From: an uncultured Burkholderiales bacterium | GTDB lineage: Bacteria; Pseudomonadota; Gammaproteobacteria; Burkholderiales; Burkholderiaceae_C | Direction: 5' to 3' | NCBI GenBank assembly: GCA_937873395.1 | Contig: CALMYH010000006.1 | Coordinates: forward strand, 39,210-103,209 | DNA length: 64,000 nucleotides | Shown: in pieces, positions 1 to 64,000 of the stretch | Position numbering within the stretch: the first letter of the stretch is position 1 | How the letters are laid out: every line of letters starts with the position of its first letter | The notes under the pieces: model-generated | What the model was told of the DNA's origin: nothing | Database searches by the model: none | The model's input: only the letters and a program-made list of their open reading frames with translations | Translations under genes and position numbers: made by a program

Positions 1-1
1 C

Positions 2-1180
2 AACGAAGAAGAGCGGGTCCGGCAGGGCTACGAAATGCAGACCACCCTGCAGTTCGCCGAAGCCGAAGGCAAGCTGAATATGGTGACGACCGTGGTCGAG
101 GACGACACAGGCCCGTTGCTCGAGCTTCAGTACGGCCAGTCAGCCACTGTCTGGCGGATGAACTTCGGCTGGCGGCGCCGCAAGGAAAAGGCCATCCAGG
201 GCTTCATGATGAACCCAGTCACCGGCCATTGGGTCGGTGGCGTGGACGACGGCAATGGCGAATCTGAGAGCGAAGGCGATGCTCCACCGGACAAGACCCC
301 GCCTCAGCGCATCGTTCCGTACGTCGAAGACCGTCGGAACATACTCATTGTTCGGCCCCACCACAGGCTCGGCGTGCTAGAAGCGGAGACGCTGACGACA
401 CTCCAGTACGCCCTGAAGCGCGGCATTGAAGCGGTATACCAGCTCGAAGAAAGCGAGCTGATGGCCGAGCCGCTGCCCACGCGCGACAACCGCCAGTCCA
501 TCCTTCTCTTCGAAGCGGCAGAGGGTGGCGCAGGCGTGCTCACCCGCTTGGCCACCGAGCCCGACGCACTGGCTGCCGTGGCTGCCAAGGCGCTTGAGGT
601 GATGCACTTCAAGGCACCACCTGCGGGTCAAGCGTGGAAGCGAGACAGTTTGGTCGAAGAACTGGACCACAACGGCGAGCCATATTGCGAGGCGGGTTGC
701 TACCGCTGCCTGCTCTCGTACTACAACCAGCCTGACCACTCGCTGATCGACCGCAAAGACAAGGCAGCTGGCGGACTGTTGCTGGACATGCTCTGCCGGC
801 TGACCGAGGCCCGGACAAACCAAGGTACCCAAGGTCGCGCTCCGCAAGAGCACGACGCCCAACTGGCTCGCACGGCGGGCAGCACGCTTGAGCAAGCATG
901 GCTCGACCATGTGGCCGAGCACGGCTATCGCAAGCCCGACCGTGGCCAGCACACCATCGCTGGGGCGAGTGCCTGTGCAGACTTCTTTTACGACGAGCTG
1001 AATCTGGCCGTCTTCATTGATGGTCCGCACCACGAGACCGACACCCAGCGGGCGCAAGACGCGGTCATGGACCGCAAGCTCGATGAGTTGGGCTACCTCG
1101 TGGTCCGTTTCCCCAAGGAACAGTCGAGCTGGCCAAGCATCTTTGCTGCCAATGCCGACCTCTTTGGGGCCGGTCGATGA
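2..1180 (+). CDS. DUF1998 helicase-type protein with C-terminal nuclease-like domain (5' partial)
   Basis: The reading frame is open at the left window edge, so this is the C-terminal 392 residues of a larger protein. It carries the DUF1998/MZB region found at the end of SF2 helicases and in the DISARM protein DrmB, including a cysteine cluster (CEAGCYRCLLSYYN, near base 690) that probably binds zinc. The last ~100 residues resemble a DUF559/Vsr-type PD-(D/E)XK fold, with FIDGPHH followed by DRKLDELGYLVVRFP. This is family knowledge applied by eye. The helicase motor, if present, lies upstream of the window. The stop overlaps the next start by four bases (ATGA). Probable role: DNA-handling component of the defence operon that runs to 15839. 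It could be a DrmA/DrmB-like fusion or a free-standing DUF1998 protein; the missing 5' half would decide. Confidence 0.75.
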   Translation, partial: NEEERVRQGYEMQTTLQFAEAEGKLNMVTTVVEDDTGPLLELQYGQSATVWRMNFGWRRRKEKAIQGFMMNPVTGHWVGGVDDGNGESESEGDAPPDKTPPQRIVPYVEDRRNILIVRPHHRLGVLEAETLTTLQYALKRGIEAVYQLEESELMAEPLPTRDNRQSILLFEAAEGGAGVLTRLATEPDALAAVAAKALEVMHFKAPPAGQAWKRDSLVEELDHNGEPYCEAGCYRCLLSYYNQPDHSLIDRKDKAAGGLLLDMLCRLTEARTNQGTQGRAPQEHDAQLARTAGSTLEQAWLDHVAEHGYRKPDRGQHTIAGASACADFFYDELNLAVFIDGPHHETDTQRAQDAVMDRKLDELGYLVVRFPKEQSSWPSIFAANADLFGAGR

Positions 1181-2040
1181 GCAAGGCGCAGTCGGACCTC
1201 TTCGAAGAGCTCTCGACGTCTAGCCTCAAGCGGCTTCGCACTTTTGCGGAGTGCGCAGCTGCTGTCGACCGCCTCTTCAAGGATGCGCTGGAGTCGCAAG
1301 GCGCCACGGCGTTCACCGAGTTCATCGATTACGCCCGCCGACTCAGCAACCTTTCCGTCTACAACGCGATGTTGGTTCGGTTGCAGCGTCCGGGCGCTGC
1401 AGCGGTCGCGACCGAGAAGCGTTGGAATGCTGTGGGTAGAACGGTCCGGGCTGGCGCGATTCCCATCGTCGTTCTGCGACCGTTTGGACCCGTGTCGTTC
1501 CTCTACGAAGTTGGTGACACCGAGGGCAAGCCCCTGCCTGGCGAGCATGCCAACCCTTTCGTCGCGCACGGGGATTTGGACGAAGTGGAATGGGCGCGCG
1601 TCCTGAAGCTCCATCGCGAGAAGAACAACGTTCGCATTGAAGAGCGCAACTTCGGCGCTCTGCTGGCCGGCAATGCCCGAAATCTGCAGGCCATGCCAGC
1701 ACTGCTTCCCGAGCTCAGCAAGCCTGAGTGGCTCATTCAGCTCAACGTCAACCACAGCATTCCAACCCGCTTCGCGACCTTGGCCCACGAGTTGGGCCAC
1801 ATCTTCTGCGGCCACTGCGGCCCCCACAACCGGGGCGCTTGGCCAGACCGCTCAAAGCTACCCCATGCTGTGCGGGAAACAGAGGCCGAGGCGGTCGCCT
1901 ACCTCGTCTGCGCGCGACGCGAACTCCAGGTGGCCTCGCAGGAGTACTTGAGCGAACTCATCGCGGACGTGGACCTTCGGCAGGTCAGCCTTTACGCCAT
2001 CTTCGAAGCGGCCAATCGCATCGAAGGGAAATCACAGTAA
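1177..2040 (+). CDS. ArdC-N-like / ImmA-IrrE-type zinc metallopeptidase
   Basis: This 287-residue protein has two parts. Residues ~40-110 resemble the ArdC N-terminal (ssDNA-binding, antirestriction) domain, with the pattern LSVYNAMLVRLQRP, then W-N-A-V-G-R-T-V-R-A-G-A-I-P-I. Residues ~195-285 form a zincin domain with the motif HELGH (204-208) and a downstream ETEAEA segment that could supply the third zinc ligand. A cysteine/histidine-rich stretch (CGHCGPH) follows the active site. The start overlaps the previous stop (ATGA), and the next gene begins three bases after the stop, so it is an integral operon member. ArdC proteins are known on plasmids as antirestriction factors and ImmA/IrrE proteases as repressor-cleaving regulators. 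Which role applies here is inference: it could regulate the operon, protect DNA or act as an effector. Confidence 0.75.
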   Translation: MSKAQSDLFEELSTSSLKRLRTFAECAAAVDRLFKDALESQGATAFTEFIDYARRLSNLSVYNAMLVRLQRPGAAAVATEKRWNAVGRTVRAGAIPIVVLRPFGPVSFLYEVGDTEGKPLPGEHANPFVAHGDLDEVEWARVLKLHREKNNVRIEERNFGALLAGNARNLQAMPALLPELSKPEWLIQLNVNHSIPTRFATLAHELGHIFCGHCGPHNRGAWPDRSKLPHAVRETEAEAVAYLVCARRELQVASQEYLSELIADVDLRQVSLYAIFEAANRIEGKSQ

Positions 2041-2043
2041 TTT

Positions 2044-4893
2044 ATGCAAGTAGCCTTCAACCCAGGAAGTTTGGTCTCTGCCCGCGGCCGCGAGTGGATA
2101 GTCCTGCCGGAATCTGACCAGCAGACGCTTCGCCTTCGCCCCTTGGGTGGCGGTGAGCGCGACGAGACGCTCGTCTATCTTCCCCTCGAGCGTCAGCCCG
2201 TCCAGCCCGCCACCTTCCCCTGGCCGACCGTTGAGCAGGCCCGCAACCACTCGGCCAGCCAGATGCTGCTGGATGCGCTGCAGCTCAAGCTGCGCAGTGG
2301 CGCGGGCCCGTTCCGCAGCTTCGGCAACATCGCTGTCGAGCCCCGTGCCTACCAGCTCGTCCCGTTGCTGATGGCACTGAAGCTGCCGACGGTCCGACTG
2401 CTGATTGCCGATGACGTCGGTATCGGCAAGACCATCGAGGGCTCCCTGATTGCGCGCGAGATGCTCGACCGCGGTGAAGTCCAACGCCTCACCGTGCTGT
2501 GCCCGCCCCACTTGTGTGAGCAATGGCAGCGCGAGCTGGCCAGCCGCTTCCATATCCCTGCGGTCGTCGTTCGCTCCAACACCGCAGACCGGCTGGAGCG
2601 TGACCTCCCGCCGGGTGCGTCGCTGTTCGATGCCCACCCGTTCACCGTCGTCAGCCTGGACTACATCAAGTCCGAGCGCCGGCGCGAGGCCTTCCAGCGC
2701 TTTTGCCCGGAGTTCGTCATCGTTGACGAGGCGCATACCTGCACCCAAGCGGGCCAAGGTCGGCAACAACGCTACCAGCTGCTCAAAGGCCTGGCCGCGC
2801 AGCCTGACCGCCACCTGGTGCTGCTGACCGCCACCCCACACAGCGGGGACGAAGAAGCCTTCTTCAACCTGCTGGGCCTCCTGCGCACGGACTTCACCCA
2901 GCTCAAGGACCTGCCTCCGGGCCAGCGCAGCGACCTGCGCGAGGCCTTGTCTCGCCACTTTGTTCAGCGTCGCCGCCCAGACATTGCCGAATGGCAGGAC
3001 ACCTCGATGTTTCCGGAGCGCAAGTCGGCGGAGGTGACCTACCGCCTCACCGGCGCGTGGGGCCAGTTGTTCAACGACGTGCTGGCCTACGCCCGCGAAC
3101 TGGTCGAACGCTCTGAGGGCCAGGGCCTTCGCGAGCAGCGCATGAACTGGTGGGCTGCGTTGGCGCTGCTGCGCTGCATCTCGTCGTCCCACGCCGCGGC
3201 AGTCAACGCGCTTCGCACGCGCCTGCAAGGTGCCCAAGGGGAAGCCGGTACAGCCGAGGCCGCGTCCCTGGAAGAGTTCGAAGCACAAGCCAGCGACCGG
3301 GTGCTGGACGGCACTGAAGACGCCTTGTCGACCGACGATATCGAGCCCGGTGCGCAGACTGAGGACAGCCTGCGGCTGCAGGAGCTGATGGCCAGCGCCA
3401 ACGCCTTGGCCGGCCAGCAGAACGACCCCAAGCTCGCCAAGCTCCAGGAGCACTTGGCCATCCTGCTCAAAGACGGCTTCCAGCCGGTGGTCTTCTGTCG
3501 CTACATCGCCACCGCACACTACCTCGCGGCGGCGTTACAGGAGAAGTTCAAGTCGGCCACGGTCAAGGCGGTCACCGGCGAACTCACGCCGGATGAACGC
3601 GAGGCGGCCGTTGAGCAGTTGGGCGACAGCGACGTGCGCATCCTGGTCGCCACGGATTGCCTCTCCGAAGGTATCAACCTGCAGGGGCTGTTCACCGCGG
3701 TCGTGCACTACGACCTCAGTTGGAATCCGACGCGTCATGAGCAGCGGGAGGGACGTGTGGACCGTTTTGGCCAGAAGGCTCGTGAGGTCCGGAGCACCAT
3801 GCTCTACGGCGAGGACAACCCTGTGGACGGCGCCGTGCTGCAGGTCATCCTGCGCAAGGCCGAGAGCATCCGCAAGGAGTTGGGTGTGCTCGTGCCCATG
3901 CCCGACGACGAGGGCAAGCTCACCCAGGCCCTGATGAACGCAGTGCTGCTGCGCAAGGGCACGCCGCTGAACGCGCAATCGCAGCTCGACCTCTTCGGCG
4001 AGCCGGCCAAGGAGATTGACCTGGCCTGGCAAAGCGCCAAGGAGAAGGCCAAGCAGAACCGCAGCATCTTTGCCCAGCGCCGCCTGAAGCCCGAAGATGT
4101 GCTGCCCGAGTGGCGCAAGTCCGCGGCCGTGTTGGGCGGTGAAGCCGACGTGGAGCGATTCGTCAGTCGGGCGGCCAGCCAGCTGGGTGCGCCGCTGCAG
4201 CCGGTCAAGCAGCACTTCAAGATGCTTACCGAACATCTGCCGGGCACGGTCCAAGAACGCTTGGCGGCCGAGGGCCTGTCGGGCACTCTGCGCATCGACT
4301 TCCACCAGCCCGCCGCGCAGGGCGCCACCTTCGTCCACCGCACGCACCCCCTGGTGGCCGTGCTGGCAGACACGCTGCTGGAGCAGGCGCTGGACGCCAC
4401 ACCGTCCGGTGACGACGCTGCTGCCGTGGCCCGAGCCGGCACCGCTTTTGTGAGTGCCGTGAGCCTGAAGACCACCGTACTGCTGTTGCGCATTCGCCAC
4501 CAGCTCACGGTCACCCACGGCACCTCCACCCGCCTGCTCATGTGCGAGGAAGCCGTAGCGGTGGCCGCAACCGGCTCTAACCCGTTCGCCGAACTCTCCC
4601 CCGAGCAAACCCGCCAGTTGCTCGGCGCCGAAGCCACCCGCAACATGCCCGCTCCGCTGCGCGACCGCCAACTCCAATCCGCACTGGATGCGTTGCCGGG
4701 CTGGCAGCCTCAGTTTGAAGCTATCGCTAAGGCGCGCGCCCAGGCACTGCTGCAAGACCACCGCCGTGTGCGTGAAGCAGCCGAGGGCCGCGGCAGCTAC
4801 CAGGTCACCGCCAGTCTGCCGGTGGACGTGATGGGCCTCTACGTGCTGCTCCCCGATACAGGCGCTGCGGCCAGCAACGCTATGGGAGCCTGA
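2044..4893 (+). CDS. drmD: SNF2-family helicase, DISARM DrmD-like
   Basis: A 949-residue superfamily 2 ATPase. Visible motifs are Walker A GIGKT (126-130), the DEAH box (228-231), TATPHSGD (motif III region, ~262) and motif VI HEQREGRVDRFGQ (~565-577). This motif set and length match the SNF2/RapA-like helicases called DrmD in class 1 DISARM, where it stands directly before the adenine methyltransferase DrmMI, as here. The last ~250 residues lack recognisable helicase motifs. The start is the first ATG after the preceding TAA (three bases), with only a weak AAGGG purine stretch some 16 bases upstream, suggesting translational coupling. The stop is four bases before the methyltransferase. The helicase assignment is firm. 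The DISARM name rests on gene order and size, and the symbol is provisional. Confidence 0.85.
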   Translation: MQVAFNPGSLVSARGREWIVLPESDQQTLRLRPLGGGERDETLVYLPLERQPVQPATFPWPTVEQARNHSASQMLLDALQLKLRSGAGPFRSFGNIAVEPRAYQLVPLLMALKLPTVRLLIADDVGIGKTIEGSLIAREMLDRGEVQRLTVLCPPHLCEQWQRELASRFHIPAVVVRSNTADRLERDLPPGASLFDAHPFTVVSLDYIKSERRREAFQRFCPEFVIVDEAHTCTQAGQGRQQRYQLLKGLAAQPDRHLVLLTATPHSGDEEAFFNLLGLLRTDFTQLKDLPPGQRSDLREALSRHFVQRRRPDIAEWQDTSMFPERKSAEVTYRLTGAWGQLFNDVLAYARELVERSEGQGLREQRMNWWAALALLRCISSSHAAAVNALRTRLQGAQGEAGTAEAASLEEFEAQASDRVLDGTEDALSTDDIEPGAQTEDSLRLQELMASANALAGQQNDPKLAKLQEHLAILLKDGFQPVVFCRYIATAHYLAAALQEKFKSATVKAVTGELTPDEREAAVEQLGDSDVRILVATDCLSEGINLQGLFTAVVHYDLSWNPTRHEQREGRVDRFGQKAREVRSTMLYGEDNPVDGAVLQVILRKAESIRKELGVLVPMPDDEGKLTQALMNAVLLRKGTPLNAQSQLDLFGEPAKEIDLAWQSAKEKAKQNRSIFAQRRLKPEDVLPEWRKSAAVLGGEADVERFVSRAASQLGAPLQPVKQHFKMLTEHLPGTVQERLAAEGLSGTLRIDFHQPAAQGATFVHRTHPLVAVLADTLLEQALDATPSGDDAAAVARAGTAFVSAVSLKTTVLLLRIRHQLTVTHGTSTRLLMCEEAVAVAATGSNPFAELSPEQTRQLLGAEATRNMPAPLRDRQLQSALDALPGWQPQFEAIAKARAQALLQDHRRVREAAEGRGSYQVTASLPVDVMGLYVLLPDTGAAASNAMGA

Positions 4894-4897
4894 CACC

Positions 4898-7800
4898 ATG
4901 GCCAAACGACTCACCCACCAGCTGGCCTACCGAGCCATCCGCATCGAAGGCGGTCTCATCCCCGCCGAAGAGCTCACGCGCCTGACCCTGCTGGCCGACC
5001 CCAAGGCCACTGAGCAGACCGAAGGCCACTACCGCATCGCCAAGGGCCTGAAGCTGCGCGACGAGATTGCGCGCGACTTCAAGATTGCCCTCAACCTCTG
5101 GCAGGACTTCAAAGCCCTGCGCCAGCGGCAAGACGTGCGGACCCATGAAGTCACCGTGCGCGAGTGGCTGCTGCCACTGCTGCGTGACGTGCTGCACTTT
5201 CACGACGCCGCCCGCTGCGCGGCCATCGAAAAGGCCGGCCACCAGTACGCGGTGGGTCATGCTGGCAACGGCGGCCGCGTGCCACTGGTGTTCGCTGGCT
5301 TTGACGAACCGCTGGATGCCGCTGCCGAGCGCTTCGGCGAGACCAACCCCGACACGGGCAAGACTCGCCGCCGCAGTCCCTTCATGCTGGCGCAGGAGGC
5401 GCTGAATGCCAGCGACGCCTCGCTCTGGGCCGTCGTCAGCAACGGGCTGACCCTGCGCATCCTGCGCGACAACGCCAGCCTCACCCGCCCGGCCTACATC
5501 GAGGTGGACCTCGAGGCGCTCTTCAACGAAGAGCTGCTGGCCGACTTCAGCGCGTTCTGGCTGCTAGCCCACGCCAGCCGCTTCGGGACCGCCGAGACGC
5601 AACCCAGCGACTGCCCTTGGGAGCGCTGGCGAGCGGCTGGCCAGCAGACTGGCGTCACGGTGCGCGGCAAGCTGCGCTATCAGGTGGCCGAGGCGCTTCG
5701 CGCGCTGGGCACAGGCTTCCTCTCGCACCCAGCCAACGGGGCGCTGCGCACGGCGCTGCAGACCGCGGAGGGTGGCTACGACCGGCAGGCATTCTTCGAA
5801 GAGCTGCTTAGGCTGGTGTACCGGCTCATCTTCCTGGCCACCGTGGAAGACCGCCGTGACCGTGGCACCGGCGAGCGCCTAGTGTTCACGCCGGAGGCCA
5901 CTGACGATGCCAAGGCACGCTACCTGGCCGGCTACTCGATGACCTGGCTGCGGGAGCGGGCTGTGCGGCGCAGCCAGCACGACCGCCATGCGGACCTCTG
6001 GCAGGCGCTGACCATCACCTTCGGCGCGCTGTCCCGCGGTGAACCCGCATTGGGCTTGCCTGCGCTGGGCGGCTTGTTCGAAATCGACCAATGCCCGCGG
6101 CTGGACGCGGCCCAGCTGAACAACCGCCACCTCCTCGCCGCCGTGTTCCAGCTCGGCTGGTTCCGCGCCGACGGTGGGCTGTCGCGCGTCAACTACCGCG
6201 ACATGGGCCCCGAGGAACTCGGCAGCGTCTACGAGAGCCTGCTGGAGCTGGTGCCTGACCTGCAGGGTCTGGCATCGCCCGTCACGGCACGCTTGGCCTT
6301 TGTCGGCGACGACGAGACCGATGCCTCCACCAAGGGCAACACCCGCAAGCTCACGGGAAGCTACTACACCCCCGACAGCCTGGTGCAGGAGCTCATCAAG
6401 AGCGCCCTGGAGCCCGTCATCGCGCAGACAGTCAAGGCGAGTCCGGAGCGCCCTGTAGAGGCACTGTTGTCGCTCACCATCTGCGACCCCGCGTGCGGCA
6501 GCGGCCATTTCCTGCTGTCCGCCGCCCGCCGCTTGGCTGACGAGGTGGCGCTGCACCGCGCCGCAGCAGAACGCGAGGGCGGCGCCCCCACGCCCGCTGA
6601 CTACCGCCACGCGCTGCGCGACGTGGTCAGCCGCTGCATCTATGGGGTGGACAAGAACCCCATGGCCATCCAGCTGGCCAAGACGGCCCTGTGGCTGGAG
6701 GCCTACTCACCGGACCGGCCGCTGAGCTTCGTGGACCACCACCTGCGCGTGGGCGATGCATTGCTGGGCGTGCTGTACCCCAAGGTCCTGGAGCACGGCA
6801 TCCCGGACGAGGCCTACACGGCCCTTTCGGGTGACGACAAGGAAGTCGCCAAGGCGCTGAAGAAGCAGAACAAGGCCGACCTGAAGAGCTGGAGGCAGAT
6901 TGCCGGTGGCGACCTGCTCACCCAGGCGGGCCTAGCCGCGCAGGCGGTCAGCGTGGACACGCTGGACGACAACACGCCCGAGCACTTGGCCGCCAAGCGC
7001 CAGGCCTGGTTGCAAGCCGAAGCCGAAGCACAGCGGAGCACCTTTGCCCGCCTGGCCGACACCTACGTGGCCGCCTTTTTGGCGCCCAAGCTGGCCGATG
7101 CGGGCGACACCGTCCCCCTGTCCGGCTACCTCTGGGGCGTGCTCAGTGGGCAGACGCCGAAGGTGGAGGTGGAAGACGCTGCCCAGAGCCTGTGCCACCA
7201 GCACAGCGTTTTTCATTGGTGGTTGGCGTTCCCACAGGTGGCGGCGAAAGGTGGCTTTAGCGTGATGCTGGGAAACCCGCCGTGGGAGCAGTTGCAGCTC
7301 AATGAGGAAGAGTTCTTTGCAACTCGAGCGCCCTCGATAGCGGCACTTGCAGGAAACACCCGAAAGCAGGCTATTGCTGCGCTCGAGACCAACCTACCGT
7401 GGTTGTGGGAGGCATTCAACGCCGCCAAGCGCCAAATGGAAGCTGCGAACCAGTTCCTTCGTGGCGGCGGTCGCTTCCCGCTCAGTGCGAGGGGAAAGCT
7501 CGACACCTATCCCCTGTTCTCAGAGACCTTTCTTCAGGCCACGGCCCAAAGCGGCAGGGCCGGCTTCATCGTCAAAGCAGGCATCGCTACTGACGATTCA
7601 AACAAGTTTTTCTTCTCACATCTCGTTGATACATCGAGGCTTGTTTCGCTAATTGGCTTCGACAACGCTGAACGCATCTTCCCGGCTGTTCATCCCGATA
7701 CGCCGTTCGTTCTCGTGACGTTGGGGGCGACAACTGAGCCCTCTCGGTTGCTCAACTATGCGCTGCGGATTGAGCATCTCAGCGACGCTCGCAGGGAGTT

Positions 7801-9337
7801 CCGCCTCACCGCAGACGAGTTCGCTCTCATCAATCCCAACACTCGCACGTGCCCGGTCTTCCGCAGCGAGCGCGATGCGGAGCTCACCAAGAAGCTCTAC
7901 CGTGCCGCGCCCGTGCTCATCGCCGAAGGCGAGACGGATGGCGACGGCAGGGCAATTCGCGCTGAGGTCAATCCGTGGGGCATCTCGTTCTCGCAAGGTC
8001 TGTTCAACATGACCAGCGACAGCGGTCTGTTCGCCGATACACCGGCTACAGCAGGGCAGCCACATCGCCTGCCCCTGTACGAAGCCAAGATGATTCACCA
8101 GTTCGACCACCGCTGGGCCACCTACGTGGACGCCGCCAGCGGCACGGCGGGTGAGGTAGAAACCGTCGACGTCAGCGATGCGCAAAAGGCTGAACCAGCT
8201 TGCACTGTGCGACCGCGCTACTGGGTAGATGAGCGCGAAGTACTGGCTCGCGTCGCCCGTGTGCCATCGCGTGTGGCACGCGCCTGGCTGGCGCTGCACG
8301 CCGCGCGGGAGGCAGGCGACGCAACCGCTCAGGACACCGCACTGGCCGACCTCCAACTGGCACTGGCGCAGTGGGTGGCTGGCGAGTTGTTCCATGCAGC
8401 GGCCGGTCCAATCCCCTCCGCCGAGGGCTGGACCGCACAGCAAGCCCAGCGCCACATCGCACCGGTCGAACAACAGCTTCGGGCCCGATTCCCTCGCCTG
8501 GACACGGCGCTGCGCGGCGAAGGCCTGACCACCAAGAAGGCCCTGGCAGACTTCCCCAAGTGGGCCACGCAGAACCGCGACGCCCGCTTGGACGACGCCG
8601 AACTCGCGGCGCTTGCCGAGACACTGCGTGTCAGCGCTCTGGCCGAAGCGCTGCGTTCGCTGCTCGACGGCTGGATGGACGGGCGCAGCCCGAGTTGGTT
8701 AATGGGGTGGCGGGACATTACCAACGCCACTAACGAACGCACGGTGATTGCGTCGGTGGCTCCAAGAGCCGGCGTTGGCAACAACATGCCGCTGATGCTC
8801 TTTGGCTCAGCGGTATCGACGGGCCCACTCGCGGCACTTCTTGGCAACCTGTGTTCGTTGGTCTTCGACTTTGTCGCGCGGCACAAGGTAGGTGGCACCC
8901 ACCTCAACTACTTCATCTATAAGCAGCTTCCGGTTCTATCGCCCGAGCGCTACACGGAAGTCGACTTGGCCTTCATCGTTCCCCGCGTCCTCGAGCTCAC
9001 CTACACCGCTCACGACCTTCAGGCCTGGGGTCAGGACCTCGCCGCCTATGACCCGCGCCCCACGGCCGAGCAGGGTCGCCCTTTCGCCTGGATACCCGAG
9101 CGCCGCGCCTTGTTGCGCGCCGAACTCGACGCCTACTACGCCCGCCTCTACGGTCTCACCCGCGACGAGCTGCGGTACATCCTCGACCCCAAGGATGTGA
9201 TGGGTGAGGACTACCCCAGCGAGACCTTCCGCGTGCTGAAGGAAGGTGAGATGCGCGCTTATGGCGAGTACCGAACGAGAAGGCTCGTGCTGCAGGCGTG
9301 GGATGAACTGCATCGTCCAGGGCCTAGGACCGCATGA
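4898..9337 (+). CDS. drmMI: Large N6-adenine DNA methyltransferase, DISARM DrmMI-like
   Basis: A 1479-residue protein of the Eco57I/type IIG-like adenine methyltransferase group. The AdoMet-binding motif I reads CDPACGSGHF (529-538) and the catalytic motif IV is NPPW (793-796). The spacing between them (~255 residues) is large and holds an inserted segment. The N-terminal ~500 residues and the C-terminal ~600 presumably give target recognition and DNA binding; no PD-(D/E)XK motif was noticed. In DISARM the equivalent enzyme marks host DNA so that the helicase complex does not attack it. It sits four bases after the SNF2 helicase, and its stop overlaps the HamA start (ATGA), tying a DISARM-like pair to a Hachiman pair. 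A type IIG restriction-modification enzyme is the alternative, less likely given its neighbours. Confidence 0.85.
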   Translation: MAKRLTHQLAYRAIRIEGGLIPAEELTRLTLLADPKATEQTEGHYRIAKGLKLRDEIARDFKIALNLWQDFKALRQRQDVRTHEVTVREWLLPLLRDVLHFHDAARCAAIEKAGHQYAVGHAGNGGRVPLVFAGFDEPLDAAAERFGETNPDTGKTRRRSPFMLAQEALNASDASLWAVVSNGLTLRILRDNASLTRPAYIEVDLEALFNEELLADFSAFWLLAHASRFGTAETQPSDCPWERWRAAGQQTGVTVRGKLRYQVAEALRALGTGFLSHPANGALRTALQTAEGGYDRQAFFEELLRLVYRLIFLATVEDRRDRGTGERLVFTPEATDDAKARYLAGYSMTWLRERAVRRSQHDRHADLWQALTITFGALSRGEPALGLPALGGLFEIDQCPRLDAAQLNNRHLLAAVFQLGWFRADGGLSRVNYRDMGPEELGSVYESLLELVPDLQGLASPVTARLAFVGDDETDASTKGNTRKLTGSYYTPDSLVQELIKSALEPVIAQTVKASPERPVEALLSLTICDPACGSGHFLLSAARRLADEVALHRAAAEREGGAPTPADYRHALRDVVSRCIYGVDKNPMAIQLAKTALWLEAYSPDRPLSFVDHHLRVGDALLGVLYPKVLEHGIPDEAYTALSGDDKEVAKALKKQNKADLKSWRQIAGGDLLTQAGLAAQAVSVDTLDDNTPEHLAAKRQAWLQAEAEAQRSTFARLADTYVAAFLAPKLADAGDTVPLSGYLWGVLSGQTPKVEVEDAAQSLCHQHSVFHWWLAFPQVAAKGGFSVMLGNPPWEQLQLNEEEFFATRAPSIAALAGNTRKQAIAALETNLPWLWEAFNAAKRQMEAANQFLRGGGRFPLSARGKLDTYPLFSETFLQATAQSGRAGFIVKAGIATDDSNKFFFSHLVDTSRLVSLIGFDNAERIFPAVHPDTPFVLVTLGATTEPSRLLNYALRIEHLSDARREFRLTADEFALINPNTRTCPVFRSERDAELTKKLYRAAPVLIAEGETDGDGRAIRAEVNPWGISFSQGLFNMTSDSGLFADTPATAGQPHRLPLYEAKMIHQFDHRWATYVDAASGTAGEVETVDVSDAQKAEPACTVRPRYWVDEREVLARVARVPSRVARAWLALHAAREAGDATAQDTALADLQLALAQWVAGELFHAAAGPIPSAEGWTAQQAQRHIAPVEQQLRARFPRLDTALRGEGLTTKKALADFPKWATQNRDARLDDAELAALAETLRVSALAEALRSLLDGWMDGRSPSWLMGWRDITNATNERTVIASVAPRAGVGNNMPLMLFGSAVSTGPLAALLGNLCSLVFDFVARHKVGGTHLNYFIYKQLPVLSPERYTEVDLAFIVPRVLELTYTAHDLQAWGQDLAAYDPRPTAEQGRPFAWIPERRALLRAELDAYYARLYGLTRDELRYILDPKDVMGEDYPSETFRVLKEGEMRAYGEYRTRRLVLQAWDELHRPGPRTA

Positions 9338-10197
9338 CCGCCACGGCAGCTGCCAAGGCCACTAGCGCCAAGTCGGGCGCGCCTGCTGCGCAACCGACCT
9401 ACCTGCGCCATCTGAAGCCAGTCGATGAACTCACGCTCGCTGCAGGCGAAAGGTGTCAGGTCTGGGAGCTTGAGGTACCCAAGGACGATGCATGCCTCAG
9501 CGAATGGGCCTTTAGGTTCCGCCAGTGTTACTGCCCGGATAGTCAGCTCGACCTACTTCGCGAGGGCACCGGAAAGACCAGAGCCCAGTACCTGCTTGAG
9601 CTCGTGTTTCCAGACCAAGCTAAAGCGCCCGGGCCTGGGGTTCGGTCTGGCGACTTTGCAGAGCTACTGATAGCTGACTTCGTCGAGTTCCTGCTCGGCT
9701 ACTGGGTCCCCCGTGACAAGTACGCCGAGAAGGGAAGTCGCAACGAGTCCGTCAAGGGGGTAGATATCGTCGGATTCAAGTCGCGGCACGAGGACCAGCA
9801 TCATCCCGACGACGAGATGCTCACCTTCGAAGTGAAGGCACAGCTGCGGGGAGGCAAGTACGACGAGCGCCTGCAGGTAGCGGTCGATGACTCCGCGAAG
9901 GACTATCTGCGAGCCGGTGAGACCTTGGCTGCCATGAAGCGGAGGTTTCTGAACAGTGGCGACCAAAGAGCCATGAAGGTCGTGCAGCGCTTTCAGAACG
10001 CAGCCGACCGGCCATACGTCCTCTTATCTGGCGCTGCAGCGGTCTTGTCTGACGAAGCGTTCGATGCGGCTGGGCTTTCTGCAACCTCTACCGCGAAGCA
10101 CAACAACGCGAAGGGATTGCAGCTGGTAGTCATCAAAGGGGAGGGTTTGATGGGCCTTGCCCATGCGCTTTATCAGAGAGCTGCCGATGAGGCCTGA
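9334..10197 (+). CDS. hamA: Hachiman nuclease HamA (DUF1837)
   Basis: A 287-residue protein matching the DUF1837 family that forms the nuclease half of Hachiman. A PD-(D/E)XK-like active site can be read: an acidic residue in a helix (E110), KGVDIVGF with D144, and FEVKAQ with E166 and K168. The first ~20 residues are Ala/Thr-rich and probably disordered. In characterised Hachiman systems HamA is held inactive by the helicase HamB and degrades DNA once HamB meets damaged or invading DNA. The start overlaps the methyltransferase stop by four bases, and the 3' end overlaps hamB by 11 bases, so HamA and HamB should be made together. The catalytic residues look intact. Family assignment is by motif and gene pairing, not by search. 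Confidence 0.85.
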   Translation: MTATAAAKATSAKSGAPAAQPTYLRHLKPVDELTLAAGERCQVWELEVPKDDACLSEWAFRFRQCYCPDSQLDLLREGTGKTRAQYLLELVFPDQAKAPGPGVRSGDFAELLIADFVEFLLGYWVPRDKYAEKGSRNESVKGVDIVGFKSRHEDQHHPDDEMLTFEVKAQLRGGKYDERLQVAVDDSAKDYLRAGETLAAMKRRFLNSGDQRAMKVVQRFQNAADRPYVLLSGAAAVLSDEAFDAAGLSATSTAKHNNAKGLQLVVIKGEGLMGLAHALYQRAADEA

Positions 10198-13100
10198 AGC
10201 AAACAGTCGGCGCTACCTGGGCATCACTCGCTCAAAGGGCAAGATGTACGAATTGGGGCTGCCTGAGGAGTCCCACATCGCCGTTCCCCAAGATGTTGAG
10301 CCCGAGGCATTGTTTCCCCTGTCCATCGGCACGTTGATGGATGCGTCCGTCGGCTTGAACGACGCCGCAGAGGACCCACCAACCATCTCGGACGAGCTGC
10401 GCGCTGAGCTGGGGTTCGCAGCCAGCTTCTTTGACGCCTACCTGGAGTCGCGCTTCAACACCGGCGTATCGCACGAGGTCAGTCTGTTCGCCTCCGCGAG
10501 CTACTTCCTCGGCCAACGGCCAGGGAGCAGCCTGGTTCTCGCTCGGCGCCTCGAGCTGGAGGGATTGAACGCCATTGAGCAAGCAGCCATCTGGGCCCTT
10601 CGCGCAGAGTGGCACAGGGCACCGGACCTCGCTGCTCATCCGAGTGGCGGCTTGGTTCCAGGTTTGGTTCAGGGGCTGAGAGCGCACTTCATGGACGGTG
10701 CCAGCTCCGATAACGCCGTGGCACTGCTATCCGCGCTGCGCGCCTGGGCCTACTCCAACGGAACTGCCAGAGAAGTCGTGCTGGCAGAGGTTGCGGCGGC
10801 GGTGGTGAAGCTGCGGTTGGCGAGTTCGTCATGGAAGTTGCTCCCCGACTTCAGCGGGTTGACAAGCGAAGCCTGGGCTAGCGCCATCCGGCGCCCTGGA
10901 TTTCCCAAGGAGCTTTGGCCGTCCCAACGGCTTCTCGGAAAAGCGCAGATATTCGCAGGTCGCTCGGGAGTCGTGCAAATGCCGACCAGCGCAGGCAAGA
11001 CGCGTTCGGTCGAGGTCATTCTTCGAAGCGCATTCCTCGCGGACCGAACCAGGGTCGCGGTTCTTGTCGCGCCATTCCGGGCCCTATGCCATGAGATTGC
11101 GACTTCATTCCGTCAGTCCTTCCGGAATGAGGACGTCAAGGTCAACGAGCTGTCGGACGCACTGCAACTCGACTTCGCAGACCAGCTTGCTGAGCTGTTC
11201 GGCGCTGCGCCGCCGAGTACACGCTATCTCCTCGTGCTGACCCCGGAGAAGCTGCTCTATGTTCTGCGCCAGGCGCCCGCGCTGGCTACGCATCTAGGCC
11301 TTGTGGTGTACGACGAGGGTCACCAGTTCGACTCGGGTAAGCGTGGCATCACGTATGAGCTGCTGCTGGCGGAAATCAAGAGCCAAGTTTCGGCTAACGC
11401 ACAGACAGTTCTCATCTCAGCTGTCATCAAGAACGCGACGGCAGTCGGTGCATGGCTCATCGGCGCGGACCCGAATGTGGTCAACGGGACAGGACTGCTC
11501 GCCACAGCGCGCTCAGTTGCCTTCGCCACCTGGAGCGAGGCTCTGGGCCAGCTTTGGTTCTTCGAGTCAGGCAACTATGAGAAGCGGGACTACTTCGTCC
11601 CTCGCACCATTGAAGCTCAGGAGCTAAATCTCTTCGGCAAGGAGCGGAAGCGTCAATTCTTTCCAGGGCGGGGAGATACCGCTTGGAGGGATGTTTCGTT
11701 GTATCTGGGCATACGTTTAGCCCCCAGCGGCACCGTCGCAATCTTCTGCGGGCGGAAGGACACTGCGTCCGGCCTCGCAGCACGCGCTGTCGACGTGTAC
11801 GCAAGAGGGTTCTCTCTGACGCCGCCATCCCAAGCCTCCAATCCGGCTGAGGTCCAGCGGCTCTTTCACTTGGCTTCCCAGCACTTGGGAGCCGACTCGG
11901 TGCTGGCCAAGGCAGCAGCACTGGGCGTGTTTGTCCACCACGGGACGACGCCGCAGGGGATACGTCTTTCGGTCGAGCATGCGATGCAGCAGGAGCTCAT
12001 CAAGCTCGTTATCTGCACATCAACCTTGGCTCAAGGCGTCAACCTGCCGATTCGCTATTTGGTGGTGTCTGGAGTGAACCAAGGCGCCGACCGAATCAAG
12101 ACACGTGACTTCCAGAACCTCATCGGCAGAGCGGGTCGCGCAGGCATGCACACAGAGGGCCTAGTCATTTTTGCGGACCCGCGAGTCATGGACAAGAAAC
12201 GGCAGGAGCGCTGGCGTCTTGATGCCGCCATTGAACTGCTGACGCCTGAGAACGCAGAGGACACCTCCAGCTCGCTCTTGACGCTCGTATCCCCGCTCCG
12301 CACTGCTGACGAGCGAGGGGAACTGCCGGTTACCCAGGCTGATTTGACGCGGGCCTACTTCCTGCGGAGGGACGCGCTGCGTGAGTGGGCGAAGGGTGTC
12401 CTTCAGGCGACTCCGATGCAAGGAGAAAGTGAACGGACGCTGGTGCGCCAGATTTCCAAGCGGCAGTCCTTCCTGGTCGCCCTGGAGAGCTATCTGATGG
12501 CCAACCGTGGCACCGATGCCTTCGACGAGTTTCTGACAAGGGCACGGAGCCTGGCGGAGTCAACCCTGGCCTTCGCTCTGGGCAATGAGGCTCAGAAGCA
12601 AGAGTTGCTTCAGCTTTTCGACCTGACCGCAAGGCACGTTGAAGCGATAGCACCAGCTCAATCGCAACAGGCGACGTTCGCCAAGACGCTACTTGGGGCG
12701 GCGGACGCAGCCGCTGTGGAGCGATGGGTTTTGCAGAACGAAGTGTCAGTTGCAGGGCTCACCGAACCTCGTGACTGGCTCGTCGCGCTTTGGCCGCTGT
12801 TGATTGCAGTTGCCAATAGCAAGCTTCTGCCGGTCATGGAGCCAGATGGCCTTGCTCTCGAGCTCGCCAAGCGCTGGATGGACGGGTCGACCTACGGTGA
12901 CCTCATCGCATATGGGAATGCTAGTGGCGGCACTAAGCCCAGGGGCGAGGATGGCAGGCAGCGCCTCTCGGATGCAGACGTTTTGGGGTTCCTGGAGGGC
13001 GACCTGGGTTATGACTGCCCATTGGTCATCGCGGCCGTCGGAGAGTTCGTGGCGGAGCTGCCTTCGGTCGACGGTGCGTGCCGCGACAGGTTGAACGCAT

Positions 13101-13324
13101 TCCAGAAGTGCCTCAAGTACGGGTTACCTGATGCCCTGAGCATCTCAATCTACGAAGCTGGATTCGCAGACCGTTGCATCGCTCAGGAACTGGCTGCTGA
13201 GCTGAGGGCTGCAGGGTACGAGGGAACGCACGTCGCCTTGGCTTTGGCGAATCACCGAGACGTCTTCGTTGCCGTCTTGACGCGATATCCCAGCTACTTT
13301 GAAACCGTTCTCGACGGACTCTGA
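10187..13324 (+). CDS. hamB: Hachiman helicase HamB
   Basis: A Ski2-like SF2 helicase of 1045 residues. Numbered from the chosen start, motif I is MPTSAGKT (265-272), motif II is DEGH (376-379) and motif VI is GRAGRAG (647-653). The DEGH variant in place of DEAH, the ~250-residue N-terminal extension and the long C-terminal region fit HamB. The ATG at 10187 is preferred over an upstream in-frame TTG at 10157, because an AGAG sequence precedes the ATG by six bases and the overlap with hamA shrinks to 11 bases. HamB is expected to scan DNA and release the HamA nuclease. The next gene starts 20 bases after the stop. Confidence 0.87.
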   Translation: MRPEANSRRYLGITRSKGKMYELGLPEESHIAVPQDVEPEALFPLSIGTLMDASVGLNDAAEDPPTISDELRAELGFAASFFDAYLESRFNTGVSHEVSLFASASYFLGQRPGSSLVLARRLELEGLNAIEQAAIWALRAEWHRAPDLAAHPSGGLVPGLVQGLRAHFMDGASSDNAVALLSALRAWAYSNGTAREVVLAEVAAAVVKLRLASSSWKLLPDFSGLTSEAWASAIRRPGFPKELWPSQRLLGKAQIFAGRSGVVQMPTSAGKTRSVEVILRSAFLADRTRVAVLVAPFRALCHEIATSFRQSFRNEDVKVNELSDALQLDFADQLAELFGAAPPSTRYLLVLTPEKLLYVLRQAPALATHLGLVVYDEGHQFDSGKRGITYELLLAEIKSQVSANAQTVLISAVIKNATAVGAWLIGADPNVVNGTGLLATARSVAFATWSEALGQLWFFESGNYEKRDYFVPRTIEAQELNLFGKERKRQFFPGRGDTAWRDVSLYLGIRLAPSGTVAIFCGRKDTASGLAARAVDVYARGFSLTPPSQASNPAEVQRLFHLASQHLGADSVLAKAAALGVFVHHGTTPQGIRLSVEHAMQQELIKLVICTSTLAQGVNLPIRYLVVSGVNQGADRIKTRDFQNLIGRAGRAGMHTEGLVIFADPRVMDKKRQERWRLDAAIELLTPENAEDTSSSLLTLVSPLRTADERGELPVTQADLTRAYFLRRDALREWAKGVLQATPMQGESERTLVRQISKRQSFLVALESYLMANRGTDAFDEFLTRARSLAESTLAFALGNEAQKQELLQLFDLTARHVEAIAPAQSQQATFAKTLLGAADAAAVERWVLQNEVSVAGLTEPRDWLVALWPLLIAVANSKLLPVMEPDGLALELAKRWMDGSTYGDLIAYGNASGGTKPRGEDGRQRLSDADVLGFLEGDLGYDCPLVIAAVGEFVAELPSVDGACRDRLNAFQKCLKYGLPDALSISIYEAGFADRCIAQELAAELRAAGYEGTHVALALANHRDVFVAVLTRYPSYFETVLDGL

Positions 13325-13344
13325 CAGATACATGATGGATTGAC

Positions 13345-15105
13345 ATGAGCGAAACACTCTTCAAGGAAGTCCGCTACACCCTGGGTGGCCTGGTCAACGG
13401 CATCAGCATGGGCCAGATTGGCCTGCCGGATATCCAGCGGCCGTTCGTCTGGAGCAACGCGAAGGTCCGCGACCTGTTCGACTCGATGTACCGCGGCTAC
13501 CCGGTGGGCTTCTTCCTGTTCTGGGAGACCGGCGCCGATGGCGTCGAGACCAAGGTCATCGGCGACACCAACAAGCAAAAGACGCCTTCTTTGCTCATCG
13601 TCGACGGGCAGCAGCGGCTGACCTCGTTGTACGCGGTTATCCGGCGTGAGGCCGTGCTGCGGGAGAACTTTGAGCGCGAGCACATCCGTATCGCGTTTCG
13701 GCCGCAGAACGGCACGTTCGCGGTGCCCGATGCGACCACCGAGCGCGACCCGGAGTACATCCTCGACGTCTCGCAGGTGTTCCGGACGGATACGTTTGAG
13801 TTCGTCTCCGACTACCTTGAGCGGCTGCGCTCTCATCGCGAAGTGGGCAAGGACGAAGAGCGCCTCATCGCCAAGGCCATCGGCCGCTTGGCAAAGCTCA
13901 CCGACTATCCCTTCATCGCGCTGGAACTGTCGCAGCAGTGCACCGAAGAACAGGTGGCCGACGTCTTCGTCCGCATCAACAGCGAGGGCAAGAAGCTCAA
14001 CCAGTCGGATTTCATCCTGACCCTCATGTCCGTGTTTTGGGACGAGGGCCGTACCGAGTTGGAGACCTTTTGCCGCGCGGCTCGGCAGCCCGGGCCGGCG
14101 GGGCAGGCAAGTCCGTTCAATGCCATCTTCCAGCCCGACCCGGACCACCTGCTGCGGGTGGATGTGGGCGTGGCGTTCCGCCGTGCGCGGCTGGAGCATG
14201 TGTACTCGCTGCTGCGGGGTAAAGACCTGTCCACCGGTGAGTCCAGTCCGGGGAAGCGGGCCAACCAGTTCGGCAAGCTGCGCGATGCTCAGGCCAGAGT
14301 ACTGAACCTGACCAACTGGGCAGACTTCCTGAACGTGGTGCGTGCCGCGGGCTACCGCAGCGCCAAGCACATCAGCTCGGTGAACGCGCTCGTGTTCGCC
14401 TACCAGCTCTATCTGCTGGGACGCACCGAGTACGGCGTGGAGGGCTTCAAGCTCAAGAACGCCATCGCCCGCTGGCTGTTCATGTCGTTGCTGACGGGGC
14501 GTTTCACGTCGTCGCCGGAATCGCGCATGGAGCAGGACCTGGCCGAGCTGCGGGAGATGACCTCAGCCGACCAGTTCCTGGTACGGCTGGCCACGGTCGA
14601 GTCCGCCACGCTGACGGACGATTACTGGACCAAGACCCTCCCGCTGGACCTGGCCACCTCCGCCGGGCGAAGCCCCGCGCTGTTCGGCTTCTATGCGGCG
14701 CAGACGCTGTTGGATGCCCGGGCACTGTTCTCGTCCATGAAGGTCGTCGACCTGCTGGACCCGCCAGCACAGGGGCAGAAGAAACCGCTGGAGCGGCACC
14801 ACCTGTTCCCCCGCCAGTACCTCAAGGGCAAGGGCGTGGAGAGCGTGCGGGATATCAACCAGATTGCGAACTACACGCTGGTTGAGTGGGACGACAACAT
14901 CGCCATCTCGGACGCGCCGCCAGCCGAGTACTGGCCCAAGTACGCCGAACGGTTTGACGCCGACACCCTGGCCACCATGATGCGCTGGCATGCCTTGCCG
15001 CAGGACTGGTGGACGCTGAGCTACGACGACTTCCTGGTGGCACGGCGCCCGTTGATTGCCGACGTCATCCGGCAGGGCTATGTGAAGCTGACCCGAGGCG
15101 TCTGA
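13345..15105 (+). CDS. GmrSD-like DUF262 / HNH (DUF1524-type) protein
   Basis: A 586-residue single-chain protein with a DUF262 N-terminal domain (ParB/sulfiredoxin-like fold; DGQQR at 87-91, LPDIQRPFVW near residue 30) and a C-terminal HNH region with HH at 485-486 (RHHLFPRQYL) followed by N-Q-I-A-N-Y-T-L. This is the layout of GmrSD-type type IV restriction enzymes, in which DUF262 hydrolyses nucleotides and DUF1524 cuts modified DNA. It starts 20 bases after hamB, and its stop overlaps the next start (TGATG). It may extend the operon's reach to phages with modified bases, which is inference. DUF262 proteins also occur inside other defence systems, so it could be a subunit rather than an independent restriction enzyme. 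Confidence 0.8.
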   Translation: MSETLFKEVRYTLGGLVNGISMGQIGLPDIQRPFVWSNAKVRDLFDSMYRGYPVGFFLFWETGADGVETKVIGDTNKQKTPSLLIVDGQQRLTSLYAVIRREAVLRENFEREHIRIAFRPQNGTFAVPDATTERDPEYILDVSQVFRTDTFEFVSDYLERLRSHREVGKDEERLIAKAIGRLAKLTDYPFIALELSQQCTEEQVADVFVRINSEGKKLNQSDFILTLMSVFWDEGRTELETFCRAARQPGPAGQASPFNAIFQPDPDHLLRVDVGVAFRRARLEHVYSLLRGKDLSTGESSPGKRANQFGKLRDAQARVLNLTNWADFLNVVRAAGYRSAKHISSVNALVFAYQLYLLGRTEYGVEGFKLKNAIARWLFMSLLTGRFTSSPESRMEQDLAELREMTSADQFLVRLATVESATLTDDYWTKTLPLDLATSAGRSPALFGFYAAQTLLDARALFSSMKVVDLLDPPAQGQKKPLERHHLFPRQYLKGKGVESVRDINQIANYTLVEWDDNIAISDAPPAEYWPKYAERFDADTLATMMRWHALPQDWWTLSYDDFLVARRPLIADVIRQGYVKLTRGV

Positions 15106-15839
15106 TGACCCCGCTGGACCGCCTGCGACTGGAGAAGGCCGCCGCCGACTGCGGCTTCGAGATGACGGCGGTCCCGTATCAGGACGGGCTGGAGCTGCGG
15201 TCCGCCCGCTTCCCGGAGACGGTGCTCGTGCGTGTGGCTGGGGAGAAGAGCTTTGAAGTCATGGCGTCGGACCCGGCCATCTTGGACCAGAAAGCAGGCA
15301 GCGCTTCCCTGAATGTTGAGGGCTACGGTGAGCTTTACGCCTTGCTGCGCACGACCGCCGCCCATGCCCGAACCAAGCCAAACCGGGTGGCCGACGAGTT
15401 CAAGAAGAAGACGGCGGCCATGCCGAAGACCACGGAGGCCGAGCGGCTGGTCGTCCAGCGCGTGGGGCAAGGCCTGTTCCGTGGCGCGCTGCTGGACTAC
15501 TGGCAGGGGAAGTGCTGCGTGACCGGTCTGGATGTACCAGAGCTACTGCGGGCCTCGCACATCCGCCCCTGGGCCCAGTGCGAGACCGACGAGCAGCGCT
15601 TGGACGTGTTCAACGGGCTGCTGCTGGCGCCGCATCTGGACGCGCTGTTTGACGCAGGCCTGATGACCTTCGACACGGCGGGAGTTGCAGAGCTTTCCCC
15701 AAAAATTACTGCCGAACGCCGCGCTGCGATGGGCCTGGACGGCAAGATGAAAATATCTGACCTACGCTCAGGTCACCACACATATCTTGAGTTCCACAGA
15801 AAGCAAGTTTGGGGCAACCCACCATTGATCCAGGCTTAG
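15105..15839 (+). CDS. HNH endonuclease (HNH_2 type)
   Basis: A 244-residue protein whose C-terminal half is an HNH_2-type nuclease: CCVTGLDVPELLRASHI, then PW, then RLDVFNGLLLAPHLDALFD. The invariant His in ASHI, the Asn in NGLLL and the following His are present. The N-terminal ~100 residues have no recognisable domain. The ATG is chosen because it overlaps the stop of the DUF262 gene (TGATG), though an in-frame ATG lies 96 bases upstream inside that gene. It is the last gene of the plus-strand defence operon; the next gene converges from the other strand 37 bases later, with no clear hairpin between. HNH_2 proteins are common partners or tail genes in restriction and defence loci. The exact substrate is unknown. 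Confidence 0.75.
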   Translation: MTPLDRLRLEKAAADCGFEMTAVPYQDGLELRSARFPETVLVRVAGEKSFEVMASDPAILDQKAGSASLNVEGYGELYALLRTTAAHARTKPNRVADEFKKKTAAMPKTTEAERLVVQRVGQGLFRGALLDYWQGKCCVTGLDVPELLRASHIRPWAQCETDEQRLDVFNGLLLAPHLDALFDAGLMTFDTAGVAELSPKITAERRAAMGLDGKMKISDLRSGHHTYLEFHRKQVWGNPPLIQA

Positions 15840-15876
15840 GACTTCGACCTGTTCATCACTCCTGGTACACAGAAAA

Positions 15877-16662
15877 TCAAAGGGCCGCGGTATGGATCAA
15901 CTCCTGCTCGCAGGTCCCGCACCGCAGAGCCAATCCGCTGGCGGCCCAGGCTTTGATGCCACAACCCGAGCAGACATACTTCACGCGGTCTGACTCCTTC
16001 CTCGGCGGTGGCGCCACCGTCACCGGTTGGCCATCTGCCAGCGGCTCGATCACATCCACAGGCGGTGGAGAAACCTCCAGGGTGATGCCGGCGCCCTTCA
16101 ATGCCTCCTGCCTCTCCTGAAAACCCGCCTCCTGCGTTCGGGGCAGATGCCGGTCTACCCAGGGCAGCTGAAATCCGTCCGCCACCAGCTCTTTGCAGGC
16201 CTGCAGGAAAGGACCGGCCGGCTGGATGTAGTGGCTGACGGTCTGCCCGGTGTCCTTTCCGTTCGGCAGACCGGTGCTGGAGGGCACCAGGCCGACTTCG
16301 AGCATCTTCCTGGCCCACTCCCGGTTGTGCGGATTCGAGCGGGACGGATGGCCGAAGCAGTCCTGCCAGTGGTGGACCATCTCGTGCACCAGGGTGGACA
16401 GTACTTCTTCGACCGGCCTGACCGTGAAGTACCCGGCATGAAGGCCCAGCTCGTTGAGCGTCTGGCCCTGTCGGTTCACAAAGCGGTCTTTGTGGTGGTA
16501 GCCGTAGGCCCTGCCGGACGACCTCAGGGTGATCAGGCAAGGCGGAAGCTGGCCTGCGAACAGGGCCTGGTTGAAGTGGTCGAAGGCCCGCTGCAGCTGG
16601 CCATAGAAAGCCACCGTCGGACTGGCACTGGCCTGGACTTCTGCATGGGTTTCAGGTGGCAA
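15877..16662 (-). CDS. SprT-like zinc metalloprotein
   Basis: About 261 residues. The central part matches the SprT-like family: HEMVHHW gives the HExxH zinc site, and before it comes a region with AYGYHHKDRF and LNELGLHAGYF. The C-terminal tail ends in a treble-clef-like zinc ribbon (CSGCG ... CGTCE). SprT-like domains in eukaryotic Spartan cleave DNA-protein crosslinks; bacterial members are poorly characterised. No ATG start fits. A TTG at 16662 with GGAG seven bases upstream is the best candidate, one base after the stop of the VIT/VWA gene; an in-frame TTG at 16698 is the alternative. The tight junction means it is co-transcribed with the VWA protein. Function in this island is unknown. 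Confidence 0.7.
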   Translation of the reverse strand: MPPETHAEVQASASPTVAFYGQLQRAFDHFNQALFAGQLPPCLITLRSSGRAYGYHHKDRFVNRQGQTLNELGLHAGYFTVRPVEEVLSTLVHEMVHHWQDCFGHPSRSNPHNREWARKMLEVGLVPSSTGLPNGKDTGQTVSHYIQPAGPFLQACKELVADGFQLPWVDRHLPRTQEAGFQERQEALKGAGITLEVSPPPVDVIEPLADGQPVTVAPPPRKESDRVKYVCSGCGIKAWAASGLALRCGTCEQELIHTAAL

Positions 16663-16663
16663 T

Positions 16664-19153
16664 TCATGTCTCCACAAAGCGTGTCTCGGCAAAGTCAACG
16701 ACGGCCTCAGGCCATTCCCGAGCCGTCATGCTGCGCAACGCCGCCCTGATGCGGGTTTGAAGATGCCCAAGGTCCTCCTGCTCACCGGTGCGCCCTCTGC
16801 CCTTTAGCCTGCCCATCAGCGCCCCTGCGCTCTGCGCCAGGGTGAAGTCCCACCCCCGCAAGACCTGCAGGAAAGCCCGCACCACGTCGCCTTCGTCCTG
16901 CCCGGCTCCGACCACGAATTCAAGCCACTCGATCACCTCTGACCTCAGCCCTGTGTCGAAGAGGCCACGGTAGGTGCGGGGCCAGCCCTCGGGCTCATTC
17001 AAGTTCAGCGCCTTCGACACACCCGCGGGCGTAAGCTTCTCGCGACGGCCAAGCTCCTCACCGGCACCCCCGGTCTGTGTGTCGGCGCTCGACCAGTACA
17101 GGGCAGACATCCGGGGTGAATTCCAACCCCGGGGCATTTGCCTGTGGGTGGTCTCACTGTCCACCAGGTCGAAACAGGCAACCGGACCCGCATCCGCGAG
17201 AGTGGGCCCGAGACCTGCCTTGCTCATCAGTGTGCGGACAAGCCCGGGCAGTGTGCCCGCGTTCGGATCTGACAGCCACGCGGGCAGCTTGTCCGTCGCT
17301 ACGTGTCCGGAGCGGACCGTGCGGAACCTCATGGAATGATCGCCGCGCCGGGGCGACGCCAGGACGCGGTCAGTGCCACCCCATCCCGCCGCCAGCATGC
17401 CCTTGACCTTGTGCGGTTGCGGCATGTCGGTCGCCCGCTCGGCAGTGGATCGCTGCTTGACGAGGATGAGGCTGGTGTCCGGCGTGACCAGCTGGTACTG
17501 CTCGGCGAGCCCGGTGCGCTGCCGGGTATGGACGACGTCCGTCTTTTCGCTGCCCCGGTGAAGTTGTCCGTAGCGCTGGCTGGCCGCAAGACGCGCGAGC
17601 GTGTCGGCCCCATCGGTCACCCAAGTGGGTTGCAGTTCGGCCAGACAAACTTCCCGCCCATCCCCCTCGACCGTCCCGAGCAACCGCACCGCCCCGCAGA
17701 GCCAGTCTGGAGACTCGGTCTGAAGCCACGCCCAGACCGTGATGACGTCGCCGTCGAAGACGCCCGTGGGCAGGTCGGAAACCGTCTGGACACGCGCGCT
17801 CTCTGGCCATTGCAGCCGGGTGTGGGTGATCCGCCGTGTACGCATGCGGCGGTACAGGCGCAAGATGGCCGGGGCCACCTGTTCTCCGGGCGCAACAAAC
17901 TCGCAGCTGCCGCCCGTGGACTCGGCGAGCCGGCGCAGCAAGCCTTCCGCCACACTGGCACCGATACCCACCACAAAGAAACGGCACCCCGAATCCTGGG
18001 CGCTTCGGACCACATCATCGACCGCCTCGATCTCGCCGTCGGTGATCAGCAGCACGTCACTTCGCTTGTCACCCGTCAGCCGGAGGGTGGAGGTGATGGC
18101 CGACTCCATCTCTGTGCCGCCCAGGTCCGCTTCCAGACTTTCGGCCCAGCGTCGGGCGGCAGCCAGCGCGGCCGGAGCCCCCTTCCATAAGGCCTTGCAG
18201 CGGTGCTCCACATGGCTGCCGAACCGGCTCAGGCTGAACCGGTCCTCAGGGGTCAGTCCCTCAACAATGCCCAGCAGGGCGTTTCGGGCTGCCTCGATGC
18301 TGTCGCCCCCCATGGAGCCACTGCAGTCGACCAGGATCTTCATGTGCACCGGCTGCGCGGGGCACTCGGGCAGACGGGGCGTGAAGCTGGCGATGACGAC
18401 ACCCTGACCTTCAACGATCGGGTCCCGGGCGGCCAGCCCGTGGCTGGCATGGACCAGGTCCTCGAACACCAGCACGAAGTCGCGATCGAGCCAGGCCGCC
18501 GCGCCAAGCCTGACCTCGGCGCCAGGCTCAGGCCCGGACTCGCCGGCAGGCATCGGCCGCAACGAGATCCTGTGGCTGGGTGAGCCGATGCGGGCCTGCG
18601 CCATCTCACCCTCGATGTCCAGACGGATGTCGAACGGGTAGTGCACACTGGTGCTCGCTTCGGGTACTGCGTGGGGTTCGTAGCCGCCATCTTCCTGCGG
18701 GTCGCCGTAGCGTGGGGCAATGGTGGTGGGCAAGGTCAGCCGCAGGCTCCCCTGCTCGGGCTTCAGGGTCTGCACGTAGTGCAAGCGGACGATGCAGGAC
18801 TCACCGGCCATGAGGTTGCCCAGTTCCAGCGTGTAACTGCGGTCATGATTCATGCTGACCAGGATGGCGCTGTCACCGTCGTTCAGGGCTTCCTCATAGT
18901 CCGTGCGGGCCTCGGCCTTGGGCCTGACGAGGCCGACCAGCGTCTCGCCGTTGAGCTCGACCTCCAGTCCCAGCAGCACCGCGTGCCAGGGAAGCGGAAA
19001 TGTGTAGACCACCTCCACATGGGAGCTGCCGGGGTTGCGGAAGCGCTGCTCCAGCGACATGTCGAGCATGTGGCCCACCACCCTGCCCCGGGCGGTGACC
19101 CCCTCAAGCAACATCGGCTCTCCATCAAGTGTCTCGAAACGGGCTGCCTGCAT
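16664..19153 (-). CDS. VIT and VWA domain protein
   Basis: An 829-residue protein with an N-terminal VIT (vault/inter-alpha-trypsin) domain (~1-130, LEQRFRNPGSSHVEVVYTFP) and a von Willebrand A domain whose MIDAS motif DCSGS is intact near residue 275 and is followed by a Thr and later Asp residues. The C-terminal ~350 residues are unassigned. No signal peptide is obvious, so it may be cytoplasmic. The ATG at 19153 is chosen over the longer open frame to 19441 because GGGAG lies eight bases upstream and homology-like sequence begins exactly there. It is co-transcribed with the SprT-like gene (gap of one base or slight overlap). VIT-VWA proteins bind partner proteins through a metal ion. Pairing with a DNA-crosslink-type protease is suggestive but unproven. 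Confidence 0.8.
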   Translation of the reverse strand: MQAARFETLDGEPMLLEGVTARGRVVGHMLDMSLEQRFRNPGSSHVEVVYTFPLPWHAVLLGLEVELNGETLVGLVRPKAEARTDYEEALNDGDSAILVSMNHDRSYTLELGNLMAGESCIVRLHYVQTLKPEQGSLRLTLPTTIAPRYGDPQEDGGYEPHAVPEASTSVHYPFDIRLDIEGEMAQARIGSPSHRISLRPMPAGESGPEPGAEVRLGAAAWLDRDFVLVFEDLVHASHGLAARDPIVEGQGVVIASFTPRLPECPAQPVHMKILVDCSGSMGGDSIEAARNALLGIVEGLTPEDRFSLSRFGSHVEHRCKALWKGAPAALAAARRWAESLEADLGGTEMESAITSTLRLTGDKRSDVLLITDGEIEAVDDVVRSAQDSGCRFFVVGIGASVAEGLLRRLAESTGGSCEFVAPGEQVAPAILRLYRRMRTRRITHTRLQWPESARVQTVSDLPTGVFDGDVITVWAWLQTESPDWLCGAVRLLGTVEGDGREVCLAELQPTWVTDGADTLARLAASQRYGQLHRGSEKTDVVHTRQRTGLAEQYQLVTPDTSLILVKQRSTAERATDMPQPHKVKGMLAAGWGGTDRVLASPRRGDHSMRFRTVRSGHVATDKLPAWLSDPNAGTLPGLVRTLMSKAGLGPTLADAGPVACFDLVDSETTHRQMPRGWNSPRMSALYWSSADTQTGGAGEELGRREKLTPAGVSKALNLNEPEGWPRTYRGLFDTGLRSEVIEWLEFVVGAGQDEGDVVRAFLQVLRGWDFTLAQSAGALMGRLKGRGRTGEQEDLGHLQTRIRAALRSMTAREWPEAVVDFAETRFVET

Positions 19154-19358
19154 CGGTTTTCTCCCTGGTGTGTGACATGAGCTGCGTGGTCGTGGGCGTC
19201 CGCTTCGGCATGCACCGCAGCCAAAGCGACCAAAAAGCCACGACCGCCGGAACGGGTGCAAAGCCTGCTGGCCTTCAGAGCCGAACCGGATGAACCCAGT
19301 ATGGCTCTGCCAGTGGCTCAAAAAACGAGCCACCACAGGGCGGACGTTCAGGAGCCCA

Positions 19359-19535
19359 CTATCGCCCTTGCGGCCACAGTTGGTCCAGCCCTTCCTCGAC
19401 GGTCCGGCCCTGCTCCACCAGGAAAACGGCGGGCTGGACATTGGGCGCGTAGGGCAGCGCGTCCGGGCTGTCGGTCAGCTGTGACTCGTGCCACAGCAGG
19501 ATGAAGCGCCCCGAGTTCAGTAGACACCCCGAGCC
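19359..19535 (-). pseudogene. 3' remnant of an unidentified gene
   Basis: The minus strand carries about 50 codons that read like genuine protein (SGRFILLWHESQLTDS, then YAPNVQPAVFLVEQGRTVEE, ending LWPQGR and a TAG stop). The frame is closed by a TGA immediately upstream and has no usable start codon or ribosome binding site, so the 5' part has been deleted or replaced. I do not recognise the family. It lies just upstream of the VIT/VWA operon on the same strand and may be a leftover of a former operon member. A sequencing frameshift is an alternative, but no continuation was seen in other frames. Confidence 0.45.
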
Positions 19536-19593
19536 TCAAACTTAAGGTCTAACAGGAGGCGCCATGAAACAGGAGCGTGCCCTTGGCTTATCG

Positions 19594-19621
19594 CTTCACT
19601 GCCGCACAGGCAGCTCAGAAA
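19594..19621 (+). CRISPR. Solitary type I-F-like CRISPR repeat
   Basis: A 28-base unit with the type I-F (Csy/Yersinia-subtype) repeat architecture: TTCACTGCC at the start, the hairpin core CTGCCGCACAGGCAG, and the 3' end CTCAGAAA. From memory of the Yersinia I-F repeat it differs at about two positions (first base, and C for T in the 3' handle). No second copy was found at the ~60-base periodicity up- or downstream, and no cas genes lie in the window. It is therefore either the relic of an array or an isolated repeat mobilised with the island. Length, stem and handle make coincidence unlikely. Confidence 0.65.
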
Positions 19622-19821
19622 TGCACCTTGGCCTTGTTCAGTTGTGTAACGCCAACAGTGATGGACGCCCGATGAACGGAAAGCGCAGGACTAGGTGAAC
19701 AGTCAGACGATGCGGGCAGCAGAATTCGTCTTGAACCGCTTGGGTGAGCAGCCGTCCTTTTTGAGGAAACGGTCCACTGACTGCAATCGCTGCACCGCAG
19801 TCAGTGAGCCAGCTCACACTC

Positions 19822-21480
19822 TCAGCCGACCCGCAGCCAGCGCTTTAGGGCCTGAGATAAGCTGCTCGGTCCGAACGTGCTTTTGGCATCAGCATGATCG
19901 CCTAGCATGGGATGGCCATCTAAAAGCGCGATGCTGTTCAGCTCGTTTTCGAACACAGGTAGCAGCGACGAATAACGTCCTGAGGCAGCCATCATGAAAC
20001 GCCGAGACAGCCAACTAGGTAGCGGGCAGCCCAGCAAGGAAGGATGCTTGGGGGGACCAAAACCCAGGCGAACAGAAGCCGCAGGCCTGGACGTCAGTAG
20101 CGCATCGGTGTCCACAATGCCTGCCCCGTAGCGGCTGCTCATCCAGCCATGAGGAACCTGCGCGGTCCGCCGCACATGCTCCCGAAAGACCTCCTGCATG
20201 AACACGCCAGGCCTGAGCGACTTGAGCATGGCAGACCGGTCAAAGAACGCCAGCCACAAGGCGGCTACCCCAGCCGTGTGCGCTGTTGCATAGGAAGTGC
20301 CAGATCCGGTGTTGATGCCAGCCGGTGCATTTATTGGCTCTGCTACCCAAACGTTCACCCCGGGCGCGCACAGGTCGACCGCCCGGCCCCTGCTTGACAG
20401 ATCCCAAGGTTCGAGCTGCGCATTGTTGGCCGCCACGGCCAGACATTCGGGATAGGCCGCTGGCCAGACCACCATACGCCTGGGCACCTTGTTGCCTGCC
20501 GCCGCGACCACAATCAGGTGGTTGGCCACGGCATCCTGGATGGCCGTGCGCAGCGCTCTGGACGGAAATCCTCCAAGTGACATGGACACCACATGACAGT
20601 CGGTGGTCGTGGCATGCCAGATCGCACGGGCAATGTCGCCGCCATACACCACAACCACGCTGCGGATGCAGCGTTTGGGCACGTAGATGGATTCGGGCGC
20701 GACACCTGTGATCTGACCCGGCGTCGTCGTGTCGTGGGGTGAAATGCCGCCACGGCTCATGATCACGCTCCCCGTTCGGGTGCCATGTCCCGGGTTGAGC
20801 AACGGAGCGCCTGTCATGGGGTCACGGCCATCACCGTTGCCCCCCCCGATGAAGTCTGCGATGCCACTGGTGGAGAAATTGACCTGATCCAGATCCTCAT
20901 GGTCCGTCCACCCGGTGTCCAGGTGTGCAACCTTGATGCCCGCCCCCTGTGACCGCCCACCATTCGGCGGCACCCGCTGCCAGGCCATGTCCACGCGCAT
21001 CTGCCGTAGTGCCCAGGCCTTGTCGATCGGACTGGGCTGCGCTTTTCCCTTGCGTCCCGTGAGACCGCGATCGGAGTTGCCCAGAAATGGCAAGTCAGGC
21101 TCCACCGATGCGATGTCGGGGTGGCGCATCAACGCATAGCAGGCGTCGTAGGGGTTGAAGTCCATGGCACCGAGATCAACGTCCCGGATGGAAACCAAGC
21201 TAAACACCGCGAGGTGTTCCGGCGTCTGCGTGTCTGGGACAGGCTGGAACAGGCTCTCCACTTCAAGCACGTCACGCTCCGCCTGGGCACCCCAGGCTTC
21301 GCGTATCAAGCCGCGCAGACGATCCAATGACATCCCTTGCCGGGTCTGCACCAGAAAGCGCAGGCCTCGCTCGTGCACGTACGTGCGCACGGGATCGTCC
21401 GTTCTGTCGCTGCGCCGCGCCTGAGCAATCGCGGCCCAGAAGCGCCCCGCATCAAAGTCACTGATCAGGTCCCCCAGCAT
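19822..21480 (-). CDS. Subtilisin-like serine protease (S8 family)
   Basis: A 552-residue S8 peptidase. The catalytic triad is readable: Asp188 in VAHLDTGWTDHEDL, His232 in NPGHGTRTGSV and Ser396 in GSGTSYATAHTAG, with oxyanion Asn330 in AAAGN. The ~150-residue N-terminal region precedes the catalytic domain and could be an inhibitory or substrate-sensing segment. There is no clear signal peptide, so it may work inside the cell. The ATG has GGGAG six bases upstream. It stands alone on the minus strand with ~250 bases of non-coding sequence upstream. Intracellular S8 proteases occur in some defence islands as effectors, but nothing here proves that role. Confidence 0.85.
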   Translation of the reverse strand: MLGDLISDFDAGRFWAAIAQARRSDRTDDPVRTYVHERGLRFLVQTRQGMSLDRLRGLIREAWGAQAERDVLEVESLFQPVPDTQTPEHLAVFSLVSIRDVDLGAMDFNPYDACYALMRHPDIASVEPDLPFLGNSDRGLTGRKGKAQPSPIDKAWALRQMRVDMAWQRVPPNGGRSQGAGIKVAHLDTGWTDHEDLDQVNFSTSGIADFIGGGNGDGRDPMTGAPLLNPGHGTRTGSVIMSRGGISPHDTTTPGQITGVAPESIYVPKRCIRSVVVVYGGDIARAIWHATTTDCHVVSMSLGGFPSRALRTAIQDAVANHLIVVAAAGNKVPRRMVVWPAAYPECLAVAANNAQLEPWDLSSRGRAVDLCAPGVNVWVAEPINAPAGINTGSGTSYATAHTAGVAALWLAFFDRSAMLKSLRPGVFMQEVFREHVRRTAQVPHGWMSSRYGAGIVDTDALLTSRPAASVRLGFGPPKHPSLLGCPLPSWLSRRFMMAASGRYSSLLPVFENELNSIALLDGHPMLGDHADAKSTFGPSSLSQALKRWLRVG

Positions 21481-21545
21481 CTGCGTCTCCCGTTTTCATC
21501 CACATCCCACACCGGCCCCGGTCCGGGGGATTGATGCCGTCTACC

Positions 21546-21575
21546 ATAATGCCGGCGTGAAGCGGGGCAGGTCAA
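21546..21575 (-). promoter_or_regulatory. Possible sigma-70 promoter of the S8 protease gene
   Basis: On the minus strand TTGACC (21575-21570) and CATTAT (21551-21546) are separated by 18 bases, 65 bases before the protease start codon. The -35 matches consensus at five of six positions and the -10 at four of six. Prediction only. Confidence 0.35.
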
Positions 21576-21738
21576 GGCAGCGTGAAGCCGGCTCACAGTC
21601 GCGAACGAGCCCCACCACTGCACATCTGTCTTCCAATCAGAGAGGTCGGTTTAGGCTGATTGCGGACAGTCGGGATTGGAGAACTGGGTGGCCGCAATTC
21701 CTTTGACGGAACATTAGCTGGCCGCGGACTCCAGGTGC

Positions 21739-22683
21739 TCAGGAGTCCTCCATGGCTGCCAATGACGCTCTACCAACATCAGTCTTAAATAGTTGCAGAG
21801 AAATCGCCGTGACGCTCTCAGCGATAAATCCTTTACATGGATCTGAGTTGCACACAGCGAACAGGGCACGCTGCTCTTGGCGACTCCTGAAGTATTCGAT
21901 CGCGAACTGGTGGAGCGCCGCAAGGTGGGGCCTCGGAGACAGTTTGAAAGAATGCAGCGTCCTGACCTCCCCCTGGCTGTCAATGCAATCCAAAACGATC
22001 ATGTCGTTCTCGACGCGAACGTTATCAATATAGGCATCGGCCATGAGGTACTTATGCTTGACGCCCGGGATCTCGAGTTTGCTGTACCGAGGTGGCGCCT
22101 TGAGGGGAAGGTCCTCGATTTCGTTGGCGACTAACGTCCGCAGGATAGGTTCTGGATTACTAAGAATCTCTTGACCAGCCGGATCGGCCTGGATCTGCGC
22201 GGCGGGAATGCTGGCGATGCGTTCTCGAAAAATGTCCTCGCAATCATTGGAAGACTGAATCTCCCCTTGAGCATAGGCCGGGTGGAACGTCTCCAAAAGG
22301 TCGCCGACGGATATCTGACCTCTCTTGAGCATGCGCTCGATGTGCGACGTCACCGTCATGTCACCACGATTGCCCTCTTTCTTGAGGATCGTGATTACTG
22401 GCGGACTCTGTTCACTGTGCTTCGGTGATCCCAGAACGACTCGGCACTCGAACTGATAGGGATGAAGCACTTGCCGGTCCTCGTGCGGAATTGACAGCGT
22501 CCCGATGTAGTGTCGATTTCCCCGATCGATTTCACTTGGGCGCTGCCCCTGCGTTCCCGCCTCGTCGAACGTCGCATCAACAAGACTAGCGAACTGCTGG
22601 TGCTTCTCAGTGATGGTGATGCCCATGCGCAACGGCAGCGACACGCTGTTGGCATGACCGTGCAAGCTCAGGAAAATTTTCAT
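21739..22683 (-). CDS. Hypothetical protein, 314 residues
   Basis: I do not recognise this protein. It is soluble-looking, without membrane segments, signal peptide or repeats. Its codon use and GC content are clearly lower than in the flanking core genome, which supports horizontal origin. The N-terminus contains MKIFLSLHGHANSVSLPLRMG and the middle is rich in charged residues. It has no near neighbour on the same strand within 100 bases, with a 119-base gap to the next upstream gene and no obvious Shine-Dalgarno. Its placement beside nuclease-like genes in the island is the only hint of function. Confidence 0.6.
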   Translation of the reverse strand: MKIFLSLHGHANSVSLPLRMGITITEKHQQFASLVDATFDEAGTQGQRPSEIDRGNRHYIGTLSIPHEDRQVLHPYQFECRVVLGSPKHSEQSPPVITILKKEGNRGDMTVTSHIERMLKRGQISVGDLLETFHPAYAQGEIQSSNDCEDIFRERIASIPAAQIQADPAGQEILSNPEPILRTLVANEIEDLPLKAPPRYSKLEIPGVKHKYLMADAYIDNVRVENDMIVLDCIDSQGEVRTLHSFKLSPRPHLAALHQFAIEYFRSRQEQRALFAVCNSDPCKGFIAESVTAISLQLFKTDVGRASLAAMEDS

Positions 22684-22802
22684 TGGTTGATGGGTTCTTT
22701 TTCAACAAAGCGGCCCGATAACCGGAACCCATCCGAAGAAGGGGTCGATAAACTTGGGCGTGTGCTGCGCTACCGCCTGAAAAGGCATGTAAGCTTAGCG
22801 AG

Positions 22803-23012
22803 TTAGCTGCGATCTGTTTTGCGTACGGACCAGAACCAGAATTGGGGGTCCCAGCCCGGGAGAGCATCCATAATGATCTCTTCACCAATGAGCTTCTGGC
22901 ACAGAGCCTCCATTGCCGGCATATCTGGGTGCTCAAGCGACCTCTTTCTGATCCCTTGGTCCGTATCTAGGATCAAGAAGCCATCTCGGCGCGAAACTTT
23001 GAGCAGGCGCAT
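22803..23012 (-). CDS. Small hypothetical protein, 69 residues
   Basis: An open frame extends upstream to 23120, but the ATG at 23012 is preferred. It lies four bases after the TAA of the preceding gene and has a purine-rich GAGGAAGG ahead of it, while the longer form would overlap that gene by more than 100 bases. The peptide (MRLLKVSRRDGFLILDTDQG at the start, WDPQFWFWSVRKTDRS at the end) is aromatic at the C-terminus and matches no family I know. Coupled translation with the 97-residue gene suggests joint function. Confidence 0.5.
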   Translation of the reverse strand: MRLLKVSRRDGFLILDTDQGIRKRSLEHPDMPAMEALCQKLIGEEIIMDALPGWDPQFWFWSVRKTDRS

Positions 23013-23016
23013 GCGT

Positions 23017-23310
23017 TTAGCGCCTTCCTCGAGTCTCGTCTTGAACCTTATGAATAGCCACGGACTCATCGTAAACAAAATCAGCGGCATGTGCGCCGTC
23101 GGTCCAATGCGCTCTTGCATCGAACGGGTGATCGTCTAAGTAGACGTTCATCACCGTATGGCCAAAAGCGGACGCTGACATTTGCACCTTCTGCATGTGC
23201 AGGGCAGCGTCGCTGGGATCGATAGCATTGACGATGTACTTCCAAGTCTCACCTGGCTCGAGCGGAAAGTCACTCTCGGTGTCGTTCTTGATGACAAAGC
23301 TCAGGATCAT
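23017..23310 (-). CDS. Small hypothetical protein, 97 residues
   Basis: The start is an ATG at 23310, with GGAG nine bases upstream, that overlaps the stop of a short upstream frame (ATGA). The protein has alternating beta-type sequence (MILSFVIKNDTESDFPLEPG, and later SAFGHTVMNVYLDDHPF) and no membrane or signal segment. It is followed after four bases by the 69-residue gene. No family is recognised. It belongs to the compact minus-strand group that starts with the CoiA-like gene at 25407. Confidence 0.55.
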   Translation of the reverse strand: MILSFVIKNDTESDFPLEPGETWKYIVNAIDPSDAALHMQKVQMSASAFGHTVMNVYLDDHPFDARAHWTDGAHAADFVYDESVAIHKVQDETRGRR

Positions 23311-23426
23311 TTATTCGCGCTCCAAGGCAGATCAGGCGTTCGATTCTGCTCCGATTTGACCTGAAGGTGGAACATGTCCCAAGGCTGGTCTCGGTCGTTC
23401 GGACTTGGGATGGCAATGGGAGCCAC
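23307..23426 (-). CDS. Possible very small coupled gene (about 39 residues)
   Basis: This minus-strand frame ends with a TGA that overlaps the ATG of the 97-residue gene (ATGA), and its sequence (VAPIAIPSPNDRDQPWDMF, then LQVKSEQ, ending PWSANK) looks coding, unlike the Ser/Arg-rich alternative frame. No ATG is available. GTG at 23426 is one possible start; the frame remains open to 23558, inside the upstream gene. It may be the 3' end of a gene that lost its start, or a small protein with a rare start codon. Confidence 0.3.
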   Translation of the reverse strand: MAPIAIPSPNDRDQPWDMFHLQVKSEQNRTPDLPWSANK

Positions 23427-23469
23427 GAGCTGATCGACTGCTCCCGCTGCGAACCGACTGTGGGAGACA

Positions 23470-25407
23470 TCAGCGGCGCAAATGTTCCCACGCCGGCGCG
23501 AAGTCCGGATTGTCCTGTAGCCAACGGTCCAGCATAGCACCGGTGTAGAAACCATCACGATTCACCGAACGTGCGGCGTCGGGCGCAAAGCGACTCAGCG
23601 CCATACCTGTTGTCGCCGCCAACACCTCGGCCAAATCTGGAAAGAGGAGAGCCAGGAGGCGATCATTTCCACTCCATCGGAGGTAGGTGATTTCTCCAGC
23701 TTTGAGGCTCGTGACTATCGTGCTGCGCCAGGTTCGCACTGACTCGACTTGCTTTTCGTTCAGGCGGATCTTCCAGTGGCGAGCGGCAGCCATATACATG
23801 GGAATGTCCTGCCGGTTGCGATCCTGAAGCTGCCAGATGGAGTTGAGGACCTCAAAACCGGTCTCGTACCTGAAGCCGATGCCGCGATCATGCTTGAGCG
23901 ACAGGAGTCGCGATAGAACACGGACCGCCTGACCCTTTGTGAGCCCCGTTTTGTCGAAGAACCCGTGAAAACCCAGCATGTTGGCCAGCCGCATCGTCTC
24001 CACGCGTGCGGCTTCAACCGTCTCGCGTAATGCGCCCGGTTCGCCAGCGTCAAGCAAATCCAGTTGCTCTAGGTAGCTGGTCATTGCGGCGAGGTATTGG
24101 CGGCCGATCTCGCTTGCGTCCATGGCCAAGGCTTCAGCGCGCAGCTTGCGCGCCGTCTCAGATTTGACCAGCGTCCGTTGCACTTCCTCATCCACCTGAC
24201 GCTGCAGTTCCTCCAGCGCGGCCCAGCCTTCGGGGTGCCAGATCCAGTTCTTGAAGGACACTTCCCGGACCAGCATGTCCCGAAACTCCGCCTTGGTGAG
24301 TCGCCCTCCCGTTCGCGACAGATCAAGCTCCAGCGTAGGGCTCCCTTCCTCGCGCAGCCGTGCCTTGCGCTCCTCATCGATCGGGTTGGTAACGGTGATT
24401 TCGATGCACAGTCTTGAGAAGACGTTGCCATCCTCATCGCGAGCCTCACAAACGATGTCGGGCACCACGTGCCCAAGCCGACACTCCAGCTTGACGTTTG
24501 TGAGCGTGTAGGTGGTTTCGGGTTTGCACCAGGTGCGGGTGACATCTACACCCGGGCCAGCGCGTTTGGAGATTTCGTGGCGGATAGCCGGTGCCCGAAT
24601 CTTCCCCGCGCCTCCGAGGATTTCCTTTGCCAGGAAATGCAACACCGTTTCTCGGTGCAACTCGGCTGGCAAAGCGCTAAGGTCCAAGCCCGGCGGGGGA
24701 GCGTCGACTGCGTCGACCATTTGCGCCTCGAGCAGGCCCCGGGCCTGGGCTTCAAGTGCGCGATCTTCCCAGTGAGACTGCCAACAAAGCCACTCGGGCA
24801 TCAGGGTAAGGCGCTTGCGAAGCTCCTCTGGGGAGAAGGCCGAGGCTTGTGGATCGTCGATATGGAGCGTCAAGCAGGCGAGGATTCCGTCGGTGGAAGA
24901 CACAGTCGCCGATCCTGTTAGCAGGACCTGGATGCGTCGACCATCATCGAGGGTGAGCACGGCGCGTGTGTGGTCCTGGAAATCGATGTCGGCTACGCGT
25001 ACCTTCTGCGGAGCGGCAGACACCCAGGTCTCGTAAGTGTGTCCGGACAGGCCAATCGCTGTCACCTTCCGCCGCAGTTGTGGCAACTGCAACCAGCCGT
25101 CGGCTTGGACCTCCTTCAAGAGAGCGAATCTTGCGGCAACGATCGAACAGGATTGCTTCTCTGTCCCAGGGAGGTGGCGGAAATGGGGGCGGCGAATGAA
25201 CTCGGCTCTTGCGGCATTCACTGCAGTCACTGGAGCAAGGCAACTCGGGCAGACGCACCCAGATCGGCTGCCGCGGCGCTCAGCCCCCAACTCCATGATG
25301 TAGCGCGGCTCGCCAGTCTCCGCATCGCGCGCCCACGCCATGATCAGGTCGGTCAAGCCAACCCGTGGAGCATCCGATTGAGATTGGACTTGAATCTGCG
25401 TGTTCAT
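23470..25407 (-). CDS. CoiA-like / DUF6035-like putative nuclease
   Basis: A 645-residue protein. The N-terminus has a zinc-finger-like set (CVCPSC at ~52-57, then PHFRHL and a later Cys) typical of CoiA-related proteins. The middle carries a PD-(D/E)XK-like core: LGHVVPDIVCEARDEDG, then LCIEITVTNPIDEERKARLR. These are the acidic residues and E-I-x-V-T pattern seen in CoiA and DUF6035 proteins. The C-terminal ~300 residues are unassigned. CoiA is a competence-linked protein of uncertain chemistry and DUF6035 is uncharacterised, so nuclease activity is an inference. It heads a minus-strand group with three small downstream genes. A purine run AAGGAG lies ~20 bases before the start, farther than usual. 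Confidence 0.6.
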   Translation of the reverse strand: MNTQIQVQSQSDAPRVGLTDLIMAWARDAETGEPRYIMELGAERRGSRSGCVCPSCLAPVTAVNAARAEFIRRPHFRHLPGTEKQSCSIVAARFALLKEVQADGWLQLPQLRRKVTAIGLSGHTYETWVSAAPQKVRVADIDFQDHTRAVLTLDDGRRIQVLLTGSATVSSTDGILACLTLHIDDPQASAFSPEELRKRLTLMPEWLCWQSHWEDRALEAQARGLLEAQMVDAVDAPPPGLDLSALPAELHRETVLHFLAKEILGGAGKIRAPAIRHEISKRAGPGVDVTRTWCKPETTYTLTNVKLECRLGHVVPDIVCEARDEDGNVFSRLCIEITVTNPIDEERKARLREEGSPTLELDLSRTGGRLTKAEFRDMLVREVSFKNWIWHPEGWAALEELQRQVDEEVQRTLVKSETARKLRAEALAMDASEIGRQYLAAMTSYLEQLDLLDAGEPGALRETVEAARVETMRLANMLGFHGFFDKTGLTKGQAVRVLSRLLSLKHDRGIGFRYETGFEVLNSIWQLQDRNRQDIPMYMAAARHWKIRLNEKQVESVRTWRSTIVTSLKAGEITYLRWSGNDRLLALLFPDLAEVLAATTGMALSRFAPDAARSVNRDGFYTGAMLDRWLQDNPDFAPAWEHLRR

Positions 25408-25710
25408 TTGTACCAGCGAACGGCCACTCCTTAAATAGTCTAGTTCACGGCGGAATGCTCGTACAGCGCGTTCTGGCGGTCCTTGGGAAATTTGGCGAGG
25501 GACCGCTATGTGGCCGATGCCGATCGCTCAGAACTTCGCCGTGATAGGCAGCAACCGCTGCAGAGAAGACATAGCCTATGTAGGCGGCCGCTCTCTTCAA
25601 GTGACACCGCATAGGGGGATGCCTGCGTTGAATGGATTCGTGATGCTTCTTTACCTGAGCCACGTCGCAGCACGCCGACGTCTGATCCGAGGCTCCTGTG
25701 GTCCGAGGAG
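25408..25710. other. 303-base gap, possible decayed coding sequence
   Basis: No intact gene is supported. On the minus strand a short open segment ending at a TAG (25442-25440) reads RSLAKFPKDRQNALYEHSAVN, which looks like the C-terminus of a lost gene, but it is closed by a stop immediately upstream. Plus-strand frames here look random. The region probably also holds the promoter of the CoiA-like gene, though no convincing -35/-10 pair was found. Confidence 0.4.
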
Positions 25711-26616
25711 CTAGGTCCCGGCAATGGACCCCGCCGGCTCCAGATTCAGGTCTGCCACAGCCTTGCGTACGTCCTTTGGCCAGATAAAAAGTCTGTTCCA
25801 AGGCTCAACCTTCACATAGTCTTGGGGTCCGTACAGCCTGGCTGTAGAGATGTCCACGCAGTATCGGTCGACCCAACCGGTCCTTTCGCCTAACCCCAGC
25901 TTGGCTCCGGCCTTCACCTTGAGCATCAGCTTGATGAGCTTGGTGCACATGCGGTACTCGTACCCAGTGAGGCACCAAGGGTCTGCCCAAGTTCCCAGCC
26001 CCTGTTGCACCGCCTTTTGTGCTTCACCTTGCAGCATGGGCAGGTCGATCTCGTTCGGAATGGATGGATAGATGACAAAGGTCGCTGCCCAACCCAAGGC
26101 GACCATATCCAGGTTGAATGTCGCACGGTCTCGGCGAGACATACCCTGTCTCTCGGCTGCCGTGTACTCGGGCGCCACATAAGCAAGCAGTCGCCCGTAG
26201 CCGTCGAAAGGTTGATCCGCAATCCGCACGAACATGGGCCGATTGGTTCCGCTGAGCCGCTTCAGGCGTGCCTGAGTCAGGGCCTCGAAGGCCTGGGTGG
26301 CCTGCTTGCCTTGGGCCATGTGAACCTCGAACGGATCCTGACCATCGGCTCGTTTGATCCGTGGAAGAAGGTGACCGGCCAGGACTTGTGCGACGGGAGA
26401 CTTGCCCGAGTCGATCCAGTCGGCCAGCGCTATGAAGTGATGGGCCATCTCCGCCTTCTTGAGCTGCATGGTGCTCGTCTCAGGCGTATCTATGGAGAGC
26501 ATCCGGACATTCATCCGGATATTGGGCGTGTCCCCATCACTGATGTCCACCAGGCGCTTTGCACCGATCTGGTCCAAGTTGAATGACTCTGGCCGCCAAA
26601 AGACTTTGACGCTCAT
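25711..26616 (-). CDS. Staphylococcal-nuclease-like (SNase) protein
   Basis: A 301-residue protein when started at ATG 26616, with a GGGGGTAGAG purine run just upstream; the open frame continues to 26754 with a non-coding-looking stretch. The N-terminal half shows the SNase (thermonuclease) signature: VDISDGDTPNIRMNV, then RMLSIDTPET with the catalytic Asp and Glu, and FDGYGRLLAYV with the second catalytic Arg. It has no signal peptide, unlike secreted thermonucleases, so it likely acts in the cytoplasm. The insertion between the two motifs is longer than in the classical enzyme, and the C-terminal ~120 residues are unassigned. It is the last gene of the accessory region before the tRNA. Confidence 0.7.
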   Translation of the reverse strand: MSVKVFWRPESFNLDQIGAKRLVDISDGDTPNIRMNVRMLSIDTPETSTMQLKKAEMAHHFIALADWIDSGKSPVAQVLAGHLLPRIKRADGQDPFEVHMAQGKQATQAFEALTQARLKRLSGTNRPMFVRIADQPFDGYGRLLAYVAPEYTAAERQGMSRRDRATFNLDMVALGWAATFVIYPSIPNEIDLPMLQGEAQKAVQQGLGTWADPWCLTGYEYRMCTKLIKLMLKVKAGAKLGLGERTGWVDRYCVDISTARLYGPQDYVKVEPWNRLFIWPKDVRKAVADLNLEPAGSIAGT

Positions 26617-26865
26617 GATCTCTACCCCCGCGAACACTGAACCGCCCCACGCGGCACATACTGTGTTGTCGCAGCCTAGCTGACCTGGATGACAAGCCAT
26701 ACCCCCACTTGAGGGAGCGCGCGCGGTGGGCGACCTGAAACGTGAATCGAGCAAGGGGTGAATAAAGGCTGCTGCGCTTGGCGAACGAGGCTCCTCACCG
26801 TGTTCGCGCGCGGCCTTCTGCAGGGAGAGATGTACGTGAGCGCGGAGGCAAAAACCCTGCGCTGC

Positions 26866-26885
26866 TGGCTACACAGTGGCTACAC
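26866..26885. repeat. Pair of 9-base direct repeats near tRNA
   Basis: TGGCTACAC occurs twice, separated by two bases, 56 bases from the tRNA 3' end. Position and pattern suggest integrase arm sites, which is inference only. Confidence 0.4.
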
Positions 26886-26895
26886 GGCCACCGAG

Positions 26896-26925
26896 AAAAG
26901 ACAAAGCCCGGCACAGAACCGGGCT
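26896..26925 (-). terminator. Rho-independent terminator downstream of the tRNA
   Basis: AGCCCGG (26905-26911) and CCGGGCT (26919-26925) form a 7-bp stem with a 7-base loop, followed on the minus strand by TTTGTCTTTTC. It lies 16 bases after the tRNA 3' end. Confidence 0.7.
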
Positions 26926-26941
26926 AAGTCATTGATTTAAT

Positions 26942-27018
26942 TGGTAGGGCGTGCTGGGCTCGAACCAGCGACCAAGGGATTATGAGTCCCCTGCTCTGAC
27001 CAACTGAGCTAACGCCCC
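26942..27018 (-). tRNA. tRNA with CAU anticodon, probably tRNA-Ile2
   Basis: A 77-base cloverleaf including the encoded CCA. The anticodon loop CTCATAA gives anticodon CAU. The acceptor stem pairs GGGGCGT with ACGCCCT (G-U at 1:72). The anticodon stem, variable loop and T arm (TTGGTCGCTGGTTCGAGCCC) resemble the lysidine-modified isoleucine tRNA more than elongator methionine tRNA. Either Ile (CAU, modified by TilS) or Met must be considered; TilS identity elements would decide. Its 3' end borders the accessory island. Confidence 0.85.
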
Positions 27019-27059
27019 ACCGAACCGGTTATTGTAGGTGCTGCCCCCTGCGGGCGGGC

Positions 27060-28079
27060 TCACTTGCCGTGGCTCAGGGCGTTGCTGACCAGCTTGGCCG
27101 TGACGTCGACGATCTGGATCATCCGGTCGTAGGGCATGCGCTGTGGGCCGATGACGCCCAGGGTGCCCACCACCTGGCCGTCGACCTCGTAGGGTGCGGT
27201 CACCACCGACAGGTCCTCATAGGGCACGACCTGGCTTTCGCCGCCAATGTAGATGCGCACGCCGTCGGCCTGGCTGGACACATCGAGCAGGCGCATCAGC
27301 TGGGTCTTCTGCTCGAACAGGTCGAACAGGCGCCTCAGGTTGCCCATGTCGGACGAGAACTCGGTGACCGACAGCAGGTTGCGCTCGCCGGACACCACCA
27401 CGGCCTCGGCCTGGGTATCTTCATCGGCTGCGGGTGCCACGGCCGCCTGCATCAGGTCGGCGATTTCACCGCGCAGGGCCTCGACCTCGGTGCGCAGGCG
27501 CTCGCGCACCGCCTCCATGGTCAGGCCGGCGTAATTGGCGTTGAGAAAGTTGGCCGCCTCCAGCAACTGCGACTGGCTGAAACTGGCCTGGGTCTGGATG
27601 ATGCGGTTCTGCACATCGCCCTCAGGGGAGACGATGATGACCAGCACCCGGTGCTCGGACAGGCTGAGGAATTCGATGTGGCGGAACACCGAACTGCGCC
27701 GCGGCGCCATCACCACCCCCACGAAGTGCGACAGGCTCGACAGCATGTGGGCGGCGTGGCTGATCACCCGCTGGGGCTTGCCGGCCTCGATGGCCCCGGA
27801 GGCAATCTCGTTGAGCGTCGGCAGCTCTCCGCGCCGCACCGTCAGCATGGTGTCGACGAACAGGCGGTAGCCCTTGGCGGTGGGAATGCGCCCGGCCGAG
27901 GTGTGCGGACTGGCGATCAGACCCAGCTCTTCCAGGTCGCTCATCACGTTGCGGATGGTGGCCGGAGACAGGTCCAGCCCGGTGGCCTTGGCCAGCGTGC
28001 GCGAACCCACCGGCTGGCCGTCGGCGATGTAACGCTCGACCAGCGCCTTGAGCAACAGTTGGGAACGGTCGTCCAGCAT
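27060..28079 (-). CDS. hrcA: Heat-inducible transcription repressor HrcA
   Basis: At 339 residues it has the normal length for HrcA. The N-terminal winged-helix DNA-binding domain ([39 protein letters not shown]) is followed by the GAF-like dimerisation domain. HrcA represses groE and/or dnaK operons through the CIRCE element. The start ATG has GAGGG four bases upstream, and a TAAAAT hexamer lies 9 bases from the start codon, giving a very short leader if used. It is divergent from nadK (99 bases apart), the usual arrangement in this order. Confidence 0.95.
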
Positions 28080-28178
28080 GGTTCCCTCATTTTACGGAGG
28101 AAGCGGGTCGGCCAACGGGCTGTGGCGCCAAGGGTTTGCCAGGGCTGTCGGCGCCATGCCCTGTGCTGTAATGCACGG

Positions 28179-29093
28179 ATGAGCCAGACCCTCGCCCACA
28201 CAGGCCTTGCCCCCAGGACCCAGGCCCTGCGCTTTGCCCATGTCGCGATCATCGGCAAGTACCAGGCCCCCGGTTCCCGGCATGCGGTGGACGAGATCGC
28301 CCACTTCCTGCACGACCAGGGCTGCGAGGTGTCGCTCGAGTTGGAAACCTCGCTGAACACCGGCCTGAACCAGTACACGGCACTGGATGTGCCGGGCATC
28401 GGCCGGGAATGCCAGCTCGCGCTGGTGGTCGGTGGCGATGGCACCATGCTGGGGATCGGCCGGCAACTGGCCAGCTTCGGGGTGCCGCTGATCGGCATCA
28501 ACCAGGGGCGCCTGGGTTTCATCACCGACGTGCCCTTCGTCGGTTTCCGCGAGCGGCTGGCCCCCATGCTGCGGGGGGAATACGAAGAAGAAAAGCGCAG
28601 CATGATGGCCGCCAGCGTCTGGCGCGACGGTCGATGCGTGTTCGAGGCCACGGCCCTCAATGACGTGGTGGTCAACCGCAGCGGCGTGGCCAGCATGATC
28701 GAGTTGCGCGTCGAGGTGGACGGACATTTTGTGGCCAACCAGCGCGCCGACGGCCTGATCATCGCGACCCCCACCGGCTCGACGGCCTACGCCCTGTCGG
28801 CCGGCGGCCCCATGCTGCACCCGGCCATCGATGGCTGGGTCATGGTTCCGATTGCGCCGCACACCCTGTCGAACCGGCCGGTGGTGCTTTCATCCAGCAG
28901 CGAGATCGCGGTGGAAATCGTGGCCGGCAAGGACGCCAGTGCCAACTTCGACATGCAGACCCTCACCAGCCTGATGCACGGCGACCGCATCGTCGTGCGT
29001 CGATCGCCGCATTCACTTCGGCTGCTGCATCCGGTGGGCTGGAGTTATTTCGACACCCTGCGCAAGAAACTGCACTGGAACGAAGGCGGCTGA
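28179..29093 (+). CDS. nadK: NAD kinase
   Basis: A 304-residue ATP-NAD kinase that makes NADP. Diagnostic motifs are [30 protein letters not shown] and [15 protein letters not shown]. The ATG at 28179 follows a short intergenic region shared with hrcA. An upstream extension of the frame lies antisense to hrcA and is not real. recN follows after 49 bases on the same strand. Confidence 0.95.
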
Positions 29094-29142
29094 TTTCCCG
29101 GTCAGAATACGGGGCTGCCCGCACTGCCATCTGCACACCGCC

Positions 29143-30789
29143 ATGAGTCTTCGACGCATCGTCCTGCGCGACTTCGTGATCGTCCGTTCGCTCGACCTGG
29201 ATTTCGGCCAGGGTTTTTGTGTGCTGACCGGGGAAACCGGTGCCGGCAAATCCATCCTGATCGACGCCCTGCAACTGGCCCTGGGCGGGCGGGGCGACAG
29301 TGGTGTGGTCCGCGACGGCGCCACCCGCTGCGAGATCGCGGCCGAGTTCGACCGGCCCGCCACGTTGCAGACCTGGCTGCAGGAACAGGGCTTCGATGAC
29401 AGTGACGACGCCCTCCTGTTGCGCCGCACGGTCGACAGCGAAGGCCGCAGCCGGGCCTGGATCAACGGCAGCCCCGCCACCCTGACCCAGCTGCGGGCCC
29501 TGGCCGATGGCCTGGTCGACATCCATGGCCAGCACGCCTGGCAAAGCCTGACCCGCAACGACGCGGTGCGTGCCCTGCTCGACGCCTATGCCGGCATCGA
29601 CCTGCGCCAGGCCCGCGAAGCCTGGAGCCGCTGGCGCCAGGCCCGCAAGGCCCTGGACGACGCGCGCGAGCGCCAGAACCAGCTGCGGCAGGAAAGCGAA
29701 CGGCTGAGCTGGCAGATCGGCGAACTGGACAAGCTGGCACCCGCCGACGGCGAGTGGGAGGAACTCAACACGCAGCACGCCCGGCTGGCCAACGCCCAGT
29801 CGCTGATCGACGCGGCGCAGCTGGCGGTCGAGGCTCTGGACGAATCGGAACCATCGGCCAGTGTCCTGTTGCACCGCGCCCTGCAGGCCCTGCAGGCCCA
29901 GGCGCACCTGGAACCGCGCTTTGCGCCCGCCATCGACGCACTGGAGGCTGCGCAGGCCCAGATCGAGGACGCGGTGCACGGCCTGCACCAGTGCCTGAGC
30001 CACACCGAACTGGATCCGCAAGGGCTGCAGGTGCTGGACGAACGCCTGGGGCAGTGGGTCTCGCTGGCACGCCGCTACCGCCGGCCTCCGCAGGAACTGG
30101 CGTCCTTGCTGTCGCAGTGGAAGCAGGAATTGAGCGCGGTGGACCATGCCCTGGACCTGGGCGCGCTCGAGACCGGGGAGCGCAAGGCCTGGCAGGTCTT
30201 CGAACGCGAGTGCCAGACGCTGACCCGCCACCGCCGCCAGGCCGCGCCTCGGCTGTCCTCCGCAGTCACCGACATCATGCAGACACTCGGCATGCAGGGT
30301 GGCCGCTTTGAAGTCGCTCTGCAAAGCCTGTCCGAACCCCAGGCCCACGGCATGGAGCAGGTCGAGTTTCTGGTGGCCGGCCATGCCGGAGTCACACCAC
30401 GCCCGGTCGGCAAGGTGGCCTCCGGTGGGGAATTGTCCCGCATCGCCCTGGCCATCTCGGTGGTCACCAGCCGGCTGGGGCAGGCCCCCACCCTCATCTT
30501 CGACGAAGTCGATTCGGGCGTGGGCGGTGCGGTGGCCCACACCGTCGGCCAGCTGCTCAGGCAGCTCGGCGCCGACCGCCAGGTGCTGGCGGTGACGCAC
30601 CTGCCACAGGTGGCCGCCTGTGCCGATCGCCATCTGCTGGTGCGCAAGCGCCAGGCCGAAGGCAGCACCTTCAGCGAAGTGATGCCGATCCAGGCCGATG
30701 CACGGGTGGCCGAACTGGCGCGCATGCTGGGTGGAGGCGAAGGCTCCGAGGCGTCGCTGGCCCATGCACGCGAACTGCTCACCACCTGA
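29143..30789 (+). CDS. recN: DNA repair protein RecN
   Basis: A 548-residue SMC-like ATPase of double-strand-break repair. Walker A is TGETGAGKS, the ABC signature is [12 protein letters not shown], and Walker B is [13 protein letters not shown] central coiled-coil rich in Arg, Gln, Glu and Leu occupies ~150-350. It starts directly with [14 protein letters not shown], typical for RecN. In many bacteria it is under LexA control; no clear LexA box was read upstream. rapZ follows 11 bases later. Confidence 0.95.
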
Positions 30790-30800
30790 GAACCGAGCCC

Positions 30801-31700
30801 ATGAACACCCCTCCACCCATGGAACTGGTGCTGATCACCGGCATGTCCGGCTCCGGCAAGTCGGTCGCCCTCAATGCACTGGAAGATGCCGGCTTCTATT
30901 GCGTTGACAACCTGCCCCCCGAACTGCTGGAAGCCTTCATCGCCCTCGAACAGGGACACCGGGCCCACAAGGTGGCCATTGCCATGGATGTCCGCAGTGC
31001 CGACTCGCTGCCCGGCCTGCCGCAGCGACTCGCCCTGATCCGCAACCGCCCGGATCGGCCGGTGCACCTGACGACACTGTTCCTGGACGCCAGCACCGAC
31101 ACCCTGATGCGCAGGTATTCCGAGACCCGCCGCATGCATCCGCTTTCGCTCAAGTCCAGCGCCGATCAGCGCCGTGCCCTGGCCGACGCCATCGATCACG
31201 AGCGCGAGTTGCTGGCCGAACTGCGCGAACAGGCGCTGGTGATGGACACCAGCCTGATCCGGCCGGCCCAGTTGCGCAGCCAGGTCAAGGACGCGCTGGG
31301 CACCAGCCACGCCACGCTGACCCTGGTGTTCGAGTCGTTTGCCTTCAAACGCGGCATTCCGCTGGACGCCGACTTTGTGTTCGACGTGCGCATGTTGCCC
31401 AACCCGCATTACGAAACCGAGCTCAAACCCCTGACTGGGCGGGACGCGCCGGTGGCCGCGTTCCTGGCAGCGCAGGAAGAGGTGGGCTTGATGCTCGGCC
31501 AGATCCGAGATTTCCTGGTGCAGTGGCTGCCGCGCATGGTCCGCGACCACCGCAGTTACGTCACCGTGGCCATCGGTTGCACCGGCGGCCAGCATCGCTC
31601 GGTCTATATCGCCGAGCAGCTCGCGGCCCATTTTGCCGATGAGTGGGCGACCCGCATCCGCCACCGGGAAGCGAACGGCTGGACTGCTCGACCGGCCTGA
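30801..31700 (+). CDS. rapZ: RNase adapter protein RapZ
   Basis: A 299-residue P-loop protein with [16 protein letters not shown] near the N-terminus and the conserved C-terminal [12 protein letters not shown]. RapZ guides RNase E to the GlmZ small RNA in enterobacteria and senses glucosamine-6-phosphate; in betaproteobacteria its target is less clear. It is close to recN (11-base gap) and ends 15 bases before the convergent mutY. Confidence 0.93.
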
Positions 31701-31715
31701 ATCGGCTTCGAAGGT

Positions 31716-32804
31716 TCAAAGACCCTCCAGCAACTGGCGCACGGGCGCAGGCAGGCCGATGCCGGCCAGTTCGTCGGCCTTCACCCAGCGCCAGTCCAGG
31801 CCCCCCCCCCCCGCAAGGGCCTCCGCGTCGCCATCCAGCAGGACCGGATGCAGTCGCATCTCCCGGTGCGTCAAGCTGTGGGCCACGACGGGCAGCCACT
31901 GCAGACGGTCTCGCCAGGTATCGACCACGGCCATCCGCAGCGCCTCGTCCGACTCGAACACAGGCGGACAGTGCAGGCCGGCCCAGATGCCGGTGCCAGG
32001 TCGGCGCATCAGACCCAGTTGCCAGCCCCCGGCTGCCGGGCGGCGCCACAGCAACAGCCACCAGGAAACGGACTGGCGCCGCACGCTGCGGCCGCGCACG
32101 GGAAAACGGTCGACCTGATGGTGGGCATGGGCCAGGCACAGGTCCTGCACCGGGCACTGGGAGCAACGGGGGCGGCTGCGGGTGCACACCGTGGCACCGA
32201 GATCCATCAGGCCCTGGGTGTAAGCCACCATGTCGTCCCCAACGGGATGCGGCGGCAAAAGCTCCTGCGCCTTCTGCCACATTTGCCGCTGGGCGCCAGA
32301 ACGAGCCAGGTCCTCGCCGAAAGCCAGCAGGCGGGACAGTACCCGAAGCACATTCCCGTCCAGAATGGAAATGCGCTCACCAAAGCAGAACGCCGCAATG
32401 GCCGCCGCCGTGGACGCACCGATGCCCGGCAACTGCTGCAAGGCACTGGCCCCGGTCGGGAAGCGGCCGCCGTGGTCGGTCACCACCACCTGCGCGCAGC
32501 GGTGCAGGTTGCGCGCCCGGCTGTAGTAGCCGAGGCCGCTCCACAACGCCATCACCTCGTCGGCCGGCGCAGCCGCCAGGGACCTCACATCAGGGAAACG
32601 CGCCAGGAAGCGCGGGTAATAGTCGAGCACCGTGCTCACCTGGGTCTGCTGCAGCATGATCTCGGACAGCCATACCCGGTAAGGATCGCGGGAGTCCTGC
32701 CAGGGCAGGCCGTGACGGCCGTGCTGGCGCTGCCAGTGGATCAGGCGCATGGCAAAGCCATCCTGCCCGCCCGTGGTGGCAGCCACCGGGCCAGGTGACC
32801 TCAT
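31716..32804 (-). CDS. mutY: Adenine DNA glycosylase MutY
   Basis: A 362-residue enzyme that removes A mispaired with 8-oxoG. Visible are the catalytic Glu region SEIMLQQTQV, the helix-hairpin-helix LPGIGASTAAAIAAF with the Asp of ILDGNVLRV, and the 4Fe-4S cluster cysteines CTRSRPRCSQCPVQDLC. The C-terminal Nudix-like domain recognises 8-oxoG. The start overlaps the stop of the dynamin-like gene (ATGA). A run of 12 C on the plus strand (12 G in the coding sense) codes for the Gly run near residue 330, so slippage would alter only the last ~30 residues. MutM, the partner GO-system enzyme, lies two genes upstream. Confidence 0.95.
   Translation of the reverse strand: MRSPGPVAATTGGQDGFAMRLIHWQRQHGRHGLPWQDSRDPYRVWLSEIMLQQTQVSTVLDYYPRFLARFPDVRSLAAAPADEVMALWSGLGYYSRARNLHRCAQVVVTDHGGRFPTGASALQQLPGIGASTAAAIAAFCFGERISILDGNVLRVLSRLLAFGEDLARSGAQRQMWQKAQELLPPHPVGDDMVAYTQGLMDLGATVCTRSRPRCSQCPVQDLCLAHAHHQVDRFPVRGRSVRRQSVSWWLLLWRRPAAGGWQLGLMRRPGTGIWAGLHCPPVFESDEALRMAVVDTWRDRLQWLPVVAHSLTHREMRLHPVLLDGDAEALAGGGGLDWRWVKADELAGIGLPAPVRQLLEGL
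31801..31812. repeat. Homopolymer tract of 12 C/G inside mutY
   Basis: Twelve consecutive C on the plus strand lie in frame within mutY and encode an Ala-Gly-Gly-Gly-Gly run. Tracts of this length are prone to replication slippage and also to sequencing error. Confidence 0.9.
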
Positions 32805-34744
32805 GCTGCGACGACTTCTGCGGACGCCGGCTCGGTGTCTTCGATCAGGCGATCGGTCAGCTCGGCCAGCCTGGCTTCCAGCAGATGCAGTTCGCTCTGC
32901 TGAGACTGAAGGTCAAGGATCCGGTCATCCAATCCCCCCGCCGCATGCTGGATGCGGGAGACCGCCTCGATGCGGCGGGTGAAATTGCGCCGGCGTTCGC
33001 GCAACTGGGCATCCAGCTGCGCAGCCGCCGATTTGTTCCAGATTTCGATCTCGGCCACGGCGGCTTCGTACACCACCCGCAAGCGACTCATCAGGGCACG
33101 CGCCAGGCGCTCCGCGAATTCGGGCTGAGCCAGGCGCAAGGCATTGCCCAGGCTCAGGTACTGCAGGTGGCTCTTTTCGATCTGTTCCAGATCCTTGAAG
33201 AAACGCCCCAGAACCGGAGCTGGAGGAGCCTGCAGGGAAAAACCGTACTCCGCATTGAGGCTGCGAAAGCTGCCTTCCAGCATGGCCTGTATCTCGTCGC
33301 GAAGACGCTCGGTCTGCAGCAGGCCGGCACGCAAGCGCTCGAAAGTGTGTCCGTAGGCGCGGCGCACACCCAGCTTGATGCCGGGCTGGCGCAGGGCACG
33401 CGCCAGTTCATTGACCTCGACCTTCAGGTGGGTGGTGCTCATCAGCGCGAAAAGGTCCTTGAGCAGCCGCAGGTGCACCGAACGCACCGCCTGGATCTTG
33501 GCGCCGCTGGCGTCGAACTCGGCCTGCTCCTGTTCGATGCGCAGGCGCATCTGCCGGATCACCCCCTCGTTCTTGCCCCGCAGGCCCTCGAGTTCCTGCA
33601 CCTGTTCGACCAGGTCGCGCAGACGGGTGTGGACCAGGCGGGCGGTTTCCTGGCGCAGCGCCTTCACACCCTCGGCGACCCGAGTCCGCAACAACCGGCG
33701 CCGCTGCCCGAGCAAATCCACCCCGAGCGCCGACTCCAGCTCCAGCAGGTTGCTCTGCGCCAGCAACTCCTCGTTGCGCTCGACCTTGGCCAGCAATCCT
33801 TTCTGCGCCGAGACCGCCAGCACCTGACGCGGCGAAAGCCCCAGGATATCGGCCACGTCGGTGCGCTGGGAAGCAATCTGCAACTGCACCTGCTCGGGCG
33901 AGCTCAGGGCGTCCCACATGGTGTCGATCTTGTTGAGCACCACCAGGCGGGCCTCCTGGCCGGAACCCAGGGCCGCGAGGTGCTGGCGCCAGATGCCCAG
34001 GTCGGACTTGGTGACGCCGGTGTCGGCCGCCAGGATGAACACCACCGCATGCGCCTGCGGCAACAGGCTGACCGTGAGCTCGGGTTCGGCCCCGATCGCG
34101 TTCAGCCCCGGCGTGTCGAGAATGACCAGACCCTGCTTGAGCAGGGGGTGCGCCATGTTGATGAGTGCATGGCGCCAGCGCGGCACCTCGATGCTCCCGT
34201 CCGCCTGGGGGAGCGGGTTGTCGTCGGGCAGCTCCTCGTTCCAGAACCCCAGCGCGGACGCTTCGGCCTTGCTGACACGGCGGGTCTCGGCCACCTTCTG
34301 GATCGCCTGGGCCAGTTGCTCGGGGTCGTTCACATCCAGGTCGATGCGCTCCCACTTTTCGGGCGCGTTGCGCCAGTCGAGCAGGGACTGTGGCTTCAGG
34401 CGGGTCTCGATCGGCAACAGGCGCAGGCAGGGCGGCACGTCGGCGTCGTAGGCCAGCTCGGTCGGGCACATGGTGGTGCGCCCGGCGCTGGCCGGCATGA
34501 TGCGGCGGCCATAGCCGGCGAAGAACACCGCATTGATCATCTCGGACTTGCCGCGCGAGAACTCGGCCACAAAGGCCACCATGATGCGGTCGTTGCGCAC
34601 CTGTTCGTGCAACTGATCCAGCCGCTCACGAATGCCCGCTTCCATCAGGTCGTGGTCGGTCAGCCATTCGGACAGCAGCTTCACACGCAGGGCAAACTGC
34701 TTGCGCCACGCACCATGCCGGTCGAAATCCTGATTGAAGCTCAT
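32801..34744 (-). CDS. Dynamin-like GTPase family protein
   Basis: About 647 residues. The N-terminal GTPase domain has AEFSRGKSEMINAVFF (P-loop), the switch threonines in AGRTTMCPTEL, LDTPGLNAIG (G3) and VLNKIDT (G4). Long helical segments follow (LQSQQSELHLLEARLAEL near the end), as in bacterial dynamin-like proteins that act on membranes. The ATG at 34744 is chosen; an in-frame GTG at 34771 is possible, and neither has a strong Shine-Dalgarno. The stop overlaps the mutY start by four bases, so MutY is probably translated from the same message. The physiological role in betaproteobacteria is not known. Confidence 0.82.
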   Translation of the reverse strand: MSFNQDFDRHGAWRKQFALRVKLLSEWLTDHDLMEAGIRERLDQLHEQVRNDRIMVAFVAEFSRGKSEMINAVFFAGYGRRIMPASAGRTTMCPTELAYDADVPPCLRLLPIETRLKPQSLLDWRNAPEKWERIDLDVNDPEQLAQAIQKVAETRRVSKAEASALGFWNEELPDDNPLPQADGSIEVPRWRHALINMAHPLLKQGLVILDTPGLNAIGAEPELTVSLLPQAHAVVFILAADTGVTKSDLGIWRQHLAALGSGQEARLVVLNKIDTMWDALSSPEQVQLQIASQRTDVADILGLSPRQVLAVSAQKGLLAKVERNEELLAQSNLLELESALGVDLLGQRRRLLRTRVAEGVKALRQETARLVHTRLRDLVEQVQELEGLRGKNEGVIRQMRLRIEQEQAEFDASGAKIQAVRSVHLRLLKDLFALMSTTHLKVEVNELARALRQPGIKLGVRRAYGHTFERLRAGLLQTERLRDEIQAMLEGSFRSLNAEYGFSLQAPPAPVLGRFFKDLEQIEKSHLQYLSLGNALRLAQPEFAERLARALMSRLRVVYEAAVAEIEIWNKSAAAQLDAQLRERRRNFTRRIEAVSRIQHAAGGLDDRILDLQSQQSELHLLEARLAELTDRLIEDTEPASAEVVAA

Positions 34745-34929
34745 AGGGTTTGAGAAGTGTGTCTCCGGCACACCGGGCCGCCGATGAACCGGCCCGCCCC
34801 GCCTGGAGCCAACACCGGTCTCACCCGGAAGTCGGCGTCCGGTGACAACGATTCAATATAGCACCAGCGACCTGCCCCCCGGCCGGTCAAGGCGACCGAT
34901 CATCCCCTCATGGCTCCGGAGCAAGGCAC

Positions 34930-35745
34930 TCAGTACGTCTGGCAATGCGGGCAGAAAAAACTTGAGCGCTGACCCTGGCGCAACTGACGGATCGGCGTGC
35001 CACAACAGCGACAGGCCAGACCGGCACGCCCGTAGACCATGGTCTCCCGCTGGAAATGGCCGGCCTGGCCATCGGCACTGCTGAAGTCGCGCAAGGTGCT
35101 GCCGCCCGCCGCCAGCGCACGCGTGAGCACATCGACGATGGCTGCATGCAGACGTGCGGCGCGCGGGCGGCTGATGCGACAGGCCGGCAGGCTGGGCCGG
35201 ATACCGGCCAGAAACAGCGATTCGCTGGCGTAGATGTTGCCCACTCCGACCACAAGGTCTCCCGCCAGCAGCACCTGCTTGATGCTGGCACGGCGTTTCC
35301 TGAGCGCCTGGTGAAAGCCTACCGGGTCGAAACCTGGGTCGAGCGGCTCCACGCCCAGCCCGGCCAGCAGGCGGACTGCGCGCGGGTCATCCAGCGAAGG
35401 CACATGCACCACCGCCCCGAACCGGCGCGGATCGTTCAGACGAAGCACCCCCCGATCCGTGACCAGGTCGAAATGATCGTGTGCGCCGGGCGGGGGCAGA
35501 TCCATTGCGAACCTGAGGCTGCCCGACATGCCCAGGTGCAGCAACAGGCAACCGTCGTCCAGACGCACCAGCAGGTACTTGCCCCGGCGGCCGACGTCCA
35601 GCACCTGGCGCCCCTCCAGCGTCGAAGGCAGGCATCCCAGGGGCCAGCGCAAGGGCTTGCCCACGTGCACCGACAGGATTCGCGCACCGGCGATACGAGC
35701 GGCAAAACTCAGTCGGGTCACCTCGACCTCGGGCAATTCAGGCAT
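34930..35745 (-). CDS. mutM: Formamidopyrimidine-DNA glycosylase MutM
   Basis: At 271 residues it is full length. The N-terminus is [11 protein letters not shown] (Pro2 and Glu3 catalytic), the H2TH region contains [19 protein letters not shown], and the C-terminal zinc finger is CRCCGTPI with CPHC. It excises 8-oxoguanine and formamidopyrimidines. It is divergent from the TPR gene (126 bases between start codons), an order conserved in Comamonadaceae. Confidence 0.96.
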
Positions 35746-35871
35746 GGCAATGGTCAGAGGAACATGGAACGCACGGGCAGGTCAGAGTGCAATGAGCAGA
35801 GACCCGGCAACACACCCGGATCCTCCATCCGCAACAGCGGCGGCAAGCACCGCTTCCATTATGATGAACCC

Positions 35872-37725
35872 ATGAACCGAATGCGCTGCCGCGATGCCAG
35901 AATGCCTGTCGAAGCTGCGCCCGTTCAGCCGCCCGGCCAGGGCCGAACACAGCCTGCGCCACCCTTCTGGCGTGCGGTGGCATGGGCAGTCGCGCTGGTG
36001 CTTGTGCAGCCGGCCGCCGCCCAGCCGGGTGCCCCAACGACCCCGCCGGCCAGCCCGGCACCCGAGTCGCCCGGCGTGGTGAACTCCGACCTGACGGCGC
36101 CCCTGTTCTATCAGATCCTGCTGGGGGAACTCCAGCTGCGATCGGGCGATCCGGGCGCCGCTTACTCGCTGATCCTGGATGCTGCCCGGCGGCAGCGCGA
36201 TGCCGGCCTCTATCAGCGTGCGGTCGAAATGGCCCTGCAATCCCGTTCCGGTGAAGCGGCCCTGGTGGCCGCCCGGGAATGGTCCGCTGCCCTGCCCGGC
36301 GACCTTGAAGCCCGTCGCTTCCATCTCCAGATCCTGCTGGCCCTCAACCGTGTGGTCGAGTCCGGACCGGTCTTGCGTGACCTGATCGGTGCCAGTGCGG
36401 TGGCCGAGCGCGAGGACGTGATCAATGCCATTCCGCCCGCCTACGCGCGGGTGCCCGACCGGCAGCAGGCGCTGGCCGTGGTGCGCACGGCCCTCGCTGA
36501 CAGCCTGCGCGACCCGGCGCGCGCCACCGCGGCCTGGACGACGGTGGGCCGGCTTGAGCTCGGCCTCGACCGCCTCGATGCAGCGCTGGAAGCCGCCCGC
36601 CAGGCCCAGCAAGCCAACCGGGGCTCGCCATTGCCGGCCATGCTGGCCCTAGAGCTGCTGGAACGGGGGCACGTCCAGGCCGAACCGCTGGTCCATGTCT
36701 ATCTGGCCGCTCCTGTCACCGACAGTGAACGGCGTTCGGCGGTGGCGCTCACGTTTGCGCGCATCCTGCTGGACCTCCAGCGCACCACCGATGCGCGCCG
36801 GCTCCTCGATGAGCTGACACGTAGCGCGCCCGGCCTGGCCGAGCCCTGGTTGCTGCTGGCCACCCTGCAGGTGCAGGACAATGCCTTGCCGGCGGCTTCG
36901 AGCTCACTGCAGACCTACATGACCCTGGCACGGCAGGCCGCCGACGAGCGCAGCGGTCGCGGCCTGACACAGGCCTACCTGCTGATGGCACAGGTGGCCG
37001 AGCGACAGGGAGACTACGCAACCGCCGGGGCATGGCTGGACCGCATCGAGAATGCCGACGAGATCATGGCAGCCCAGCTCCGGCGCGCTTCGCTGCTGGC
37101 CCGTCAGGGCCAGCTCCAGGAGGCCCGTGCCTTGCTGCGCCAGCAACCCGAGCGCCGACCGGAAGATGCCCGGCTGAAGCTGGTGGCCGAAGCCCAGCTT
37201 CTGCGCGACCTCAAGCAGTACCAGGCGGCTTACGAGGTTTTCGGCGAAGCGGTGGCACGTTTCCCCCAGGAAACCGAACTGCTCTACGACCAGGCCATGA
37301 TGGCCGAAAAGGCCGGCCGCATCGACGAAATGGAGCGCCTGCTGCGCCAGCTCATTGCAGCCAGGCCCGACCACCACCATGCCTACAACGCCCTGGGCTA
37401 CACCCTGGCCGACCGCAACATCCGCCTTCAGGAAGCCAAGGCGCTGATCGAAAAGGCCGTCGAGCTGGCGCCCAATGACGCCTACATCCAGGACAGCCTG
37501 GGCTGGGTCGAATATCGGCTGGGCAACACCCAGCGGGCACTGACCATCCTGGAGGGCGCGTACCGCATCCGCCCGGATGCCGAAATTGCCGCCCACCTGG
37601 GCGAAGTGCTCTGGGTGCTGGGACAGCGGGAAAGGGCCATTCGCATCTGGCGCGAAGGGCTGCTTCTGGCCAGCGACAACGAAACCCTGCAGGAAACCTT
37701 GCGCCGTTTCCGCGTCACTCCGTGA
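35872..37725 (+). CDS. TPR-repeat envelope protein
   Basis: A 617-residue protein with an N-terminal hydrophobic stretch (FWRAVAWAVALVLVQPAAAQ, ~31-50) that looks like a signal peptide, followed by many tetratricopeptide repeats, the last clear ones near LLYDQAMMAEKAGRIDEMER and HAYNALGYTLADRNIRLQEA. The start is ATG 35872; the longer open frame upstream runs antisense to mutM. The stop overlaps the lolB start (GTGA). Its fixed position upstream of lolB suggests an envelope assembly role, but the precise function is unknown. Confidence 0.85.
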   Translation: MNRMRCRDARMPVEAAPVQPPGQGRTQPAPPFWRAVAWAVALVLVQPAAAQPGAPTTPPASPAPESPGVVNSDLTAPLFYQILLGELQLRSGDPGAAYSLILDAARRQRDAGLYQRAVEMALQSRSGEAALVAAREWSAALPGDLEARRFHLQILLALNRVVESGPVLRDLIGASAVAEREDVINAIPPAYARVPDRQQALAVVRTALADSLRDPARATAAWTTVGRLELGLDRLDAALEAARQAQQANRGSPLPAMLALELLERGHVQAEPLVHVYLAAPVTDSERRSAVALTFARILLDLQRTTDARRLLDELTRSAPGLAEPWLLLATLQVQDNALPAASSSLQTYMTLARQAADERSGRGLTQAYLLMAQVAERQGDYATAGAWLDRIENADEIMAAQLRRASLLARQGQLQEARALLRQQPERRPEDARLKLVAEAQLLRDLKQYQAAYEVFGEAVARFPQETELLYDQAMMAEKAGRIDEMERLLRQLIAARPDHHHAYNALGYTLADRNIRLQEAKALIEKAVELAPNDAYIQDSLGWVEYRLGNTQRALTILEGAYRIRPDAEIAAHLGEVLWVLGQRERAIRIWREGLLLASDNETLQETLRRFRVTP

Positions 37726-38234
37726 GGCCCATCACCGCCCGCAGCCACGGCGGACCGCGCCGGACAGGGTTCTGGCTCGTGATGGCCTTGCTGCTCTTCA
37801 TGACCGCCTGCGCAACGCCGGTGCACTCTCCCGACGGCGCCGGAATCTGGCAGGGCCGGCTCGCCCTTCAGCTCGACGGCGAACCGCCACAGGCCTACTC
37901 GGGCGGATTCGAGCTGCGCGGCTCGGCCACGCAGGGAGAACTTCGACTGAGCACCCCCCTGGGACAGGCACTCGCCGAGGTGCGCTGGGATGCCTCGGGG
38001 GCCGAGTTGCGTCGCGGTCAGCAACTGACCCGACGCGGCAACCTGGATGAACTGACACGCGACCTCACCGGCACCGCCCTGCCGGTGGTGGCCATGTTCG
38101 ACTGGCTTCACGGCCGGGACACGCGGGTCGACGGCTGGGAAGCCGACCTCTCCCGCCATGCCGAAGGCCGCGTCACGGCCAGACGCTCACAGCCGGCGCC
38201 GGCGGCACAACTCCGACTAGTGTTTATGCCATGA
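37722..38234 (+). CDS. lolB: Outer membrane lipoprotein receptor LolB
   Basis: A 170-residue lipoprotein starting at a GTG that overlaps the preceding stop. The signal peptide FWLVMALLLFMTACA ends in a lipobox with Cys31. The body shows the LolB pattern WQGRLALQLDGEPPQAYSGG and the ending RLVFMP. LolB takes lipoproteins from LolA and inserts them into the outer membrane. Its stop overlaps ispE (ATGA). The lolB-ispE pairing is standard in betaproteobacteria. Confidence 0.88.
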   Translation: MRPITARSHGGPRRTGFWLVMALLLFMTACATPVHSPDGAGIWQGRLALQLDGEPPQAYSGGFELRGSATQGELRLSTPLGQALAEVRWDASGAELRRGQQLTRRGNLDELTRDLTGTALPVVAMFDWLHGRDTRVDGWEADLSRHAEGRVTARRSQPAPAAQLRLVFMP

Positions 38235-39145
38235 CCGGCCCCGCCGAAGCCTGTGCGCCGGAGCGCCTGCTCGACCTGCCGGCCCCGGCCAAGCTCAACC
38301 TGTTCCTGCACATCAATGGCCGGCGCGCGGACGGCTACCACCTGCTGCAGTCGGTCTTCATGCTGGTCGACTGGTCTGACCGCATCGATCTCGAACGGCG
38401 TGCGGACGGGCAGGTGCACCGCCTGGACACCAGCCCCGGCGAGCTGCCCGCCAGCGACCTGTGCGTGCGAGCAGCCGAGGCCCTGCGCGACGCCACCGGT
38501 TGCCGCCTGGGCGTCACCATCCGGTTGACCAAGCGCCTGCCCGCAGAGGCCGGCATGGGCGGTGGGTCTTCCGATGCCGCCACCTGTCTGATCGGCTTGA
38601 ACCGGCTCTGGCGACTGGGCTTGCCACGAAAGGAACTGGCCGCCATCGGGCTGGAGCTCGGAGCGGACGTGCCATTTTTCATTGGCGGGCGCAACGCGTG
38701 GGTCGAAGGTGTGGGCGAGCGCCTGAGTCCGGTGCGTCTGCCGGCAGCCCGTTTCGTGGTGGTCAAACCACAGGCAGGCGTTTCCACGGCCCGCATTTTT
38801 GCCTCATCCGACCTCAAAAGGGATACAAAAACTGCTATACTCCAAGGCTTTGCTGCAAACGACGCAGAACGATCGGCTGCACACCCCCTGCTGGACCTGG
38901 ACCTGGTACTGCGAGGAAGTCGCAACGACCTTCAGCCCGTGGCCCAGGCGCTGTGCCCCGAAATAGGGGACTGCATCCAATGGCTGGAAAGCCTGGGATT
39001 GCAGGGGCGCATGACCGGATCGGGCAGCGCGGTGTTTGCACAAATGCGGCCTGCATTCAGCCTGCCGGAGCCTCCTGGCCCCTGGCTGGTCAAGCAGTGC
39101 AGCAACATGGATGCCCATCCATTGCTCGGCTGGTGTTCCGATTAG
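38231..39145 (+). CDS. ispE: 4-diphosphocytidyl-2-C-methyl-D-erythritol kinase IspE
   Basis: A 304-residue GHMP kinase of the MEP isoprenoid pathway. It shows PAPAKLNLFLHINGRRADGY, the ATP-binding loop LPAEAGMGGGSSDAA and C-terminal GRMTGSGSAVFA. The start overlaps lolB by four bases. A local dip in GC (AAGGGATACAAAAACTGCTATAC, 38817 on) lies inside the gene near residue 198 and does not break the frame. tRNA-Gln follows 89 bases after the stop. Confidence 0.95.
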   Translation: MTGPAEACAPERLLDLPAPAKLNLFLHINGRRADGYHLLQSVFMLVDWSDRIDLERRADGQVHRLDTSPGELPASDLCVRAAEALRDATGCRLGVTIRLTKRLPAEAGMGGGSSDAATCLIGLNRLWRLGLPRKELAAIGLELGADVPFFIGGRNAWVEGVGERLSPVRLPAARFVVVKPQAGVSTARIFASSDLKRDTKTAILQGFAANDAERSAAHPLLDLDLVLRGSRNDLQPVAQALCPEIGDCIQWLESLGLQGRMTGSGSAVFAQMRPAFSLPEPPGPWLVKQCSNMDAHPLLGWCSD

Positions 39146-39234
39146 AATCGGTGCTCACACAGCCGGGACAGCGGATGTGTGTCCTGCGACATTGAGGCGG
39201 GTGATCCGGCGGCAGTCGGGGCACCCACCTGCGT

Positions 39235-39311
39235 AGGGGAGTCGCCAAGTTGGTTAAGGCACCGGATTTTGATTCCGGCATGCGAGGGTTCGAGTCCTTC
39301 CTCCCCTGCCA
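39235..39311 (+). tRNA. tRNA-Gln (TTG)
   Basis: A 77-base cloverleaf with encoded CCA. The acceptor stem pairs AGGGGAG with CTCCCCT, the anticodon loop TTTTGAT gives anticodon TTG, and the T loop is GTTCGAGTC. It sits between ispE and prs, as is common in this order. Confidence 0.95.
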
Positions 39312-39409
39312 CCCGTTCAACCGCACCTCACGAGCGTTCAGGCCACCCTGCGGTGGCGTCCTTCGGGCAGCGTGGCCAAGCCAGCCCCGACCCGACAGCT
39401 GGGAACACC

Positions 39410-40384
39410 ATGCAAGTTCAATCCCCGGATTTCATGATCTTCACCGGCAACGCCAACCCGGTGCTGGCTTCCGAAATTGCCCAGCATCTGGGCACACAGC
39501 TCGGCGCGGCCAACGTGGGCCGGTTTTCGGACGGTGAGGTCACTGTCGAAATCACCCAGAACGTGCGCGCCCGACATGTGTTCGTGGTGCAGTCGACCTG
39601 CGCACCGACCAACGACAACCTGATGGAGCTGCTCATCATGGTCGACGCGCTCAAGCGCGCTTCGGCCGAGCGCATCTCCGCCGTCATCCCCTACTTCGGC
39701 TACGCGCGCCAGGACCGCCGTCCGCGCTCCAGCCGTGTGCCAATCACCGCCAAGGTGGTGGCCAACATGCTGCAGACCGTCGGTGTGGCCCGCGTGCTGA
39801 CCATGGACCTGCACGCCGACCAGATCCAGGGCTTCTTCGACATCCCGGTCGACAACATCTACGCCTCGCCGGTGCTGCTCGGTGACCTGCGCCAGAAGAA
39901 CTACGAAGACCTGCTGGTGGTGTCGCCCGACGTCGGTGGCGTGGTGCGCGCGCGCGCCCTGGCCAAGCAGCTCAACTGCGACATGGCCATCATCGACAAA
40001 CGCCGTCCCAAGGCCAACGTGTCCGAGGTCATGCACGTCATCGGTGACATCGAAGGCCGCAACTGCGTCATCATGGACGACATGATCGACACCGCCGGCA
40101 CGCTGGTCAAGGCGGCCGAGGTGCTCAAGGAGCGCGGCGCCAAGAACGTGTACGCCTACTGCACCCATCCGATCTTCTCGGGCCCGGCCATCGAGCGCAT
40201 TGCCAAAGGCTCGGCCCTGGACGAGGTGGTCGTGACCAACACCATTCCGCTGTCGCAGTCCGCCCAGGCCTGCGGCAAGATCCGCCAGCTCACCGTGGCA
40301 CCGCTGATGGCCGAGACCATTGCGCGCATTGCTTCGGGCGAGTCGGTCATGAGTTTGTTTGCCGACCAGGACAACCTGTTCTGA
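39410..40384 (+). CDS. prs: Ribose-phosphate pyrophosphokinase
   Basis: A 324-residue enzyme making PRPP from ribose-5-phosphate and ATP. Motifs include [35 protein letters not shown] and the PRPP loop [13 protein letters not shown]. The ATG at 39410 has GGGA upstream at a suitable distance; a longer open frame reads through the tRNA and is false. A terminator follows 14 bases after the stop. Confidence 0.97.
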
Positions 40385-40398
40385 GGCAGCAAGAAGCG

Positions 40399-40422
40399 GG
40401 CCGCCGCGAAGGCGGCCTTTTT
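40399..40422 (+). terminator. Rho-independent terminator after prs
   Basis: GGCCGCC and GGCGGCC form a 7-bp stem around GCGAA, followed by five T. Confidence 0.8.
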
Positions 40423-40468
40423 GAAATCGAGGCGTTCTGGTCGCGGAACCCCTCCACTGGAGTCAGTC

Positions 40469-41092
40469 ATGCAATTTGTCGCTTTTGAGCGCGCCAAGCA
40501 GGGAACGGGTGCGAGCCGCCGTCTGCGCAACACCGGTCGCGCGCCCGGTATCGTTTTTGGTGGCAACGTCGCCCCGACCGCCATCGAGCTGGACCACAAC
40601 GCCCTGTGGCACGCCCTGAAAAAAGAAGCCTTCCACGCCTCCATCCTGGACATGGAACTGGGCGGCAAGGTCGAGAAGGTGCTGCTGCGCGATGTGCAGT
40701 ATCACCCGTTCAAGCCCCAGGTCCTGCACGTGGACTTCCAGCGCGTGGACGAGAAAACCCGCCTGCACAAGAAAGTGCCGCTGCACTTCAAGGGTGAAGA
40801 GAATTCGCCAGCCGTCAAGGTTGACAAGTGTCTGGTCAACCACATCATGACCGAGATCGAAATCGAGTGCCTGGCCACCCAGCTGCCCGAGTTCATCGAA
40901 GTGGACCTGAGCGCCGTCGAAAAGGGCGCCACCCTCCACACCGGCGACATCAAGCTGCCCAAGGGCGTCAAGATCGTGACCCATGGCCGCAAGGACATCA
41001 CCATCGCCACCGTGGTGGAGCCGGTCGAGGAAGTGATTGCCGCTCCCGTGGCTGCCGCCGCCGACGACAAAAAGGGCAAGAAGAAGAAGTGA
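40469..41092 (+). CDS. rplY: 50S ribosomal protein L25/general stress protein Ctc
   Basis: A 207-residue long-form L25 (TL5/Ctc type). Residues 1-90 are the 5S rRNA-binding domain and the rest is the C-terminal beta domain, ending in an Ala-rich and Lys-rich tail (DDKKGKKKK). The ATG at 40469 has GGAG six bases upstream. It follows the prs terminator, so it probably has its own promoter, and is followed by a terminator before pth. Confidence 0.95.
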
Positions 41093-41134
41093 AGCCATTC
41101 CATCGGGCAGCCCGCTGCCCGGTGCGCTTCCAAG

Positions 41135-41157
41135 GCCCGCTCTCGCGGGCTTTTTTT
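41135..41157 (+). terminator. Rho-independent terminator after rplY
   Basis: GCCCGC and GCGGGC stem with TCTC loop, then seven T; it lies between rplY and pth. Confidence 0.85.
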
Positions 41158-41194
41158 ATGGCCCGCCCTGCCACGCACCCGATAATCCACCAAC

Positions 41195-42120
<926 letters not shown>

Positions 42121-42630
42121 TCAGGCCTGCAACGCTGGCGGCAGCAGTCTGGTCGCCACACCAGGGCTGACCATCTGGGACACGTCTCCGCCCAGGGTGG
42201 CGATCTCGCGCACCAGGGTGCTGGAGATGCACTGCAGGTCGGCCTGGGGCAGCAGGAATACCGTCTCGACGCCCGGGTGCAGCTTGCGGTTCATGGCCGC
42301 CATCTGCACCTCGTAGTCGAAGTCGGCCATGTTGCGGATGCCGCGCACCACCGCGTGGGCGCCCTGCTCGTGGCAGAAATCCATCATCAGGCCATCGAAG
42401 GGCAGCACACGCACGCGAGAACCATCCAGACTGGCCGCAAACTCGCTGGCCATCTCCAGGCGTTCGTGCAGCGTGAAACGGGTCTTCTTGTGGTGGGCCA
42501 TGGCCACCGCGATGATCAGGTCATCGAACAAAGCCGCCGCGCGGCGCACCACGTCCTCGTGGCCCAGGGTGAGCGGGTCGAAAGTGCCGCTGTAGACGGC
42601 GATGCGGGAGCGGGAGGGCGCGAACGACAT
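42121..42630 (-). CDS. coaD: Pantetheine-phosphate adenylyltransferase
   Basis: A 169-residue nucleotidyltransferase of coenzyme A synthesis. It has YSGTFDPLTLGHEDVV (T/HxGH motif), VRGIRNMADFDYE and the ISSTLVRE motif. The ATG at 42630 is preferred over the longer open frame into rsmD because the protein then begins MSFAPSRSRIAVYSG as in the family. It lies 35 bases downstream of rsmD on the same strand. Confidence 0.95.
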   Translation of the reverse strand: MSFAPSRSRIAVYSGTFDPLTLGHEDVVRRAAALFDDLIIAVAMAHHKKTRFTLHERLEMASEFAASLDGSRVRVLPFDGLMMDFCHEQGAHAVVRGIRNMADFDYEVQMAAMNRKLHPGVETVFLLPQADLQCISSTLVREIATLGGDVSQMVSPGVATRLLPPALQA

Positions 42631-42665
42631 GCGATGATTATCGGCGACCGCGCCTGCCGCGGGCA

Positions 42666-43265
42666 TCAGGCGCCCGGCAGAACCCGCAACAGCGCAAAGG
42701 ACACCGCGCCGGCCCGGTCCTGGCGCCAGGCTTGCAGCCCGAGGGCAGCCAGCTCCTCGGCGGACCAGGGTCGCGGCGACTCCAGGTAGACGAAACCATC
42801 CGGCTTGAGCGCGGCGCGGGCTGCGCGCAGGGCCGCCGCGAACAACGCGTCGTTGCCACCGTCACCAAAAGGAGGGTCGAGAAACACCAGGTCGAGGTCC
42901 CGCCGCTGCTGCAGCAAGGACACGCCATCGCCCTTGAGCACCTCGACCGCCTCGGCCTGCAGGCGCTGTCGCACCGATTGCAGACCGGTCACCAGCGACG
43001 GGTCCTGCTCGGCCAGCCAGACCTGGGCGGCACCGCGTGAAGCGGCTTCGAAGCCCAGCGCGCCGGTGCCGGCAAAGGCGTCAAAACAGCGCCAGCCGCT
43101 GAGGTCCTGGCCCAGCCAGTTGAACAAGGTTTCGCGCACGCGCGAAGGCGTGGGGCGCAGGCCGGGCCGGCTGGCCACCGGCAGGCGCGAGCGCTTGAAG
43201 CGCCCGCCGATGATGCGGACCTCGTGTGTCGCCTTGGCAGCGGGGCGTGTCGCGGGCTTCTTCAT
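42666..43265 (-). CDS. rsmD: 16S rRNA (guanine-966-N2)-methyltransferase RsmD
   Basis: A 199-residue Rossmann-fold methyltransferase. It shows RIIGGRFKRSRLPV, RPTPSRVRETLFNWLG, the AdoMet motif FDAFAGTGALGFEA and the catalytic FLDPPFGDGG. It methylates G966 of 16S rRNA. It is followed by coaD, the usual rsmD-coaD pair. Upstream lies a palindromic repeat region. Confidence 0.94.
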   Translation of the reverse strand: MKKPATRPAAKATHEVRIIGGRFKRSRLPVASRPGLRPTPSRVRETLFNWLGQDLSGWRCFDAFAGTGALGFEAASRGAAQVWLAEQDPSLVTGLQSVRQRLQAEAVEVLKGDGVSLLQQRRDLDLVFLDPPFGDGGNDALFAAALRAARAALKPDGFVYLESPRPWSAEELAALGLQAWRQDRAGAVSFALLRVLPGA

Positions 43266-43330
43266 GCGTCGAGCTTACCAATACAGCGTGCCGGTCGGCA
43301 GGCCAGGCAGCCAGTGGCTGCGACAAGGAC

Positions 43331-43403
43331 ACCGCCGGACTGGCTTTGCCAGACGGCAGGTGTCGCCCCCTTGAGGGGGTCGCGCGAAGCGCGGCAGGGG
43401 TGG
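43331..43403. repeat. REP-like multi-hairpin intergenic element
   Basis: Three palindromes in a row: CTGGCTTTGCCAG (43340-43352), CCCCCTTGAGGGGG (43366-43379) and CGCGCGAAGCGCG (43381-43393). It fills the 139-base space between divergently facing ends of rsmD and the M16 gene. Similar hairpin clusters recur in Comamonadaceae genomes, from general knowledge. It could also act as a terminator for the M16 operon on the minus strand. Confidence 0.55.
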
Positions 43404-43404
43404 G

Positions 43405-44784
43405 CTAAGTGCGCCCGCCGACCACCACGGTCACCATGCGATCGGGTTGCAGCACCCGCTGGAAGGCGCGCCGGACATCGTCCACCGTCACCGCCTCCAC
43501 CTGATCGGTCCAGTGGTCGAGGTAATCCAGCGGCAGGCCGTTCCAGGCGATGTTGGCCACGTTGTCGAGCAGCTTGCGGTTGCTGTCCAGGCGCAGACCG
43601 AAGCCGTTGACCAGATTGTCCTTGGCCGCCTGCAGCTCGACTGCAGTCGGACCGTCCGCCACGAACTTCGCCACCACATCGCGTGCCACCGACAGGGCCA
43701 GATCGGCCTGGTCAGGCCGCGTGGTCAGGCCGAGCTGGAAGGCACCGGCGTGCAGGCCAGGTGCGAAGTAGCTGTAGACGCTGTAGCTCAGGCCCCGTTG
43801 CTCCCTCACTTCATGGGTCAGGCGGGAGGTGAACCCGCCTCCGCCCAGAATGTGGTTGCCCACCAGCAGGGCGAAAAAGTCGGGGTCGTTGCGCGGATAG
43901 CCAGGCTGGCCGACCAGCACCTGCGCCTGGGCGGCGTCGAAGGGCAGCCGCTGCTCCACCGCCTGCGCCAGAGCCTGCACCTCGGCAACGGCGGGCAGAT
44001 TCTCACAACCGTGCGCCTGCAGCGGGGCCATCAGTTCGCCGACGACGCGGTCGGCCGTCGCCCGGTCGATGGCCCCCACCAGACTGACCTGGGCACGGCA
44101 GGCCACCACGTGCCGGCGGAAAAAGTCTCTCATGTCGGCCACACCGATGGCCATCAGGGTGTCGGCCGTGGGCTCCTGGCCATAAGGGTGCCCCTGGTAG
44201 ACCGCGCGGGCAAAGGCACGGCCTGCCAGGGTGGCCGGCCGCGTGTCGGCCTCGCGCAGGCTGGCCAGCTGACGTTCCCGGTCGCGCTGCCACACCGGCT
44301 CGGGCCAGGCCGGGGCCGCCAACTGGTGTGCGGCCAGGCGGACGGCACCGGTCAGCAGGTCTTCCCGGGTGAGCGTGCGCAGCGACAGGCTGAAACGGTC
44401 GCTGCCGGCGCTGGCGCCGAACTGGGCGCCGAGGTCGACCCAGGCCTCGCTGAGCCGGTTTTCGTCCAGGGCGGGCCGGTCGCCGTGAGCCCGTACGCCT
44501 GCCGACAGCATGCCGGCCGTGGCACTGGCCAGGCCGGCCTGCGCGGCCGGATCGCGGCGGCTCCCACCGTCGACATTGATCTGCACGTCCAGCATGGGGA
44601 TGGTCGGGCTGGTGACCAGGTAGACCCGGGCGCCACTGGCGTGCACCCAGTGTTCGATGGGGATGGCCGCGCGCGCGGACCCGGCCATGGCCGCCAGACA
44701 CAGAAGCAGAACCAGAGCGATCTGCCGACGCAGGTGGATGTGCCCGATCAGGCTCAGGGCGTGAATGGATGGGTGAAGTGTCAT
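43405..44784 (-). CDS. M16 peptidase-like protein, non-catalytic subunit
   Basis: A 459-residue protein with an N-terminal signal peptide (IALVLLLCLAAMAGSARA). It has the M16 fold but lacks the HxxEH zinc motif; instead the C-terminal half has REQRGLSYSVYSYF, the Arg-Tyr region that completes the active site in partner subunits. Such inactive M16 proteins pair with a catalytic one, here the gene immediately upstream (33-base gap). Likely periplasmic. Confidence 0.9.
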   Translation of the reverse strand: MTLHPSIHALSLIGHIHLRRQIALVLLLCLAAMAGSARAAIPIEHWVHASGARVYLVTSPTIPMLDVQINVDGGSRRDPAAQAGLASATAGMLSAGVRAHGDRPALDENRLSEAWVDLGAQFGASAGSDRFSLSLRTLTREDLLTGAVRLAAHQLAAPAWPEPVWQRDRERQLASLREADTRPATLAGRAFARAVYQGHPYGQEPTADTLMAIGVADMRDFFRRHVVACRAQVSLVGAIDRATADRVVGELMAPLQAHGCENLPAVAEVQALAQAVEQRLPFDAAQAQVLVGQPGYPRNDPDFFALLVGNHILGGGGFTSRLTHEVREQRGLSYSVYSYFAPGLHAGAFQLGLTTRPDQADLALSVARDVVAKFVADGPTAVELQAAKDNLVNGFGLRLDSNRKLLDNVANIAWNGLPLDYLDHWTDQVEAVTVDDVRRAFQRVLQPDRMVTVVVGGRT

Positions 44785-44817
44785 CGGTTCAGACGGATGG
44801 TACGGTCGTGAGCGGTT

Positions 44818-46299
44818 TCAATGGCGTCCCAATGCCGGACGCTGGCCGCCCGGTGCGGCACGGGCCTCGCGCCGGCTCGGGTCGGGCACCAGCACGGCGG
44901 TGTTCAGGCCGTCGTCGCCGAACAGGCGCTGTGCGACCGATTGCACCTGGGCCGCGGTGACCTCCTGCAAGCGGGTCAGCAGCCGTTCGCCGGCATCGAT
45001 GTCCAGGCCATTGATCCAGTAGTTGCCCAGTTCCCGGGCCTGGTTGAAGATGGAGTCGAGCTTGTAGATTTCGCCCGCCGTCCACTGGGTCTTGACGCGC
45101 CGCAATTCGGTCTCGCTGATGCCCTCGCGCGCGATGCGCTCAATCTCCGCCTTGAGAGCGGCCGATGCCATCTCCGCACTCACGCCGCGCGCCGGCACGG
45201 CGCTGAGCAGAAACTGCTGCGGTCCCCGACCCAAGAGTCCGAAGGATGCGCCCGCGCTGTCGGCGATGCGTTTGCCCCCGGCGCCCGAGCCTTGCACCAG
45301 GGCCCGGTCCAGGCGGGCACCGCTGTAACCGTCGAGCACCGCTGCCAGCACGGTCAGGGCGAGCGCATCCTGATCGTCCGGGGTGTCTCCGCCCTGCCAG
45401 CGCGGCATCTTCCAGCCCAGCAGCACCATGCCCTGCTCGACGGCGGCGCGGTACTCCATGCGGCGGGGTCCGGCCTGGGCAGGCTCGTCACGCGGCTTCC
45501 GCGCCGGGGTGGCGCGTGCCGGCAGATGACCGTACAGCTCTTCGGCCAGTGCCCGCACCCGGTCGACATCGACGTCACCGACCACCACCAGCGCCGCATT
45601 GGAGGGGGTGTACCACTGCCGGTAGAAGGCCCGCACGTCCTCGGGGGTCATGGCGTTGAGGTCGCTCATCCAGCCGATGATGGGCCGGCGGTAGGGGTGG
45701 GCCTTGAAGCTCATGGCGCTGAAGGCCTCGAACATGCGGGCGCGCGGCGATTCTTCGGTGCGCTGGCGACGCTCTTCCTTGACCACCTCGATCTCACGGG
45801 TGAACTCGTCGTCGGGCCACTGGTTGCGGGCAAAGCGGTCGGCCTCCAGGCGCATCACCGCCTCCAGGTGCCGGGACGGGATCTGCTGGTGGTAGGCGGT
45901 GGCGTCGCGGCTGGTGAAGGCGTTGTCACGGCCGCCCAGGGCAGCCACGCGGCGCGAGAACTCCCCGGGCTTGAGGTCTGGCGTGCCCTTGAACATCATG
46001 TGCTCCAGCACGTGGGCCACACCCGAGGTACCGTCGACTTCGTCGATGGACCCCACCCGCACCCACAGCATGTGGGCCACGGTGGGCGAGCGCCGGTCGG
46101 GCCGGACAATGACGGTCATGCCGTTGGCGAGCGTGAAACGCTGGGTCTGGCTGGCCTGGGTGACGGCCAGTGCGCTGCCGGTCGTCGGCGACGCCTGGGC
46201 GTGTGCGGGCTGCAGCGGGGTCATCGCCAGGGCCAGCGTCGCGCAGGAGGCAAGCAGGACGCCGCGGAGGCGGTCAGGCAGGTGGAATGGGGGTTTCAT
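44818..46299 (-). CDS. M16 zinc peptidase, catalytic subunit
   Basis: About 493 residues from ATG 46299, with signal peptide LRGVLLASCATLALAMTPLQ and cleavage near AHA. The inverted zinc motif HVLEH (HxxEH) and the downstream Glu in EIEVVKEER are present, so it should be active, probably with the downstream inactive subunit as heterodimer. The longer open frame upstream of 46299 runs antisense to ftsY. The start codons of this gene and ftsY are only 29 bases apart on opposite strands. Confidence 0.92.
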   Translation of the reverse strand: MKPPFHLPDRLRGVLLASCATLALAMTPLQPAHAQASPTTGSALAVTQASQTQRFTLANGMTVIVRPDRRSPTVAHMLWVRVGSIDEVDGTSGVAHVLEHMMFKGTPDLKPGEFSRRVAALGGRDNAFTSRDATAYHQQIPSRHLEAVMRLEADRFARNQWPDDEFTREIEVVKEERRQRTEESPRARMFEAFSAMSFKAHPYRRPIIGWMSDLNAMTPEDVRAFYRQWYTPSNAALVVVGDVDVDRVRALAEELYGHLPARATPARKPRDEPAQAGPRRMEYRAAVEQGMVLLGWKMPRWQGGDTPDDQDALALTVLAAVLDGYSGARLDRALVQGSGAGGKRIADSAGASFGLLGRGPQQFLLSAVPARGVSAEMASAALKAEIERIAREGISETELRRVKTQWTAGEIYKLDSIFNQARELGNYWINGLDIDAGERLLTRLQEVTAAQVQSVAQRLFGDDGLNTAVLVPDPSRREARAAPGGQRPALGRH

Positions 46300-46328
46300 A
46301 GAATGATGAAGATACTTGAGATTGAAAA

Positions 46329-47402
46329 ATGTTCTCGTTCTTCCGCAAGAAAACACCTGCCGCACCGCCAGCCCCCCCCGAGACGCCCGCCACCCCACCG
46401 GCCGAGCCAGCGGTTCAGGCCGCCCGACCACCTGTTGATGCACGTGGGGAGGCGCCTGCCGCCGAGGCGGCGGCCATTGCCGTTCCGTCTGTGGCGCCGG
46501 CCGCGCGACAGGGCTGGCTCGACCGCCTCAAGGCCGGCCTGCGCAAGACCGGCAGCGGCATTGCCACGGTGTTCACCGGCACCCGCATTGACGAGGACCT
46601 GTACGAAGAGCTGGAAGCGGCGCTGCTGATGGCCGACACCGGCGTCAAGGCCACCGAACACCTGCTCAAGGACCTGCGCCGGCGCGTCAAGGAGGCCAAG
46701 GTCACCGACCCGGCCGCCGTCAAGGGTCTGCTGGCCGACGCCATTGCGGACCTGCTGGCGCCGCTGCAGAAGGCGCTGGTGATCGGCGAACACAAACCCA
46801 CGGTGATCATGGTGGCCGGCGTCAACGGGGCCGGCAAGACCACCTCGATCGGCAAACTGACCCGCCACATGGCCAACGAAGGCGCCAGTGTGCTGCTGGC
46901 CGCCGCCGACACCTTCCGGGCCGCGGCGCGCGAGCAGCTGGCCGTCTGGGCCGACCGGAACACGGTGGAGATCATCACCCAGCAGGGCGGTGACCCGGCT
47001 GCCGTCAGCTTTGACGCCGTGACCGCCGGCAAGGCGCGCGGCAAGGACGTGGTGCTGGTGGACACCGCCGGGCGCCTGCCGACCCAGCTGCACCTGATGG
47101 AAGAGCTGCGAAAGATCAAGCGCGTGGTCCAAAAGGCCGATGCCTCCGGGCCACACGAGGTGCTGCTGGTGATCGACGGCAACACCGGTCAGAACGCGCT
47201 GACGCAGGTCAAGGCCTTCGACGATGCGCTGTCGCTCACCGGCCTGGTCATCACCAAGCTGGACGGCACTGCCAAGGGCGGCGTCATCTGCGCCATCGCC
47301 ATGGAGCGGCCGGTGCCGGTCTACTTCATCGGCGTGGGTGAAAAACTGGAGGATCTGGAAACCTTCGACGCCCGGGAGTTCGCCCAAGCCCTGCTCAACT
47401 GA
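46329..47402 (+). CDS. ftsY: Signal recognition particle receptor FtsY
   Basis: A 357-residue SRP GTPase. A Pro/Ala-rich N-terminal region (a short A domain) precedes the NG domain, with VNGAGKTTSIGKL (G1), AADTFRAAAREQL, DTAGRLPTQ (G3), TKLDGTAKGG (G4/G5) and GVGEKLEDLETFD. It docks ribosome-SRP complexes at the inner membrane. It is divergent from the M16 operon. Confidence 0.96.
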   Translation: MFSFFRKKTPAAPPAPPETPATPPAEPAVQAARPPVDARGEAPAAEAAAIAVPSVAPAARQGWLDRLKAGLRKTGSGIATVFTGTRIDEDLYEELEAALLMADTGVKATEHLLKDLRRRVKEAKVTDPAAVKGLLADAIADLLAPLQKALVIGEHKPTVIMVAGVNGAGKTTSIGKLTRHMANEGASVLLAAADTFRAAAREQLAVWADRNTVEIITQQGGDPAAVSFDAVTAGKARGKDVVLVDTAGRLPTQLHLMEELRKIKRVVQKADASGPHEVLLVIDGNTGQNALTQVKAFDDALSLTGLVITKLDGTAKGGVICAIAMERPVPVYFIGVGEKLEDLETFDAREFAQALLN

Positions 47403-47414
47403 AGCCTCAAGGGC

Positions 47415-47642
47415 TCAAGAAGAGGGGGCGTCTTCCTCGCTGTAGTGGCGCCATTGCCGCATGGCGTTGCGCATGGTCAGCACCTGGCGCTCGAAGTTCG
47501 GACAGGCCTTGCACATGGCCATGTGCACCCGCAGCGCAGCCCGCTCCAGCACCGGCAGGTCGCGGTCCTCCCGGGCGATGACCAGGGCGGTCACCTCCTT
47601 GCAGTGGCGCATCAGGGGCAATTTTCTGAGCAGGGCATTCAT
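47415..47642 (-). CDS. Small zinc-binding anti-sigma factor
   Basis: 75 residues. The HxxxCxxC pattern in RVHMAMCKACPNF is the ZAS (zinc anti-sigma) signature. There is no membrane segment, so it would be a soluble anti-sigma. Its ATG overlaps the stop of the sigma factor gene (ATGA), implying coupled synthesis. Such small ZAS proteins often sense redox or metal state through the cysteines; that is inference here. Confidence 0.85.
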   Translation of the reverse strand: MNALLRKLPLMRHCKEVTALVIAREDRDLPVLERAALRVHMAMCKACPNFERQVLTMRNAMRQWRHYSEEDAPSS

Positions 47643-48211
47643 CGGGTTGAAAACCAGTGGAGTTCCAGGCACTCGCGCAGGCGCAATCGGGCCCGGTGCA
47701 GCTGGACATAGAGGTTGGTCGGCGTCAGGCCCAGTTCCTTACAGATTTCCTCACTGGAGAGTTCCAGCCATTCGCGCATAAGGAACAGCCTTGCCTGTAC
47801 CGGGGGGAGTTTTTCGGTGCACGCGTCCAGCACCGCCATGAACTGGCGCTGGCTGAGGTCCTGGTCCGGATTGCCCCAGTCGGCCGGCGCCTCGACGAAG
47901 TGACCATCGCGCCGGAAGGCGATGTCCTCCAGCGGATCGTTGGTGGCATCGTCATCGTTGGCGCAGACGAGCACCTCGCGCTGGTGCTGGCGCAGGATGT
48001 CGATCACCTTGTGCTTGAGGATGCCCACCAGCCAGGTCCTGAGCTGTGATCGGGCCTGGAAGGCCTGCGGGCGCGCCAGCGCCGCCAGCACCGTCTCGGA
48101 CACGGCATCTTCGGCCCAGGTCTGGTTGCGCAACTGCAATCGGGCGAACTTGAGCAGGTAGGCGCGCTGTTCGGCCACCTGGTGTTCGAAGCCGGCTGTC
48201 GGTGGGGTCAT
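47639..48211 (-). CDS. ECF-type RNA polymerase sigma factor
   Basis: A 190-residue sigma-70 family protein. Region 2 includes YLLKFARLQLRNQTWAED and TWLVGILKHKVIDILRQ; region 4 includes LSSEEICKELGLTPTNLYVQ with the helix-turn-helix. The ATG at 48211 is preferred over the longer frame. It is followed by its zinc anti-sigma gene. The regulon is unknown; no matching pair of autoregulatory -35/-10 elements could be assigned. Confidence 0.92.
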   Translation of the reverse strand: MTPPTAGFEHQVAEQRAYLLKFARLQLRNQTWAEDAVSETVLAALARPQAFQARSQLRTWLVGILKHKVIDILRQHQREVLVCANDDDATNDPLEDIAFRRDGHFVEAPADWGNPDQDLSQRQFMAVLDACTEKLPPVQARLFLMREWLELSSEEICKELGLTPTNLYVQLHRARLRLRECLELHWFSTR

Positions 48212-48386
48212 GGCGGGTGCCTGATCGGGCAAGACAGGCCCGCAGCCCCCGAATGATAGGGGCATGTCGCTGTAAGAAAGCCCCTGCCCGCGCGACCCAC
48301 CCCAGGACCGGACGCCCGCGCGTGGTTAAGATGAAACGCCGAAGCCGGATCGACAGACACCGTCCCCGCCCTTTTCATCGACGCCC

Positions 48387-49619
48387 ATGAACATGCCAGA
48401 CGACAACCCACGCATCGACCGCCGACAGGCCCTGGCCTGGTTGGCCTCCGCCGCCGCAGCCCTGTCCGTGCCCTGGTCCGCCAGGGCACAGGCCCGGCCC
48501 TGGAGCAACACTGTCGCGGCAGCGCGCGGGCAAACCGTCTTCTTCAACGCCTGGGCCGGCAGTGACCGCACCAACGCCTACCTGCAGTGGGTCGCCGGCG
48601 AAGTGCAGAAGGCCTACGGCATCAAACTCGAACACGTGAAGATCACCGACACCGCCGACGTGGTCAAGCGCGTGCGCGCCGAAAAGGCCGCCGGGCGCGG
48701 TGCCCGGCAGGGCACGGTGGACCTGGTCTGGATCAACGGCGAAAACTTCGCCGCGATGAAAGCCGACGGCCTGCTGTTCGGACCCTGGGCCGAGCAGTTG
48801 CCCCACTTTGCCCAGGTGGACACCGTGGGCAAGCCGACCACACTCAACGACTTCTCGGTCCCCACCGACGGCATGGAGTCGCCCTGGGGCATGGCGCAGT
48901 TCACCTTTTTTGCCGACAGCCGTCGCCTGCCCGAGCCGCCGCAGAGCATGAACGAATTGCTGGCGCTGGCCCGGCAACAGCGCGGACGCATCACCTACCC
49001 GCGCCCCCCCGATTTCACCGGCACCACCTTCCTCAAGCAGGCGCTGATCGAGACGGTGGCCGACCGCACGGTGCTGGGCCAACCGCCCGTCGTGGCCGAT
49101 TTCGAGCGGGTCACGGCGCCCTTGTGGCGCCTGCTGGACGAGTTGCACCCGCACCTGTGGCGCGATGGGCGCCAGTTTCCGCAGAGTCCGGCGGCCATCC
49201 GCCAGATGGTGGCCGATGGCGAGCTGCTGCTGGGCATGACCTTCAATCCCAACGAAGCAGCCAACGAGATCGCCGCACGCCGCCTGCCGGCCACGATCAG
49301 GAGCTGGCAGTTCGCCGGCGGCACCATCGGGAACACCCATTTTGTGGCCATTCCCTACAACGCGCGGGCGCCCGAGGCGGCTCAGGTGGTGGCCAACTTC
49401 CTGCTGTCCGCCAGGGCCCAGGCCCGCAAGGCCGACATCACGGCCTGGGGCGACCCGACGGTGCTGGACCTGGCCCGCCTGAGCCCCGAGGAACGCGCCG
49501 AGTTTCCGGCCCAGGCCCTGCCGGGTCAGGTCAGCACACCGGCGCCCACCTTGCCCGAGCCCCATGCCACCTGGGTCGACCCGCTGGAGCGGGAATGGAT
49601 CCGGCGCTACGGTCGGTGA
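48387..49619 (+). CDS. ynjB: ABC transporter substrate-binding protein, YnjB-like
   Basis: A 410-residue periplasmic binding protein. The N-terminus has an RR motif followed by a hydrophobic segment (RRQALAWLASAAAALSVPWS), suggesting Tat export. The family pattern FFNAWAGSDRTNAYLQW and MESPWGMAQFTFF matches YnjB. E. coli ynjBCD encodes an uncharacterised transporter related to thiamine/iron-type importers. The stop overlaps the permease start (GTGA). The symbol is assigned by operon similarity. Confidence 0.8.
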   Translation: MNMPDDNPRIDRRQALAWLASAAAALSVPWSARAQARPWSNTVAAARGQTVFFNAWAGSDRTNAYLQWVAGEVQKAYGIKLEHVKITDTADVVKRVRAEKAAGRGARQGTVDLVWINGENFAAMKADGLLFGPWAEQLPHFAQVDTVGKPTTLNDFSVPTDGMESPWGMAQFTFFADSRRLPEPPQSMNELLALARQQRGRITYPRPPDFTGTTFLKQALIETVADRTVLGQPPVVADFERVTAPLWRLLDELHPHLWRDGRQFPQSPAAIRQMVADGELLLGMTFNPNEAANEIAARRLPATIRSWQFAGGTIGNTHFVAIPYNARAPEAAQVVANFLLSARAQARKADITAWGDPTVLDLARLSPEERAEFPAQALPGQVSTPAPTLPEPHATWVDPLEREWIRRYGR

Positions 49620-51268
49620 CCCTGTTGCGCTCGCAGGGGCCCGCCATGGCCCTGCTCGCCGTGGTACTGGCGCCCCTGTTGGCGGTGGCGGTGCTGGCCG
49701 GGCAATCGCTGGGTGACCCAGCCGCCTGGGCGGCGCTGTGGCGCGCACCCCAAACCCCTTCTGCGCTGGCCCTGACCCTGTGGACTGGCCTGGCCTCCAC
49801 CGCCCTGGCCTGGTGGATCAGCGCCTGGTTGCTGGCGCAGGCCTTTGTCCGCCAAGGCCTTCTGCACATGACCCGCGCGCTGCCCGCCATGCTGGCCACG
49901 CCCCACGCGGCGCTGGCCATCGGCCTGGTGTTTCTGGTGGCGCCCAGCGGCTGGCTGCTGCGCGCCGTCTCGCCGTGGCTGACCGGATTCGAATTTCCGC
50001 CGCCCTGGCCCACCACCCAGGACCCCTGGGGTCTGGGCCTGATCGTCGCACTCGTCCTCAAGGAGGTGCCCTTCCTGCTCTGGACGGCCGCCAGCCAGCT
50101 GCAGCGAGAAGACGTGCGGCGCCGCTGGCTGGCCGAGCACAGCCTGGCGCAGACCCTGGGCTACGGGCCCTCAAGGGCCTGGTGGCGGGTGGTCTGGCCC
50201 CAACTGGCGCCGCGCCTGTGGTGGCCGCTGATGGCGGTGCTGGCCTACGGCCTCACGGTGGTCGACATGGCGATGGTGATCGGTCCGGCCAGCCCGCCCA
50301 CGCTGGCGGTGCTGGCCTGGCAATGGCTGCAGGATGCCGACCTGGCGGTGAACGCGCAGGGTGCCGCGGCCGGCGGTCTGCTGGCCTTGCTGGTGCTGGT
50401 CGGAGGTCTCGGCTGGTGGGGTCTGTCCCGGCTGGGCCTGCGGCTGCCGGATGGCCGGCGCGGATCACTGCCTTGTACCTCGAATGGGCCATCAGGCAGT
50501 CGACCCGGCACCCCCTGGGCCTGGCGCGCTCTGGTGCTCACCTACGCGGCCATCCTGCTGGCGCTGGCGGTCGGCAGCGTGGCTGGCGTCTGGCCCTTCC
50601 CGCGGCTGCTGCCCGAAGCCTGGACGCTGCAGGCCTGGCGGAGCGTGTGGGCCAGCGCGGGCACCGTGACCGACACCTTGCTGCTGGCCGCTACGTCGTC
50701 CCTGCTCTCGCTGCTGTGGTGTGTGGCCTGGCTGGAACTGGCCCCACGCCACTGGGACAACACACTGCGCCCCCTGCTCTACCTGCCCCTGGTGCTGCCC
50801 GGGGTGCTCTGGGTGGTGGGTCTGTACGGTCTGGTGCTGCGGCTGCACTGGGAAGGCCAGTGGACCGGCCTGCTGCTGGCCCACACCACACTGGTGCTGC
50901 CCTATGTGCTGCTGGCCCTGTCGCCGGCCTACCTGGGCTTCGACCCGCGCTACCGCGGCCTGGCCGCCAGCCTGGGCCACGGCCGCTGGCATTTCCTGTG
51001 GCGGGTCAAGTGGCCGCTGTTGCGCCGGGCCCTGGCGGCGTCGGCGGCGGTGGGCTTTGCGGTCAGCGTGGCGCAATACCTGCCGACACTCTACGTCGGT
51101 GCCGGCCGCTGGAACACCGTGACCACCGAGGCGGTCACCCTGGCGGCCGGGGCCCAGCGCTCGCTCACCGGCGCCTATGCCTGGCTGCAGTTCGTGCTGC
51201 CGGTGCTGGGCTTTGCGCTGGCCGCGTGGGTGGGGCGACCGCGACGCTTTACAGTCTCCCACCCATGA
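49616..51268 (+). CDS. ynjC: ABC transporter permease, double-domain, YnjC-like
   Basis: A 550-residue inner membrane protein with about 12 hydrophobic segments and two permease domains, each with an EAA-type loop (around AEHSLAQTLGYGPSRAWW and LAASLGHGRWHFLWRV). The GTG at 49616 overlaps the ynjB stop; an ATG at 49646 with AGGGG upstream is an equally possible start. The stop overlaps the ATPase start. The duplicated permease is characteristic of the YnjC family. Confidence 0.82.
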   Translation: MTLLRSQGPAMALLAVVLAPLLAVAVLAGQSLGDPAAWAALWRAPQTPSALALTLWTGLASTALAWWISAWLLAQAFVRQGLLHMTRALPAMLATPHAALAIGLVFLVAPSGWLLRAVSPWLTGFEFPPPWPTTQDPWGLGLIVALVLKEVPFLLWTAASQLQREDVRRRWLAEHSLAQTLGYGPSRAWWRVVWPQLAPRLWWPLMAVLAYGLTVVDMAMVIGPASPPTLAVLAWQWLQDADLAVNAQGAAAGGLLALLVLVGGLGWWGLSRLGLRLPDGRRGSLPCTSNGPSGSRPGTPWAWRALVLTYAAILLALAVGSVAGVWPFPRLLPEAWTLQAWRSVWASAGTVTDTLLLAATSSLLSLLWCVAWLELAPRHWDNTLRPLLYLPLVLPGVLWVVGLYGLVLRLHWEGQWTGLLLAHTTLVLPYVLLALSPAYLGFDPRYRGLAASLGHGRWHFLWRVKWPLLRRALAASAAVGFAVSVAQYLPTLYVGAGRWNTVTTEAVTLAAGAQRSLTGAYAWLQFVLPVLGFALAAWVGRPRRFTVSHP

Positions 51269-51915
51269 GCCTGAACATCCACATCCGGCGGCTGGGCAGT
51301 CCGCAGCGCACCCTGGTCTCGGATCTGACACTGGAGGTCCCGCCCGGCCAGGTGCTGACGCTGATGGGCCCGAGTGGCTGCGGCAAAAGCTCGGTGCTGG
51401 CGGCCATCGCCGGCACCCTGGGGACGGTGGCCGAAGGGCAGTCGGCACTGGGCTTCGAGGGTCAGGTCCTGCTCGATGGCCACGACGTGTCCCGGCTGCC
51501 GACGGCGCGACGCGGGATCGGCCTGATCTTCCAGGACGACCTGTTGTTCGCCCACCTGAGCGTGATCGAGAACCTGCTGTTCGCAGTGCCCCCCGGCCCG
51601 ACCGAAGCGCGCAAGAACCAGGCCGGGCAGGCCTTGGCCGAGGCGGGACTGGCCGGGTACGGCGATCGTGACCCGGCCACCCTCTCGGGGGGCCAACGCG
51701 CACGCGTGGCGCTGATGCGCGCCCTGCTCGCCAGGCCGCGGGCCCTTCTGCTGGACGAGCCCTTCTCGCGCCTGGACGCCGCGCTGCGCGCGCAGTTCAG
51801 GGCCTTCGTGTTCGATCACATCCGGGCCGCGAACATCCCGGCCATCCTGGTCACCCACGACCACGCCGACATCGCGGACCCGTCGCGGGTAATGGAGCTG
51901 ACCCATGCTGGATAA
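51265..51915 (+). CDS. ynjD: ABC transporter ATPase, YnjD-like
   Basis: A 216-residue ABC ATPase with Walker A GPSGCGKSS, Q-loop FQDDLLFAHLSV, signature LSGGQRARVALMRALL, Walker B ALLLDEP and the H-loop VTHDHAD. It is coupled to the permease by ATGA and overlaps the next gene by 11 bases. It energises import by the YnjBC components; the substrate is not known. Confidence 0.87.
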   Translation: MSLNIHIRRLGSPQRTLVSDLTLEVPPGQVLTLMGPSGCGKSSVLAAIAGTLGTVAEGQSALGFEGQVLLDGHDVSRLPTARRGIGLIFQDDLLFAHLSVIENLLFAVPPGPTEARKNQAGQALAEAGLAGYGDRDPATLSGGQRARVALMRALLARPRALLLDEPFSRLDAALRAQFRAFVFDHIRAANIPAILVTHDHADIADPSRVMELTHAG

Positions 51916-52491
51916 GGCGGTGCAGGCGGCCATCCGGCCTTTGCTGGTGCGGGCCGCCCGGGGGCTGTGCCAGTTGGGCGTGAGCGCCGATGCGCTGACC
52001 TGGACCGGATTTGTGCTCGGCCTGGGCGCGGCGGCAGCCATCGCCACCGGAGGGTTCCTGACCGGTCTGTGCCTGCTGCTCCTGTCCCGTCTGATGGACG
52101 GTCTCGATGGCGCGGTGGCCCGGGCCACGCAGCCGACCGACCGGGGCGGGTTCCTGGACATCACGCTGGACTTCGTGTTCTACGCATCCATTCCATTGGC
52201 TTTCGCGGTGGTCAACCCGGCTGCCAATGCCCTGGCCGCCGCGGTCCTGCTGGCCAGCTTCATCGGCACCGGCAGCAGTTTCCTGGCCTTTGCCATCGTG
52301 GCCGAGAAGCGCCGGCTGCATTCGCTGGCCTTCCCGGACAAGAGCTTCTACTTCCTGGGCGGGCTGACCGAAGCCACCGAGACTCTCATCGCCTTTGTGG
52401 CGATGTGCCTGTGGCCGCAGTGGTTCGCCCCCATTGCCTACGGGTTCGCGGCCCTGTGCGCCGTCACCACCGCGCTGCGCATTGGCTGGGG

Positions 52492-52510
<19 letters not shown>
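51905..52510 (+). CDS. ynjF: CDP-alcohol phosphatidyltransferase family protein, YnjF-like
   Basis: A 201-residue membrane enzyme with five to six hydrophobic helices. The catalytic motif DGxxARxxxxxxxxGxxxD is present with the variation DGLDGAVARATQPTDRGGFL followed by D. It transfers a phospho-alcohol from a CDP-linked donor. The tight link to ynjBCD (11-base overlap) is also seen in E. coli, which suggests the imported compound and this enzyme act in one pathway; its product is unknown. It overlaps the convergent P-type ATPase by 19 bases. Confidence 0.82.
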
Positions 52511-55230
<2,720 letters not shown>

Positions 55231-55341
55231 GGGGGGAGCGGCTTCCTCGACACAGCGTTCAGGACCGATGTTCAAACCTTAACCCAATCAGACAGGCAGC
55301 AGCCCGAGGGTTCCGTCGGTCCAAGGTTATCTTGATCAAAG

Positions 55342-56652
55342 TCAAGGAGGTATTGCCTGGAACTTCTGCCAGCGCGTCCAGTCCGAGGGATCGTCCACGT
55401 CCCACAGGGGCGGCAGTTCAAGCCATGACACACCGCCGGCCTTCAGTCGTTCGCGGGTCTGAGCCAGCACCTGGGGCGTGCTCCAGTCCACACCCTCGAA
55501 CACCGCGGGACAGGGCTGTGCCAGGCCCAAGGCGACATACCCTCCGTCCTCGGCCGGCAGAACCACGGCTCCATGTTGCTGCAGGGCCTCGGCCATGGCC
55601 TGCAGATGATCCGGCGTCAGCGCCGGGCAGTCGGTGCCGACCACGATCCACGGCACATGGGGAGAGCGATCAAAGTGCGCCTGCATGGCCATTCTCATGC
55701 GAAGGCCCAGGTCGCCGTCCGGCTGGGCTTGTGTGACGACGCCGTGGCGGTGGCGCAGCAGGCGAAACAGCCGGTGCCGCTCGTCCGGAGCACACCACAG
55801 GGTCACCGGCCCCAGGGCGGCCGCCCGCACCGTGGACAGCGTGCGCAGGATGAAACCGCGCTGCGCCCGGGCCGCGCCGGCTTCGCCCAGCACGGGCGCC
55901 AGCCGGGTCTTGGCCAGGCCCGGCACCGGCGCCTTGGCCATGACAGCCAGCGCCGCCGGTGAGCGGGGGCGGTAGCCATAGCGCAGTGCCAGTGCGTGCG
56001 GGTCGGCGCCCAGCGCGTAGGCGACCCGCAGGCGCCACATCAGCAAAATGGTTCGCCACAGACCGTGGCGGTCCCATCGGCGGCCCGAAGTGGCCACCGA
56101 CTGGCGCAGGCAGGCCGGTCGTGAGACTTCACGCAGACGCGCACTCAACGCAATGTCCTCCATCAGCGCCTGTTCGGGAAAATCGCCCACCGCCTCGAAC
56201 AGCCGGCGCCGCACAAACACCGCCTGGTCCCCGGTGGCGATGCCACTCAGGCGCGAGCGCCGGTTCATCATGGCAGCCACCAGCGGCAGCAACGGATGGC
56301 GGCCTTCGATGCGAACGTCGAAACGGCCCCAGTCGGCGCCCGACCGCAGCGCGCGCTCGATCAGGGCATCGGCGCCTTCGGGCAGGCGGGTGTCGGCATG
56401 CAGGAACAGCAGGGTATCAACCCCTGCATCGGCCACTGCGCGCGCGCCGGCATTCATCTGCGAGGAGCGCCCGCGTGGAGCCACCAGCACCTGATCGGCG
56501 AGGGACGCGGCCTGCTGCATCGTGTTGTCTCGACTGCCGCCGTCGACCACGACCACCAGCGCCCCACGGGCACGCAAGGGCGCCAGAGCCTGCAGACGCG
56601 CCGCCACCTGATCGGCTTCATCCAGCACCGGAACCACGATAGCCAGCTTCAT
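55342..56652 (-). CDS. Fused glycosyltransferase (TIGR04283-like + DUF2064/TIGR04282-like)
   Basis: A 436-residue fusion of two sugar-nucleotide enzymes. Residues 1-~225 are a GT2-type transferase (LAIVVPVLDEADQVAARL, VVVVDGGSRDN, LFLHADTRLP, ALMEDIALSARL). Residues ~240-436 match DUF2064 (AVMAKAPVPGLAKTRLAP, WIVVGTDCPALTPDHL, LPAEDGGYVALGL). The two are usually adjacent separate genes, named after proposed arsenosugar biosynthesis. The start overlaps the stop of the kinase gene upstream (ATGA), so they form one operon. Confidence 0.85.
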   Translation of the reverse strand: MKLAIVVPVLDEADQVAARLQALAPLRARGALVVVVDGGSRDNTMQQAASLADQVLVAPRGRSSQMNAGARAVADAGVDTLLFLHADTRLPEGADALIERALRSGADWGRFDVRIEGRHPLLPLVAAMMNRRSRLSGIATGDQAVFVRRRLFEAVGDFPEQALMEDIALSARLREVSRPACLRQSVATSGRRWDRHGLWRTILLMWRLRVAYALGADPHALALRYGYRPRSPAALAVMAKAPVPGLAKTRLAPVLGEAGAARAQRGFILRTLSTVRAAALGPVTLWCAPDERHRLFRLLRHRHGVVTQAQPDGDLGLRMRMAMQAHFDRSPHVPWIVVGTDCPALTPDHLQAMAEALQQHGAVVLPAEDGGYVALGLAQPCPAVFEGVDWSTPQVLAQTRERLKAGGVSWLELPPLWDVDDPSDWTRWQKFQAIPP

Positions 56653-57716
56653 GCAGACAAAGCCTCGGCCAGTTCATCGAAGCCCCGGAGAACCCCGCGC
56701 ACCACATCGGGGTCAAGGTAGTGGTCGACCCGCTCGCGCACATGGGCCACCAGGCGGTCTTCGCTGCGCTGGGCCGACCAGTCCTCGCCGTCACCTCCGT
56801 CACGGGCCGCCTGCCGGGAGAGCACCCGCCACTTGGCACACCAGGTGAGCGACCACAGCCACATGGCGCGACGCAGCGGCAGGTGCCAGCCCGATGCGCT
56901 GTGCGCCGCCGTCGGTCCCACACCGCCGGCCCATTGGCGGAAGAAACCGGCCACTTCGTCGGTCGACAGCATGCAGCGCCCGTCGATGTCCCAGGTGGTG
57001 GAGGTGTAGAGCGTGGCGTGGGCCAGGTCCAGCCCCGGGTAGCTGTAGCGGCATTTCTCCAGGTCCACCAGCATGGCACGACCGTCCGGACGCACGATGA
57101 AGTTGCCGGGGTGGGCATCGAAAGCCACCAGGGTGACGTCGGGCCGACCGGGCCGTGCACAGAGAGCGGCCAGATCAGCCAGCTCCACCTTAAGGCAGCG
57201 GGTCACGTCGTCGTGGACATCGGCCTGCGGCCAGCAGACTGCCTGCTGCCGGATTTCCTCGAGCAAGGCCTGCAGCGGGTCGCCATCCGCGCGCAGGGGT
57301 GGCCGCTCTGCGGGCCCAGGCAGCGGCAAGGCGTGCAAGGAAGCCAGCGACTGGGCCAGGGCCGGCAGGTCGTGCGGGAGTCGGGCTGAACGACCGACGA
57401 TCTCCTCGACCAGCAGGGCACCGCGCGGCAAAGTCACCGACGGTGGCAGCACGCCATGCAGGAGAGGCGTGTACCCCCCCGCAGCGGCGCGCTCGAAGCA
57501 GGCTTTCTGGTAGGCCAGGTTGTCCTCGGCTGCCAGCCCCATCTGGCTCTGCTTGGGCACCCGCGCCAGCAGCGCCGTGCCCTCCAGTCGCACATGGTCG
57601 TGGGCCAGCCCCTTGTCCGGTAAAAGGGTCATGGGCGCGCGCGCCCGCGGATCAGCGGCCTTTTCGAGGGCCGCACGCAGGGCAGCGGGCAGGGGGTGTA
57701 AGAATGGGCGGTCCAC
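56649..57716 (-). CDS. Aminoglycoside-phosphotransferase-like small-molecule kinase
   Basis: A 355-residue APH/choline-kinase-fold protein. The catalytic loop reads VAFDAHPGNFIV (H-x-x-N) and the metal-binding Asp is in AMLVDLEKCRYSYPGLDLAH. It is probably a GTG start at 57716. Coupling to the double glycosyltransferase suggests a sugar or polyol substrate in the same pathway, which is an inference. It is not expected to be a true antibiotic-resistance gene. Confidence 0.8.
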   Translation of the reverse strand: MDRPFLHPLPAALRAALEKAADPRARAPMTLLPDKGLAHDHVRLEGTALLARVPKQSQMGLAAEDNLAYQKACFERAAAGGYTPLLHGVLPPSVTLPRGALLVEEIVGRSARLPHDLPALAQSLASLHALPLPGPAERPPLRADGDPLQALLEEIRQQAVCWPQADVHDDVTRCLKVELADLAALCARPGRPDVTLVAFDAHPGNFIVRPDGRAMLVDLEKCRYSYPGLDLAHATLYTSTTWDIDGRCMLSTDEVAGFFRQWAGGVGPTAAHSASGWHLPLRRAMWLWSLTWCAKWRVLSRQAARDGGDGEDWSAQRSEDRLVAHVRERVDHYLDPDVVRGVLRGFDELAEALSA

Positions 57717-57757
57717 AGCGACTCAACAGCACACCAACAGGTAGACAAGGATACGTC

Positions 57758-59920
57758 GTGAGCCCCCGGAAAATCTTGCTGCTGATCGCATTCGCCCTGG
57801 GCATTGGCGCCTTTTTTGCGTTTGACCTGGGCCGCTTCCTGAGCCTGGACTACCTCAAGCAAAGCCAGGTGTCCTTTGCCGAGCTGTACGCGAAGCACCC
57901 CTGGCAGGTGGCCGGCGCCTACTTCGCCATCTATGTGGCAGCCACCGCGCTCTCGGTCCCCGGCGCGGCCATCATCACACTGGCCGGCGGCGCCATCTTC
58001 GGTCTGCTCTGGGGCACGGTCATCGTCTCGTTTGCCAGCACCCTCGGCGCCACCCTGGCCTTCCTGGTCTCGCGCTTCATCCTGCGCAGCACGGTCGAGA
58101 ACCGCTTCGGCCAGCGCCTGGCCGAGATCAACCGCGGTGTCGAGAAGGACGGCGCCTTCTACCTGTTCACCCTGCGGCTGATTCCGGTCGTGCCCTTCTT
58201 CCTCATCAACCTGCTGATGGGCCTGACCCGCATGAAGGCCTTCACCTTCTACTGGGTGAGCCAGGTCGGCATGCTGGCCGGCACGCTGGTGTATGTGAAC
58301 GCGGGCACCCAGCTGGCGCGGCTGGACTCGCTGCAGGGCATCCTCAGCCCGGCCCTGCTGGGTTCCTTTGTGCTGCTGGGCATCTTTCCGCTGATCGCGC
58401 GGCGTGTCGTCGAGGCGGTGCAGAAGCGCAAGGTCTATGCCCGCTGGCGCGGCGTGCGCCCGCGCTCCTTCGACCGCAACCTGATTGTCATTGGCGCCGG
58501 CGCCGGCGGCCTGGTCACCGCCTACATCGCCGCCGCCGTCAAGGCCAAGGTCACGCTGGTCGAGGCCCACAAGATGGGGGGCGACTGCCTGAACTACGGC
58601 TGTGTGCCCAGCAAGGCGCTGATCAGGAGCGCCAAGCTGGCGCACCAGATGCGCCACGCCTCCCACTACGGCCTGTCGGACACGGCAGCCTTGTTCAGCT
58701 TCAAGGCAGTGATGCAGCGCATCCACGAGGTGATCCGCGCCATCGAACCGCACGACAGCATCGAGCGCTACACCGGCCTGGGCGTCGAGGTGCTGCAGGG
58801 CCATGCCAGGCTGGTGAACCCGTGGACGGTGGAAATTGCCCTCAACGGGGGCGGCATCCAGCGCCTGACCGCCCGCAGCATCGTGATCGCCGCCGGCGCC
58901 CGCCCCTTCGTGCCTCCCTTGCCTGGGCTGGACGAGGTCGGCTACGTGACCAGCGACACGCTGTGGGAAACCTTCGCCCAGATGGACGAGGTGCCCAAGC
59001 GCCTGGTGGTGCTGGGGGGTGGTCCCATCGGCTGCGAGCTGGCGCAGGCCTTTGCGCGACTGGGTGCGCAGGTCACGCAGGTGGAGATGGCGCCGCGCAT
59101 CTTGCTGCGGGAAGACGAGGAGGTGTCCGCCCTGGCCCAGGCATCGCTGGAAGCCGATGGCGTCGCCGTACTCACGGGCCACAAGGCCTTGCGCTGCGAA
59201 TGGGTCGACGGTCAGAAGACCCTGATCGTCGAACATGGCAGTGTCATCCAGCGCATCGCCTTCGACCAGCTGCTGTGCGCAGTCGGCCGCAGCGCCCGCC
59301 TGACCGGTTACGGTCTGGAAGAACTGGGCATCCCGACCCAGCGCACCATCGAGACCAACGAATACCTGCAGACCCTCTACCCCAACATCTACGCGGCCGG
59401 TGACGTGGCCGGGCCCTACCAGCTCACCCACGTCGCCGCGCACCAGGCCTGGTACGCGGCCGTCAACGCCCTGTTCGGTGACTTCAGGAAGTTCAAGGCC
59501 GACTACTCGGTGATTCCCTGGGCGACCTTCATCGACCCCGAGGTGGCACGCGTCGGCCTGAACGAGCAGGAAGCGAAGGAGAAGGGCATTGCCTACGAGG
59601 TCACGAAATACGGCATCGACGACCTGGACCGCGCCATTGCCGACAGCGAGGCCCACGGCTTTGTCAAGGTCCTCACCGTGCCCGGCAAGGACCGCATCCT
59701 GGGTGTGACCATCGTGGGCACCCACGCCGGCGACCTGCTGGCCGAATACGTGCTGGCCATGAAACACGGACTTGGCCTGAACAGGATTCTGGGTACCATC
59801 CACACCTACCCGACGCTGGCAGAAGCCAACAAGTATGCGGCCGGGGAATGGAAGCGTGCCCATGCACCGCAAGGCCTGCTGACCTGGGTGCAGAAATTCC
59901 ACGACTGGAAGCGGGGTTGA
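57758..59920 (+). CDS. VTT (TVP38/DedA-like) membrane domain fused to FAD/NAD disulfide oxidoreductase
   Basis: A 720-residue fusion. Residues 1-~230 are a VTT membrane domain (several hydrophobic helices; LSVPGAAIITLAGGAIFG, LRLIPVVPFFLINLLMGL). Residues ~240-720 are a pyridine nucleotide-disulfide oxidoreductase with FAD motif NLIVIGAGAGGLVTA, redox-active cysteines in GGDCLNYGCVPSKAL, NAD motif LVVLGGGPIGCELAQAFARLG and ANKYAAGEW at the end. It resembles mercuric reductase/dihydrolipoamide dehydrogenase, but lacks the C-terminal vicinal Cys pair of MerA. A GTG start at 57758 has AAGG seven bases upstream. Substrate unknown. Confidence 0.87.
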   Translation: MSPRKILLLIAFALGIGAFFAFDLGRFLSLDYLKQSQVSFAELYAKHPWQVAGAYFAIYVAATALSVPGAAIITLAGGAIFGLLWGTVIVSFASTLGATLAFLVSRFILRSTVENRFGQRLAEINRGVEKDGAFYLFTLRLIPVVPFFLINLLMGLTRMKAFTFYWVSQVGMLAGTLVYVNAGTQLARLDSLQGILSPALLGSFVLLGIFPLIARRVVEAVQKRKVYARWRGVRPRSFDRNLIVIGAGAGGLVTAYIAAAVKAKVTLVEAHKMGGDCLNYGCVPSKALIRSAKLAHQMRHASHYGLSDTAALFSFKAVMQRIHEVIRAIEPHDSIERYTGLGVEVLQGHARLVNPWTVEIALNGGGIQRLTARSIVIAAGARPFVPPLPGLDEVGYVTSDTLWETFAQMDEVPKRLVVLGGGPIGCELAQAFARLGAQVTQVEMAPRILLREDEEVSALAQASLEADGVAVLTGHKALRCEWVDGQKTLIVEHGSVIQRIAFDQLLCAVGRSARLTGYGLEELGIPTQRTIETNEYLQTLYPNIYAAGDVAGPYQLTHVAAHQAWYAAVNALFGDFRKFKADYSVIPWATFIDPEVARVGLNEQEAKEKGIAYEVTKYGIDDLDRAIADSEAHGFVKVLTVPGKDRILGVTIVGTHAGDLLAEYVLAMKHGLGLNRILGTIHTYPTLAEANKYAAGEWKRAHAPQGLLTWVQKFHDWKRG

Positions 59921-59923
59921 ACC

Positions 59924-60739
59924 ATGCAGGTTGTCGGCGGTCACAGGACCATGAAAGACCAGATCTGGCCCATGCTCCTGAGTCGCCTGGCTGCGTGCGG
60001 CACCCTGGCCGTGCTCTCGGGCGCCCTGTGGGCTTCCGACCGCCCTGCGCTGCCCCCCCTGATCGGACCCGACGGAAACACCGGTCCCGACTGGCGGGTG
60101 GTGGGGTTTCCGAAAAGCCACACCGACCTGCCCCTGACCCGCTTCGAACCGGGGCAGGCCGACGGCGTGACGGGCATGCAGGTCATCACCGACGCGTCAT
60201 ACGGCACCTTGGTGCACGACGGTCTGTCGACACCACCGCGACGGCTGCAATGGCGCTGGCGGCTGGATCAGCCCCTGGGCGGTGGCAGGCGCGCTCCGGA
60301 TCTGGCCAGCAAGGAAGGGGACGATGCGGCCCTGAAGGTCTGCGTGATGTTCAGGCATGGTCTCGACAGGGTTCCTTTCTGGGAACGCACGGTCCTTCGG
60401 GTCGCCAGGGCCGTGAGCGGTGAAGCACTGCCGGCCGCCACGCTGTGCTATGTCTGGGACAGCGCCGGGCCAGCGATGCGCGAGGGCAGCAACCCCTACA
60501 CACGACGGGTCCGCTTCATCGTACTCCAGGGCCGCGATGCCCCCCTATCGCGCTGGATCTCCGAAACGCGCGATGTGGGCGCCGATTTTGCTCGCCTGTT
60601 CGCCGACGAACTGCCGCTCGGCGCCGACACGCCGCCCGACCAGTTGCCGCGCGTGCACACCGTGCTGGTCGGTGCCGACAGCGACAACACCGGCAGCCGC
60701 AGCAGCGGCTGGGTCACCGGACTGGGCTGGGCCCCCTGA
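59924..60739 (+). CDS. DUF3047 protein
   Basis: A 271-residue protein. An N-terminal hydrophobic segment (LAACGTLAVLSGALWASD) looks like a signal peptide. The body shows the DUF3047 features LQWRWRLDQP, SKEGDDAALKVCVMF and YVWDSA. The start is either ATG 59924 or the ATG at 59951, which gives a more usual signal peptide. It follows the VTT fusion by three bases and is probably in its operon. No biochemical role is known for DUF3047. Confidence 0.75.
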   Translation: MQVVGGHRTMKDQIWPMLLSRLAACGTLAVLSGALWASDRPALPPLIGPDGNTGPDWRVVGFPKSHTDLPLTRFEPGQADGVTGMQVITDASYGTLVHDGLSTPPRRLQWRWRLDQPLGGGRRAPDLASKEGDDAALKVCVMFRHGLDRVPFWERTVLRVARAVSGEALPAATLCYVWDSAGPAMREGSNPYTRRVRFIVLQGRDAPLSRWISETRDVGADFARLFADELPLGADTPPDQLPRVHTVLVGADSDNTGSRSSGWVTGLGWAP

Positions 60740-60793
60740 AGCCCCGATCCGTTCGTCACGGGCTCACCGTCAATCGCCCCTATCATCGGGGCC

Positions 60794-61951
60794 ATGCACC
60801 AAGGCATCAAGAAACTCCTGTTGCTCGGAGCCGGGCATGCCCATGTGCACGTGCTGGCCCGTCTGGCCGAGCAGCACCCGGCCGACCTGGACGTCACCGT
60901 TCTCACACCCTATGAGTTCCAGACCTACAGCGGCATGACGCCCGGTTTGGTGGCCGGCCACTACAGCGAGACCGATTGCCAGATTCCGCTCGCCCCCCTG
61001 CTCAAGGCCGCGGGCGCCCGCTGGATTGCAGGACGGTGCGTCGGCCTGGACGCGGCCGCACGACAGGTGCGCGTGGCGGGACACCCCAACCGCACCGGCA
61101 CGCCCGAAACGCTGGGCTACGACCTGCTGTCCATCGACACGGGTGCGGTGATCGACCGCGATCGGCTGGAATCCGACATGCCCGGTGCGGCCGAACACGC
61201 GCTGGTGGTGCGCCCGATCGAGGCCTTTGCCCGGCTCTGGCCCGAGGTGGTGGGCCTGGCCGAGCGACAGCCTTTGTCGGTGGCCATGATCGGCGCTGGC
61301 GCGGCCGGCATCGAGCTGTTGCTGGCCATGTGCCAGCGGCTGCGTCGTGAAGGTCGCCCCGGCCACCGGTTCAGCCTCCTGACCGGCGGCCACGAGGTGG
61401 GCGCCAACTACCCGCCAGGCGTTCAGCGCCGCATCCAGCGACAGCTGCGCAAGCACGGCGTGACCGTGTTGCCGGAGACCTGCATCGGTGTGGAGCCCGG
61501 GCGGCTTCATCTGGGCAGTGGTGCCACCCTGGCCTGCGACGTGCCGGTGCTGGCCATCGGCACCCACGCGCCGCCCTGGCTGCAGGGCAGCGGACTGGAC
61601 CTGTCGGACACCGGCCATGTGCGGGTCAACCCCTTCCAGCAGAGCACCAGCCACCCCGAGGTCTTCGCCGCCGGTGACGTCTCGACCCGGGCCGACCGGC
61701 CCCATGCGAGGAGCGGGGTCTATGCGGTGCGCGCCGGTCCGCCGCTGGCCAACAACCTGCTGGCTGCCCACCAGGGACAAGCCCTCAAGCCGCACCACCC
61801 GCCCGACCACACACTCAACCTGCTGTCCTGCGGCACCGGGCATGCCATCGCCAGCTGGGGCCCGCTGCACGCCGAAGGCACCTGGGCCTGGCGCTGGAAA
61901 GACCGTATCGACCGCGCCTTCATGGCCAGGTACACCCTGACCACCCCATGA
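60794..61951 (+). CDS. FAD-dependent pyridine nucleotide-disulfide oxidoreductase, TIGR03169-like
   Basis: A 385-residue flavoprotein. The N-terminal FAD motif is KLLLLGAGHAHVHVLARLAE, and a second Rossmann motif AMIGAGAAGIELL binds NAD(P). The GAGHAHV start and VFAAGDVS end fit the NDH-2-like group often fused to or found next to selenophosphate synthetase SelD; no selD is seen here. The stop overlaps chrA (ATGA). Confidence 0.8.
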   Translation: MHQGIKKLLLLGAGHAHVHVLARLAEQHPADLDVTVLTPYEFQTYSGMTPGLVAGHYSETDCQIPLAPLLKAAGARWIAGRCVGLDAAARQVRVAGHPNRTGTPETLGYDLLSIDTGAVIDRDRLESDMPGAAEHALVVRPIEAFARLWPEVVGLAERQPLSVAMIGAGAAGIELLLAMCQRLRREGRPGHRFSLLTGGHEVGANYPPGVQRRIQRQLRKHGVTVLPETCIGVEPGRLHLGSGATLACDVPVLAIGTHAPPWLQGSGLDLSDTGHVRVNPFQQSTSHPEVFAAGDVSTRADRPHARSGVYAVRAGPPLANNLLAAHQGQALKPHHPPDHTLNLLSCGTGHAIASWGPLHAEGTWAWRWKDRIDRAFMARYTLTTP

Positions 61952-63150
61952 CAAGCGACCCGGCTCGCAGCGCCTGGCAGGTGTTTCTGGTTTTCCTGCG
62001 CCTGGGGCTGACCTCGTTCGGCGGTCCGGTGGCCCACCTGGGCTACTTCCGCACCGAGTTCGTCGAGCGCCGCCGCTGGCTGGGTGAGGCCGCCTATGCC
62101 GATCTGGTGGCCCTGTGCCAGTTCCTGCCCGGTCCGGCCAGCAGCCAGGTCGGTCTGGGCCTGGGCCTGATGCGCGCCGGCTACCCCGGGGCCCTGGCGG
62201 CCTGGGCCGGTTTCACCCTGCCTTCGGCGCTGGCGCTCATTGCCCTGGCCCTGGGCATCACCCAGGCGGCCGACGCCTTGCCTCCGGGACTGCTGCACGG
62301 GCTGAAGGTGGTGGCCGTGGCGGTGGTGGCGCAGGCGGTCTGGGGCATGGCACGCAGCCTGTGCCCGGACGGGCCCCGCCGGCTGCTGATGCTGGCAGCG
62401 GCAGCCCTGCTCGTCCTGTGGTCCGGCACCCTGGCCCAGTTGCTGGCCATCGCGCTGGCGGCACTGATCGGTGTCGCGGCCATGCATCCGCCCCCCGATG
62501 CCGTCCACGAACCGCTGCCCATGCCGGTCAGCCGGCGCGCGGGCGCCGCCTGGCTGGCGCTGTTCTTCGCCCTGCTGGCGGGCCTGCCGCTGCTGGTGTG
62601 GGTGTTTCCGTCGCAGGCACTGGCGGTGGTCGACGCCTTCTATCGCGCCGGCTCGCTGGTCTTTGGCGGCGGCCATGTGGTGCTGCCGCTGCTGCAGACC
62701 AGCGTGGTGCCCACCGGCTGGGTCGACAACGACGCTTTCCTGGCCGGCTACGGCGCTGCCCAGGCCGTGCCCGGCCCGCTGTTCACCTTTGCCGCCTTCC
62801 TGGGCGCCAGCATGCAGACCGGGCCCACCGGCTGGGTGGGCGGCCTGCTCGCCCTGCTGGCCATTTTTCTGCCGGCCTTCCTGCTGGTGGTGGGCACGCT
62901 GCCCTTCTGGGAAAGCCTGCGCGGCCTGGCCCGCGTGCGCGCCGCCCTCATGGGGGTCAACGCCGCGGTGGTCGGCCTGCTGCTGGCCGCCCTCTGGAAC
63001 CCGGTGATCACCAGCGGCATCCACAGCATCGCCGACGGGCTGCTGGCGCTGGCCGCCCTGCTCGCCCTGATGCGCTGGAAGTGGCCCCCCTGGGCCGTGG
63101 TCGCCGCCTGCGCGGCTGTGGGCTGGACGCTGGACCTGCTGCCACGCTGA
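61948..63150 (+). CDS. chrA: Chromate transporter ChrA
   Basis: A 400-residue membrane protein of the CHR family, long form with two homologous halves. The first half has LGLTSFGGPVAHLGYFR and QFLPGPASSQVGL; the second has AGSLVFGGGHVVLPLL and AVPGPLFTFAAFLG. CHR proteins export chromate (and sulfate analogues). It is coupled to the flavoprotein by a four-base overlap, which could link chromate reduction and export; this is inference. Confidence 0.92.
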   Translation: MTSDPARSAWQVFLVFLRLGLTSFGGPVAHLGYFRTEFVERRRWLGEAAYADLVALCQFLPGPASSQVGLGLGLMRAGYPGALAAWAGFTLPSALALIALALGITQAADALPPGLLHGLKVVAVAVVAQAVWGMARSLCPDGPRRLLMLAAAALLVLWSGTLAQLLAIALAALIGVAAMHPPPDAVHEPLPMPVSRRAGAAWLALFFALLAGLPLLVWVFPSQALAVVDAFYRAGSLVFGGGHVVLPLLQTSVVPTGWVDNDAFLAGYGAAQAVPGPLFTFAAFLGASMQTGPTGWVGGLLALLAIFLPAFLLVVGTLPFWESLRGLARVRAALMGVNAAVVGLLLAALWNPVITSGIHSIADGLLALAALLALMRWKWPPWAVVAACAAVGWTLDLLPR

Positions 63151-63245
63151 GGGGCATCCCCTGGCTGGGGGACAGCGCGCGCCGATCTGGCACCCAATCT
63201 GCTTCTATGCGGTGCTCGCTGTTCCCTCAACCACCGGAGTTCCCC

Positions 63246-63569
63246 ATGCCAACCTTCTCCATGCCCATCAGCTGGCAGCTGGCCCCCGACGCGCTGACCC
63301 AGCCCATTCTGCCGAACTGGCAAATCCACCTGTTCAACGTCAACCTGGGCACCTCGTCCAACCCGGCGGTCGAACAGAAGGTGCTGCAGAGCGTCGGCAG
63401 CTACGGTCGGCAGATCGGTCGTCTGGCCGAGGCCTTGGAGCTGGTGGTGAAAAAATCAGGCCTGCTGGAGCGCAAGGACCTGACCAAGGAAGAGCGCGAC
63501 GTGCTGCTGGTCTTCCTGGGCGACGTGGCCCAGGTGCGCCAGATCAAGGCGGCCCGCCCGAAACCCTGA
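63246..63569 (+). CDS. Hypothetical protein, 107 residues
   Basis: A small soluble protein with a conserved-looking N-terminus (MPTFSMPISWQLAPDALTQP) and a helical C-terminal part (YGRQIGRLAEALELVVKKSG). No family is recognised. It lies 95 bases after chrA, and a 10-bp hairpin overlaps its stop codon. The start is the first ATG. Confidence 0.65.
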   Translation: MPTFSMPISWQLAPDALTQPILPNWQIHLFNVNLGTSSNPAVEQKVLQSVGSYGRQIGRLAEALELVVKKSGLLERKDLTKEERDVLLVFLGDVAQVRQIKAARPKP

Positions 63570-63582
63570 GGCGGCGGGCCGC
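63549..63582. terminator. Hairpin at convergent gene ends, possible bidirectional terminator
   Basis: GCGGCCCGCC (63549-63558) and GGCGGGCCGC (63573-63582) form a perfect 10-bp stem with a 14-base loop between the 107-residue gene and the convergent rhodanese gene. No T-run follows, so the terminator role is uncertain. Confidence 0.4.
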
Positions 63583-63584
63583 AA

Positions 63585-64000
63585 TCAGTGTCTGGCCGGC
63601 GCCGTGGCCCTGGCCGCGGCGTCAAAGCCGCCCTTGGCCTTCCACTCTTCCATGCCACCCTGCAGGATGCGCAGGTTCTCCCAGCCCGCCACCCGCAGCG
63701 CGAAGCCGGCCTGGGCCGACAGGGAACCGGTGTTGCAATAGATGAGCACCGGCTTGTCCTTGGGAATCTCGTTGCGCTTGGCCAGCACCTGGCGCCAGTC
63801 CATGTTGATGGCGCCGGGGATGTGGCCCCTGGCAAACTGCCCGGCGTCGCGTGCGTCGATCACCAGCATCTTCGGCCACTCCTCCCTGGGAATCTGCTCG
63901 GCAAAGATGACACCACCGCCGTAGTCGACGAACTCGAGATAGGCCTCCATTTCATCGACGGCGATGGCCTTGTTGTCGGCGTGGGCGGCAGGGGCCAGCA
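63585..64000 (-). CDS. Rhodanese-like protein (5' partial at window edge)
   Basis: The frame stays open to the right edge, so the start is outside the window; an internal ATG at 63950 is not the true start, because in-frame codons upstream (LAPAAHADNKAIAVDE) look like the end of a signal peptide. The rhodanese fold has LVIDARDAGQFARGHIPGAI and the active-site loop LIYCNTGSLS with Cys. It is a periplasmic sulfurtransferase-type domain. Substrate not known. Confidence 0.85.
   Translation of the reverse strand, partial: LAPAAHADNKAIAVDEMEAYLEFVDYGGGVIFAEQIPREEWPKMLVIDARDAGQFARGHIPGAINMDWRQVLAKRNEIPKDKPVLIYCNTGSLSAQAGFALRVAGWENLRILQGGMEEWKAKGGFDAAARATAPARH

Follow-up and report, generated by a model that had tools for sequence, protein, structure and literature searches.

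According to the main text of the ARMADA preprint, type I operons have the general order YprA-BrxHII-PglX, their YprA protein carries a predicted active Vsr-type nuclease tail and a BrxA-like domain after RecA1 is a criterion of the type; the experiments were made on type II, which acts directly and does not kill the cell (Bell et al. 2025, bioRxiv 2025.09.15.676423, PMC12458937). In the same main text the terms Hachiman, DUF262 and ArdC do not occur, HNH occurs only in the title of a reference, and neither an HNH partner nor Hachiman nor an exchange slot was found (PMC12458937).

The locus described here lies in the window, as the whole analysed stretch of 64,000 bases is called, and is very probably an ARMADA type I operon with an HNH gene, in which modules are swapped between the methyltransferase and HNH genes, here a Hachiman pair together with a GmrSD gene. 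It is a known core with a known module in an exchange slot for which no published account was found in the open-licence literature; in that literature, supplements aside, no account was found either of an ARMADA operon containing Hachiman or Mokosh, of the HNH partner or of the methyltransferase extension.

Gene content of the operon

Eight ORFs, all on the plus strand, were tightly packed at positions 1-15839 of the window, no overlap or gap exceeding 20 bases, at or near the positions given in the preliminary description. The first, truncated by the window edge (1-1180), encodes the C-terminal part of an ArmC-type YprA/DruE-like helicase with an MZB (DUF1998) zinc domain and a DUF559 nuclease-like tail (PADLOC, Pfam). 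It overlaps by 4 bases an accessory gene for an M78/IrrE-type zincin (1177-2040) with HExxH present, the Peptidase_M78 score of which (22.7 bits) was barely over the cut-off of 22; among close relatives, L072 and L076 had an M78 gene at the equivalent place. A BrxHII-like, ArmA-type SNF2/RapA helicase gene (2044-4893) follows after 3 bases, and after another 4 bases the gene of an ArmB-type, PglX/DrmMI-like N6-adenine DNA methyltransferase with DPACGSGH and NPPW motifs (4898-9337). The methyltransferase gene overlaps by 4 bases (ATGA) the gene for HamA, the DUF1837 nuclease of Hachiman (9334-10197; 332.6 bits over 267/271 model positions), which in turn overlaps by 11 bases that of the Hachiman helicase HamB (10187-13324; 1223.8 bits; E 3e-44 with the solved HamB 8vx9_B). 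After 20 bases comes an accessory, type IV restriction-like GmrSD/DUF262 gene (13345-15105; GmrSD_N 112.7 bits; E 1.1e-10 with the solved DUF262 protein 7p9k), and the last gene, overlapping it by 1 base, encodes an HNH_2 nuclease (15105-15839; 53.8 bits). The start codons used were ATG 10187 for HamB, in place of the listed TTG 10157, and ATG 15105 for HNH, in place of the listed GTG 15009.

The arrangement by which Hachiman is recognised, a HamA (DUF1837 nuclease) gene beside a HamB helicase gene, was found in the operon. The sequence of the solved HamA structure matched the window HamA weakly (E 0.2); judging by the profile scores, HamAB is a genuine Hachiman pair, and the earlier claim of two defence modules joined in one tight operon was upheld. 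Upstream of the operon, a WYL regulator and a NERD-UvrD helicase were observed (L002:7799-10695), so that the region resembles a wider defence island.

Identity of the core

Gene 1 starts 4150 bases before the window on the same contig. The entire gene (L002:13060-18390), of 1776 aa counted from the first start codon, matched the Pfam families DEAD, Helicase_C, MZB and DUF559, and its best PADLOC model was DruE (303 bits). We take MZB to be the former DUF1998. The C-terminal DUF559 match was weak (24.3 bits for the part and 22.0 for the whole gene, cut-off 20.6), and DUF559 is presumably akin to Vsr nucleases. Because gene 1 continues upstream of the window, it encodes a full helicase and not a lone DUF1998 protein; of the DUF1998 protein with nuclease-like tail first described, the zinc domain and, by the weak match, the tail were retained. 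By its domain content, the product is an intact YprA/DruE-like helicase carrying its own zinc (MZB/DUF1998) part.

The SNF2 protein matched the DpdE model over its full length with 707 bits, the best DrmD model with 302 bits and BrxHII with 200 bits, while the methyltransferase matched DrmMI with 204 bits. The drmD-drmMI pair of the preliminary description holds as homology, but the SNF2 protein fits DpdE far better. The order YprA helicase, BrxHII-like helicase and PglX-like methyltransferase was present, with the M78 gene between both helicases. In a tree of 23 YprA-type rows, in which the operon types of the reference rows were taken from annotation and the published ARMADA type I reference was left out, gene 1 fell within a 17-row clade (97/99) separate from the three ARMADA II rows and the two Druantia III rows (one of the two partial). 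The deepest splits of this tree join long branches and no root was inferred; its DISARM row, for which layout was the sole criterion, sits on a very long branch. No PLD family (DrmC) was found in genes 1-8 or in the ten upstream ORFs of each of two scans, in agreement with what had been noted before, no separate DrmA and DrmB genes were found in the operon (ORFs, HMM and upstream stretch), and no DruH, DruM, DruF or DruG was found among the proteins scanned by HMM. Gene order, the putative C-terminal nuclease-like domain and the tree point to ARMADA type I as the probable core. On this assignment HamAB replaces nothing, the ARMADA type I core being complete without drmA-drmB.

Related loci

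The window methyltransferase was the query for relatives. In the order sample it found matches at E 0.001, mostly weak, in 60 of 300 genomes; the regions of 20 were examined and ten were kept. G152 (taken as the same as L103) and G288 (partial) were left out, as were G016, G241, G088, G100, G049, G277, G150 and G027, which were judged to be non-ARMADA I or fragments. Plasmid records gave 375 matches, 60 of them over at least 80%, and six were inspected and used. A scan of species genomes gave at least 464 relatives, of which the best 80, the most similar ones, were used. With the window, the set comprised 97 loci; without L146, in which no methyltransferase was called, 96 remained for the slot count. 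The one other sampled genome of the genus of the window, L068, had a DISARM class 1-like layout instead, in which separate genes take the positions expected for DrmA and DrmB (classified from gene layout rather than HMM scores).

Exchange slot between methyltransferase and HNH

Comparison of related loci delimited an exchange slot from the conserved end of the methyltransferase core to the HNH gene (9302-15105, plus strand). In the 96 loci, which include the best 80 of at least 464 relatives, a same-strand HNH_2 gene was reached after the methyltransferase in 47, while in the other 49 the stretch ended (26), met a minus-strand gene (21) or had a gap (2); HNH in the core is hence a tendency, not a rule. 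The HNH genes counted included odd lengths (L077, 397 aa; L090, 521; L122, 350; G223, 143). The slot was empty, with HNH directly after the methyltransferase when ORFs below 90 aa were ignored, in 15 of the 47 HNH-closed loci and filled in 32, again in a set that includes the best 80 of at least 464. The fillings of these 32 were an SMC-like ATPase of one family (16), an AAA-type ATPase without SMC (five), an HD protein (three), a UvrD-like helicase without SMC (two), M78 alone (two), only uncharacterised proteins (two), Mokosh (one) and Hachiman (one). Cassettes were named by PADLOC/Pfam for a selection of proteins and by BLAST for the remainder; of the HD proteins, that of G175 is a dGTPase (254 bits) and the other two were assigned by BLAST at 27-30% only.

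The window was the only one of the 96 loci (including the best 80 of at least 464, and with 26 stretches ending before HNH) to have HamAB in the slot. In the class sample, a strong methyltransferase match was found in 8 of 369 genomes, that of the window included; in three of the other seven the sequence ended inside the gene, and the remaining four had a different cassette, SMC in one and an AAA-type ATPase in three, two of which were weak matches. Overall, the methyltransferase-HNH gap is a repeatedly reused exchange site inside the operon, and the pairing with Hachiman, seen only once, has by itself no evolutionary support. Between the SNF2 helicase and the methyltransferase, an annotated Phd/VapC toxin-antitoxin pair was seen in Acidithiobacillus caldus (L035:19352-19986) and a Schlafen-type protein in another locus (L046:10252-11679).

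Exchange at close range

Niveibacterium sp. 24ML (L072) was highly similar to the window in DruE (89% identity), M78 (88%), SNF2 (91%), methyltransferase (78%) and GmrSD (83%), and HNH was 61% identical. In the place of HamAB (L072:14449-20179) it had MkoA (762 bits), MkoB (244 bits) and an uncharacterised 237-aa protein. When the window DNA was cut into 150-base tiles, L072 matched 35/35 for DruE, 5/5 for M78, 18/18 for SNF2, 25/27 for the methyltransferase, 11/11 for GmrSD and 2/4 for HNH, with 0/5 for HamA and 0/20 for HamB; the HamA and HamB tiles had no match in any of the nine relatives compared. Mokosh therefore stands for HamAB in Niveibacterium while the flanks match at the DNA level. 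Another relative, L074, had a gene 1 92% identical to that of the window, an SMC cassette and no M78. In the methyltransferase-core tree, the window paired with L074, and L072 (Mokosh) paired with L073, which carries an SMC cassette.

The third-position GC of HamAB was 69-71%, as in a later arrival, against 80-87% for the helicases, methyltransferase and GmrSD, with 79% for HNH and 75% for M78. The total GC of HamAB (60-61%) was near that of a window flank (61.6%), which makes composition a weak sign. At a contig end in L043 (G286), the SMC gene is followed by a 184-aa fragment with 54% identity to MkoA, and by this match Mokosh may stand in the slot a second time.

Hachiman outside the operon

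The window HamA matched 4 of 399 genomes in the order sample and 2 of 398 in the phylum sample, its own genome counted in each. L172 and L175 had HamA-HamB with no methyltransferase in the stretch, the HamA of L172 with 3 internal stops, and L173 and L174 gave weak HamA matches. Four plasmids with HamA and HamB were inspected (E. coli, Blastomonas, Gemmobacter and Cytobacillus), and no match to ARMADA genes was found within about 8 kb of HamAB on them. Both the E. coli copy, in which HamB is annotated in three pieces, and the Gemmobacter copy, in which an IS21 element comes early after HamB, may be broken. In addition, a divergent HamA-HamB (L077:18220-22487; 27-29% identical) was observed in L077, about 170 bases downstream of the HNH gene in a further ARMADA type I operon.

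The halves of the operon are thus largely independent, HamAB being found alone on the four plasmids inspected and in the slot of 1 of 96 loci (including the best 80 of at least 464, and with 26 stretches ending before HNH). The preliminary description had held that such independence would make them only neighbours in an island; this is too weak, since HamAB occupies a slot within the operon that has been reused again and again.

Methyltransferase extension in relatives with an SMC cassette

An extension, defined as at least 150 aa after the conserved RRLVLxAW, was sought in the 73 of 97 loci where the methyltransferase end is intact and followed by 2 kb or more of sequence; the other 24 were dropped. 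In this set, which includes the best 80 of at least 464 relatives, all 22 loci carrying an SMC cassette had it (L083 by manual count), as against 1/51 without SMC (Fisher 9e-18). That one locus, L089, has a Schlafen-like neighbour. For the 30 rows with less than 55% identity, the counts were 7, 1, 0 and 22 (4e-6). In the methyltransferase-core tree, made by a quick method (LG+G4) with the extensions removed, the SMC label needed 18 changes, 15 of them forced by starred branches, against a shuffled mean of 19. For 16 independent pairs differing in extension, the cassette differed in the same direction in 15 and in the opposite direction in none (sign test 6e-5).

The extensions of the 22 loci, which include L073, L074, L077, L079, L080, L082, L120 and L132, were 163-231 aa long. 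Close kin diverge at one residue: the window, L072, G175 and L076 stop within 6-11 aa, and L073, L074, L079 and G286 run on for 167-176 aa past that same residue. Past the conserved RRLVLQAW, the window methyltransferase has only 11 more aa and so is without the SMC-linked extension. One member of the extension resembled LmuC in predicted fold, and two scanned members of the SMC-like cassette gave weak LmuB matches (45-52 bits). The extension with its SMC cassette is the one integration found, in relatives only and not in the window. Its coming and going with the cassette gives a direct, testable sign that a modification system is coupled to a Lamassu-like sensor.

Proposed working and alternative explanations

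Hachiman is a DNA-integrity sensor whose nuclease degrades DNA; experiments on ARMADA type I are not known to us. For an ARMADA type I operon with a Hachiman module, we infer a mechanism of two layers. Carried over from ARMADA type II, the methyltransferase would mark or recognise self DNA, and the helicases with the nuclease tail, together with HNH, would attack unmarked phage DNA directly. In keeping with the working of Hachiman, HamB would sense damaged or abnormal DNA and, should the first layer be overcome, set the HamA nuclease free to act as a second one. The ARMADA layer and the Hachiman back-up would be made from one message, with no physical link indicated. GmrSD and HNH may add nucleases, as proposed for BREX by Rakesh and Krishnan (PMC12839542).

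A wider reading, possible but doubtful, makes ARMADA type I a shared detection platform on which sensing by the core would trigger whichever module is plugged in, Hachiman included. The end of the methyltransferase gene would be a hot junction at which Hachiman, Mokosh, dGTPase and Lamassu-like systems are swapped, and a docking domain on the methyltransferase, sometimes swapped along, would wire the module to the platform.

It is improbable that HamAB landed in the ARMADA operon by chance, at a place that is not selected. The single HamAB case among 96 loci, which include the best 80 of at least 464, and the low third-position GC of HamAB agree with such an event, but in the same set 32 of 47 closed operons are filled by varied modules, and the divergent Hachiman of L077 stands just after an HNH gene.

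Also improbable is a single functional unit, in which HamAB would be recruited, for example, to DNA stalled by the core, and neither half would protect fully alone. The preliminary description had argued for it from the ATGA junction, at which the methyltransferase stop overlaps the HamA start. The operon is indeed packed, and a consensus scan of 1-16700 gave one sigma-70-like site (14954, within gmrSD) against 1.8 expected by chance. Coupling of cassettes is also possible, as the SMC cassette and methyltransferase extension show in 22/22 loci (including the best 80 of at least 464). However, overlapping junctions were also seen with empty slots and other cassettes, and the HamAB relatives stand alone, which leaves the single unit unsupported. 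The 11-aa tail of the window methyltransferase offers no docking extension, HamAB is in the slot of 1/96 loci (including the best 80 of at least 464), and four of the seven further class-sample genomes have another cassette, the other three stretches ending inside the gene.

A DISARM variant with HamA-HamB substituting DrmA-DrmB, as first proposed, can be dismissed in spite of the DrmD (302 bits) and DrmMI (204 bits) matches, as the upstream sequence makes gene 1 a full YprA helicase with a zinc part, the SNF2 protein is far better on DpdE (707 bits), gene order, the putative tail and the tree point to ARMADA type I, the same core has an empty slot in 15 of 47 related operons (a set including the best 80 of at least 464), and the DISARM class 1-like layout of L068, in the same genus, has separate genes at the expected DrmA/DrmB places.

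With the ARMADA type I core constant and complete named systems exchanged at one junction, the loci form a natural series of close pairs. Defence systems are usually counted singly, and such pairs suit testing whether layered defences add up or cooperate.

Comparison with known systems

The operon shares with DISARM class 1 a related SNF2 helicase and methyltransferase, but is without separate DrmA, DrmB and DrmC, and its YprA protein is of the DruE kind. It shares a DruE-like helicase with Druantia but has an SNF2-methyltransferase pair instead of DruH/DruM/DruF/DruG, and stands on a separate tree branch. With Lamassu / ABC-3C, the relatives share a weakly LmuB-like SMC cassette and a methyltransferase extension that is LmuC-like in predicted fold, but the LmuC-like part is fused to the methyltransferase and is absent from the window. 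The auxiliary effectors of BREX are alike in that accessory GmrSD, HNH and OLD-type ATPases occur in a modification-based operon (Rakesh and Krishnan, NAR 2026, PMC12839542), whereas the host system is a different, PglZ-based one, and in the passages covered Hachiman comes up only in connection with kinship among helicases and in a reference (PMC12839542).

As in Hachiman, both genes are full length by PADLOC, with the 11-base overlap annotated in 3/4 stand-alone plasmid copies; unlike them, the window HamAB has no upstream region of its own and overlaps the methyltransferase gene by 4 bases. Finally, the operon is alike to ARMADA type I in its YprA helicase, to which the weak DUF559 match gives a putative C-terminal nuclease-like domain, its BrxHII-like helicase and its PglX-like methyltransferase in the same order, and differs from it by the addition of HNH_2, GmrSD, M78 and HamAB.
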